From positions 1 through 32,768 of IMG/VR virus record IMGVR_UViG_3300009149_007658: 32,768 nt of DNA; one strand, 5' to 3'. Below the pieces are notes generated by a model. That model ran no database searches, had not been told where the DNA came from, and saw nothing but the letters and a program-made list of their open reading frames with translations. The position numbers and the translations under genes were made by a program. Source of the stretch: a virus. Positions 1 to 32,768 of this stretch are shown here, in pieces; within the stretch, counting starts at the first letter, position 1, and the number at the start of each line of letters is the position of its first letter.

Positions 1-1
1 A

Positions 2-1600
2 AAGAAGGCGAAGCCTGCTCGTGAAGTGACGTTTTATGGTGGGTATGATCTTGACACTAACATGCAAGAGAATTTTGAGAGAACAGCCAAAAAACTTGTA
101 GGAACAACGGATGTTGAAAAAATAGTGGCTGCAACAGGAGCTCCGGATGGGGCCACCGTTGAAATAAAAGTTAGGGAAGATAGCCTAGCGATTGAGTATG
201 CCACTAAGGAAATATCTAATGCACAAAGAACCATTATTAAAGATGAAAAAGGTCGCACCTATATTGAGAATGATTCTTTTTTCCTTGAGGCGTCAGCTCA
301 GGATAAAGGATTGGGCACTAAGACTTTGAAGCGTCAGGTTGATGCCGCTGCAAAGTTGGGAATTGATAGAATAGAGACGTACGGCGCAGGCGGCGCCGGT
401 GAGGCCACAAATGGATATTACACATGGCCCAGATTAGGGTATGACGCAAAAATACCCGACGCGCCAAGGTTTACGGGGGATCGCGGCGATAGCAAGATGC
501 TATCAGATTTAATGAAGACGGATAAGGGCCGGAAGGAATGGAAACGTAACGGTAGGTCCCTGAGAATGGAATTTGACCTCAAAGATGGTTCACGCTCGCG
601 AAAGGTTTTGGATGCATATGTCGAAAAAAGATTCGGAAAACCCACCAATAATGACGGACGAGGACGACAAGATTCTGGACAATATTTGGGACGAGATCGA
701 CTGATCCACAACACCGCCTGGAAGTTTCTCGGCGATGCCGATAAACTCAAGGAATTTATCGCGTGGCTGAAAACACAATCCACGATATCAATCCTTGCCA
801 ATACGGGCAAGCAACTCACCGATGAGCAGTGGCTGGATGGCTACATCCAGCAGACGTACAAAGAAGGGATGGGAGCCGCGTTCGATGCGGTTCGGAAACC
901 AGAACTTGAATCCAGGATGGATTTTTACGCAGGAACAAAAAAAGAATTCCTTCAACAAAGTTTTAATAATCCCGCATCAGTTGAGCGGGTGCAATTGTTG
1001 GCGGGGCGGGCGTTTAGTGATCTCCAGGGGATCACCGAAGCGATGGCCACGCAAATGCGGCGGACATTGGTAGACGGGTTTATAAAGGGAGAGAGTCCGT
1101 GGGATATCGCAAGGCGCCTTCGGCAGGACGTCGACGGGATAGGCAGGGTGCGCGCCGAGATGCTGGCGCGAACCGAAGTCATACGAGCCCACAACGAGGG
1201 CCAACTGACCGCGATGGAAAACATGGGTGTCGAGGAGGTTGGGGTTGCTGTGGAGTGGAGTACGAGTGGGCTTGGGGTGACGGCGAAGGGGAACCAGAGC
1301 CCCTGTAAATTATGCGTCCCGCTAAAGGGGATGGTACTGCCAATCAAGGAAGCGCGGGGGATGCTCCCGCGTCACCCTAACTGCATGTGTTCATGGATAC
1401 CTGCAAACGTAGGCGAATCGGAAGAGGGTCAGAAAAAAACTCAAGGCAGGATTCAAAGCGCTATCCAGGATTCACTCCGGGCAGAGAGACCCAAATCGAA
1501 GATGAAAATGGCCGAGCGAAGACGTAGGACAAAATGGCAGGGCGGGACACGACGAATAGGCAAAAAACGACCCAAGAGTATTATCAAGCCCCAATCATGA
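2..1600 (+). CDS. Minor head protein, SPP1 gp7/Mu gpF-like, with GNAT-like N-terminal region (5' partial)
   Basis: The frame is open from the first bases, so the true start lies upstream; the first internal start is GTG at 26. Residues here count from that GTG. Residues about 340-470 form the phage Mu F/SPP1 gp7 head-morphogenesis domain: a helical stretch with RTEVIRAHNEGQ, then SPCKLCVPLKG and LPRHPNCMC, the usual Cys/His cluster near the C-terminus. Members sit inside the procapsid near the portal and assist head assembly or DNA ejection. Residues about 80-145 look like an acetyltransferase core, with QDKGLG resembling GNAT motif A and NGYYTWPRLGY resembling the late strand and helix. Whether that region is catalytic cannot be judged. 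The C-terminus is Lys/Arg-rich. The stop overlaps the next ATG (ATGA). The gp7-like call is firm and the GNAT-like call is moderate. Confidence 0.85.
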   Translation, partial: KKAKPAREVTFYGGYDLDTNMQENFERTAKKLVGTTDVEKIVAATGAPDGATVEIKVREDSLAIEYATKEISNAQRTIIKDEKGRTYIENDSFFLEASAQDKGLGTKTLKRQVDAAAKLGIDRIETYGAGGAGEATNGYYTWPRLGYDAKIPDAPRFTGDRGDSKMLSDLMKTDKGRKEWKRNGRSLRMEFDLKDGSRSRKVLDAYVEKRFGKPTNNDGRGRQDSGQYLGRDRLIHNTAWKFLGDADKLKEFIAWLKTQSTISILANTGKQLTDEQWLDGYIQQTYKEGMGAAFDAVRKPELESRMDFYAGTKKEFLQQSFNNPASVERVQLLAGRAFSDLQGITEAMATQMRRTLVDGFIKGESPWDIARRLRQDVDGIGRVRAEMLARTEVIRAHNEGQLTAMENMGVEEVGVAVEWSTSGLGVTAKGNQSPCKLCVPLKGMVLPIKEARGMLPRHPNCMCSWIPANVGESEEGQKKTQGRIQSAIQDSLRAERPKSKMKMAERRRRTKWQGGTRRIGKKRPKSIIKPQS

Positions 1601-1848
1601 TTGAATCGGATCTCACCCCCACTGAGCAGCGGATACTAAGCCTCCTGGGCGATCAGCGGGACCATTCCAAAAAAGAACTACTCGCCGCCATAGGTGATTT
1701 CACGGATTGCAATACTTTGCGAGTCCATATTTCGAGACTTCGGAAGAAGATCTCAAACGGTTACGATCTGTTCTGCAGCCGAACTGACAACGGCTGCGTC
1801 TACCGTCTAGTGCGAAATCTCGCATCTGCTAACGACGGCCGTGCGTAA
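1597..1848 (+). CDS. Small winged-helix (OmpR C-terminal-like) DNA-binding protein
   Basis: This 83-residue protein starts at the ATG that overlaps the previous stop as ATGA; the frame also extends upstream, but that part overlaps the head gene. LTPTEQRILSLLGD, then a helix with KKELL, then NTLRVHISRLRKKI and a terminal hairpin NGCVYRLV match the winged-helix fold of OmpR/PhoB effector domains (Trans_reg_C), here without any receiver domain. The RVHISRLRKK segment would be the recognition helix. It lies between the minor head gene and the DUF2213 gene, an odd place for a transcription factor. It may regulate late genes, or it may be a small DNA-binding virion protein. The fold call is reasonable and the role is unknown. 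Confidence 0.7.
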   Translation: MIESDLTPTEQRILSLLGDQRDHSKKELLAAIGDFTDCNTLRVHISRLRKKISNGYDLFCSRTDNGCVYRLVRNLASANDGRA

Positions 1849-1910
1849 CTGAATTAATTCCACCTCATCCGTTTGATGTATTGTGGGTGTTACCCTAAAC
1901 TCGTCCCACT

Positions 1911-2993
1911 ATGATACTCGAACAATTCACATCGAATCTCGGAATCGTCCGACGCGAGACTCTAAACAAAAAGGAGTATCTCGTCGCGGCGGTGAATATG
2001 ATTGTGCCCGGGGTTCTGAACGGTTCCCAGGGTCCACTTCTTTATCCAATGGAAGAGATTCGTAAAGATTATGATGCGTGGAACGGCATCCCGCTGGTTC
2101 GTAATCATCCTTCTGATAAAAGCGGAAATCCCGTTTCTGCGCGTTCGCCCGTTATCCTCCGAGAATTTGGCCTGGGCCAAGTTTTCAATTCTCGTATTGG
2201 GGATTCGCTCGGCGCCGAGGCTTGGTTTGATATTGATCAGGTCCGAAAACTGGACCCGGATCTTCTGACTCGCCTAGAATCCGGCAAGCCTGTGGAAGTA
2301 TCGACCGGTTTGTTCACGGATAATATTCCGGTGAAAAACGGCGACAATGCGATCCATAACGGGACACCGTACGTCGCGGTTGCGCGGAACTACCGACCTG
2401 ACCACTTGGCCATCCTGCCCGATAAGAAGGGCGCGTGCTCAAACGATCATGGCTGCGGCGTTAACCTCAATGAGGAAGAGTACGAAGAATCCAGTGAAGA
2501 GTTGATCGAAAACAGCAAGCCTTGGTACGAAAACAGCAAGCCTTGGTACGAACTGGTTTCGAACAAGTGCGGTTGTTGTGATGATCGTCAATGGTTTTTG
2601 AAAGTGGCCGAGTCACCGGCCATGAATCACTCAGGCGGGCACGGCAAAAAATCCAAAGGCGGCGGCGCGGCAAAGGGCGGCGCTAAAATGACGCCCCTGC
2701 AGAAAAAATTAAACGATAATTTTGTAGGTATGATCGACAAAACCCTCGACGGACGGATGTCAGAAGCAAGTGAAGATAAACTTTTGGGCATTCGCGACGC
2801 GGTCGAGAAGCGATTATACACATCCAAGGAATATCAAGCTGTACAGAAGATTAAGCGGGAATCTGAGAAATCATTCTTAGGAAATAGCGATTGGGCGAAT
2901 CTTATACCAAATGAAGGCTCCTGTGGAGCTGATTGTGAATGTGAATCCTGTGACAAAAAATCGCGGGACGATGTGCCCGTCCTAATTGTGTAG
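1911..2993 (+). CDS. DUF2213 family phage protein, putative head maturation protease, with extended C-terminal region
   Basis: Residues 1-180 match the DUF2213 family found between portal or minor head and capsid genes, with VPGVLNGSQGPLLYPMEEI, WNGIPLVRNHPSD, ESGKPVEVSTGLF and YRPDHLAILPDKKGACS. This family is often proposed to be a capsid maturation protease. I see no catalytic residues I can assign with certainty. The remainder is unusual: an exact 21-bp in-frame duplication (repeating ENSKPWY), a CGCC cluster, the tag NHSGGHGKKSK at residues 239-249, a helical segment and a Cys-rich tail. The tag recurs in two other small proteins of this window. No clear Shine-Dalgarno precedes ATG 1911, unlike most neighbours. 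Confidence 0.8.
   Translation: MILEQFTSNLGIVRRETLNKKEYLVAAVNMIVPGVLNGSQGPLLYPMEEIRKDYDAWNGIPLVRNHPSDKSGNPVSARSPVILREFGLGQVFNSRIGDSLGAEAWFDIDQVRKLDPDLLTRLESGKPVEVSTGLFTDNIPVKNGDNAIHNGTPYVAVARNYRPDHLAILPDKKGACSNDHGCGVNLNEEEYEESSEELIENSKPWYENSKPWYELVSNKCGCCDDRQWFLKVAESPAMNHSGGHGKKSKGGGAAKGGAKMTPLQKKLNDNFVGMIDKTLDGRMSEASEDKLLGIRDAVEKRLYTSKEYQAVQKIKRESEKSFLGNSDWANLIPNEGSCGADCECESCDKKSRDDVPVLIV
2508..2549 (+). repeat. Exact 21-bp tandem duplication inside the DUF2213 gene
   Basis: Two identical 21-bp units, 2508-2528 and 2529-2549, encode the heptapeptide ENSKPWY twice in frame. Perfect identity, including silent positions, suggests a recent slippage or duplication event. Confidence 0.95.
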
Positions 2994-3033
2994 GACGGGT
3001 GGGAAGTTTATGTCAATAAAGGAGCCATCAATA

Positions 3034-3744
3034 ATGGCATTGTCCACTGAACAAAAGAACGAAATCGTTGATAGACTCATCGACAATGAGGGGATTAGCG
3101 TAGCAGGCCCCTGGGTCGAGGCTGATCGGGAAGCTTTGGACACCTTGCCGCAGACGAAGCTTGTGGCGTTGAATTCGCAGCGCATTTTGACCGTCAATGC
3201 TATTATGCTGGCAGGTAATGGACACGGCGGCGCGGGTGGCACGGCTGCCCATGGGGAAAGCAAAGGCAAGACCGGAGAGAAAAAGACTGACGCCGGTTAT
3301 GACGATGACGACGATGACGACGATGACGCCCCGAAGGCCAAATCCAAAAAAGTCAAGGTCCCCGCATTTCTGAAAAACCAAAACGGAGGAGGAGACGTGA
3401 CCCAAAACCAACCACAAACGGCGGACCAGTGGCTCGCCGCAGCGCCGCCCGAAGTTCGTTCGGTAGTCAACAACGCAATGGCATTCGAGCAACGCCAGAA
3501 GGATGAACTTGTCACTCGCATTACGGCGAATGAAAACAACCAATTCACGGATGAGTTCCTGAGCGACCAATCCGTCGAAGTTTTGCAGGGCATGGCAAGC
3601 CTCGCGACGAACGAAGATGACGCGCAACCGGCTGGCGTGCTGATCAAAAACTACGCAGGCGTGCCAGGGTATGTTCAAAATCAAGGCGCTGACTTTGCGA
3701 ACGAAGACGCCGATATGGTCCCCGAAGAAATGGACTGGAGCTAA
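3034..3744 (+). CDS. Acidic scaffold-like protein upstream of the capsid gene
   Basis: The ATG at 3034 has AAAGGAG nine bases upstream; two earlier in-frame starts (2986, 3010) lack a comparable site. The 236-residue product has an N-terminal helical domain (STEQKNEIVDRLIDNE), a Gly/His/Lys-rich linker, a run of nine aspartates, a basic patch (KAKSKKVKV) and a C-terminal helical domain (PPEVRSVVNNAMAFEQRQKDELVTRI, continuing to a TANENN segment). The C-terminal pattern resembles the terminal region of some DUF2213-linked proteins, so this may be a separated partner domain. Position, charge and helix content fit a scaffolding or assembly role, but no catalytic motif is seen. The gene is real; the function is inferred from context. 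Confidence 0.6.
   Translation: MALSTEQKNEIVDRLIDNEGISVAGPWVEADREALDTLPQTKLVALNSQRILTVNAIMLAGNGHGGAGGTAAHGESKGKTGEKKTDAGYDDDDDDDDDAPKAKSKKVKVPAFLKNQNGGGDVTQNQPQTADQWLAAAPPEVRSVVNNAMAFEQRQKDELVTRITANENNQFTDEFLSDQSVEVLQGMASLATNEDDAQPAGVLIKNYAGVPGYVQNQGADFANEDADMVPEEMDWS
3299..3330 (+). repeat. GAY-repeat tract encoding poly-aspartate
   Basis: A run of GAC/GAT codons encodes nine consecutive Asp residues inside the scaffold-like protein and is followed at once by a Lys-rich stretch. Mixed codon use suggests that selection keeps the acidic run. Confidence 0.85.
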
Positions 3745-3807
3745 CACCCAGTTCTGTTTAGGCCTCGTAATATACCACATCGAAAATAATTACGGAGATA
3801 AGTTGTA

Positions 3808-4281
3808 ATGTCAACGCATAACAAGATCGTCATCAGTGGAGCCCCAGCTGGGCGATTCCTTGAAGGGATCATTACTGATACGTCTGTACCCGGCACCGTT
3901 ATGGAAATCGTTCCGGCGACGGAACCGATTGCGGGCAAGCATAGCTGGCGTGCGGCCACGCCTGCGTCGGACGGTGATCAAATCATGATCGCCGTTTTGC
4001 TCGAGAATTGGAAGCTCGGCAAGACGAAAACGGACGCGCACGTCGCAAGTGAATATTGCTCTCTTTACGTTCCGAGCAACGGCGACGAACTTCAGGTCCT
4101 GTTGCAGAATCAAGCGGGGACGGCTGATGCCTTCGCCATTGGCGATAAGCTCATCGTCGATACGCTCGGCCTTGTCATTGCAACGTCGGGAACTCCCGAA
4201 AGCGAGCCGTTCGTTGTTGCTGAGACTTTGGCGGCTATCACTGCCGATACCCACTGTCATGTTTTTTACACCGGCCACTAA
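3808..4281 (+). CDS. Putative capsid decoration protein
   Basis: The product has 157 residues and starts at an ATG preceded by ACGGAGATAAG. It is rich in Gly, Ala, Thr and Val with few helices predicted by eye. The pattern is short beta-strand segments such as GRFLEGIITDTSVPGTVMEI, LQVLLQNQAGTADAFAIGDKLIV and a VVAETL segment. Lambda gpD- and SHP-type decoration proteins have similar size and composition and are usually encoded directly before the major capsid gene, as here. No diagnostic motif was recognised, so the call rests on size, composition and position. Confidence 0.55.
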   Translation: MSTHNKIVISGAPAGRFLEGIITDTSVPGTVMEIVPATEPIAGKHSWRAATPASDGDQIMIAVLLENWKLGKTKTDAHVASEYCSLYVPSNGDELQVLLQNQAGTADAFAIGDKLIVDTLGLVIATSGTPESEPFVVAETLAAITADTHCHVFYTGH

Positions 4282-4338
4282 ACTGGCGGCCTGATCGACG
4301 ATGCCAAAGGAAACTAAAATTTCAAGGAGATACCACTG

Positions 4339-5562
4339 ATGTTTGTTGCCCCACAAGATTTTATTCTCAACGGCAAAGGCCACGGCCCGGTGGGCGAGAT
4401 GGTTGCCGATGTGCGATACGACACGGGACTCATGCGTCCGTTCTTCGATGCCAAGGGGAACAACTGCGTCTTGGTAAACACCGGACGGCAGGAGACGAAG
4501 CGGAACAATAATGGCGAACTCATTGTGAATGCCGGTGGCATTCCGAAAAGGTTCCCCATTTTCGAGAAGCGGCTTGTTCCCGATTTGATCATGAATCATG
4601 GCATGTCCAAATTGGTCAACAATGCCACCGTCCTTACCAAGGAACAGTGGATCACCTTGTCCACTATCGTTCGCCTCGCGTTCCGTGAACGCTTGCGGGC
4701 CTGGTCCGACCTGATGAGCGCGAGCTCGTTCGGCGGGTTCGACGGTATGAGCACCATGGTGCTCGAATACCAAACGATGAGCGACCCCGGTGAAGCCGTT
4801 GTCGATTTTGACGGTATGACCGAAGGCCGCTCCGATCAGCCCCTGTTCAAGCTGGAAGGCTTGCCCATGCCGATCACCCACTCGGACTTCTGGTTCCCCG
4901 AGCGGTTGTTGGCCATCTCGCGAAAGAACGGAACTCCGCTGAACACTCGTATGGCGGAAGCGGCGGGACGCAGGGTTGCTGAAAGCGTCGAGAAGACGCT
5001 CATCGGCATGATCACGGGTCCGACTCTCGGTAACGCCGCGAGCGGAACTGCAGGCCTCGCCTACGGTCGCGCGGGTAGTGTGTATGGATACACCAACCAC
5101 CCGGCGCGTATTACGAAGACTGACCTCACGGCACCGACGGCTGGCGGCTGGACCGCACAAACGACCGTCGGCGATGTTCTGGCCATCTTGGATCTCCTAC
5201 GAGCCAAGAAGTTTTACGGTCCGTTCATGGTGTACCATTCAACCGATTGGGACACTTACCTCGATGACGATTACTCAACGGCGGCCGACGCGGGTAGCAA
5301 AACCCTGCGTAACCGAATCCGAGAAATCGATGAGATTCGGGACGTACGACGCCTTGATTTCCTCACCAACACGTTCACCTTGTTGGTGGTTTCGATGACT
5401 TCCGAGGTAGTGCAAGCTGTCAACGGAATGGACATCAACACCGTTCAATGGCCGTCCATGGGCGGAATGCGGACGAACTTCAAAGTCATGGCGATTCAGG
5501 TTCCGCTGATCACGCCTGACTATGATGACAATTGTGGCATCTGTCACGCCACGACAGCCTAG
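4339..5562 (+). CDS. Major capsid protein (HK97 fold, encapsulin/linocin-like)
   Basis: This 407-residue protein builds the icosahedral shell. Segments such as RLRAWSDLMSASSFGGFDG, LEYQTMSDPGEAVVDFDGM and LPMPITHSDFWF are typical of encapsulin-like phage capsid proteins. The C-terminal part (TFTLLVVSMTSEVVQAVNGM, then VQWPSMGGMRTNFKVMAIQV) fits the A-domain and spine strands. A good Shine-Dalgarno (AAGGAGA) precedes the start. I see no long N-terminal delta domain, so a separate scaffold is plausible; the acidic protein two genes upstream is a candidate. A strong terminator follows, as is common after highly expressed capsid genes. Confidence 0.9.
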   Translation: MFVAPQDFILNGKGHGPVGEMVADVRYDTGLMRPFFDAKGNNCVLVNTGRQETKRNNNGELIVNAGGIPKRFPIFEKRLVPDLIMNHGMSKLVNNATVLTKEQWITLSTIVRLAFRERLRAWSDLMSASSFGGFDGMSTMVLEYQTMSDPGEAVVDFDGMTEGRSDQPLFKLEGLPMPITHSDFWFPERLLAISRKNGTPLNTRMAEAAGRRVAESVEKTLIGMITGPTLGNAASGTAGLAYGRAGSVYGYTNHPARITKTDLTAPTAGGWTAQTTVGDVLAILDLLRAKKFYGPFMVYHSTDWDTYLDDDYSTAADAGSKTLRNRIREIDEIRDVRRLDFLTNTFTLLVVSMTSEVVQAVNGMDINTVQWPSMGGMRTNFKVMAIQVPLITPDYDDNCGICHATTA

Positions 5563-5582
5563 ACGTAAGGTCTAGGATTTAT

Positions 5583-5648
5583 GGCGCCTGGGTGGTGGAT
5601 GCAGGCTTCGGCTTGCTAGACGCCACCCCGGGCGCCTCCATTTTTATT
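5583..5648 (+). terminator. Hairpin terminator after the capsid gene
   Basis: An outer stem pairs GGCGCC (5583-5588) with GGCGCC (5631-5636). It continues with GGGTGG (5590-5595) against CCACCC (5623-5628). Inside is a 6-bp hairpin (5601-5616) closed by a TTCG tetraloop. A T-rich tract (5641-5648) follows. It would separate the capsid transcript from the downstream neck and tail genes. Confidence 0.8.
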
Positions 5649-5668
5649 GATTTTACCGGAGCGAGATT

Positions 5669-6175
5669 ATGCCTGAAATGTTGAAATTTAAGTTGCTTCG
5701 CGGTAGTCACCAGCAATCCGTGCCTACCGGCGCGGGTTGTCCACCTTGTGAAGGAACCGGCAAAACCGAGGGCGGTCGGTATTGTCGCCCTTGTAAAGGC
5801 CTGGGCAAAGAGCTGAGAACGACGACCCACAATTCAAATGACGAAACGGATATAGTCGAAAACTATATCGACCTTGAGGCAAGGTTCGGGAGTGAAAAAT
5901 TCCAGAATCTTACTCGAATGGTCCCAACGCCAGGGAACGCGGCTATCCTGGCGGAGCTTGATGCTTTGAAGGCGGAAAACGAGAAGCTAAGGACGGGCGG
6001 CGGCGATCCCGTTAAAGAGAGCCTCGACCTCAGGTCAAAGTCAGACGCAGAGCTGTTAGATTTAGCTGCAAAATTTAACCCACCAGTGGATTTGTTTGAC
6101 GTGGAAAGCCGCGAGGGCATCATTAACGCGATTGAGTTTGCCTTGGACTCCTTTGGGGATACCCGTGGCGATTAG
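5669..6175 (+). CDS. Small post-capsid head protein carrying a DnaJ-type zinc motif and a HeH/SAP-like C-terminus
   Basis: The start MPEMLKFKLLRGSH and the later NYIDLEARFGSEKFQNLTRM resemble a small protein family often found after capsid genes, in which these two parts are nearly adjacent. Here about 50 residues intervene, containing two CxxCxGxG knuckles (C24, C27 and C39, C42), the pattern of DnaJ zinc fingers. A short coiled coil (AELDALKAENEKLR) follows. The C-terminal segment (SDAELLDLAAKFN through REGIINAIEFAL) looks like a HeH/SAP-type helix-extended-helix. The zinc module probably binds one Zn ion. Its role is unknown; a chaperone-like or nucleic-acid contact in the head is possible. 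Confidence 0.65.
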   Translation: MPEMLKFKLLRGSHQQSVPTGAGCPPCEGTGKTEGGRYCRPCKGLGKELRTTTHNSNDETDIVENYIDLEARFGSEKFQNLTRMVPTPGNAAILAELDALKAENEKLRTGGGDPVKESLDLRSKSDAELLDLAAKFNPPVDLFDVESREGIINAIEFALDSFGDTRGD

Positions 6176-6611
6176 GACAAATGAAGCCCTTGTCAAGGCC
6201 ATCTTGATCGAGGGCAAACAATACGATAATAAAAATAACCCGTCGTTGACGGCATTCATCGCGACGGCCAATTCGTTGGTCGAAGCGGTGGCCACGGCTG
6301 ATACTGATAGCATCCTAAGTTCTACGGATTTGGAACTTGTCGAGCGTTGGTTATCAGCCCATTTTTATGGCCATTCTGACCAGTTCAAGCAGAACAAGAG
6401 TACGGGCGGCGCTTCGGGCGGATTCCAAGGTCAAACCGCAATGGTACTCAACTCGACCCAATACGGCCAAACGGCTCTTCTTCTTGACCGGACGGGGGAG
6501 CTCGCTAAGCTGTCGAAGCAGGCCGTTGAAGGCAAAAAGACGGCGGGGATGGTTTGGTTGGGAACCCGGTATAAAAATGATGAGAGCGAAAGGACTGGCG
6601 ATCAAGCATGA
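6165..6611 (+). CDS. Head-tail adaptor (gp6/gp15-like connector)
   Basis: I take the GTG at 6165 as the start, overlapping the previous stop, because the upstream in-frame part runs through the preceding gene. The 148-residue product has the helical layout of connector adaptors: LTAFIATANSLVEAVATA, then LELVERWLSAHFYGH, then a loop and TQYGQTALLLDRTGELAKL with the end segment MVWLGTRY. Such proteins form a ring under the portal and begin the neck. The stop overlaps the next start (ATGA). Family recognition is by pattern and position. Confidence 0.7.
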   Translation: MAIRTNEALVKAILIEGKQYDNKNNPSLTAFIATANSLVEAVATADTDSILSSTDLELVERWLSAHFYGHSDQFKQNKSTGGASGGFQGQTAMVLNSTQYGQTALLLDRTGELAKLSKQAVEGKKTAGMVWLGTRYKNDESERTGDQA

Positions 6612-6985
6612 ATATAATTAAAAACCATCGTGAGATTGAACAGACCAGAAACGCACTATCAATGGTTACCGAAAACCATTCAGGTGGCCATGGGAAGAAA
6701 TCCAAAAGCGGCGCTAAGAAACGTACGAATATCGTGGCCGGCGATGTGGACAAGATGCTAGATTTCGCCGATAAGAATAATGTTGAAGTCGGCATAGGCC
6801 GGGCGCCTTCCGGGATTAAATCATTGGTAGTTTACGGCGAGAGTCAGGTCGCGTCAGGCTCCGGGGTGAACATCCCGGGCAACAAAGATTTCAAAGGATT
6901 AGCCACTAAAATGGCTAAGATGGGCAAAGGATTGACGGTAGATATCAAGGGCGGTAACGCCCACATTGTAAAATACAAAGACTAA
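6608..6985 (+). CDS. Unknown small protein with NHSGGHGKKSK tag (inserted between neck genes)
   Basis: This 125-residue protein starts at an ATGA overlap with the adaptor gene. After a short N-terminus comes NHSGGHGKKSK (6674-6706), the same tag as in the DUF2213 protein and in the gene at 7802. The rest is a compact alpha/beta-looking domain with MLDFADKNNVEVGIG, IKSLVVYGESQVASG and GLTVDIKGGNAHIVKY. I do not recognise the family. It sits between adaptor and head-closure genes, which are normally adjacent, so it looks like an accessory (moron-like) insertion kept in tight translational coupling. Confidence 0.6.
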   Translation: MNIIKNHREIEQTRNALSMVTENHSGGHGKKSKSGAKKRTNIVAGDVDKMLDFADKNNVEVGIGRAPSGIKSLVVYGESQVASGSGVNIPGNKDFKGLATKMAKMGKGLTVDIKGGNAHIVKYKD

Positions 6986-7362
6986 TGCCTCCAGTCGAAC
7001 GCGATAGCCTATATCAGAAAGCTGTCCTATGGGCGGCCAACGGCACTATCAGCCGATACGGCGAAAAGGAAGTCAGTGCGGCGGTTGAAATCGACGCGAG
7101 ATGGGAAGAGGGACTCACACGCACAATCAACGAGGACGGCACCCCGTCCTCGTCAAGTGGCACCGTTCACGTAGACCAAGCCATTGCTGAGGGCAGTATT
7201 ATGTGGCTCGGCAAGCTTGCGGATTTACCGAATCCGATAACGGAAAGCACGGGCCTCGCTGAAGTCGTCGGGGCCAATGAAATGACTGATATTTCGGGGC
7301 GGGATATTAAGCGGGATGTTCAGGTTCAGAAGTTTCGTGGCACATTACCAACGGTGAGCTGA
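6985..7362 (+). CDS. Head closure protein (putative)
   Basis: The 125-residue product starts at TAATG, overlapping the upstream stop by one base. Segments RDSLYQKAVLWAANG, AVEIDARWEEGL, GTVHVDQAIAEGSIMWLG and GRDIKRDVQVQKFRGTLP match the beta-rich pattern of small phage head-closure or stopper proteins that follow the adaptor. These seal the portal channel after packaging. The stop overlaps the next start (TGATG). Identification is by sequence pattern and gene order, without a named family. Confidence 0.6.
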   Translation: MPPVERDSLYQKAVLWAANGTISRYGEKEVSAAVEIDARWEEGLTRTINEDGTPSSSSGTVHVDQAIAEGSIMWLGKLADLPNPITESTGLAEVVGANEMTDISGRDIKRDVQVQKFRGTLPTVS

Positions 7363-7805
7363 TGCCAACGGTCGAGGGTCTGACAGAGCTTCAAGCTACG
7401 CTTCGTGGTATGTTGCTCACAGGTCCGGCCAAGCGGGTAATCCAGGTTGGATTTTCACAAAGATACGCGTTGGTTGTTCACGAGGACATGAACGCGAATC
7501 ACCCAGTCGGACAAGCTAAATATTTAGAGGAACCCACTAAAACTCACCTCGGTGAGTTTAAGAGGATCCTTAGGGAAGTATACAAATCGGCGTCGAGGAG
7601 CGGGTCGTATGCAGCCGGGTTGGAGAAGGCGTTGCTAGTGGTTGGCCGCCGGCTTCAACGGGAAGCGCAGTTGTTGGTTCCAGTGGACACCTCAGCATTG
7701 AAGGCTTCGGCTTATACGGCGGTTGAAATGGATGCGAACGCGGCGGCGCAGGAGGCTTTTGTTAAATCCGAGGTGATACGGTTGGCGGGTGGGAAAAAGA
7801 AATGA
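7362..7805 (+). CDS. Tail completion/neck protein, HK97 gp10-like
   Basis: This 147-residue protein fits the HK97 gp10-like group: an N-terminal strand and helix (VEGLTELQATLRGML), a YALVVHEDMNANHPVGQAKYL-type segment, a central helix (GLEKALLVVGRRLQREAQLL) and the characteristic VPVDTSALKASAYTAVE. Members act at the head-tail joint. Gene order (adaptor, closure, gp10-like, terminator) supports this. It ends in a Lys-rich tail and overlaps the next gene by ATGA. Confidence 0.8.
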   Translation: MPTVEGLTELQATLRGMLLTGPAKRVIQVGFSQRYALVVHEDMNANHPVGQAKYLEEPTKTHLGEFKRILREVYKSASRSGSYAAGLEKALLVVGRRLQREAQLLVPVDTSALKASAYTAVEMDANAAAQEAFVKSEVIRLAGGKKK

Positions 7806-8194
7806 TAGTCACCAATCCATTTACCGGCGAAATCGTAGAAAACCATCCGGGCGGCCATGGTAAAAAATCTAGGGGCGGGGCGGCCAAACCACCGAGCGGG
7901 TTAACGCCACAAATTGATAATATTTTGGAAACTATCCAAGCAACTGGTCAAAGCGGATTTGGTTCCACAGCGTCGTCTTCTGATTTGAAGGCTTTAACTA
8001 AAGCCTATAAAAAGAAATGGATTACCCAGGAAACGGATGGACCGAAAGTCACCGGGTACAAACTGACTGATCTTGGTAAATCTGTGGTAGGTAAAAGCAT
8101 TTACGAGGATTCGAAAAGCGGCGGCTCCGCTGGAAGCCAAACCAAAAGCAATGCCCGTGAGATGGCAAAACTCAAAGCATTGTTTAAGAGATAG
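7802..8194 (+). CDS. Unknown small protein with NHPGGHGKKSR tag and winged-helix-like domain
   Basis: The 130-residue product has the tag NHPGGHGKKSR (7841-7873) near its N-terminus. A domain follows with LTPQIDNILETIQA, SSDLKALTKAYKKKWI and TGYKLTDLGKSVVGK, which reads like a winged-helix module: a helix, a possible recognition helix and a wing ending in YKLTDLGK. The C-terminus is Ser/Lys-rich. It interrupts the gp10-like and tail-terminator pair, as the gene at 6608 interrupts the adaptor and closure pair. Both appear to be accessory genes sharing one N-terminal tag. Function is unknown. Confidence 0.6.
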   Translation: MIVTNPFTGEIVENHPGGHGKKSRGGAAKPPSGLTPQIDNILETIQATGQSGFGSTASSSDLKALTKAYKKKWITQETDGPKVTGYKLTDLGKSVVGKSIYEDSKSGGSAGSQTKSNAREMAKLKALFKR

Positions 8195-8197
8195 CAA

Positions 8198-8683
8198 ATG
8201 ACCGGACAATTAGATCATGATGTCGCCCGAATCATTCAACAATTGTTGGTTGATCTTGGTGGCCTTGTTGTAGATCCGGATGGCGTGACGGCTTGGCCCA
8301 TTTATGTGGGTTCGATGCCTGACGCCCCTGATAACTGCGTTAGCATCCGCGACACGGCAGGAGTTGATCAAGGCCGTAACATGGCCACCGGATTGCTGGC
8401 CGAAAAGCTTGGCATTCAAACGAGGATTCGAAGCGCGGGGCCAGTTGATGGGTATGTCAAAGCGGCGGCTCTCCATAACAGGATGAGCCAGAACGCGGCG
8501 GGCACTTTACCCTTGACGAATACGTCGGTAACGGTCATAGATGAAGTGGGAACAGCGTCTTCTGTATATAATGTGATTTCGATTCAGCATACCGGACCCG
8601 TGCTTCGACTTGGACCCGACGGGGCCAGCCACCGATACCTCTGGACAATAAATTCTCTCGTGACCCTCAGAAAAACGGCATAA
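8198..8683 (+). CDS. Tail terminator / minor capsid-like protein
   Basis: This 161-residue protein has LDHDVARIIQQLLVDLG at the N-terminus, WPIYVGSMPDAPDNCVSIRDTAG in the middle and a strand-rich end (SSVYNVISIQHTGPVLRLG, then RYLWTINSLVTLR). This is the pattern of phage minor capsid or tail-terminator proteins that cap the tail tube before it joins the head. It directly precedes the major tail protein gene, the usual order. The family call is moderate. Confidence 0.65.
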   Translation: MTGQLDHDVARIIQQLLVDLGGLVVDPDGVTAWPIYVGSMPDAPDNCVSIRDTAGVDQGRNMATGLLAEKLGIQTRIRSAGPVDGYVKAAALHNRMSQNAAGTLPLTNTSVTVIDEVGTASSVYNVISIQHTGPVLRLGPDGASHRYLWTINSLVTLRKTA

Positions 8684-8698
8684 GCCAGGAGAATACGG

Positions 8699-9157
8699 AT
8701 GACTACCACTGCTCGTACGACCCCTGTTGGAACTCATCTTGATGATGGATTTTCAACGAAGATTGCTTCGGCCTCGGATCCTGATATCAGTTTTTGGGAA
8801 AAGTCGGTCAAACCGTTTGGTATGGACGGCGGCGATCCCATTGACATCACAACGATGTTCAATACAACATACCGAACGAGGGCCATGCGAAGCCTGTTGG
8901 ACGGCTCCACCATTTCCGGTTCGGCGGCGTACGATCCGCAGGTACTTGATCAAATCATCGCATTGATCAATGTCAACGGCTGGTACACAATCCACCACCC
9001 CAATGGTGATACTTGGGATGTGGTTGCCGGCTTGAAATCGTTTGAGCCTCCTGAGCACCAAGAAGGCGAATTTCCGATTGCATCATTTGAAATCGTCCCG
9101 ACATTCAGCCTTGCTGGAGTTGAGACGGCGCCTGTTTTTACTGACAATAGCACGTAG
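8699..9157 (+). CDS. Major tail (tube) protein
   Basis: The 152-residue product follows a clear AGGAG site. It shows the tube-protein pattern: DGFSTKIASASDPDISFWEKSVKP, a DITTMFNTTYRT segment, SGSAAYDPQVLDQIIALI and an end strand IASFEIVPTFSLAG. Tail tube proteins of about 150 residues stack as hexamers to form the non-contractile tube. The position between tail terminator and tail chaperone genes supports the call. Confidence 0.75.
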   Translation: MTTTARTTPVGTHLDDGFSTKIASASDPDISFWEKSVKPFGMDGGDPIDITTMFNTTYRTRAMRSLLDGSTISGSAAYDPQVLDQIIALINVNGWYTIHHPNGDTWDVVAGLKSFEPPEHQEGEFPIASFEIVPTFSLAGVETAPVFTDNST

Positions 9158-9198
9158 AGTTTATTGCGTGCGTTACTGAGATTATGAGGAGCGGGAAC

Positions 9199-9744
9199 GT
9201 GAGTAACCAAATTGTAGAAGATGCTCCCAAAAATGAATTTGATTTTTCTGATCTGAAGATTCAGGAAATTGACGTCAGGGGACCAGATGGGCATGATTAT
9301 GTTCTTCGCGAAGCAAACGGTGCAGCGGCGAGGAAGTATAATGATGCCCGGATGAGCGGGATCAAATTCAAGGACGGGTCAGCTGAAAGCATCACTGGTA
9401 TGGGCGGCCTTGAGCCCTTGCTAGTGGCCCTTTGCCTTTACCGCACATCCGATGATAAAGGTAATGAGTTGCCTCCGTCGGGGTTCCTCCCAATGGCGAG
9501 CAAGCAGGTGTATATCGAACGGGAGTTCCCCGGGAGAGTCATTAAAAAGCTTCACGATAAAGCGAAGGAACTGAGCAATCTTTCTGAGGCTGATCCTTAT
9601 GGGGATACGCTGAAGAAGGCTCTTGGACTAGGCGGCGCGCCTACGACCTACGACGCCCTTAAAGAATTTGTGGAAGGCCTGCCTAAAACGAAGGAATACA
9701 AGGCCCTGCAAGCTATATTTGAGGAAGATGAAGCAAAAAATTAG
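9199..9744 (+). CDS. Tail assembly chaperone, G-like (zero-frame product)
   Basis: The start is the GTG at 9199, seven bases after GAGGAG; the in-frame ATG at 9184 lies within that site's upstream edge and is less likely. The 181-residue protein is helical toward its C-terminus and ends EEDEAKN. It follows the tail tube gene and precedes the tape measure, the position of lambda G. The last codons contain a six-A run forming the slippery heptamer A AAA AAT, so a fraction of ribosomes should shift -1 and add the downstream T-like part. Chaperones of this type coat the tape measure during tail assembly and do not stay in the virion. Confidence 0.75.
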   Translation: MSNQIVEDAPKNEFDFSDLKIQEIDVRGPDGHDYVLREANGAAARKYNDARMSGIKFKDGSAESITGMGGLEPLLVALCLYRTSDDKGNELPPSGFLPMASKQVYIEREFPGRVIKKLHDKAKELSNLSEADPYGDTLKKALGLGGAPTTYDALKEFVEGLPKTKEYKALQAIFEEDEAKN

Positions 9745-9803
9745 CAGGGCTTTATGACGGTTGGATTCGCGTCGCCAACCAGGTGGGCGGCTGCACGGTC
9801 ATA
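9735..9803 (+). promoter_or_regulatory. Predicted -1 programmed ribosomal frameshift signal
   Basis: The heptamer A AAA AAT (9735-9741) stands just before the zero-frame stop at 9742. Eleven bases beyond it, TATGAC (9753-9758) can pair with GTCATA (9798-9803). Inside that, GGTTGG (9759-9764) pairs perfectly with CCAACC (9775-9780). Slippery site, spacer and nested stem match known -1 frameshift signals in phage tail chaperone genes. Confidence 0.75.
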
Positions 9804-10067
9804 GAGCTTATGGATAGGATGTCCAACCGGGAGTACGAGATGCGACTTGCTTGGATCAATAAGGATCTAAATGAACCAAGCAAGCTCGATCAGTATCTTA
9901 TGCGAATAATCCAATTTTTGGATGGTCTTTGGGGGAAACGAGATACCCTGAAGACTTTTTCATCTTTCCGGCTGAAATTCGGGGGAGGTGACGAGGAGTC
10001 GTCCGGTGAGGAGCGAGAAGCACAAAGTCGAAAAGCGTGGTCCGTTATAGGTATTAAGGCCAAATGA
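9738..10067 (+). CDS. T-like extension of the tail assembly chaperone (GT), reached by -1 frameshift
   Basis: This frame has no good start of its own; the only early start is an internal GTG at 9783 without a convincing ribosome site. It is open across the end of the G-like gene. After a -1 slip the fusion continues with LAGLYDGWIRVANQVGGCTVIELMDRM, and the total product is about 289 residues. GCTVIELMDRMSNREYEMR resembles T-type segments that recruit tube subunits (xxVxELxxxMSxREF). Residues in the fusion part are helical and end in an acidic then basic tail. The stop overlaps the tape measure ATG by four bases. Confidence 0.7.
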   Translation, partial: KLAGLYDGWIRVANQVGGCTVIELMDRMSNREYEMRLAWINKDLNEPSKLDQYLMRIIQFLDGLWGKRDTLKTFSSFRLKFGGGDEESSGEEREAQSRKAWSVIGIKAK

Positions 10068-12562
10068 CAGAGATTGACAGACTGCTTGTTAGGCTTGTTG
10101 GGGACGGAACCGATTTCGAGGATATGCTTCGTGAGGCGAGTGACGCGTCAGGTCGTGCCGCACGCGATATCACCAGGCATATGGACGGCACACGGCAGTC
10201 GGTGGCCTTGCTGTCTGTCCAATTTGTCAGACTAGGCGCGTCAATAAAAGCTGCCGGTAAAAAAATAGGCCTCGCGGGCGCCGTTATGTCGGCGGCGGTC
10301 ACCGCACCTATTACTCTCATTGGTAACAGCGCTATAAATGCGGCCAGTGACCTCAAAGAATCTTTCAATGCCATGGAAGTGGTTTTTAAAGAAAATTCGG
10401 CAGAGCTGAAGAAATTAGGCGAGACATCTGCTGATACTTGGGGTATGTCGACCACAGAGTTTAATCAATTTTCCGTCAAGTTTTCAGGATTTGCTAAGAA
10501 GGTAGCGGGCGACGGCGGTGACATTGTGGGGGTTATGAAGGATATTACCGGGCGGGTGGCTGACTTTGCTTCTGTGCATAATGTGGAAATGGCGGAAGCG
10601 GGTCGTATATTCCAGTCGACTATGGCGGGGGAAACTGAACCTATACGTCGTTTTGGTAAGGATCTGTCGGCGCGTGCGGTTGAGTTGTATGCTCTTGAGA
10701 CTGGCTTGATTAAGGCGGGCGAAAAGATGACAGCCTCGATAAAAACTGTGGCAACATACAACTTATTGATGCGAGAGACGGCCGAATTCCACGGAGACTT
10801 TGCGAACACAAGCACTGATATGGCAAATGCGTCACGGCGATCCGGGGCAGCTATGAAAAATTTGTCGGCTGAAATTGGCGAAATTTTATTGCCCATTAAA
10901 ATGAGGCTGATGTCTGTGCAGTCGCTGCTAATTGGTAGATTTATAGGTATGTCGAAGGAATCTAAAGCCCTCGTCGTGAAACTTGCTTTAGTGGCGGCTG
11001 CCATTGGACCTCTACTCACAGGCTTTGGACTGTTCCTGGTTCTTGGTGGTGCGGTTATCACCACGCTTGGTAAAATGGGCCTGGCGTTTTCCATCATGGC
11101 GAAGAAGGCTACAATAGCATGGGCGTCGGCAACTCTCGGCGTGAGCCTGCTGATCTCGGCTTTGATCGCTCTTGGTTTTGGTTTTTATAATCTTCAGAAG
11201 AAGACTGGTGTATTTGACCCACTGATCGCATCCTCAAAGGAATTGTGGAAATCGCTAAAAGCCTCCCTGATGCCTGTATTTCAGGATTTCAAGAAGCTTT
11301 TGACGGAAGATCTGATGCCTGTATTCAATGATGTAATTGCAATATATGGCGAACTTATTGTTGCCGCTGCTCCCGTTATTGTATTTTTTGGTAAAATTTT
11401 CGTCTTTGTGATAAAAGGATTTGTACTTCAGCTTAAGGCTCTAATTGGCGCAATTAGCTTGGTGGTTAAGGGACTTGGGTGGTTGGCCAAGGCGGGCAAA
11501 AAGACTATGGAATTCTTCAGAAAAGAAGTAGAAAAGCCGATTAAGGCGCCTAAAATCGAGGCGGCTAAAATCGAGGCGCCCAAAGTCAAGGCGGCCAAAG
11601 TCAAGGCGGCTGCCGCTGCCCTGACTGGTGATGCCGATGCTAGGGCCAAGGACATCAAGGAGGCGGCCAAGGCGGAGGCCAAACGACAGAAAGAAATCAA
11701 AAAACTAGAGGACGACATCAACTCAATGGGTTATGCCCTGGCCCGCCAAACTGGATCCGTTAAGAAATCAGCGGAGGAATGGCGAATACACGACATGCGT
11801 ATGCGGGCGACGGCCATGGGTTTAAGTGCCAATATTAAAGAATTCACAGAACTTGAGCGTTTACTTAAGTTAAAAAATCGCCAGGAAGCCATCAAAGAAT
11901 TCAACGAAAGCACGAGGGATGCAACCATTGCGATTCACCAGCAGACCATGGCCCTCGTCCTGGGTAATGAGGAATACCAACGACAGAAACTTGCCCTTGA
12001 CGCGACCACGGCGGGGGTCAAAGACTTTTCGAAAGAACTCGCTGAATTGGACCGGGCGAACGCGATGTACAAATTGGCCCAGGACATGGATGCCGCAAAG
12101 TCAGCGGGTAAGGCGTTGACCGAATCCCACGCCACGGCGGTGGACCGCCTCGCCAAACAAATCGCAGAAGTCATCCGATTGCGGGACCTGGGCGTCATAG
12201 GCCCGAAGACATATAAACGCGAAATCACTGCCATTGATAAGGAACTGAAGAGAATTCAGGATGAGGGCAAGGTCAAAGTGACGTTTGAATTCACCGGTTT
12301 GGACGCAGGCTCGCTCCAGGATATGAGGGACATTGAACAACAGATCGCGGCGATGTCTGAAGTTCAGATTGATGGAGGGGCCGTCCGCGAAGCCAAGCGT
12401 GCAGAGTTCCTTCGTGCCGGACTACGGGGCAAAGTAGAACTACCCGCGCAAGCAAAGCCGGATAAAGATGAAAAGAAGAAATCTGAGGATTTATTGGCGC
12501 AGATCGCGCGGAATACAGACCCGCGAGTTAATAAATTGAAAATAGAGGGCGCCAATCTATGA
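10064..12562 (+). CDS. Tape measure protein
   Basis: The 832-residue protein is long, helical and Ala/Lys-rich. It has an N-terminal coiled region and an amphipathic hydrophobic stretch (APITLIGNSAINAASDLKES). The segment GMSTTEFNQFSVKF is typical of tape measures. Several membrane-type helices lie at about 303-385 (KLALVAAAIGPLLTGFGLFLV, LGVSLLISALIALGFGFY) and at about 425-470. A pentapeptide array K-(I/V)-(E/K)-A-(A/P) sits near residues 492-516. Tape measures set tail length and exit through the tube to help DNA entry. By the usual 0.15 nm per residue the tail would be about 125 nm; this figure is inference. No peptidase motif was seen. Confidence 0.85.
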   Translation: MTEIDRLLVRLVGDGTDFEDMLREASDASGRAARDITRHMDGTRQSVALLSVQFVRLGASIKAAGKKIGLAGAVMSAAVTAPITLIGNSAINAASDLKESFNAMEVVFKENSAELKKLGETSADTWGMSTTEFNQFSVKFSGFAKKVAGDGGDIVGVMKDITGRVADFASVHNVEMAEAGRIFQSTMAGETEPIRRFGKDLSARAVELYALETGLIKAGEKMTASIKTVATYNLLMRETAEFHGDFANTSTDMANASRRSGAAMKNLSAEIGEILLPIKMRLMSVQSLLIGRFIGMSKESKALVVKLALVAAAIGPLLTGFGLFLVLGGAVITTLGKMGLAFSIMAKKATIAWASATLGVSLLISALIALGFGFYNLQKKTGVFDPLIASSKELWKSLKASLMPVFQDFKKLLTEDLMPVFNDVIAIYGELIVAAAPVIVFFGKIFVFVIKGFVLQLKALIGAISLVVKGLGWLAKAGKKTMEFFRKEVEKPIKAPKIEAAKIEAPKVKAAKVKAAAAALTGDADARAKDIKEAAKAEAKRQKEIKKLEDDINSMGYALARQTGSVKKSAEEWRIHDMRMRATAMGLSANIKEFTELERLLKLKNRQEAIKEFNESTRDATIAIHQQTMALVLGNEEYQRQKLALDATTAGVKDFSKELAELDRANAMYKLAQDMDAAKSAGKALTESHATAVDRLAKQIAEVIRLRDLGVIGPKTYKREITAIDKELKRIQDEGKVKVTFEFTGLDAGSLQDMRDIEQQIAAMSEVQIDGGAVREAKRAEFLRAGLRGKVELPAQAKPDKDEKKKSEDLLAQIARNTDPRVNKLKIEGANL
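11537..11611 (+). repeat. 15-bp imperfect repeats in the tape measure gene
   Basis: About five tandem 15-bp units encode the pentapeptide K-(I/V)-(E/K)-A-(A/P). The units alternate acidic and basic versions (KIEAP, KVKAA). They mark a boundary between the membrane-type half and the coiled-coil half of the protein. Confidence 0.75.
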
Positions 12563-13476
12563 GTACTTTACTTGGACCCCACAACTGGTCGAGCGGGCGG
12601 GACAGCGAAGGATACAGATCGTACTCGCTCACGTGGCTTGTCGAAGCGAGTAACGGCGCCGGGACTGATATCGATGACCCATCGGTCATTGCCAATACGG
12701 CGGGCCTGCCCCTTGTCGGGTCACGCTGGTCTGATTTGGCTTGGATTACCGGTTCGGATGCCTGGGCATTTTGTTCGCCGGAATACAGCATAACGCCATA
12801 TGAGTCTCAACCAGGCGAAGCGCCGTTGTACTATTTATTCAGTAATACCTTTACCCAAACGCCTGCCGAAAAGTGCCAGGACAAGTCAATAGAAAACCCA
12901 CTTAATTTGCCTCCTGATATTAACATCAACTGGACCAATAAAAAGATCCAGCGGCATGTTGACCGGGATGGTAGACCGTACAGAACGTCTACGGGCGAGC
13001 TCCTATTCGGGCAAGAGACTGAGACAGATGATGCAGATTGGGATGTTGTTATATCCCTAAATAGTACATGGCCGCCTCCTCTAGCGACGGTCAATGCTCT
13101 TAGGCATAATTTGCATAATGGTTCGATTTGGGGATTGCCGGCCGAAACCATCAAATTTAGCAAATATCAGGCGTCTCGAAAAATGTATGGAAAGTGTTTT
13201 TTTTATACGCGAAGCACGATGAGTTTTAGCATTCGGCCGGACTGGAATCAGTACTTGCCGGACAAGGGGCGAATGCAACTGGTAGGGGGCGGGACGGCGA
13301 CCGATCCCGATGACTGGGTTGTGTCCAAAGACATCTACGGCGAAAACAAACCCCTGCTTCGTCTTGATATACTCGGTAAACCGGTGGTGTCCGATAAGCA
13401 GATTCCGGCCACTATTGTACGGAGACCGTATCCAAAGGGAAATCTTTTACTGCTCGGGATTCCGTCGGTACTTTAG
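12559..13476 (+). CDS. Unrecognised protein after the tape measure, probable distal tail component
   Basis: This 305-residue protein begins at an ATGA overlap with the tape measure. It is rich in Trp, Tyr, Pro and Asp with few helices, including SWRWSDLAWI-like and NINWTNKKIQRHVDRDG segments and a C-terminal strand region (LLRLDILGKPVVSDKQIPATI). I recognise no family. Gene position after the tape measure is where distal tail and tip genes lie, so a tail-tip structural role is likely. It lacks the length of a typical Tal or receptor-binding hub protein. Confidence 0.5.
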   Translation: MSTLLGPHNWSSGRDSEGYRSYSLTWLVEASNGAGTDIDDPSVIANTAGLPLVGSRWSDLAWITGSDAWAFCSPEYSITPYESQPGEAPLYYLFSNTFTQTPAEKCQDKSIENPLNLPPDININWTNKKIQRHVDRDGRPYRTSTGELLFGQETETDDADWDVVISLNSTWPPPLATVNALRHNLHNGSIWGLPAETIKFSKYQASRKMYGKCFFYTRSTMSFSIRPDWNQYLPDKGRMQLVGGGTATDPDDWVVSKDIYGENKPLLRLDILGKPVVSDKQIPATIVRRPYPKGNLLLLGIPSVL

Positions 13477-13484
13477 GAGTAATT

Positions 13485-13856
13485 ATGGCTGGTGAAATTG
13501 TTGCTACACTTGCACTTACCGTCCTCAAGGACAAGCTGGACAACCAAGTCCAGCGTAGCGCTACCCTTGACATGACGACGGCCAAGGGCGGCGGACCCGG
13601 GTTTCAGACAGTCGGAACATCCGAAGAGGCCCTTGGCGGACTAAGTGATCTGAACACCAAAGGGATCGCATTCGTCGAAAATTTGGACAACACCAATTAC
13701 ATACAGATTGGTGTCCTTGTGGCTTCTGTCTTTTATCCCTTACTTCGGGTTAAAGCAGAAGAGTTCCAATTCCTCAGATTCGACCCGGATGGAACGCCAT
13801 ATGTCAAGGCGAATACAGCGGCGGTCGATGCCGATATAAGGGTATTTGACGATTGA
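13485..13856 (+). CDS. Unrecognised small tail-region structural protein
   Basis: The 123-residue product follows an AGGAG site. Its layout is two-part: an N-terminal TLALTVLKDKLDNQVQRSATLDMT with a Gly-rich loop, then beta-type strands (KGIAFVENLDNTNYIQIGV, FYPLLRVKAEEFQFLRF and a short YVKANTAAVDADIRVF). It resembles small strand-rich virion subunits, but no family is recognised. It is sandwiched between tail-region genes, so a tail-tip or fibre-attachment role is the simplest reading. Confidence 0.5.
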   Translation: MAGEIVATLALTVLKDKLDNQVQRSATLDMTTAKGGGPGFQTVGTSEEALGGLSDLNTKGIAFVENLDNTNYIQIGVLVASVFYPLLRVKAEEFQFLRFDPDGTPYVKANTAAVDADIRVFDD

Positions 13857-13894
13857 ACGATGGTTGCCGTCCATGCGGCGGCAGGAGCGAGTCC

Positions 13895-14386
13895 ATGCCA
13901 TTTGAGGAAGAGCCCGAACTCCCCAAACCTTTTGTTGATGTATCGGCGGGGGATCCTGATGACTCGCCAGAGAGCGTTAATAGGGTCACGGTTCGTCTGA
14001 GTATGATTCGGGAACGGTGGAGCGAAGATAGCCAATCATTCCCGTCCGCAATAGGGTGGGAAGAGTCTATTTATCACGATTCGCCGGCGTATATCGTGCC
14101 GGATTTTAAGATTGGCGCCGATGCCCTAAAACTAAATTTGGGTTGGGTTGAAGAGCCTATTCTTATATGCGTCTTGAATAAGACGTGTTGGAAGGGAACG
14201 GCCAACCCTTCCGCCGAACAAATTTCACAGATAAAAAAGTCGCTTGTTTGGATTGGTTTTGACGGGGAAACCTGGCCCCTGTGTATAAGCCCTGACGCGA
14301 GCCAACCTTTATTTGTGTCGGGCGCGTCTAGTGTTTACGTTAAGGCCGTCGAAGGCAATCCAACGATAGCGATATTCGCAACATAA
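13895..14386 (+). CDS. Unrecognised tail-region protein
   Basis: I chose ATG 13895 because GGAG stands seven bases upstream. A TTG at 13853 that overlaps the previous stop would add 14 residues with a CRPCGG motif and cannot be excluded. The 163-residue product has an acidic, Pro-rich N-terminus and then strand segments such as VNRVTVRLSMIRERW, EPILICVLNKTCW and a Ser/Val-rich end. No family is recognised. It overlaps the start of the mucin-like gene by one base (TAATG), so the two are probably translated together and may form one structure. Confidence 0.5.
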   Translation: MPFEEEPELPKPFVDVSAGDPDDSPESVNRVTVRLSMIRERWSEDSQSFPSAIGWEESIYHDSPAYIVPDFKIGADALKLNLGWVEEPILICVLNKTCWKGTANPSAEQISQIKKSLVWIGFDGETWPLCISPDASQPLFVSGASSVYVKAVEGNPTIAIFAT

Positions 14387-16443
14387 TGGCTGATAAAATA
14401 TTCGGACTTACCGAAAAGGATGTTGACAAGCTTAAGGAAATGGGCCTTGAGCTTGACACAATAGTCCAGGAGCTTCGCGGCGGTCCGGGTGAAGATGTTT
14501 ATCAGGCAGCGGACCATTACATCGCCAAGCTCCCTGATGACGGGGTTCTTCCCTCCGCGACTGATGGTGATGACGGCTGTCCCATCCCGGGGACCCATGA
14601 TCATTGCTGCATTTACAAGATTGACCTGAATCCCAAATCCGCTTCATTTGGTTCTCTAGTTAGGCTGAACGTCTCAAGCACAGCCGAGCCTATTCGCCAA
14701 GTTGTCTATAATATTTACTTGGAAGAGCGGTTAGCGAACCAGGGTACGTTTCGAGTTCTGCGTCTGAAAAATGGTGGCTGGCTGGCCGAGAAATCATCGG
14801 GTACGGCAACCACAACCACAACCACAACTACCGGAACGGGCTGCGCCGGCGCGTGCGTCTGGTCATGGAATACGGGGACGGATGAATGGGATGAACTCAT
14901 TAATACATGCGTCACCACAACTACCACAACTACCACTACGGGCGCCTGCGATTGCCCACAGACTACCACAACTACGACAGCGGTGTCCGGGACGACAACG
15001 TCGACGACTACGACTACGGCCTGCAAATGCCTGAAACCGCAATGCTGTGGAGTCCAGGCGGGTGATAGGTCGACTACCCGATGCTCAGAGGGCGGGAACG
15101 TCGCCCTGGTCTGTACAACTACGACTACGGGCGGACCCACAACTACCACAACTACCACAACTACCACATGCGATTGTGGGACGACGACCACGGGCGCAAG
15201 CGGTGATTTTGGGTGTGGCTTGTGCAGTTGGATTATCAATGCGTCGGGCAGCGCGACATACATTGGGTCTTCGTGTTCTGGTAATTGTATTTGTCCGCCA
15301 ACCCCGTCATCCCCAACATGCCAGCTAGTATCACTTCCGTGCTTGCGTCAATCGACGTTGCCGCCACCCGTGCCCGTTCCGGTGGAATGCTCCGGGACAT
15401 GTTCAATTACATGCGTGGGCGGGCACTTAATATCATCATCTAATTCTTGCAATACGTCTGTCGCAGGATGTTCGTGTTCGTTAACTTGCCCAGATACGGG
15501 ATGTGTTACAATAAATACCCCGTGCGTCGCTCCAACTACGACGACCGCAGCGGTTACAACGACTACCGCTGCGGGCGTTCCTTGTGATTATTGCTATGAA
15601 GTAACGACGACAACGGGTGTAACGACGACCACAACTACGAGCGCGTGCGAAACCACATGCAAACACCGATGGTCGACGAGCGGCGCTTGGGTTGTTGCTC
15701 AGGCGTGCCCATCGCCTGCGAAATGCTACTGCCCCGATCCGGATTACGATGGGCAAATGACTAATGAAGTCACTTGTACTAAGTGCGCGCCAACTACCAC
15801 ATCTACCACATCTACTACGACAACTACGACAACTACCGGGGCGCCAACTACCACTACCACCGCCGCTTGTGTTGCGTGTGACACCGATCTGAATGATCCT
15901 GCCTGGGCTGGATGTGCATCACAATATGGCGCCCAGTGTTTTTGCGTCTATACTTGTGAGGCGGGTACTTGGACACAATCAGCCATAGGATCCAATTGCG
16001 CGGGTTCGTGTGATGCGAGTTTATCTGTGCCGACTTACCCTGAATGTGGCCCGGGGCAGGGACTTTGTGAGTGTGTTTGCGTGCCTTGCGCGACGCCCTG
16101 CACAACTACGACTACCACAACTACCACAACTACCACAACTACCACAACGGGCGCCGGTGGCACGACCACTACAGGCGCCGGTGGCACGACCACTACAGGC
16201 GCCGGTGGCACGACCACTACGGGCGGACCAACTACAACTACAACAACAGCGACTCATGAAGCATGTTGCATATACGCCAAAGCACCAACAGAAGGATGCA
16301 TTTTCCAAGAGCATGATCTAATAAATTGCACAGATAATGTGGAAAATTGCACCTCAGTTGGCGGTCTCTGCTGCCAACCAGACTGTAATATTTTGAGGCA
16401 GGCGAGTTGTGAGCAATGCCCACCCACTTGGACAGATCAATAA
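14386..16443 (+). CDS. Mucin-like threonine-rich virion protein with cysteine modules
   Basis: The 685-residue protein has an N-terminal domain of about 135 residues that includes GTHDHCCIYKIDLN and probably anchors it in the particle. After that, poly-threonine tracts of 4 to over 15 residues alternate with small Cys-rich modules of roughly 30-50 residues. Several modules follow a CxxxCxW...W...C...CxC scheme (CAGACVWSWN; FGCGLCSWI; CETTCKHRWS). Near the end GAGGTTTT occurs in perfect tandem. The C-terminal domain is again Cys-rich (EACCIYAKAP, LCCQPDCN). Thr tracts between disulfide modules are the layout of mucins and of heavily O-glycosylated adhesins. The next gene encodes a polypeptide GalNAc-transferase-like enzyme, so these tracts may be its substrate. 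A fibre, whisker or head decoration is possible. Confidence 0.7.
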   Translation: MADKIFGLTEKDVDKLKEMGLELDTIVQELRGGPGEDVYQAADHYIAKLPDDGVLPSATDGDDGCPIPGTHDHCCIYKIDLNPKSASFGSLVRLNVSSTAEPIRQVVYNIYLEERLANQGTFRVLRLKNGGWLAEKSSGTATTTTTTTTGTGCAGACVWSWNTGTDEWDELINTCVTTTTTTTTTGACDCPQTTTTTTAVSGTTTSTTTTTACKCLKPQCCGVQAGDRSTTRCSEGGNVALVCTTTTTGGPTTTTTTTTTTCDCGTTTTGASGDFGCGLCSWIINASGSATYIGSSCSGNCICPPTPSSPTCQLVSLPCLRQSTLPPPVPVPVECSGTCSITCVGGHLISSSNSCNTSVAGCSCSLTCPDTGCVTINTPCVAPTTTTAAVTTTTAAGVPCDYCYEVTTTTGVTTTTTTSACETTCKHRWSTSGAWVVAQACPSPAKCYCPDPDYDGQMTNEVTCTKCAPTTTSTTSTTTTTTTTGAPTTTTTAACVACDTDLNDPAWAGCASQYGAQCFCVYTCEAGTWTQSAIGSNCAGSCDASLSVPTYPECGPGQGLCECVCVPCATPCTTTTTTTTTTTTTTTTGAGGTTTTGAGGTTTTGAGGTTTTGGPTTTTTTATHEACCIYAKAPTEGCIFQEHDLINCTDNVENCTSVGGLCCQPDCNILRQASCEQCPPTWTDQ
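16150..16221 (+). repeat. Three tandem 24-bp repeats encoding GAGGTTTT
   Basis: Units 16150-16173, 16174-16197 and 16198-16221 are identical except for the last base of the third. Each encodes GAGGTTTT in frame. Near-perfect identity suggests recent expansion and possible length variation between relatives. Confidence 0.95.
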
Positions 16444-16465
16444 AGGATTACTTTAGGAGCGAGAC

Positions 16466-18439
16466 ATGAAACTGACTATAGGTATGGCCCACCATACTGA
16501 CTTCCACGGTGTCTACTTCACCATTCAGCATATCCGACAGACGAACCAAAGACTAAAAGATTTTGAGTTTATTGTCGTTGATACCTCGGGCGGGTCAGCC
16601 AATCCGCTGAGTCAGGCGCATAGCAGCGATCTGGCCAATTTCATAGAACACTGCAAACGGGGGACCGCAGGCGCGCGTTTGGTCACGCTCGATGAAAAGC
16701 AGTTTTTTGGCACCAGCCAGGGCCGGAATGCTGTTTTTGATTTTGCTGACGATGATTCAGCTGTTATATGCATGGATTGTCACGTGTTACCCGAACCCGG
16801 GTCCATGGACGCACTTCTCAATTATTTTGAGAATAATCAGGATAGCAACGATCTCATCCAAGGGCCAATCCTGAATGATGATATGTCCGTTATGGCGTGC
16901 ACATTTGCTGATGAATGGCGGGAGGAGATGTGGGGTATTTGGGGCATGGATGACCGTTGTCTAAGCCACGAGGATGTAGAACAGTTGCCTATTGCGAGGC
17001 GTCTTGAATTTACCTCAGCTTTGCCTACGTTTGAGATTGGCGCTATGGGGCTTGGTTTGTTTGCGAGCATGAAATCGTCATGGCTTGCATTCAACCGTCA
17101 TTTTCGCGGGTTCGGCGGCGAGGAGTGGTACATCCATGAAAAGTTTCGGGCGGCGGGGCACAAGTGCCTTTGTCTCCCGTGGCTGCGGTGGACCCATCGA
17201 TTCGGCCGTCCGGACGGTATTGCCTATCCAATTTCACGGGAACTGAAGGTTCGCAATTACATCCTCGGGCATCAGGAGCTCAACTTGCCCCTGGGGCGTC
17301 CCTACGAGCATTTCGTAGAATCTGGTTTACTTTCTAAAGAAGTTTGGAACTGGCTACTCGAAGACCCGGAAAAACACATCCCGGAAATGGGAATTCCCCA
17401 GCAGATTCGAGCCCAGTTCGCGGAAGCACGGGAAAACCTATCCGCTCCGCCGGTGGAAGCGCCGGTGAACCGATCCCGTCCTCAGCCTATGTCGGGGTCA
17501 TCTGTATCTGAGATTTTGATATGGTGCAAAAAGATTCCACGAGATTTGGATGAGCATTTGGATTTAATGGCCATGTGGTCAGATCAGGTGGATCATGTTA
17601 CTGAATTTTCGGAACGGCGAGAGAGCGCCGTAGGCCTCCTCGCGGGCAAGCCCCTGAAATTTGTGAGCTATAATCTGGAAAATGACCTTTTATTAACGCA
17701 GGGGGGCGAGCTCCTTCAGGCGTTGGTCCGCGAAAATGACCAGCGAGTGGTCGATGGGGACGGTGGCCGGATTACGGAAATGGTCCAAATCCCGGGCAGC
17801 TCATTGACGGTGCCCCCTATTGAAGAAACGGATTTACTGTTCCTCGATACCCTTCACAACGGCTCCCGTCTATGGTCAGAACTTGTGTTGCACGGGCCTC
17901 AGGTTCGCCGAGCGATCATGATTCACGATACGGCGTCCTACGGCGAGAAGGGTGACGATGGAAGCCATGGGTTGAACGAGGCCCTCCGAAAATGGCTGGC
18001 GGAAAATCCCGAATGGTTCATCGCTTATTATAAACCTCATCAGTACGGGATGACGGTCATCAGCAAGGATGAACGCGACCGACCGCCGAATATAGTTCAC
18101 GCCTGGCCACCCGGCAAAGGACCCGGGACGGAATTGCAGAAAATCCTCAAAAGCGCCGGAATCGAACCGAATGCTAGTTGCGATTGTAACGGCAAAGCCC
18201 AACAGATGGATCTATGGGGCGTGCCCGGTTGTAACGAGCATTTTGATGAGATTGTGGCGTGGATGAAGGACGGCGAGGACCGGTGGGGCTGGAAGGGTAA
18301 GTGGAAGGCGGGCGCAAGGATGCTCGCTAAGGATCCGATCCTCGCCTTCAAATTAAGGCCCAGTGACCCGTTCCCCGGACTGATTCGCGCGTCAATTAAA
18401 CGAGCCCAGAGTGAAGAAAAAAGAGAAAAAACTACTTGA
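16466..18439 (+). CDS. Polypeptide GalNAc-transferase-like (GT27/GT-A) enzyme fused to a methyltransferase-like domain
   Basis: Residues 1-285 form a GT-A glycosyltransferase. It has CMDCHVLPEPG (D104-x-H106, the DxH metal motif of polypeptide GalNAc-transferases), then GFGGEEWYIHEKFRAAGH (215-232) like their GGEN...FRxxxCGG block, and RWTHRFGRP with H244 in the place of the third metal-ligand His. Residues about 345-545 resemble the methyltransferase-like protein of the next gene (HVTEF, LLFLDTLHNG, IMIHDT), but the cofactor loop is altered. Residues 550-600 are a small Cys-containing domain (GPGTELQKIL, CDC, MDLWGVPGC). It directly follows the threonine-rich gene with a 22-base gap and AGGAG site. 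GT60-type polypeptide GlcNAc transfer is an alternative. Activity is inferred. Confidence 0.75.
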   Translation: MKLTIGMAHHTDFHGVYFTIQHIRQTNQRLKDFEFIVVDTSGGSANPLSQAHSSDLANFIEHCKRGTAGARLVTLDEKQFFGTSQGRNAVFDFADDDSAVICMDCHVLPEPGSMDALLNYFENNQDSNDLIQGPILNDDMSVMACTFADEWREEMWGIWGMDDRCLSHEDVEQLPIARRLEFTSALPTFEIGAMGLGLFASMKSSWLAFNRHFRGFGGEEWYIHEKFRAAGHKCLCLPWLRWTHRFGRPDGIAYPISRELKVRNYILGHQELNLPLGRPYEHFVESGLLSKEVWNWLLEDPEKHIPEMGIPQQIRAQFAEARENLSAPPVEAPVNRSRPQPMSGSSVSEILIWCKKIPRDLDEHLDLMAMWSDQVDHVTEFSERRESAVGLLAGKPLKFVSYNLENDLLLTQGGELLQALVRENDQRVVDGDGGRITEMVQIPGSSLTVPPIEETDLLFLDTLHNGSRLWSELVLHGPQVRRAIMIHDTASYGEKGDDGSHGLNEALRKWLAENPEWFIAYYKPHQYGMTVISKDERDRPPNIVHAWPPGKGPGTELQKILKSAGIEPNASCDCNGKAQQMDLWGVPGCNEHFDEIVAWMKDGEDRWGWKGKWKAGARMLAKDPILAFKLRPSDPFPGLIRASIKRAQSEEKREKTT

Positions 18440-19001
18440 ATTCGCCTATTGCCGCGCGAGGGACAAGCCCAGCGATATAAACATGCATGTCCCGCGACTA
18501 CGACAACTCGCCGAGCAATGTGAACATGTCACAGAGTTCGGCGTTCGTCATGGCGTAAGCACGACGGCCCTGCTCGCGGGCGCCGTCAGCGGAAAGCTTC
18601 AACGGCTGGTCAGCTATGACCATAAGTTGTGGGGCAGGGAGAATGATTTACGGGACTTGGCGCCGGATGTTTTCAAGTTCGTTAAAAAGTCGACTCTTGA
18701 AATAAACATCGCCCCGACCGACATGCTTTTCATCGATAGCCGTCATACTTATTCCCAGCTGTCCTACGAATTGCTTCGCGGGTATGACAAAGTCAGAAGG
18801 TGGATTGCCCTCCACGATACGAGGCTTTTCGGCCACCGCGATGAAAGTATGGTTAAAGGACCGGGCCTCCTACTTGCCGTTCGCGAGTTTTTGGCCGCAA
18901 ACATGGATTGGTTCGTCGCTGAGCATTATGAGTATAACAACGGGTTTACCGTTTTGAGTCGGAATTCCAAAGATAGACCATCCATCATAATGGAGATTTG
19001 A
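18411..19001 (+). CDS. Class I SAM methyltransferase-like protein (Methyltransf_24 type)
   Basis: The GTG start overlaps the previous gene by 29 bases. The 196-residue protein shows VTEFGVRHGVSTTALLAG (41-57, motif I region), RLVSYDH (65-71), DMLFIDSRHTYSQL (104-117) and WIALHDT (131-137), the layout of Methyltransf_24 and cephalosporin hydroxylase-like proteins. Unlike the related C-terminal domain of the upstream enzyme, the EFGVRHG loop is intact, so this copy could bind SAM. It might methylate sugar hydroxyls of the glycan. An alternative is a non-methylating relative of the same fold. Confidence 0.7.
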   Translation: MKKKEKKLLEFAYCRARDKPSDINMHVPRLRQLAEQCEHVTEFGVRHGVSTTALLAGAVSGKLQRLVSYDHKLWGRENDLRDLAPDVFKFVKKSTLEINIAPTDMLFIDSRHTYSQLSYELLRGYDKVRRWIALHDTRLFGHRDESMVKGPGLLLAVREFLAANMDWFVAEHYEYNNGFTVLSRNSKDRPSIIMEI

Positions 19002-19514
19002 GTGCACGGAAGTAGTATGAAGCTGATGGAAGGTCTCATCGATAAATACGTTCCCCATACGGATTCGACCTCTGGTAGTTTTTCCGTGTTGGATGTCGGG
19101 TCCCATTCTAGCAATGGGCCAAGCTATCGCCGCATGTGCGAGGACCGGGGGCTTGCTTATACTGGTATGGATATTCGCGAAGGACCAAATGTTGATCTCG
19201 TGGTACATCACGATTTCCAGAATACGTTCTCAGATCACATCAGTGGAAATTATGATATCGTCATTTCTGGACAGTGTATGGAACATGTGGCTGCCCCTTG
19301 GCTATGGATTCGAGAAATTTACAAACTTGTAGAAGTAGGCGGATTGGTGATCGTAATCGCCCCTTGGAAGTGGCAATTTCACGCGCATCCGATTGACTGC
19401 TGGCGCGTGTTGCCCGATGGGATGCGGGGACTATTTGTGTGGACGGATCTCAAGGTTCTGGAGGTTGGTATTCCGGAGGGTACTCCTGATTGTTTTGGGG
19501 TGGGCACCAAATGA
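19002..19514 (+). CDS. SAM-dependent methyltransferase (Methyltransf_11 type)
   Basis: The GTG start follows TGGAG by six bases and directly abuts the upstream stop. In the 170-residue protein, SVLDVGSHSSNG (28-39) is motif I, YTGMDIREG (53-61) the acidic cofactor-binding strand, and DIVISGQCMEHV (85-96) and GGLVIVIAPWKW the later motifs. The protein is short for a stand-alone class I methyltransferase and has little room for an acceptor domain. Cluster context suggests a sugar or glycan acceptor. It overlaps the sulfotransferase start (ATGA). Confidence 0.75.
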   Translation: MHGSSMKLMEGLIDKYVPHTDSTSGSFSVLDVGSHSSNGPSYRRMCEDRGLAYTGMDIREGPNVDLVVHHDFQNTFSDHISGNYDIVISGQCMEHVAAPWLWIREIYKLVEVGGLVIVIAPWKWQFHAHPIDCWRVLPDGMRGLFVWTDLKVLEVGIPEGTPDCFGVGTK

Positions 19515-20092
19515 GTATTGTGAACAAAAAATACGGCCACGTGTTTGTCCACGTCCCGAAGACGGGCGGGACTTCGATGGAGCGCACGTGGTTCGTGGGC
19601 GGCAATGATCACGAGAAAATTGAACGCATGGACTCGCCGTCCGATTGTTTTCGATGGGGTTTTGTTCGCAATCCATTTGACCGGCTCGTATCAGTTCACT
19701 CGGCCATCTGGCAGCACCCCAACAAACTGTTGCGTAAATTTGTTCCGAAGGATTTCGATGAATTTGTTCAGGCGCTCCCGGATTTAAGGGAGTTTGTCCA
19801 TATCACTCCACAGGTCAAATTCCTTTGTATTAAGGGCAAAATCGCCGTTGATTTCGTGGGGAGGTATGAAGATTTATACCGTGATTGGGCGTTTGTTTGT
19901 TGGAATATTGGCAGGTACGCCACCATCCCCCACATCAATAAGACTGAACACAAACCATGGGGTGAATATTACACCTCACCGCAAACCGTCGACGCAGCGA
20001 TAGAATACTATAAGGACGATTTTAAGGTTTTTGGTTATCGGAGCGAGATTTATGCATGTAACAGCGATTTGTCCGACATTTCGTCACCCTGA
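19511..20092 (+). CDS. PAPS-dependent sulfotransferase
   Basis: The ATG at 19511 overlaps the previous stop by ATGA; 193 residues. FVHVPKTGGTSME (12-24) is the 5'-phosphosulfate-binding loop and GFVRNPFDRLVSVHS (50-64) contains the 3'-phosphate-binding Arg and Ser of the carbohydrate sulfotransferase superfamily (Sulfotransfer_2-like). The enzyme would transfer sulfate from PAPS to a hydroxyl, most likely on a sugar, given its neighbours. Cellular PAPS would come from the host. Length is somewhat below typical sulfotransferases, but both cofactor motifs are intact. Confidence 0.85.
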   Translation: MSIVNKKYGHVFVHVPKTGGTSMERTWFVGGNDHEKIERMDSPSDCFRWGFVRNPFDRLVSVHSAIWQHPNKLLRKFVPKDFDEFVQALPDLREFVHITPQVKFLCIKGKIAVDFVGRYEDLYRDWAFVCWNIGRYATIPHINKTEHKPWGEYYTSPQTVDAAIEYYKDDFKVFGYRSEIYACNSDLSDISSP

Positions 20093-20789
20093 GTTGTTAG
20101 CCAACAGCGTGGCGCTATGGATGATGCAGGATTACCCTCTTGAGGATAGACGATTAATCATTCTCGATGACGATCCTACGTTTCATCGCCACGGGGCGGC
20201 GGGGTGGCAGCTTTACCCTATTGCGCCACGCCTACCATCGATTTCCCATAAGTATAACATGCTCTTGGATAGGGCATTTGATGGACAGACGGATGTCATT
20301 ATGGTTTGGGAAGATGACGATATCTATCTTCCTGGGTACGTCTCAGCTCATGTCGCGGCGCTGGAAAACGCGGAGTATAGTAAGGCGGAACACGTGCTGT
20401 CAGACTATAAAAAGGGTCAGATTATCGTGGAGCCTGCCCGGGGGCGATTCCATTCTTCGATGGCGTTCCGGTCTGAATTAATTGACCGCGTTGGCGGCTG
20501 GCCAGATACGCGACGCGCGGATTTCGATCAACAGCTGATGTCCCTGCTCGAGGAGAATTCGGCGCAAACCGAGTCCCCGTGGGATGATTCCCATCCTGAA
20601 TCCATCCCGTTCATTTACCGCTGGCATAGCGGCGCGGCCCATTGTCAGAGTACGATGAAGAGCCCGGACGATGAGACATGGTATGACCGCGCGGCGGAGG
20701 CGTACGCTAAAGTGCCGTTTGTCGGGACCCTTGCTCCGCGTTTGGACGATTTTTCCAAGGCGTGCGTGGCGAGGTACGAGGCCAAATGA
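20052..20789 (+). CDS. Family 2-like glycosyltransferase (GT-A)
   Basis: I use ATG 20052, with GGAG nine bases upstream; it lies 41 bases inside the sulfotransferase gene. The 245-residue protein starts HVTAICPTFRHPELLANSV, as GT2 enzymes do, has LIILDDDP (36-42) and the nucleotide-sugar metal motif VWEDDDIYLPGY (85-96, D88-D90). A later SSMAFRSELIDRVGGWPD is the acceptor-side GGWPD signature of GT2. It would extend or initiate a glycan using an NDP-sugar. The donor cannot be told. Confidence 0.85.
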   Translation: MHVTAICPTFRHPELLANSVALWMMQDYPLEDRRLIILDDDPTFHRHGAAGWQLYPIAPRLPSISHKYNMLLDRAFDGQTDVIMVWEDDDIYLPGYVSAHVAALENAEYSKAEHVLSDYKKGQIIVEPARGRFHSSMAFRSELIDRVGGWPDTRRADFDQQLMSLLEENSAQTESPWDDSHPESIPFIYRWHSGAAHCQSTMKSPDDETWYDRAAEAYAKVPFVGTLAPRLDDFSKACVARYEAK

Positions 20790-21772
20790 GAGTTCTCATA
20801 ACGGGGGTTGCCGGCCATCTCGGTAGTAAATTGGCCCGATGGTTGATCAATGAAAACCAAGATAAGGTCTTTGGTATCGATGACCTTTCCAGTGGATATA
20901 TCGAGAGTGTGCATCCAGGGGTGGTTTTCCGCAAGCGGTCCCTTGGACGTGATCCAATGCCTGATCTTGGTGATATCGATTACGTCTTTCATTTTGCGGC
21001 GTATGCCGCCGAGGGTCTATCGCCATTTATCCGCCACCACAACTACGTCAATAATCTTGTCGCGACGGCTGATGTGGTCAATTTCTGCATTAAAAATAAA
21101 GTAAGGCGTTTGGTTTTCACGTCCTCAATGGCAGTGTACGGGGAGGGGAACCCACCGTTTTCGGAAATATCTGAATGCGATCCCATCGACCCGTACGGCA
21201 ACGCCAAGCTTGCGTGCGAGCGGGACATTCAAATTGCGGGCGTTCAGCATGGCCTGGATTGGTGCATTATTCGGCCTCATAATATCTACGGACCGGGCCA
21301 GGATATCTGGACCCCATACCGAAATGTTCTTGGGATCTGGATGGCGAAGGCTCTGCAAAACTTGCCTTTGACCGTCTACGGGAGCGGTCTCCAAAGACGC
21401 GCATTCAGCTATATTGATGATATTTTACCGTGTTTGTATGAGGCCGCAGCGTCGCCGCACGCCTCGAAGCAAATCATTAATCTTGGTGGAACTGACGCGG
21501 TTAGTATTAACAAGGTGGCGTCCGTAGTATCAACTCTCACCGACACGCCGATAAAGTATGCGGAGGGGCGCCATGAGGTCTTAAACGCATGGTGCACAAC
21601 TTCCAAAAGTCGGAGTATTTTGAAGTATAAAGAGTCCGTACCATCAATTTCGGGGATCAGCGCTATGTGGGAGACCGCCAAAATGATGTGGGCTCGTTTT
21701 CCGCAGCGTCGCGGAAGCCACAAAATTGATATGGAGATCACGGAAGGACTTTACTCGTACTGGAAAGACTGA
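20786..21772 (+). CDS. NAD-dependent nucleotide-sugar epimerase, GalE-like SDR
   Basis: The ATG overlaps the previous stop (ATGA). The 328-residue extended SDR has the Rossmann motif TGVAGHLG (6-13), FTSSMAVYG (111-119) and the catalytic pair Y137/K141 in PYGNAK. The SSMAVYG form lacks the Asp/Glu seen in 4,6-dehydratases, so C4 epimerisation (UDP-Glc/Gal or UDP-GlcNAc/GalNAc) is the better guess. In this island it could make UDP-GalNAc for the GT27-like enzyme. RPHNIYGPGQ and SGLQRRAFSYIDD are the usual substrate-binding segments. Confidence 0.85.
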   Translation: MRVLITGVAGHLGSKLARWLINENQDKVFGIDDLSSGYIESVHPGVVFRKRSLGRDPMPDLGDIDYVFHFAAYAAEGLSPFIRHHNYVNNLVATADVVNFCIKNKVRRLVFTSSMAVYGEGNPPFSEISECDPIDPYGNAKLACERDIQIAGVQHGLDWCIIRPHNIYGPGQDIWTPYRNVLGIWMAKALQNLPLTVYGSGLQRRAFSYIDDILPCLYEAAASPHASKQIINLGGTDAVSINKVASVVSTLTDTPIKYAEGRHEVLNAWCTTSKSRSILKYKESVPSISGISAMWETAKMMWARFPQRRGSHKIDMEITEGLYSYWKD

Positions 21773-21832
21773 TGCTTCATCTGCCACCAAAACATTACGC
21801 TTGCCAGACATATGTGGGAATAGGAGATCAGC

Positions 21833-22552
21833 ATGAAATGGGCCGTAGGCGTCACGACAGTTCCGAAGCGGATGAACGATGGGTTGTTGGATCGGACTTT
21901 GGAATCCCTAAACGATACGGGGTTCATTGATCCGGTGATGTTTGTGGATGGCGAGGGCCTGGCCACTGATTGGGCCGTTTTTCGAGGTGAGTCCGTTACG
22001 GCTTACGGCAATTTCTTACTTGGGATTTGGGAGCTTTTTATCAGGAATCCCTCGGCGGACCGGTTCGCCATGTTCCAGGATGATCTGGTCGCATCCAAGA
22101 ATCTTCGGGCGTACCTGGAGGCGGTCCCGTATCCGCCGTCATCGTATCTGAACCTCTACACATGGCCATGCAACGCCAACACGGCGGGTAACCCTAATTG
22201 GAACCCGGATCGGACAGGGTTTATTTTGAGTGACCAGATGGGACGCGGTGCGGTTGCCCTGGTGTTCGATAATGCTACGGTGCGGACCCTTTTGTCGAGC
22301 CGTGAGATGGTCGAGCATTTGAATGATTCCCACCGCAGTACGCGGGCCATTGACCGCGCCGTGAAGAATGCGTTGGGCGGTGCCCACATCCGGGAGTTCG
22401 TACACAATCCAAGCTTGGTTCAGCATACCGGGACGTATTCTGTAATTTCCAAGCGGAACAACCACCACCCGGAATCGCCCATATTCAACGGCGAGGATTT
22501 TGATCTCTTATCACTATTGGAATGCAATGGACCAAAAAGTCACGATTCGTAA
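21833..22552 (+). CDS. Glycosyltransferase-like protein (GT-A, FQDDL motif)
   Basis: A TAGGAG site precedes the ATG; 239 residues. WAVGVTTVPKRMNDGLLDRTLESL at the N-terminus and RFAMFQDDLVASKNL (78-91, likely DxD-type metal site D83-D84) look like a GT-A enzyme. The later DQMGRGAVALVFDNATVRTLL and VHNPSLVQHTG fit the acceptor side of GT25- or MGAT4-like folds. The exact family is not recognised. It starts 60 bases after the epimerase gene, the longest gap within this part of the island. Confidence 0.65.
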   Translation: MKWAVGVTTVPKRMNDGLLDRTLESLNDTGFIDPVMFVDGEGLATDWAVFRGESVTAYGNFLLGIWELFIRNPSADRFAMFQDDLVASKNLRAYLEAVPYPPSSYLNLYTWPCNANTAGNPNWNPDRTGFILSDQMGRGAVALVFDNATVRTLLSSREMVEHLNDSHRSTRAIDRAVKNALGGAHIREFVHNPSLVQHTGTYSVISKRNNHHPESPIFNGEDFDLLSLLECNGPKSHDS

Positions 22553-22838
22553 TAGCAGCCTTGATTGGCGTGAAATTGGAAATAGGACTGTTGAGCTCCT
22601 CGATATAAACGTTGGCAACGCGGAGCGACGGCAGGGGGTCGGCACCAAGCTTGTTTTGGAAATGATGGAAGATATGCCTAGCGATACCGGGCTGATCATT
22701 GCCATAACCCGCCAAAGTAATGAGGTTGCCCAGGAATTTTATGAATCTTTGGGCTGGCGGATCGTAGGACGTCTTCACCGGTTCTATCCCGATAAGAGTG
22801 GCGGAGAATCAGCCCTTATGTATGGATTGGATGTATGA
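22527..22838 (+). CDS. GNAT-family N-acetyltransferase
   Basis: The ATG at 22527 with a weak GGAA upstream gives 103 residues, overlapping the previous gene by 26 bases. LLDINVGNAERRQGVGTKLVLEMM (24-47) holds GNAT motif A, RRQGVG, which binds the CoA pyrophosphate. NEVAQEFYESLGWRIVGR is motif B. The N-terminal strand region is short. In this cluster an amino-sugar N-acetyl- or N-acyltransferase acting after the DegT aminotransferase is an attractive reading, but protein or small-molecule targets are possible. Confidence 0.8.
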   Translation: MDQKVTIRNSSLDWREIGNRTVELLDINVGNAERRQGVGTKLVLEMMEDMPSDTGLIIAITRQSNEVAQEFYESLGWRIVGRLHRFYPDKSGGESALMYGLDV

Positions 22839-23788
22839 AAGTCGGATCATTTGTCTTTGCAACCGATCAGGGACTTGGTTATTTAGCTAAGTCTTTTTAC
22901 GATAATGACGTCGTGACTGATGTGATTATGGTGCAGCACGGAAGCCGTGAAAATCACGTAGATTGGTATCCGGGCGCCACGATCCTGCCCGCAAGCAAAC
23001 TCAAGATCATGCACGCCAAAGAATTCGTCCGAGAAATGGACGTGATGTTTTTCTTTGAGACGCCGTTTGATTGGAATATCCTTGAGTTTTGTCGCGAGGT
23101 GGGAACAAAAACCGTATTAATGCCCATGCACGAGTGCACGCCTAAGATCCTACCACAAACGCCTGATGTGTTCCTTTGCCCGTCCGCTTTAGAACTTGGG
23201 CTGTTTGGTGGCTCATTCATCCCCGTCCCGGTCGGGGTCCCGTGGTCTGAGCGACGTGTGGCCAAGCGGTTCGTACACAATGCCGGCAACGGGGGCCTGC
23301 TTGGGCGGAACGGCACAGACGTAGTCGTGAAGGCGATGGAGTACATCGAAAGTGACGCTGAAATAGTCATACGTTCCCAAGAGAAGATTGTGGGGTTGGA
23401 TCAGGAACCGGAACATGTCCCGGCCGATCAACTTTACGACGGTGATGTTTTTCTATTTCCTGAGAAATTTGACGGTTTATCCTTGCCACTTCAGGAGGCA
23501 TTTGCCTCGGGAATGCTTGTTATGGCCTTGGATCGATATCCGGTCAATACGTGGCTCCCGCGAGGGCCGTTACTCCAGGTTGAGCGGTACGAATCCAACA
23601 GCATCGCAAAGGGTTTCTACGAATTTGATGAGGCGATTGTGAGCCCAAAGAATGTTGCACGGTGGATTGATTCCTGGTACGGCCAAGAAATCGGCGATTT
23701 TTCGATGATGGGCAAGTGGTGGGGGCAGCAGAATTCTTGGGTGGAGCTTCGCCCCAAATATATTGAGTTTTTGGAGGCCATCGAATGA
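22835..23788 (+). CDS. Family 4-like glycosyltransferase (GT-B)
   Basis: The ATG overlaps the upstream stop (ATGA). The 317-residue protein has a C-terminal GT-B donor domain with VFLFPEKFDGLSLPLQEAF (205-223) and SGMLVMALD after it, matching the EX7E region of GT4 enzymes, although Asp (D213) stands where the first Glu is usual. The N-terminal half is reduced, with FFFETPFDWNILEF and LMPMHECTP. It would transfer a sugar with retention. The substituted first residue is a mild oddity. Confidence 0.75.
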   Translation: MKVGSFVFATDQGLGYLAKSFYDNDVVTDVIMVQHGSRENHVDWYPGATILPASKLKIMHAKEFVREMDVMFFFETPFDWNILEFCREVGTKTVLMPMHECTPKILPQTPDVFLCPSALELGLFGGSFIPVPVGVPWSERRVAKRFVHNAGNGGLLGRNGTDVVVKAMEYIESDAEIVIRSQEKIVGLDQEPEHVPADQLYDGDVFLFPEKFDGLSLPLQEAFASGMLVMALDRYPVNTWLPRGPLLQVERYESNSIAKGFYEFDEAIVSPKNVARWIDSWYGQEIGDFSMMGKWWGQQNSWVELRPKYIEFLEAIE

Positions 23789-23842
23789 AGGCTATAACGA
23801 GGGTCGCGCGGACGGGTCCGCTCGATGCAGAACGGGGCGAGC

Positions 23843-24751
23843 ATGAAAATTCTGTACGTCGGTAACCACAACCAACCCAATTCCAACGACGATGAGGGCG
23901 CTATTGCGTATTCCCTCGGCAAGGTACTCGGGCACGCTGTTGTGACAGCGGGCGAGGACATTCCCCAGGAACAGATATTGTCCCTGGCAGGTCAGTTTGA
24001 CTTGGTACTGTTCCACAAATGGGCTGATTTCGATACCATTGCCAAAATCAAAACGCGCAAAGCGTTTTGGTATTTCGATTTGGTTGATTACGATGACCCT
24101 GAAATCTTGCATAGGTGTCGGCTGCGCATGGCATGGATGGACCGCATGATGCCCCTGGTCGACATTGGGTTTTGTACGGACGGGGACTGGGTGCGAGCCA
24201 ATGCTTGTCACGGCAAACTTGTCCGGTTGACCCAGGGCGCTGATGAGAGATTCACCGGCCTGCGCCTGACTAATTCCCTTAAACGCAAGATACTCTTTAC
24301 TGGTATTAAAGACGGCGGAGTTGGCCGACGCGAGTTTGTTGATTTCCTGAAGGCGACATACGGACCCGCTTTACGGTGGATCAGAAACGGCACCCATCAG
24401 GAGAGCCTTGCCCAGGAAATAGCGGACGCGTCCATCGTGGCGGCGCCGGACCACCCAACTACAGATGATTACTGGAGTAACCGGGTTTACCTAACTCTCG
24501 GTTTTGGTGGATTTTTGATGCATCCCTATTGCGGGACCCTTGCCAATCATTATGTAGATGGGAAAGAGATTGTCCTTTACCGGGGACATGATGATTTTAA
24601 GAATAAAGCTAGCCACTACATGGGCCAGCCGGAACTCCGCGAGGCGATAGCTAAAGCCGGGCTGCGGCGGACCCTAAAGGAACATACTTATACTCACCGA
24701 TGCCAAACTTTGATAGAAATGGTGCAAAATGCCAAGACCTATAATGGATGA
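23843..24751 (+). CDS. CgeB-like glycosyltransferase (GT-B, Glyco_trans_1_2)
   Basis: I choose ATG 23843, preceded by GGGGCGAG; ATG 23825 in frame is the alternative. The 302-residue protein (counted from 23843) has YVGNHNQPNSNDDEGAI at the N-terminus and, at about 209-245, DDYWSNRVYLTLGFGGF followed by YVDGKEIVLYRG, the signature of CgeB-type spore maturation and phage GT-B enzymes. LRRTLKEHTYTHR closes the domain. It overlaps the next gene by 23 bases. A sugar-transfer role in glycan assembly is likely; donor and acceptor are unknown. Confidence 0.8.
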   Translation: MKILYVGNHNQPNSNDDEGAIAYSLGKVLGHAVVTAGEDIPQEQILSLAGQFDLVLFHKWADFDTIAKIKTRKAFWYFDLVDYDDPEILHRCRLRMAWMDRMMPLVDIGFCTDGDWVRANACHGKLVRLTQGADERFTGLRLTNSLKRKILFTGIKDGGVGRREFVDFLKATYGPALRWIRNGTHQESLAQEIADASIVAAPDHPTTDDYWSNRVYLTLGFGGFLMHPYCGTLANHYVDGKEIVLYRGHDDFKNKASHYMGQPELREAIAKAGLRRTLKEHTYTHRCQTLIEMVQNAKTYNG

Positions 24752-25244
24752 GAATTTTTGGCGTGATCGGCTGATGACCGCCGACGACAAGGGGGAACGG
24801 CACAAGGCCGTTTTTGAGTGCCCTATGTCGACATGGCGTAGCATTGAGGATGCCCACAGGCGGATTTTGGATAGGTTGGTAAAACCCGAAGATTCTATCC
24901 TTGACGTTGGTTGTGGCTGGGGGAGACTCCTTTGCCTATTGCCGGACTCATGGGCTGGTATTTACCATGGTTTGGATATCAGTCCTGATTTCGTGGAACT
25001 GGCCAGGGAAGAGCACGAGAGTCAATACTGGTTTTTTCAGATGGATATGCTTGAAATTCCTGAGAATGCAGGCCTGGAACGTGAGTATGATTGGGCGGTC
25101 GCTATCAGTATAAAGCCCATGATAATCCGTGAAGTCAGCCTTGAGGCGTGGCAAGAGCGGGAGGCGGCTATTCTGACCCGGGCAAAGAAAATTTTGTTTT
25201 TGGAATACGATGCGGACGATCCAGGTGCAATTAAGGAGCGATAG
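24729..25244 (+). CDS. Class I SAM-dependent methyltransferase
   Basis: The ATG at 24729 gives 171 residues; ATG 24744 is an alternative start that removes five residues, and neither has a strong ribosome site. SILDVGCGWGRLLCLLP (56-72) is a textbook motif I, YHGLDISPDFVELAREE the second strand and motif, and EYDWAVAISIKPMII the later region. The acceptor part is short. Placed between a GT-B enzyme and a dehydratase-like gene, it probably acts on a sugar or glycan. The stop overlaps the region of the next start. Confidence 0.8.
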   Translation: MPRPIMDENFWRDRLMTADDKGERHKAVFECPMSTWRSIEDAHRRILDRLVKPEDSILDVGCGWGRLLCLLPDSWAGIYHGLDISPDFVELAREEHESQYWFFQMDMLEIPENAGLEREYDWAVAISIKPMIIREVSLEAWQEREAAILTRAKKILFLEYDADDPGAIKER

Positions 25245-25246
25245 TG

Positions 25247-26233
25247 ATGAGGGAAAACCCGGGCAAGATTTATGACGCGAATGTCTGTGTCGTCGGCGGC
25301 GCAGGCTTTCTAGGGTCCCATCTGGTCAATCACTTGATCGAGGAGCGGCTCTGTAATGTGACCGTTGTCGATAATCTGACGGTCGGGCGGCGGGAGTTCA
25401 TTCATCCGGCAGCCCGGTTTGAGCACCACGATATCACCGGGAGCGAAACCCACCTCGCTAAATTTTTCAATGAACATCAGACCCAATTTGTGTTTAATTA
25501 TGCCGCCCACCCGTATATCCCGGTGTCGTACGACCGTCCGCTCCACGTATTCGAGACCAATGCAACGGGCGCCATGAAGGTGATTAACGGCGCCCAGGAA
25601 GCCCATTGCGAGGCGATCTTACAAGTATCGTCCGCCGAGATTTACGGAAGCGCAAAGTTGGGGGTCCTTAATGAGTCCTACCCAGTTGAGCCTCATTCGA
25701 CGTACGGGGTCGCCAAGGCGGCGGTCGATCAATATTGCCAAACATCGTGGAAAGAGCGGAACACTCGCGTGATCTCCATGAGGCAGTTTAATTGCGTAGG
25801 ACCCCGTGAAACCCACCCGTACGTGATTCCCGAAATCATCAGCCAAATCCACGTAGGCAAACGCGAGGGGATGTATTACCGGGTGGATCTCGGGAATAAT
25901 ACACATCGGGATTTCCTGGCTGCGGGCGACGCCGTCCGCATGGCGACCGAGTTGCTGGAGCATGGCGAGTTCGGCCAGGTCTACAATATGGGAAGTGAAT
26001 CCGCAGTTCAGATTTACGATCTGGCTTGTATGATAGGACGGCTAATGGGGCGGGATTGTGTAGTCCGCAAGGATGAAACGCGGGTGCGGCCGTGGGAAAT
26101 CTGGTATTTGATGAGTGATAACACTAAACTTTACGATACCATCGCATATCGGCCACAAATGGGTTTGGAGGATTCGTTGGAGTTGACAATCGAGGATTTC
26201 CATCGAAATGGGGATAAGTGGGTTTGGCAATAG
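25247..26233 (+). CDS. NDP-sugar 4,6-dehydratase-like SDR
   Basis: ATG 25247 has AAGGAG eight bases upstream and is preferred over GTG 25244. The 328-residue extended SDR has GGAGFLGSHL (17-26), QVSSAEIYG (126-134) and the catalytic Y153/K157 in STYGVAK. The Glu in SSAEIYG stands at the general-base position of the TDE/TSE triad of 4,6-dehydratases, in contrast to the GalE-like SDR of this island. RQFNCVGPRE and NNTHRDFLAAGDAVRM complete the family pattern. It would give a 4-keto-6-deoxy sugar, the substrate type of DegT aminotransferases, whose gene follows. An epimerase function cannot be excluded. Confidence 0.75.
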   Translation: MRENPGKIYDANVCVVGGAGFLGSHLVNHLIEERLCNVTVVDNLTVGRREFIHPAARFEHHDITGSETHLAKFFNEHQTQFVFNYAAHPYIPVSYDRPLHVFETNATGAMKVINGAQEAHCEAILQVSSAEIYGSAKLGVLNESYPVEPHSTYGVAKAAVDQYCQTSWKERNTRVISMRQFNCVGPRETHPYVIPEIISQIHVGKREGMYYRVDLGNNTHRDFLAAGDAVRMATELLEHGEFGQVYNMGSESAVQIYDLACMIGRLMGRDCVVRKDETRVRPWEIWYLMSDNTKLYDTIAYRPQMGLEDSLELTIEDFHRNGDKWVWQ

Positions 26234-26242
26234 GAGAGAGAG

Positions 26243-26476
26243 ATGGATGTAAAAGACGGACAGACCTGTGGCACTTGTGGTTTGTGTCATGCGGCGAATG
26301 ATAAGTTGGGTACGTGCCGAATGGACCCGCCAAATTTGATGTTCCTCCCAAAACCGGCGAATGTGACTACCGGCGCGGGACCGCAGATGCAGCCAACGAC
26401 GATTTACCCGACTGTCGATATCACCGATGTGGGATGCGGGAGGCATACACAACGTGCAGACCTACGAAGAACTTGA
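26243..26476 (+). CDS. Small zinc-binding-type cysteine protein
   Basis: AGGAGAGAGAG precedes the ATG; 77 residues. TCGTCGLC, then GTCRMDPP and DVGCGRH give a CxxCxxC...C...C pattern with a terminal His. This matches a group of small phage proteins with CGTC...C...PP...CGxH that look like metal-binding knuckles. It overlaps the aminotransferase gene in another frame. Function is unknown; a redox or assembly helper role is conceivable. Confidence 0.65.
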   Translation: MDVKDGQTCGTCGLCHAANDKLGTCRMDPPNLMFLPKPANVTTGAGPQMQPTTIYPTVDITDVGCGRHTQRADLRRT

Positions 26477-27434
26477 GGTCGCATGGGCTGAATTTAACGG
26501 CTTAGACCCCGCTGGAATGGTTGTCTGTTCTAGCGGGTCTTCTGCTTTGCACCTCGCCGCGACTATTGCTCCCGGGCAAGCCCGGTGGCCGTCACGACCG
26601 CCTGTCGCGATTATGCCCGATTACACCATGGTGGCGTGTCCCCGGGCGGCGGCCATGGCCGGCATGATCCCCGTTTTCATGGATTGTGGTGATGATTTAC
26701 TATCGACAGACAGGGATATCCGCGAAACCAATCCAGCCTTCAGGAATACCAGGGTATTTATGCCCGTCCATATTTACGGGCGGCAGGTTGATATAGGAAT
26801 CTTTGTTGGCGTTGCGAGGGTACTGGGGGCGGCCGTCATCGAGGATATGTCCGAAATTCACGGGGTTAATCCTCATCCGGATACGGACGCCGCGTGCTGG
26901 TCGTTTTACCTCAATAAAATCATTGCGGGTGAAGAGGGCGGCGCCGTCTACTTCAGAGACCCCGAAAAAGCTATCTTGGCTAGAAGCCTTCGCTCGATGG
27001 GTTTTACCGACGCTCACGACTTTATGCACGTCCCGGGCGGGTTTAACTACCGAATGTCCAATGCCCACGCAGGGTTAGTTTTGTGTAGTCTAAGGGACTA
27101 CCCTACAATGTTGGCCGGGCGTCGATACAACGAATCAGTCTACGATTCGCTGGTGCCACTCGAATGGCAAATGCCTCCACGGGCGGCGCCGTGGGTCTAT
27201 GATATTCGGTTGCCCTTCCCTGACATGGTTGACGAGGTCGTGCGTGCGATTCCGGGAGCAAGGCACGGGTTCAAGCCTATGCGGATGCAACCTGAATTCT
27301 TAGAGGCGGGATATAGGGACACGAACGCATTTCGCATGTCGCAACAAATCATGTACCTGCCGCTTGGTCCCGAAATTCACAAAAACCGTATCTGCGAAAT
27401 GGTTGAAACGCTAAAGCGAACCATCGGCGCATAA
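26454..27434 (+). CDS. DegT/DnrJ/EryC1/StrS-type sugar aminotransferase
   Basis: I prefer GTG 26454 with GGGAGG ten bases upstream; ATG 26427 in frame, deeper inside the previous gene, is the alternative. In the 326-residue protein, CSSGSSALHLA (25-35) is the cofactor phosphate-binding loop, VIEDMSEIHG (128-137) has the Asp that pairs with the pyridine nitrogen, and SFYLNKIIAGEEGG (150-163) contains the PLP-linking K155. These enzymes aminate 4-keto (or 3-keto) NDP-sugars. Together with the upstream dehydratase-like and GNAT genes it could give an acetamido-deoxy sugar. It is the last gene before a terminator. Confidence 0.85.
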   Translation: MQTYEELEVAWAEFNGLDPAGMVVCSSGSSALHLAATIAPGQARWPSRPPVAIMPDYTMVACPRAAAMAGMIPVFMDCGDDLLSTDRDIRETNPAFRNTRVFMPVHIYGRQVDIGIFVGVARVLGAAVIEDMSEIHGVNPHPDTDAACWSFYLNKIIAGEEGGAVYFRDPEKAILARSLRSMGFTDAHDFMHVPGGFNYRMSNAHAGLVLCSLRDYPTMLAGRRYNESVYDSLVPLEWQMPPRAAPWVYDIRLPFPDMVDEVVRAIPGARHGFKPMRMQPEFLEAGYRDTNAFRMSQQIMYLPLGPEIHKNRICEMVETLKRTIGA

Positions 27435-27438
27435 ATAG

Positions 27439-27508
27439 CCCCGACCCAGTACTCACTAATAACCACTCGCTCCGGTTGGTAGTGCTGGGATCGGGGTTTA
27501 TTTTTCTT
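27439..27508 (+). terminator. Rho-independent terminator closing the late/glycosylation operon
   Basis: CCCCGACCCAG (27439-27449) pairs with CTGGG (27485-27489) and TCGGGG (27491-27496), leaving a one-base bulge at A27490. A T-rich tract (27497-27508) follows. It lies just after the aminotransferase stop and is the first clear terminator since the one after the capsid gene. Confidence 0.8.
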
Positions 27509-27644
27509 CGAAGCCTGTCGGCATTTCTGTGACTTTGTTCCGGTGGACTATAGACCCTTTTATCGGCCTCAGTCGCGGGATTTCTCTTCCTGGACCTGTC
27601 CATCTTATCGGTACCACTCGCCGGTAATACTTATCGGAATTAGC
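27509..27644. other. Intergenic stretch without a recognised gene
   Basis: Between the terminator and the first promoter cassette I see no ORF with a convincing start or codon pattern, and no tRNA-like fold. With the terminator and promoter it forms a gene-free gap of about 290 bases that separates the late operon from the small-ORF region. Confidence 0.6.
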
Positions 27645-27698
27645 TTGACGGAACTCTGATACTCCGCTAAGCTTCAAGAGCGGTGGGGAGGCCCCGCT
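27645..27698 (+). promoter_or_regulatory. Promoter-hairpin cassette, copy A
   Basis: A -35-like TTGACG (27645-27650), a 17-base spacer ending CTCCGC, and TAAGCT (27668-27673) in -10 position are followed by a GC-rich hairpin (27679-27698) in the predicted leader. The DUF2061 gene follows. The same cassette is repeated further right. Confidence 0.65.
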
Positions 27699-27728
27699 GC
27701 CTGAACGACCTGCGAAAAGGAGTTTCCC

Positions 27729-27917
27729 ATGAAATTACTCTGGAAATCACTGAGCTACCGAGCGATCTCACTTGCCATCACCTCGACGGCGGCCTTCGCT
27801 GTCACCGGTTCATTATCTATGGCCATGTCCCTTGGCGGCGGTGATGCCCTTGTCAAGATCGTCGCCTATGCCTTGCACGAGAAAGCCTGGGAGGGCGCCG
27901 GCACGGCGACCGCCTGA
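27729..27917 (+). CDS. DUF2061 small membrane protein
   Basis: The 62-residue protein follows AAAAGGAG. LWKSLSYRAISLAITSTAAF, then a second hydrophobic stretch (VTGSLSMAMSLGGGDALVKI) and YALHEKAWEGAG fit DUF2061, whose members have a K(S/T)(I/L)SYRxI start, two membrane helices and a LHExxW end. It would sit in the host inner membrane. DUF2061 has no established function. In phages, small membrane proteins can alter host uptake or lysis timing, but nothing here shows that. Confidence 0.75.
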   Translation: MKLLWKSLSYRAISLAITSTAAFAVTGSLSMAMSLGGGDALVKIVAYALHEKAWEGAGTATA

Positions 27918-27940
27918 TCCCTAACCCCGGAGGTGACACT

Positions 27941-28186
27941 ATGACGTGGAATAAAACGACAATCGCCAATATTTGGAAATGGGCGCCCAATCCGGGCCAC
28001 CTCTGGCCCCGTGATTTTAAGTGGGTGAAGATAGCTTCATCGACATGCCCCTCTGATGAGGCGGCCGAGGCCTGGCTGAATAAGGAAGCCAAAGATCGCG
28101 GTCACGAAATTGATGAAGACGGAACTACCAAAAACGGCTCTGAATTTCTTTATGAGTACGATTTCGTTCACGATAATGAGGACTGA
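27941..28186 (+). CDS. Hypothetical small protein
   Basis: GGAGG stands six bases or so before the ATG. The 81-residue product is soluble and acidic toward the C-terminus, Trp-rich in the first half (WNKTTIANIWKWAPNPGHLWP) and ends DFVHDNED. No family is recognised. It belongs to a row of small ORFs with strong ribosome sites, typical of phage early or accessory regions. Confidence 0.6.
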   Translation: MTWNKTTIANIWKWAPNPGHLWPRDFKWVKIASSTCPSDEAAEAWLNKEAKDRGHEIDEDGTTKNGSEFLYEYDFVHDNED

Positions 28187-28187
28187 C

Positions 28188-28487
28188 ATGACAAAATTTA
28201 CGCTGATTAGCCGTAAAGAGGAATCGGACAACATACGATTCGAATTCAAAACCGAGACCGGCGAAGAAATAGTTCTCAAAATTTACGACCCCGACCGGAA
28301 TGAGGATCTTGGGTATCCCCGGGAATTCATGACGGGTAATGTGATCTGGGACCGAGACAATTGGTTTGCGGGTAATAATCTCGACAATTATGGCCACGGT
28401 CCTGGAATCGATTTTACGGGCTCGCCCCTGGAGTATTGTGAGTATTTTTGGAATGATTTTAATTCCAGTAGAAAGTCCACGACCTGA
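28188..28487 (+). CDS. Hypothetical small protein
   Basis: The ATG at 28188 lies one base after the upstream stop, with GAGGAC before it; the upstream in-frame part overlaps the previous gene. The 99-residue product begins MTKFTLISRKEESDN and contains FKTETGEEIVLKIYDPD, which reads as beta strands, then an aromatic, Asp/Asn-rich second half. No family is recognised. Probable translational coupling with the previous ORF suggests a shared role. Confidence 0.6.
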   Translation: MTKFTLISRKEESDNIRFEFKTETGEEIVLKIYDPDRNEDLGYPREFMTGNVIWDRDNWFAGNNLDNYGHGPGIDFTGSPLEYCEYFWNDFNSSRKSTT

Positions 28488-28545
28488 TGCCGATTAACAA
28501 GTAGACGAGCGTAATTTACTAACCCCCGTACCAAGGAGAAGACAA

Positions 28546-29562
28546 ATGGTTGCTGACATCACAACACGAGCGGACGGAACAGCCGAAGCGGCATTCGCCA
28601 TGCAACCCGCCTGGCACGATCTCGGGGTGGTCGACACCGACCCCGACAAACTGACAAGCAAGGAGTTTTTCACGGCTGCCCAGCTTGACTGGAAAGTGAA
28701 GCAACAAAAGATGTGGGTCGGCGACGATTCATGGACGGTAGTCGAGGCGCCGGACAGCCTGGCAAATGTCCGCGAGGACAACGGGTTCATTCTTGGGTAT
28801 GTTTCGCCGCATTACAAGATTGTTCAGAACAATGAGGCGTTCGAATTTTTGGATAGCCTTCACGAGGACAGGGAACTCGATTACGAATCCGCGTTCAGCC
28901 TACGGGGGGGCAAGGAAGTGGTCGTGACCGCCAGGCTCCCCAAAGTTGATGAAATCGTCCAAGGGGACGAACTCCAACGGTACGTTCTCATGGGTCTGAA
29001 TCACGGCGGCACGGCGGCGATCTGGTTCGGGGTGACTTCGGTTCGGACGGTTTGCTCGAACACGTATGCCCTGGCCCTGGCCGAAGGCGACTGCAAGGAG
29101 CTGAGTATTCGCCACAGCGGGAACGTGAAGGACAGCCTGGATAGAGCCCGGGCGATCCTGAACCTCGCCAACACGATGCACGATGACCATGTCGAGGTTT
29201 GCCGGGGCCTTGCGGGGATCAACATGTCCGACGAAATGTGGGACAAATACCTCGACATCATGTGTCCCCGGATGCCCCAGGAGGACCCCGACTGGACGCC
29301 GCTTCGCGACCGGCGCGTGGTGGAAACCCGGACGGCCATCGAAGAGTGCTACCACAACGAACGGCAGACGATGCCCGGGGTCGAAGGGACTGCTTGGGCG
29401 GCGTTCAACGCCATTACGGAACACATTGACCACCTACCGCGACGCGGGGCGACCCGGGCGCAGAAGGCCGAAGCCCGGTTCAATGTGACCCAGTACGGAC
29501 CGGGCCGTGACCAGAAGGAACGGGCGATGCAGGCGATCCTTCGCCTGACCTTGGCCAGCTAA
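28546..29562 (+). CDS. DUF932 / TIGR03299 phage-plasmid protein
   Basis: AAGGAGAAGAC precedes the ATG; 338 residues. AMQPAWHDLGVV near the start, FILGYVSPHYKIVQNNEAFEFLDSL-type residues at about 81-105, GGKEVVVTARLP, LMGLNHGGTAAIWFGVTSVRTVCSNT and the terminal region match the DUF932 family of phage and plasmid proteins. Length agrees with the family. Members are common in temperate and virulent phages, but their biochemical role is not established. It is followed by a terminator and is the longest gene of the small-ORF region. Confidence 0.85.
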   Translation: MVADITTRADGTAEAAFAMQPAWHDLGVVDTDPDKLTSKEFFTAAQLDWKVKQQKMWVGDDSWTVVEAPDSLANVREDNGFILGYVSPHYKIVQNNEAFEFLDSLHEDRELDYESAFSLRGGKEVVVTARLPKVDEIVQGDELQRYVLMGLNHGGTAAIWFGVTSVRTVCSNTYALALAEGDCKELSIRHSGNVKDSLDRARAILNLANTMHDDHVEVCRGLAGINMSDEMWDKYLDIMCPRMPQEDPDWTPLRDRRVVETRTAIEECYHNERQTMPGVEGTAWAAFNAITEHIDHLPRRGATRAQKAEARFNVTQYGPGRDQKERAMQAILRLTLAS

Positions 29563-29576
29563 CGAAGATGGCAGAA

Positions 29577-29612
29577 AACGGCTCGGACACCGCAAGGATC
29601 CGGGCCGTTTTT
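29577..29612 (+). terminator. Rho-independent terminator after the DUF932 gene
   Basis: AACGGCTCGGA (29577-29587) pairs with TCCGGGCCGTT (29599-29609) over 11 bp with one wobble, with an 11-base loop, and runs into five Ts (29608-29612). Confidence 0.85.
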
Positions 29613-29637
29613 GCGTTGGTAATGTTCGGAATTGTCC

Positions 29638-29693
29638 TGGACGAGACTCTGAACCTTTGCTAAGCTTCAAGTACGAGAGGGGGTGGCCCCCTC
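29638..29693 (+). promoter_or_regulatory. Promoter-hairpin cassette, copy B
   Basis: TGGACG (29638-29643), a 17-base spacer and TAAGCT (29661-29666) are followed by the hairpin GAGGGGG (29677-29683), loop TGG, CCCCCTC (29687-29693). It lies just after a terminator and before the ORF at 29721, as expected for a promoter. Confidence 0.75.
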
Positions 29694-29720
29694 CGCCTGG
29701 CCCGAGCTGAAAGGGACATC

Positions 29721-30038
29721 ATGAGCATTAAAAAGACTACGTTTACCGAGTTTGCTGAATCCAAACTAGCCGAGGCAGATGCCCTCGTGTTTTTGGGCTG
29801 TGGGGGCGATCTTAAGAAATGGGTCAGCGGCATCAGCGGCATCCTCACCGAGGAAAACATCATGAAGCCGGACTCCGAATGGTTCGTTCTGAAAACGACG
29901 GGCGGCCGAACTGATCTGGTTTGCCCCCTGAACGACACGGTGAACCTCGCCAAACTCGCCATGTGGCGCCTCCGCTTCGGTGACTGCTCTTGGTGGAGTG
30001 ACTACGCGGTGAACTACGCTGACCACCACGCCGCATAA
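29721..30038 (+). CDS. Hypothetical small protein driven by cassette B
   Basis: AAAGGGACATC precedes the ATG; 105 residues. The N-terminal half is helical (TTFTEFAESKLAEADALVFLG), with a Gly-rich turn GCGGDLKKW, and the C-terminal part is Trp/Asp-rich (FGDCSWWSDYAVNYADHHAA). I recognise no family. It is first in a short unit after the promoter cassette. Confidence 0.6.
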   Translation: MSIKKTTFTEFAESKLAEADALVFLGCGGDLKKWVSGISGILTEENIMKPDSEWFVLKTTGGRTDLVCPLNDTVNLAKLAMWRLRFGDCSWWSDYAVNYADHHAA

Positions 30039-30055
30039 CCTCAGAAAGGGAAATC

Positions 30056-30289
30056 ATGAAAATCACAATTGAACATTGCCGGTATGCCCCGAAATGGGAA
30101 ACACTCAATAAGATGCTAAAGGAAGTTTTGGCCGATCCCGACGGCAGACTTTCCAAGATTGACCGTGTGGACGGCGGTGTCGATTATCACGCCACAGGCA
30201 GGTACAACCTAGAATGGGATGATCGCAGAAGCCATGCCGTGTTGCCGATCACTTTGGTCTGCGTCCCGGTTGGAAAAAGTTCGGAATGA
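30056..30289 (+). CDS. Hypothetical small protein ending in GKSSE
   Basis: AGAAAGGGAAATC precedes the ATG; 77 residues. KITIEHCRYAPKWETLNKML suggests a strand and helix; the C-terminal part reads as strands (SHAVLPITLVCVPVG). The last codons and the stop lie in the conserved upstream part of promoter cassette C, so it ends GKSSE exactly like the unrelated ORF at 30870. No family is recognised. Confidence 0.6.
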   Translation: MKITIEHCRYAPKWETLNKMLKEVLADPDGRLSKIDRVDGGVDYHATGRYNLEWDDRRSHAVLPITLVCVPVGKSSE

Positions 30290-30292
30290 TCC

Positions 30293-30351
30293 TGGACAAT
30301 ACTCTGAACCTTTGCTAAGCTTCAAGAGCGGGAGGGGGTGGCCCCTCCGCT
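30293..30351 (+). promoter_or_regulatory. Promoter-hairpin cassette, copy C
   Basis: TGGACA (30293-30298; 5 of 6 with TTGACA), a 17-base spacer and TAAGCT (30316-30321) are followed by a 10-bp hairpin, AGCGG/CCGCT plus AGGGG/CCCCT with one bulged G (30327-30351). Confidence 0.75.
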
Positions 30352-30374
30352 TGGCCCCGAACGAAAGGTTTCAA

Positions 30375-30539
30375 ATGAGTGCCTACGAACTGGCTGGCGA
30401 ACTTCTGGCTGCGGGTTGGCCCAAAAGTCGCAAGCTCGTCATTCTGGCGGCGCGGTTCTACAAGGGCCTGGAAACGCTTGAGTCGCTCAAGCGGTACCTC
30501 AGCACTAGCGATGTTCTTTACATCGCGAAAATGCGGTAA
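30375..30539 (+). CDS. Hypothetical 54-residue protein driven by cassette C
   Basis: GAAAGGTTTCAA precedes the ATG at 30375; longer versions of this frame run back through the promoter cassette and are not credible. The product is helical and basic: SAYELAGELLAAGWPKSRKL, then ILAARFYKG and YLSTSDVLYIAKMR. No family is recognised. It looks like a small, single-domain helical protein. Confidence 0.5.
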   Translation: MSAYELAGELLAAGWPKSRKLVILAARFYKGLETLESLKRYLSTSDVLYIAKMR

Positions 30540-30571
30540 CCGGACGCCTGTTTTTCATGAAAGGGATAAAA

Positions 30572-30853
30572 ATGTCGATAAGCCGAGGCGAAGTCACCGT
30601 TGAACTAGAACCGGGTAATTGGTACTGCGTTGTGGCGACCGAAGAGTATGATTTTGATTTTCGGGATTGCACCTCGTATGGGCCGTATCCGACGGCTGAC
30701 AAAGCCAGTGAGGTAATGCATGCCCACGAAGCTAACCCGGGCGGCGGGTATGAGATGGCCCACGCCGAACTGGACGATTACCACCGCGACCTTGTCAAAC
30801 GAGCCCGCGATGGCGGAGGTGATTGTCTGGCGAGTCTTCGGTGGTACGGGTGA
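30572..30853 (+). CDS. Hypothetical small acidic protein
   Basis: ATG 30572 follows AAAGGG; ATG 30557 in frame would place that site inside the gene. The 93-residue product has strands near the start (GEVTVELEPGNWYCVVATEE) and a helical second half (EMAHAELDDYHRDLVKRARD). GPYPTADKASEVMHAHE is reminiscent of small phage proteins with a YGPFxTxxxA turn. Function is unknown. Confidence 0.55.
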   Translation: MSISRGEVTVELEPGNWYCVVATEEYDFDFRDCTSYGPYPTADKASEVMHAHEANPGGGYEMAHAELDDYHRDLVKRARDGGGDCLASLRWYG

Positions 30854-30869
30854 TTTTAAGGAGAGAATA

Positions 30870-31058
30870 ATGGACCCTCAAACTACGCTACATAGTATGC
30901 TGTCCGCCCTGGCGGAGAACGACCGCGACGATGCGGAAGCCTATCTGGGCGACCTTCTTAACTGGATTGAGCGGGGCGGGTTTCTTCCGGTCGTTCAGTT
31001 TGCTGGCCCCGGTAAATTTGGAGTTGAGCGACAACTTGCTGGCAAAAGTTCGGAATGA
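30870..31058 (+). CDS. Hypothetical small protein ending in GKSSE
   Basis: AAGGAGAGAATA precedes the ATG at 30870; 62 residues. A helical, acidic first part (TTLHSMLSALAENDRDDAEA) is followed by LGDLLNWIERGGFLPVV. As with the ORF at 30056, the last codons (GKSSE and stop) are part of the conserved upstream arm of a promoter cassette, here copy D. Confidence 0.55.
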   Translation: MDPQTTLHSMLSALAENDRDDAEAYLGDLLNWIERGGFLPVVQFAGPGKFGVERQLAGKSSE

Positions 31059-31061
31059 TCC

Positions 31062-31123
31062 TGGACAAGACTCTGATACTTTGCTAAGCTTCAAGAGCGG
31101 GAGGGGGGCGGCTGGTTCCCCTC
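31062..31123 (+). promoter_or_regulatory. Promoter-hairpin cassette, copy D
   Basis: TGGACA (31062-31067), a 17-base spacer and TAAGCT (31085-31090) precede a hairpin, GAGGGG (31101-31106) with CCCCTC (31118-31123). The loop is enlarged to 11 bases compared with copies B and C. Confidence 0.75.
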
Positions 31124-31163
31124 GGCACACTTCTGTTTTTTGCCTCTTGTGAAAGGACCTGAC

Positions 31164-31388
31164 ATGACTATTAAATCCCGAAGCGAAATGCCCACCGTTG
31201 AGCGGACGATTGACCTGAATGGCCCCGAAGGCAACGCCTTCTTTCTGATGGGCCTCGCCAAACGGTGGGCCAGGGACCTGGAACTTGACGGCGAAGCAAT
31301 TATCGCTGACATGATGTCCGGCAACTACGATCATCTGGTCGAAGTTTTCGATGAGCACTTCGGCTCCTTTGTCACCATTTACCGCTAA
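31164..31388 (+). CDS. Hypothetical small protein driven by cassette D
   Basis: GAAAGGACCTGAC precedes the ATG at 31164; 74 residues. MPTVERTIDLNGPEGNAFFLMGLAK-type residues form the first part and VEVFDEHFGSFVTIYR the end. The NGPEGNAFxLxGxA segment followed by helices recalls small phage proteins of unknown role seen near recombination or nucleotide genes. No specific family is asserted. Confidence 0.6.
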   Translation: MTIKSRSEMPTVERTIDLNGPEGNAFFLMGLAKRWARDLELDGEAIIADMMSGNYDHLVEVFDEHFGSFVTIYR

Positions 31389-31393
31389 CTCCG

Positions 31394-31418
31394 AGGGGCG
31401 AAATAAGCCCCTTATTTA
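31394..31418 (+). terminator. Short hairpin, possible weak terminator
   Basis: AGGGGC (31394-31399) pairs with GCCCCT (31407-31412) around a 7-base loop, followed by TATTTA. The stem is short and the T tract poor, so it would terminate weakly. Confidence 0.45.
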
Positions 31419-31450
31419 CTGAACTCTGTACCACCTGAAGGAGTCCAATC

Positions 31451-31759
31451 ATGACTAAGTATGCTGATGCAATGGCGAAACTTGTATCCAAAATTCCGGA
31501 TGCGAAATCATCGCCAGAAATGATCGTTTGCCGGGTTTTCCAGGCGACGGCTGACGCCACGGGGGGCGACATATTGCAGTGCTGCCGCGATTGCGGCGAA
31601 GAAGAAGTAATCTACCGCGACGGACTGTACGATTACCTGGACGCCTACGGAGGCGAGTACGGGGCCACAGTTCAGAAGTGGCTGATGGAAATCCCGGGAA
31701 GCATTAAGGATCTCGAAGGGATTCTGGACACCGCCGGAGTATATAAAACTTGGTCCTAA
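31451..31759 (+). CDS. Hypothetical small protein with Cys cluster
   Basis: GAAGGAGTCCAATC precedes the ATG; 102 residues. The middle holds ILQCCRDCGEEEVIY, a three-Cys cluster that could bind metal, and the flanks are helical (KYADAMAKLVSKIPDA; ATVQKWLMEIPGSIKDL). The leader bases GTACCACCTGAAGG recur before the ORF at 32329. Function is unknown. Confidence 0.55.
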   Translation: MTKYADAMAKLVSKIPDAKSSPEMIVCRVFQATADATGGDILQCCRDCGEEEVIYRDGLYDYLDAYGGEYGATVQKWLMEIPGSIKDLEGILDTAGVYKTWS

Positions 31760-31769
31760 GGAGACAATG

Positions 31770-32018
31770 ATGGAAGCCCATAAAGATCATTTGAAGATGA
31801 ATTGTGAAAAGCTGCGGGATAACGCGGCGTCCCTGATCTCCAGGGGAAAGATGGTCCGCGCTGACCTTATTCTGGATCTTCTCGCGGTACTGGGCGCCAA
31901 TGAGGCCTCACAGTCCGAAGAACCCGGCGATCCTAACCATTGGAAATTGGCGACGATTGTTGATGTTTCGGACCGGGTTCGCCGTATTTTAGCTTCGGAG
32001 TACTGGACAACACTCTGA
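31770..32018 (+). CDS. Hypothetical small helical protein
   Basis: I use ATG 31770, six bases after AAGGAG; the tandem ATG at 31767 is equally possible. The 82-residue product is helical (HLKMNCEKLRDNAASLISRG; RADLILDLLAVLGANEA) with an acidic loop and a final helix (ATIVDVSDRVRRILASEYW). Its last codons overlap the -35 region of the degenerate cassette E. No family is recognised. Confidence 0.55.
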   Translation: MEAHKDHLKMNCEKLRDNAASLISRGKMVRADLILDLLAVLGANEASQSEEPGDPNHWKLATIVDVSDRVRRILASEYWTTL

Positions 32019-32032
32019 ACCTTTTAGACACT
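32004..32032 (+). promoter_or_regulatory. Degenerate promoter cassette, copy E
   Basis: TGGACA (32004-32009) and the following ACTCTGAACCTTT match the other copies, but the TAAGCT and the hairpin are replaced by TTAGACACT. It may be weak or inactive. It overlaps the end of the upstream gene. Confidence 0.5.
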
Positions 32033-32048
32033 GAAAGGATGGTGATCA

Positions 32049-32225
32049 ATGCAGAATACGTACGAAGCGTTCTATCGTAAGAAGCGTCTGACTGTGACGG
32101 CGGAGACGTCACTCAAGGCGCGGGACAAGGCAGCGGACCTGTTCAAGGCTCGCAAGGCTTACGACGTCACGGTTGTACTGGTCGAAAAGGAAGGCGAGCA
32201 GGTTACTCACAAACCCATGTTCTGA
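32049..32225 (+). CDS. 58-residue conserved-type small phage protein
   Basis: GAAAGGATGGTGATCA precedes the ATG at 32049. The product begins MQNTYEAFYRKKRLTV, continues with AETSLKARDKAADLFKARKA and ends with the strand YDVTVVLVEKEGE and VTHKPMF. Strand, helix and strand with the A(E/A)TSxxAxxxAAxxFKAxKxYDVTVVL pattern resemble a small protein recurrent in unrelated large phages. Its role is unknown. It is short, but codon pattern and ribosome site make it credible. Confidence 0.65.
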   Translation: MQNTYEAFYRKKRLTVTAETSLKARDKAADLFKARKAYDVTVVLVEKEGEQVTHKPMF

Positions 32226-32263
32226 GGGATTTTGAAATGACAGAAGTTGCTATTCGGGCGCGC

Positions 32264-32296
32264 TAAGCTTCAAGTGCGAGAGGGGGAGGCCCCCTC
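32264..32296 (+). promoter_or_regulatory. Promoter-hairpin cassette, copy F (-10 and hairpin only)
   Basis: TAAGCT (32264-32269) and the hairpin GAGGGGG (32280-32286), loop AGG, CCCCCTC (32290-32296) are present, but no -35-like hexamer stands 17 bases upstream. The conserved hairpin may therefore act on its own in the leader. Confidence 0.6.
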
Positions 32297-32328
32297 CGCC
32301 TGACCGTACCACCTGAAAGGGACCAATC

Positions 32329-32559
32329 ATGAAAGACGACATCACCAAACTCGCCGAAACGATCACACCATACCATGAAGCCACTTGGCACTACCAAGTC
32401 AAAGAGTGGAGACGCGACGGAGAACGGGAATACCTCGCAATCGTTACAGACGGGTGCACCGACAACATCCATCAAGCTCACGCCCTCTGCAACAGTTCCA
32501 GCAGACCAAGACATATCTGGGACACACGCTCAGAAGAAATAGTTCATAGAAACTATTGA
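32329..32559 (+). CDS. Hypothetical small protein driven by cassette F
   Basis: GAAAGGGACCAATC precedes the ATG; 76 residues. DDITKLAETITPYHEATWHY at the start, then REYLAIVTDGCTDNIHQA and a basic end (SSRPRHIWDTRSEE). No family is recognised. The leader shares GTACCACCTGAA with that of the ORF at 31451. Confidence 0.55.
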   Translation: MKDDITKLAETITPYHEATWHYQVKEWRRDGEREYLAIVTDGCTDNIHQAHALCNSSSRPRHIWDTRSEEIVHRNY

Positions 32560-32683
32560 CCGAACGCGATCTACCGCGAGATGATGATCGCCGGCCGGAT
32601 TCCCCGAGGTGGTTTTCACGGGGACGATTCAAGAAGCCCGCCGCCAGTGGGTAGGAATGAAACAGCGGGCTGCACCATTGTGA
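32560..32683 (+). pseudogene. Possible frameshifted small gene
   Basis: One frame reads NAIYREMMIAGRIP up to a CCCC run at 32602-32605; a neighbouring frame then reads EVVFTGTIQEARRQWVGMK and stops at 32681-32683. Removing one C from the run would join them into one sensible reading. This could be a decayed gene, a sequencing error or chance. There is no upstream start with a good ribosome site. Confidence 0.3.
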
Positions 32684-32686
32684 AAA

Positions 32687-32768
32687 TCAGTTGACCTCGA
32701 TAACCGTCCCGATTTGCATCTCGGTAATGTGGGTGACAACCACGAATTGGCACTCCATCTCCCTGGCG
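32687..32768 (-). CDS. Possible 3' end of a minus-strand gene (partial)
   Basis: Read on the minus strand from the window edge, the frame gives AREMECQFVVVTHITEM and ends GTVIEVN before a stop at 32687-32689. The strand-like, hydrophobic-alternating pattern looks coding, and it would be convergent with the small + strand ORFs. Only 26 codons are visible, so no product can be named. Confidence 0.35.
   Translation of the reverse strand, partial: AREMECQFVVVTHITEMQIGTVIEVN

Follow-up and report, generated by a model that had tools for sequence, protein, structure and literature searches.

The DNA we analyzed, referred to as the window herein, comprises positions 1 to 32,768 of IMG/VR record IMGVR_UViG_3300009149_007658, an uncultivated bacterial virus. 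It encodes a protein with long Thr tracts, an adjoining glycosyltransferase-like enzyme, and an island of putative glycan-modifying genes (Table 1). Tail and tape-measure genes stand upstream of the Thr-tract/enzyme pair, and the predicted tape-measure gene places this system in the tail module. The sequence-only reading of this DNA had described the ORFs and a 22-base gap without a terminator between the two genes. Our coordinates agree, and a scan of the gap (16443/16466) found no terminator-like site.

Table 1 Features of the Thr-tract/enzyme locus in the window
Feature	Position	Strand	Basis
Tape-measure-like protein	10064..12562	+	Matches PHROGs families of the tail length tape measure (such as phrog_3981, 2e-13)
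Three genes separating the tape-measure and Thr-tract genes	12559-13476, 13485-13856, 13853-14386	+	Pfam: 0/3; PHROG: 0/2 tested
Thr-tract/Cys-rich protein, putative O-glycosylation substrate	14386..16443	+	Thr runs and Cys content
GT27-like glycosyltransferase domain	16466..17317	+	AF2 model, Foldseek, GALNT10 profile match, invariant residues
Methyltransferase-like domain, C-terminal part of the 16466-18439 enzyme	17528..18100	+	38% identity to 18459-18995
Methyltransferase (Methyltransf_24)	18411..19001	+	5e-8, above cut-off
Methyltransferase (Methyltransf_23)	19002..19514	+	2e-6, just above cut-off
Sulfotransferase	19490..20092	+	PF03567 6e-18; phrog_3347 Galactose-3-O-sulfotransferase
Possible family-2 glycosyltransferase (weak)	20031..20789	+	PF00535 12 bits, below cut-off; PDB E 0.09
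Nucleotide-sugar epimerase, SDR	20762..21772	+	Best model galE, far under its curated cut-off
Gene without family match	21833..22552	+	No match in family searches
GNAT acetyltransferase	22500..22838	+	PF00583 7e-9
Possible GT4-type glycosyltransferase (weak)	22835..23788	+	PF13692/PF00534 sub-threshold; PDB: no match
Glycosyltransferase (Glyco_trans_1_2)	23825..24751	+	PF13524 5e-19; phrog_28745
Methyltransferase (Methyltransf_25)	24729..25244	+	7e-10
Nucleotide-sugar 4,6-dehydratase-like (LegB-like)	25244..26233	+	TIGR04180 1e-42, under its equivalog cut-off
Sugar aminotransferase (DegT family, LegC-like)	26427..27434	+	PF01041 1e-32; TIGR04181 below cut-off

The sulfotransferase named in the sequence-only reading scores far over its cut-off, and the three methyltransferase genes it listed each match a methyltransferase family. 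The proposed GalE-like epimerase is a real SDR protein, with galE as its best model, but at a score far under the curated cut-off. Likewise, the amino-sugar genes (LegB-like, LegC-like, and GNAT) hold at the family level only. The count of four further glycosyltransferases was overstated: the gene at 23825 is one, those at 20031 and 22835 are sub-threshold, and the gene at 21833 belongs to no family we could match.

The Thr-tract protein is 685 residues long and, as had been claimed, combines poly-Thr tracts with Cys-rich modules, having 11 runs of five or more Thr (the longest is 16) and 65 Cys. Residues 1-136 form a conserved N-terminal domain that occurs elsewhere only in other Thr-tract proteins; its model (pLDDT 79) returned no match in a PDB fold search. 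Some of the tracts are built partly of 9-nt and 24-nt tandem units, as might be seen if they were a DNA-repeat artefact of slippage or misassembly with no role at the protein level. However, all four Thr codons are mixed inside the tracts of the window (26 ACC, 28 ACA, 31 ACT, and 27 ACG) and in those of most related loci, and dozens of independent assemblies carry in-frame tracts. The codon mixing largely refutes an artefact, which we consider highly improbable.

We modeled the N-terminal domain of the adjoining enzyme (16466-18439) with AlphaFold (AF2; pLDDT 92.6) and found a GT-A fold of the kind seen in GT27 catalytic domains. When the model was compared to the PDB with Foldseek, the top 49 matches were all ppGalNAc-transferases (E 6e-12 to 1.5e-9, query-normalized TM about 0.6-0.7) and the first other enzyme ranked 50th. 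A family profile of 60 diverse sequences matched GALNT10 with an E of 3.5e-6, spanning both halves of the catalytic domain, and further matched GALNT4, TgGalNAc-T3, GALNT7, and PGANT9; GT60 was absent among the fold and profile matches. Fold and profile thus agree with the earlier assignment of a GT27-like gene after the Thr protein. The Asp/His/His metal triad (D104, H106, and H244) is unchanged in 60/60 members and lines up with the DSH and VGH motifs of GALNT10. In the gene, the corresponding stretches are DCH at 16775-16783, FGGEE at 17111-17125, and WTHRF at 17189-17203; where GALNT10 has the Trp of its WGGE motif, the viral enzyme has Phe. PF02709 was matched weakly by only 13 of the 60 family members. 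The N-terminal half resembles general family-2 enzymes, and there the family profile scores the TarP-like 6h1j above GALNT10.

To our knowledge, GT27 enzymes are widely held to initiate mucin-type glycosylation in eukaryotes only. The viral enzyme shares with the ppGalNAc-Ts of animals and Toxoplasma the catalytic-domain fold, the Asp-x-His plus C-terminal His signature and, apparently, a Thr-rich polypeptide acceptor. In contrast to them, it is borne by a prokaryotic virus, has neither lectin domain nor membrane anchor, shows about 16% identity by structural alignment, and has its candidate substrate encoded next door. So low an identity suggests deep divergence rather than a recent transfer from a eukaryote. 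Pfam scans of the full window enzyme and of family members revealed no ricin lectin domain. The usual C-terminal ricin-type lectin domain of GT27 is replaced in the window enzyme by a methyltransferase-like C-terminus: residues 355-545 are 38% identical to the product of the next gene (18411-19001), which adds a fourth methyltransferase-like domain to the island. Such C-terminal extensions are often long in this family, and in bacteria they include HprK/PqqD-like domains.

The sequence-only reading had proposed a search of viral contigs for the same gene pairing. We assembled 43 dereplicated viral loci fetched by the enzyme alone, and in 31 of them a Thr-tract gene lies immediately 5′ of the enzyme gene, usually less than 70 bases away; 37/43 have one somewhere in the locus. 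Our background was formed by the other genes of the loci, of which 5/321 (1.6%) have a Thr tract, and by genes beside random poly-Thr proteins. The binomial p against the 1.6% rate is about 1e-46, a value that is indicative only, because the loci share ancestry. Upstream genes passed the tract test for Thr in 31 cases, for Ser in 4, for Pro in 2, and for other residues in none. By sequence, the partners form about 25 groups and, with tracts masked, mostly have no recognizable homology to one another; therefore, the Thr tract is their common feature. Since the Thr threshold of 13/30 was chosen after a first look at the data, held-out genomes, scored with a looser threshold of 8/20, provide the cleaner test (below). 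Control scans of viral contigs with the GT4-like enzyme and the sulfotransferase of the window returned zero relatives, and the enzyme family had no match in named phages (four queries) or plasmids (one query). In locus L119 the Thr tract and the enzyme seemed to be fused, but we discarded this case because the joining ORF runs across a masked gap.

Relatives that retain the island yet lack any Thr-tract protein had been named beforehand as grounds for refutation, and this partly applies: in six of the 43 viral loci the enzyme is present but the fetched DNA contains no Thr tract, and many bacterial relatives have no Thr-tract gene nearby. Moreover, the enzyme is absent near most poly-Thr viral proteins, being found close by in only 2 of the 76 viral contigs in which a poly-Thr gene is in frame, although these contigs are short. 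This would suit tracts that are bare flexible linkers, an enzyme that acts on another virion protein, and an adjacency inherited as an operon accident. According to PMC11600133, which cites Freeman et al. 2023, the capsid and tail tube of mycobacteriophages are glycosylated. That system, likened here by description only, shares with the window phage-encoded glycosyltransferases adjoining a methyltransferase gene and the modification of structural proteins; its targets are capsid and tail tube, and the passage on it in PMC11600133 makes no mention of a Thr-tract partner. The window likewise has its glycosyltransferase near structural genes, the tape-measure and tail genes upstream. However, the Thr enrichment of the upstream gene is specific, and because the tract-masked partners are mostly unrecognizable as homologues, the pairing is not accounted for by a single operon passed down by descent. 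We regard bare linkers beside an enzyme with another target as unlikely.

Relatives of the enzyme also occur in bacteria, where some adjoin exported proteins with a Tat-like signal and a Thr tail. The Tat pathway exports proteins already folded and matured in the cytosol. Among the held-out bacterial loci, a Thr-rich neighbor was present in about 2/7 from Hyphomicrobiales and about 6/7 from Planctomycetota. Some bacterial relatives resemble the HprK-related kinase A/PqqD-family chaperone cassettes (TIGR04352, TIGR04353), with an HprK-rel-A-like fusion and PqqD-like genes nearby, all matches being below curated cut-offs; a Pfam scan of the window enzyme matched no such domain.

Phage glycosyltransferases that modify host O-antigen are well known, and the epimerase, LegB-like, and LegC-like genes of the island are akin to surface-polysaccharide genes. 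The island could then be cargo in a host-recognition hotspot beside a tail gene, altering host surface glycans for receptor masking or superinfection exclusion. However, this would leave unexplained both the Thr-tract neighbor upstream, with its many partner groups, and the Thr-tailed neighbors in some bacteria. The membrane-anchored glucosyl carriers typical of such systems were not recognized either, and we judge a host-glycan role to be quite improbable. Pfam recognized no phosphoglycosyltransferase, flippase, or oligosaccharyltransferase in the island, which also has no convincing membrane segment or membrane protein; this argues for direct cytosolic transfer. Direct transfer in the cytosol to a protein that is later exported is also a feature of the O-glycosylation of flagellin by Caulobacter FlmG (PMC7591256). 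The likeness is by description only, and the abstract describes no Thr-tract substrate.

Taken together, the fold, the catalytic signature, and the recurrent adjacency support the earlier proposal that a GT27-like initiator is encoded together with the Thr-tract protein it acts on. The 16466-18439 enzyme is probably a cytosolic polypeptide O-glycosyltransferase acting on the Thr tracts of a tail-module protein, and the island would elaborate the glycan. We infer that it would use a nucleotide sugar to place the first sugar directly on tract Thr residues of the 14386-16443 product, before or during virion assembly. That the donor sugar is GalNAc is a guess from the modeled fold. The downstream genes could then extend the first sugar with more sugars, O-methyl groups, sulfate, and an acetylated amino-deoxy sugar. 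Such a protein would resemble mucin, forming a stiff and hydrophilic stalk that spaces disulfide-rich modules on the virion surface. A sulfated-mucin character is plausible: like sulfated mucins, the Thr protein has dense Thr domains between Cys-rich modules, and the sulfate those mucins carry on O-glycans has its counterpart here in the sulfotransferase gene alone.

Because the pairing recurs in dozens of viruses that are unrelated, and in some bacteria as well, prokaryotes may have their own counterpart of mucin glycosylation. We found no such system described in the literature searched, which covered few subscription journals. We lean slightly toward a deep GT27-like lineage that is spread over tailed phages and several phyla of bacteria and may initiate dense O-glycans on dedicated poly-Thr substrates encoded beside it, for virion fibres or exported Thr-tailed proteins. 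If so, the viral and prokaryotic GT27-like family would consist of single-operon enzyme-substrate pairs that could be reconstituted in E. coli, and there would be an explanation for one class of phage proteins with long Thr tracts. It would also bear on the origin of mucin-type glycosylation and on how phages alter their surfaces.

The virus record (32,768 bp in the window) carries a tailed-phage structural module and, behind it, the Thr-tract protein and the enzyme, a candidate substrate and its candidate glycosyltransferase. After the enzyme, a co-directional gene run reaches 27434. The sequence-only reading had placed the two genes 22 bases apart with no terminator between them; the ORF coordinates agree, and a scan of the gap found no terminator-like site. 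Elsewhere in the window, a DUF932 protein (28546-29562) matches phrog_1221 (4e-62), and the peptide motif NH(S/P)GGHGKKS(K/R) occurs three times in the head region, in proteins at 1911-2993 (residue 239), 6608-6985 (residue 23), and 7802-8194 (residue 14) that are otherwise unlike. Synonymous codons differ between the copies, and the motif is absent from all other fetched loci.

Structural genes, Thr-tract gene, and enzyme gene in the window
Feature	Position	Remark
Mu F-like head morphogenesis protein	26-1600	
Capsid-like protein	4339-5562	
Tape measure	10064-12562	
Thr-tract protein, 685 aa	14386-16443	separated from tape measure by three unassigned genes
Enzyme, 657 aa	16466-18439	22 bases past Thr-tract protein gene

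Pfam yielded just a weak family-2 glycosyltransferase match for the enzyme. A profile built from a 60-member alignment of its family matched the polypeptide GalNAc-transferase (ppGalNAc-T) GALNT10 (E 3.5e-6), and also GALNT4, Toxoplasma GalNAc-T3, GALNT7, and Drosophila PGANT9. The GALNT10 and GALNT4 matches cover the profile positions of both the Asp-x-His and C-terminal His motifs, and D104, H106, and H244 are invariant in 60/60 members. When the AlphaFold2 model (pLDDT 92.6, pTM 0.91) was searched against the PDB, ranks 1 to 49 were all ppGalNAc-transferases. Profile and fold thus bear out the resemblance to GT27 first proposed from sequence. However, where GALNT10 has Trp in its WGGE motif, the enzyme has Phe; it lacks the lectin domain of GT27, and its C-terminal part resembles a methyltransferase, sharing 38% identity with the product of the next gene. 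Because of these differences, we describe the predicted enzyme as GT27-like rather than as a member of GT27. Among fetched relatives, its C-terminal Cys-containing domain (CDC ... MDxWGxxGC; 18100-18439) is common to one only, L016:9989-12004.

In the Thr-tract protein, Cys-rich modules (65 Cys) alternate with 11 runs of at least five Thr, of which the longest has 16. Searches of Pfam, PHROG, and PDB folds gave no matches; domains weakly similar to its N-terminal one are encoded at 13 further loci, in every case in a protein with Thr tracts. Inside the tracts the four Thr codons are near-equal, whereas ACG and ACC dominate in the rest of the window. These mixed codons speak for tracts retained at the protein level, and 9-nt and 24-nt tandem units inside some tracts make growth by slippage likely.

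To ask how far the pairing recurs in viral contigs, as the sequence-only reading had suggested, we retrieved relatives with the enzyme as sole query, dereplicated viral contigs at 70% identity, and kept the 43 loci whose upstream side was not cut off. A Thr-tract gene (at least 13 Thr per 30 residues) lies directly 5′ of the enzyme in 31/43, against a background of 5/321 among genes not adjoining it; under stricter dereplication (50%), 15/21 loci have one. The bias is toward Thr (31 upstream genes) over Ser (4), Pro (2), and other residues (0). With tracts masked, viral and bacterial partners fall into ∼25 groups without detectable mutual blastp similarity, some of which may be remote homologues through their Cys modules. 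Farther 5′ are tape-measure and other tail genes. Relatives that keep the island but lack any Thr-tract protein had been named beforehand as evidence against the proposal, and this is borne out in part: 6/43 loci have the enzyme and no Thr tract in the fetched DNA, whereas 37/43 have one somewhere in it.

Viral contigs often encode poly-Thr proteins (76 of 120 pattern matches are in frame), mostly without this enzyme nearby. In the reverse direction, the enzyme occurs in only 2 of these 76 contigs, and glycosyltransferases of any kind are rare directly 3′ of poly-Thr proteins, many contigs in both counts being short. Together with the adjacency in 31/43, this indicates a one-sided association: a poly-Thr protein needs no nearby enzyme, while the enzyme usually adjoins a poly-Thr protein.

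In bacteria the family is patchy (8/298 and 7/392 genomes in two sampled groups), and its tree interleaves viral and bacterial members with few well-supported deep branches. Held-out genomes had a Thr-rich neighbor at ∼6/7 Planctomycetota and ∼2/7 Hyphomicrobiales loci; taken with the viral counts, the association holds strongly for phages and Planctomycetota and partially in other groups. In one bacterial clade the enzyme is fused to PqqD-like or HprK-related domains, and its gene frequently lies beside that of a small protein bearing a Tat-like signal and ending in a Thr-rich tail (e.g., L104, L110, L111, L116, and L117); such loci may be a distinct cassette for RiPP-like or glycoprotein export. 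Such N-terminal domains, on the enzyme or encoded nearby, were also seen at L105, L113, L114, L121, and L126. GalE near the L117 enzyme scores above its curated cut-off; GalE near L116 and the sulfotransferase-like genes of the L104 and L114 neighborhoods were identified by eye from sequence, the L104 candidate having no NCBIfam match.

Virion glycosylation is known in mycobacteriophages, as mentioned in PMC11600133, citing Freeman et al. 2023. Our literature search turned up no account of a GT27-like enzyme or a Thr-tract partner in phages, and when four family members were searched against 50,697 named phage records, none gave a match.

The genes after the enzyme proved largely as first read: the epimerase, sulfotransferase, three methyltransferases, and amino-sugar set (LegB-like dehydratase, LegC-like aminotransferase, GNAT) are supported at family level. 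The proposed four further glycosyltransferases held only in part, with 23825 the sole clear one, 20031 and 22835 weak candidates, and 21833 without assignment. Among 116 genes scanned 3′ of the enzyme in relatives, 19 are family-2 glycosyltransferases, methyltransferases are also frequent, and sulfotransferases appear three times, the window's own included; the decoration gene set is thus variable between relatives. One relative's neighbor matches the anti-Pycsar protein Apyc1 (PF23023, 1e-25). The window's gene run has no convincing membrane segments, the single stretch above cut-off being weak (1.78) and within a DegT aminotransferase, a soluble family. Nor was a phosphoglycosyltransferase, flippase, or oligosaccharyltransferase recognized there, which favors a direct route in which sugars would be transferred stepwise, in the cytosol, from nucleotide sugars.

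Follow-up and report, generated by a model that had tools for sequence, protein, structure and literature searches.

A phage and bacterial glycosyltransferase family with a GT27/GT60-like DxH motif and a probable role in glycosylating adjacent mucin-like proteins

In an environmental virus contig, a gene for a putative glycosyltransferase (GT) directly follows a gene for a protein with long threonine runs, which raises the question of what this enzyme glycosylates. Sequence comparison and structure modeling suggest, as the best reading of the locus, that the enzyme probably belongs to a phage and bacterial GT-A family that glycosylates Thr residues of the adjacent mucin-like protein. The features of the locus are listed in Table 1.

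A preliminary description had given the extent of the gene as 16466-17330, which corresponds to the first 288 aa, but the open reading frame (ORF) was found to run on to 18439 and to encode two further domains. An AGGAG sequence precedes the start, which lies 22 bases past the end of the poly-Thr gene. When the full 657-aa protein was compared with Pfam at E up to 1, only PF00535 (GT2) was matched, with 23.9 bits vs. a cutoff of 23.3, and no ricin-type lectin domain was found. The non-GT remainder of the protein consists of the methyltransferase-like part and the Cys domain. The fusion of a GT to a Methyltransf_24-like domain recurs in about 25 relatives, and the C-terminal domain with the motif CxC...MDxWGxxGC is common to about 10 other family members. 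The product of the next gene, 18411-19001, matches PF13578 in Pfam; this protein and the second domain of the enzyme are paralogous Methyltransf_24-like domains.

Table 1. Coordinates of features in the window (the whole stretch of DNA analyzed, 32,768 bases)
Feature	Position	Strand	Description or basis
Source DNA			32,768-base virus record (IMG/VR IMGVR_UViG_3300009149_007658)
Tail module	10064..14386	+	Tape measure protein 10064-12562 (PHROGs) followed by small genes; immediately ahead of the poly-Thr gene
Poly-Thr/Cys protein, proposed acceptor	14386..16443	+	685 aa; 22 bp upstream of GT, same strand
Whole ORF	16466..18439	+	657 aa: GT domain, Methyltransf_24-like domain, small Cys domain
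GT-A glycosyltransferase domain	16466..17330	+	Translation, conservation, AF2 model, Foldseek/VIA-align
Second domain, residues ~344-548	17495..18109	+	Homologous to neighboring Methyltransf_24-type protein 18411-19001
C-terminal Cys domain, residues ~548-650	18107..18415	+	Motif CxC...MDxWGxxGC
Sugar cluster	18411..27434	+	Domain scans
Methyltransferases	18411, 19002, 24729	+	Sugar cluster
Glycosyltransferase-like genes	20031, 22835, 23825	+	Sugar cluster; 20031 and 22835 weak matches
GalE-like and LegB/dTDP-glucose-dehydratase-like SDRs	20762, 25244	+	Sugar cluster
DegT/LegC-like aminotransferase	26427	+	Sugar cluster

In IMG/VR, scanning with the single sequence gave 19 relatives and scanning with a profile gave 398, of which 80 were kept (about 400 loci in 2.9 million contigs). 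The GTDB species genomes contained 124 relatives, and 80 of these were also kept. They occur in Alpha- and Gammaproteobacteria, Desulfobulbaceae, Planctomycetes, Thermomicrobiales, and Acidobacteria, plus an archaeal MAG, and some of them may be proviral. No family member was found in the INPHARED phages (tblastn, 50,697 phage records) and no relative was found in the PLSDB plasmids.

The preliminary description had pointed to DxH at D104 and H106, a GGE block followed by FRxxG, and H244 before RFGRP, and all of these were confirmed at those residues. In the translation, MDCH carries D104 and H106, FGGEEWY contains G217, G218, E219, and E220, KFRAAG holds FRxxG at 227-231, and THRFGRP contains H244. 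An earlier conservation pass used the first 74 viral sequences, and the final set was made up of 117 non-redundant members, 49 viral and 68 bacterial. Across these viral contigs and bacterial genomes, D104 is present in 117/117 members and H106 in 116/117, while H244 (115/116), E219 (113/116), and E220 (115/116) are nearly as constant; G217-E220, Y222, H224, K226, and W242 are also near-invariant. PF00535 was matched by every family member scanned. The GT2-type DxD metal motif is absent, and DxH is present in all members but one. Since these residues are near-invariant across the family, the motif set is conserved and not a product of chance. The divergent member, L019, has DSP in place of DxH, has lost GGEE and the C-terminal His, and has no mucin-like neighbor. 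L019 would fit an inactive or lectin-like GT fold that binds without transfer, but the metal and acid residues are near-invariant in all other members and L019 also lacks a mucin-like neighbor, so this explanation is very improbable for the family. In some members (L007, L016, L034, and others), the MWGxW and FEIPAQG motifs of the GT domain are separated by a Cys-rich insertion that resembles a zinc ribbon (CxC...CxxC).

The motifs are not equally informative. The xED motif and the C-terminal His are common GT-A core features, whereas the replacement of DxD by DxH has been reported as confined to GT27 and GT60 (PMC7185993). Therefore, DxH is the diagnostic part, the GGE block and the late His add little specificity, and the argument for a polypeptide acceptor rests on DxH. 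The preliminary description had taken the whole motif set as the reason to expect transfer onto a polypeptide hydroxyl; this expectation is partly supported, by DxH, by a predicted fold closest to GT27, and by the linkage to Thr runs, which strengthens it, but not by GGE and the late His, which are not specific to GT27. Residue 220 is a Glu where the GalNAc-transferases have Asn, and thus the retaining alpha linkage of GT27 cannot be assumed. Inverting GT-A enzymes mostly use the Asp or Glu of xED as the base (PMC7185993), and inverting chemistry is plausible judging from E220 at the catalytic-base position.

An AlphaFold2 model of the GT half, built with 14 family sequences, had a pLDDT of 86.4 and a pTM of 0.89. 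The best 50 chains found by Foldseek in the PDB were all GT27, with a top E of 4e-13. With VIA-align, the first 28 rows were all GT27 (Z 22.6-20.0, rmsd ~3 Å over ~250 residues) and a single GalNAc-T4 entry ranked lower (Z 19.1); the matches after GT27 were K4CP chondroitin polymerase (19.9), RmlT (18.6), LARGE1 (18.0), and TarS (17.2). Because the margin over K4CP is small, the predicted fold alone does not prove a relationship with GT27. The rank of K4CP also bears on a different role in the same pathway, in which another enzyme would start the glycan on the Thr-rich protein and the 16466-18439 enzyme would extend the chain on a sugar acceptor, like chondroitin polymerase or GT7. We consider this unlikely. 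Besides K4CP as the next structural match (Z 19.9), several more GT-like genes downstream are consistent with it, as is the acid of GGEE at the base position, since inverting GT7 enzymes have an acid at this position of their motif. Clade 5 of GT-A unites GT7, GT2-CHS, GT27, and GT60 (PMC7185993), which also suits an extending enzyme. However, by the published account DxH occurs in GT27 and GT60 alone and is not expected in GT7 or K4CP, and the gene with a fixed place right behind the Thr-rich gene is the family GT.

At the sequence level, the resemblance to GT27 is weak. The best PDB match of the family profile was TarP (1e-8 over residues 1-123), a stretch that is the generic nucleotide-binding half, and the best PDB sequence matches were the N-terminal halves of GT2 wall-teichoic-acid enzymes. 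GalNAc-T10 was matched at 2.5e-4 over most of the domain, T7 at 0.01, and others at 0.1-0.9, with the T10 and T7 matches running through the C-terminal half. The top PDB match for a profile of residues 84-262 was GalNAc-T7 (E 0.016), and SPAMAGGLF, GGE, and the GHIYR His fall in register in that alignment. When the enzyme is aligned with human GalNAc-T2, D104 pairs with D, H106 with H, GGE with GGE, E219 with E, E220 with N, and H244 with H (the His of GHVF), which bears out the claim that the motifs follow the order of the animal GalNAc-transferases. The GalNAc-T2 sequence used was verified against 2ffu except for the first dozen residues. GALNT2 alone scored 3.8 bits against the family profile, not above shuffles (up to 8.3 bits), and hhalign gave no significant match to GALNT2 as a single sequence, although it did pair GGE and His. 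Neither phmmer with the single protein against the PDB nor a profile of the C-terminal part from 11 sequences found a GT, and PF11397 (GT60) did not appear in the family lists of 14 members (E up to 5, weak matches filtered out). The enzyme appears GT27/GT60-like in its predicted working, yet the Glu in place of Asn at the base position, the lack of a detected lectin domain, and the weak similarity do not allow formal membership of GT27, and it is filed as a member of neither family. Of the GT27 features, DxH and the C-terminal His are shared by the family. The preliminary description had also let its reading depend on the closest relatives; these are all GT27 among solved folds but generic GT2 N-terminal halves among sequence matches.

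The genes next to the family GT provide a separate line of evidence. The 14386-16443 protein contains 162 Thr, and its Cys-rich mini-domains are separated by 18 Thr runs of 4-16 residues. The Thr-run codons (ACT31/ACA28/ACG27/ACC26) are used evenly, and microsatellite slippage as the sole origin of the runs was rejected for this reason. A same-strand gene was counted as mucin-like if any 25-aa window of its product reached 36% Thr and 60% Thr+Ser+Pro; loci were thinned at 80% GT identity, and the other positions from -8 to +8 in the same loci served as the control. A mucin-like gene was found at -1 in 32/46 viral loci vs. 19/378 elsewhere (p=4e-24) and in 9/39 bacterial loci vs. 7/390 elsewhere (p=1e-6), and a stricter run-based test in viruses gave 24/46 at -1 (p=2e-17 vs. 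other positions), although all of these p-values are indicative since neighboring genes of one locus are partly dependent on each other and the cutoffs were set after the data were seen. A mucin-like gene is missing from -1 at about one-third of the viral loci and at most of the bacterial ones. The reverse scan, an unbiased (ACN)14 search of viral contigs, gave 73/80 matches in Thr-frame ORFs. With at least 900 bp downstream required, a family GT was present within 3 kb downstream in 5/46 Thr-run ORFs, two of the five being alike, and the other 41/46 were in viral contigs without a family GT nearby. Most Thr-run proteins therefore do without this GT. For comparison with the 5/46, the family as a whole was seen at about 400 loci in 2.9 million contigs. 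Viewed from the GT, the linkage to Thr-run proteins independently points to Thr of a polypeptide as the acceptor.

The Thr-rich proteins at -1 differ in their N-termini, and some contain Calx-beta, laminin-G, or fn3 domains. Farther upstream, family loci often have tape-measure genes; both observations suit virion surface proteins. In one subgroup, GT-adjacent Thr-rich proteins (L027, L035, L050, L052, L064, L067, L073, L080, L083, and L086-L088) have in common the C-terminal tag C-x(2-6)-C-x-x-L-x-[FY]-stop, as in CEPDCNKLGY and CKKLNF. This ending occurs in 39 of 12,948 ORFs, 38/39 of them Thr-rich near the C-terminus, with tandem arrangements of two or three in some cases. The tag may serve as a signal for recognition or attachment; the 14386-16443 protein is without it. 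Other Thr-run proteins in viral contigs (L180, L188, L232, L179, and L222) have a hydrophobic C-terminal segment and a basic tail (e.g., GERRALIAIGAAITAAGATRIRR), and these ends resemble surface-anchoring signals.

The linkage can also be set against the idea that the GT acts on phage DNA or on glycans of the host surface (LPS or teichoic acid), and that it has a Thr-rich neighbor only by chance, through its place where the tail module ends. Modification of O-antigen or DNA is common among phage GTs (PMC12619734), and the profile resemblance to TarP/TarS/RmlT would fit. Nevertheless, the adjacency is specific to -1, recurs with unrelated Thr-rich proteins, and is also seen in bacterial chromosomes beside exported-looking Thr-rich proteins, while PqqD fusions suggest a peptide substrate. 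We regard such a target as improbable, more so than chain extension.

Among the bacterial relatives, Hpr_kinase_C was found in 12/58, fused PqqD in 7/58, and fused GT25 in 17/58; many have HprK_rel_A-like N-terminal domains, and one, L127, has a GalE fusion above the cutoff. Their commonest neighbors are PqqD and NTP_transf_5 genes. Just upstream in L098, L117, L118, and L143 lies a gene for a small protein that combines Thr-rich stretches with an export signal of the RR...PAHA type; in the upstream protein of L130, RR is present and PAHA is absent. Among loci L089-L166, the GT forms a cassette with PqqD, NTP_transf_5, and an HprK-related kinase-like domain, and some of these loci also encode a Thr-rich protein that looks exported. 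In RiPP pathways, peptides are bound by PqqD domains, and by this analogy a polypeptide substrate is plausible for the bacterial relatives too.

From motif conservation, the predicted fold, and genetic linkage, we infer the following pathway for the phage. D104-x-H106 and H244 would form the Mn2+/NDP-sugar site, as in GT27/GT60, with E219/E220 lining the acceptor side. The GT would attach the first sugar to Thr of the upstream 14386-16443 protein, which is probably a tail-associated virion surface protein, and the downstream sugar-modifying genes would then probably extend or decorate the glycan. The 18411-27434 cluster possibly carries out this elaboration. The protein at 19490-20092 contains FVHVPKTGGTS and looks sulfotransferase-like by eye, with no match in the NCBIfam scan. 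Our guess for the donor, from the likeness to GT27 and the one GalE fusion, is a UDP-hexose or HexNAc.

A broader proposal, to which we give an even chance, is that uncultured phages have a whole unit for mucin-type O-glycosylation, in which a dedicated GT27/GT60-like initiating enzyme is paired with its own poly-Thr virion protein, and that a related chromosomal version in bacteria acts on exported Thr-rich proteins with a PqqD/HprK-type cassette. DxH GT-A enzymes acting on polypeptides have been described mainly from animals and protists. If the proposal is true, prokaryotes and viruses would have a counterpart of the mucin glycosylation of animals, and an ancestor or a convergent case would be placed beside GT27. 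The family could then provide soluble bacterial tools for mucin-type glycosylation, and surface shielding or adhesion would be hinted at as the role of poly-Thr proteins in environmental phages. A literature search, in which subscription journals were partly covered, found nothing on point about GT27-like phage enzymes or poly-Thr phage proteins.

Compared with known systems, the enzyme is most like the GT27 GalNAc-transferases (GalNAc-T1/T2/T10 and Toxoplasma GalNAc-T3), its best structural matches, with which it shares the GT-A fold, DxH, the GGE block, the C-terminal metal His, and, as proposed here, a Thr-rich acceptor. It differs from them in Glu220 for Asn, a fused methyltransferase-like domain with no lectin domain found, an identity of only ~15%, and a viral and bacterial family with the proposed acceptor encoded next door. 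The GT2-CHS enzyme K4CP (2z87) is the next-best fold match and falls in GT-A clade 5 with GT27 and GT60; it has a DxD motif and a sugar acceptor, unlike the phage enzyme with its DxH. The GT60 polypeptide alpha-GlcNAc-transferases (PF11397) have the DxH replacement in common with GT27 (PMC7185993), and no GT60 structure was among the matches listed for the GT model. Mycobacteriophages also use their own GTs (Che8 gp110, Corndog gp38) to glycosylate their capsid and tail proteins (PMC12363180), but the proteins modified in that system belong to the capsid and tail tube and are not Thr-run proteins (PMC12363180, PMC12619734).
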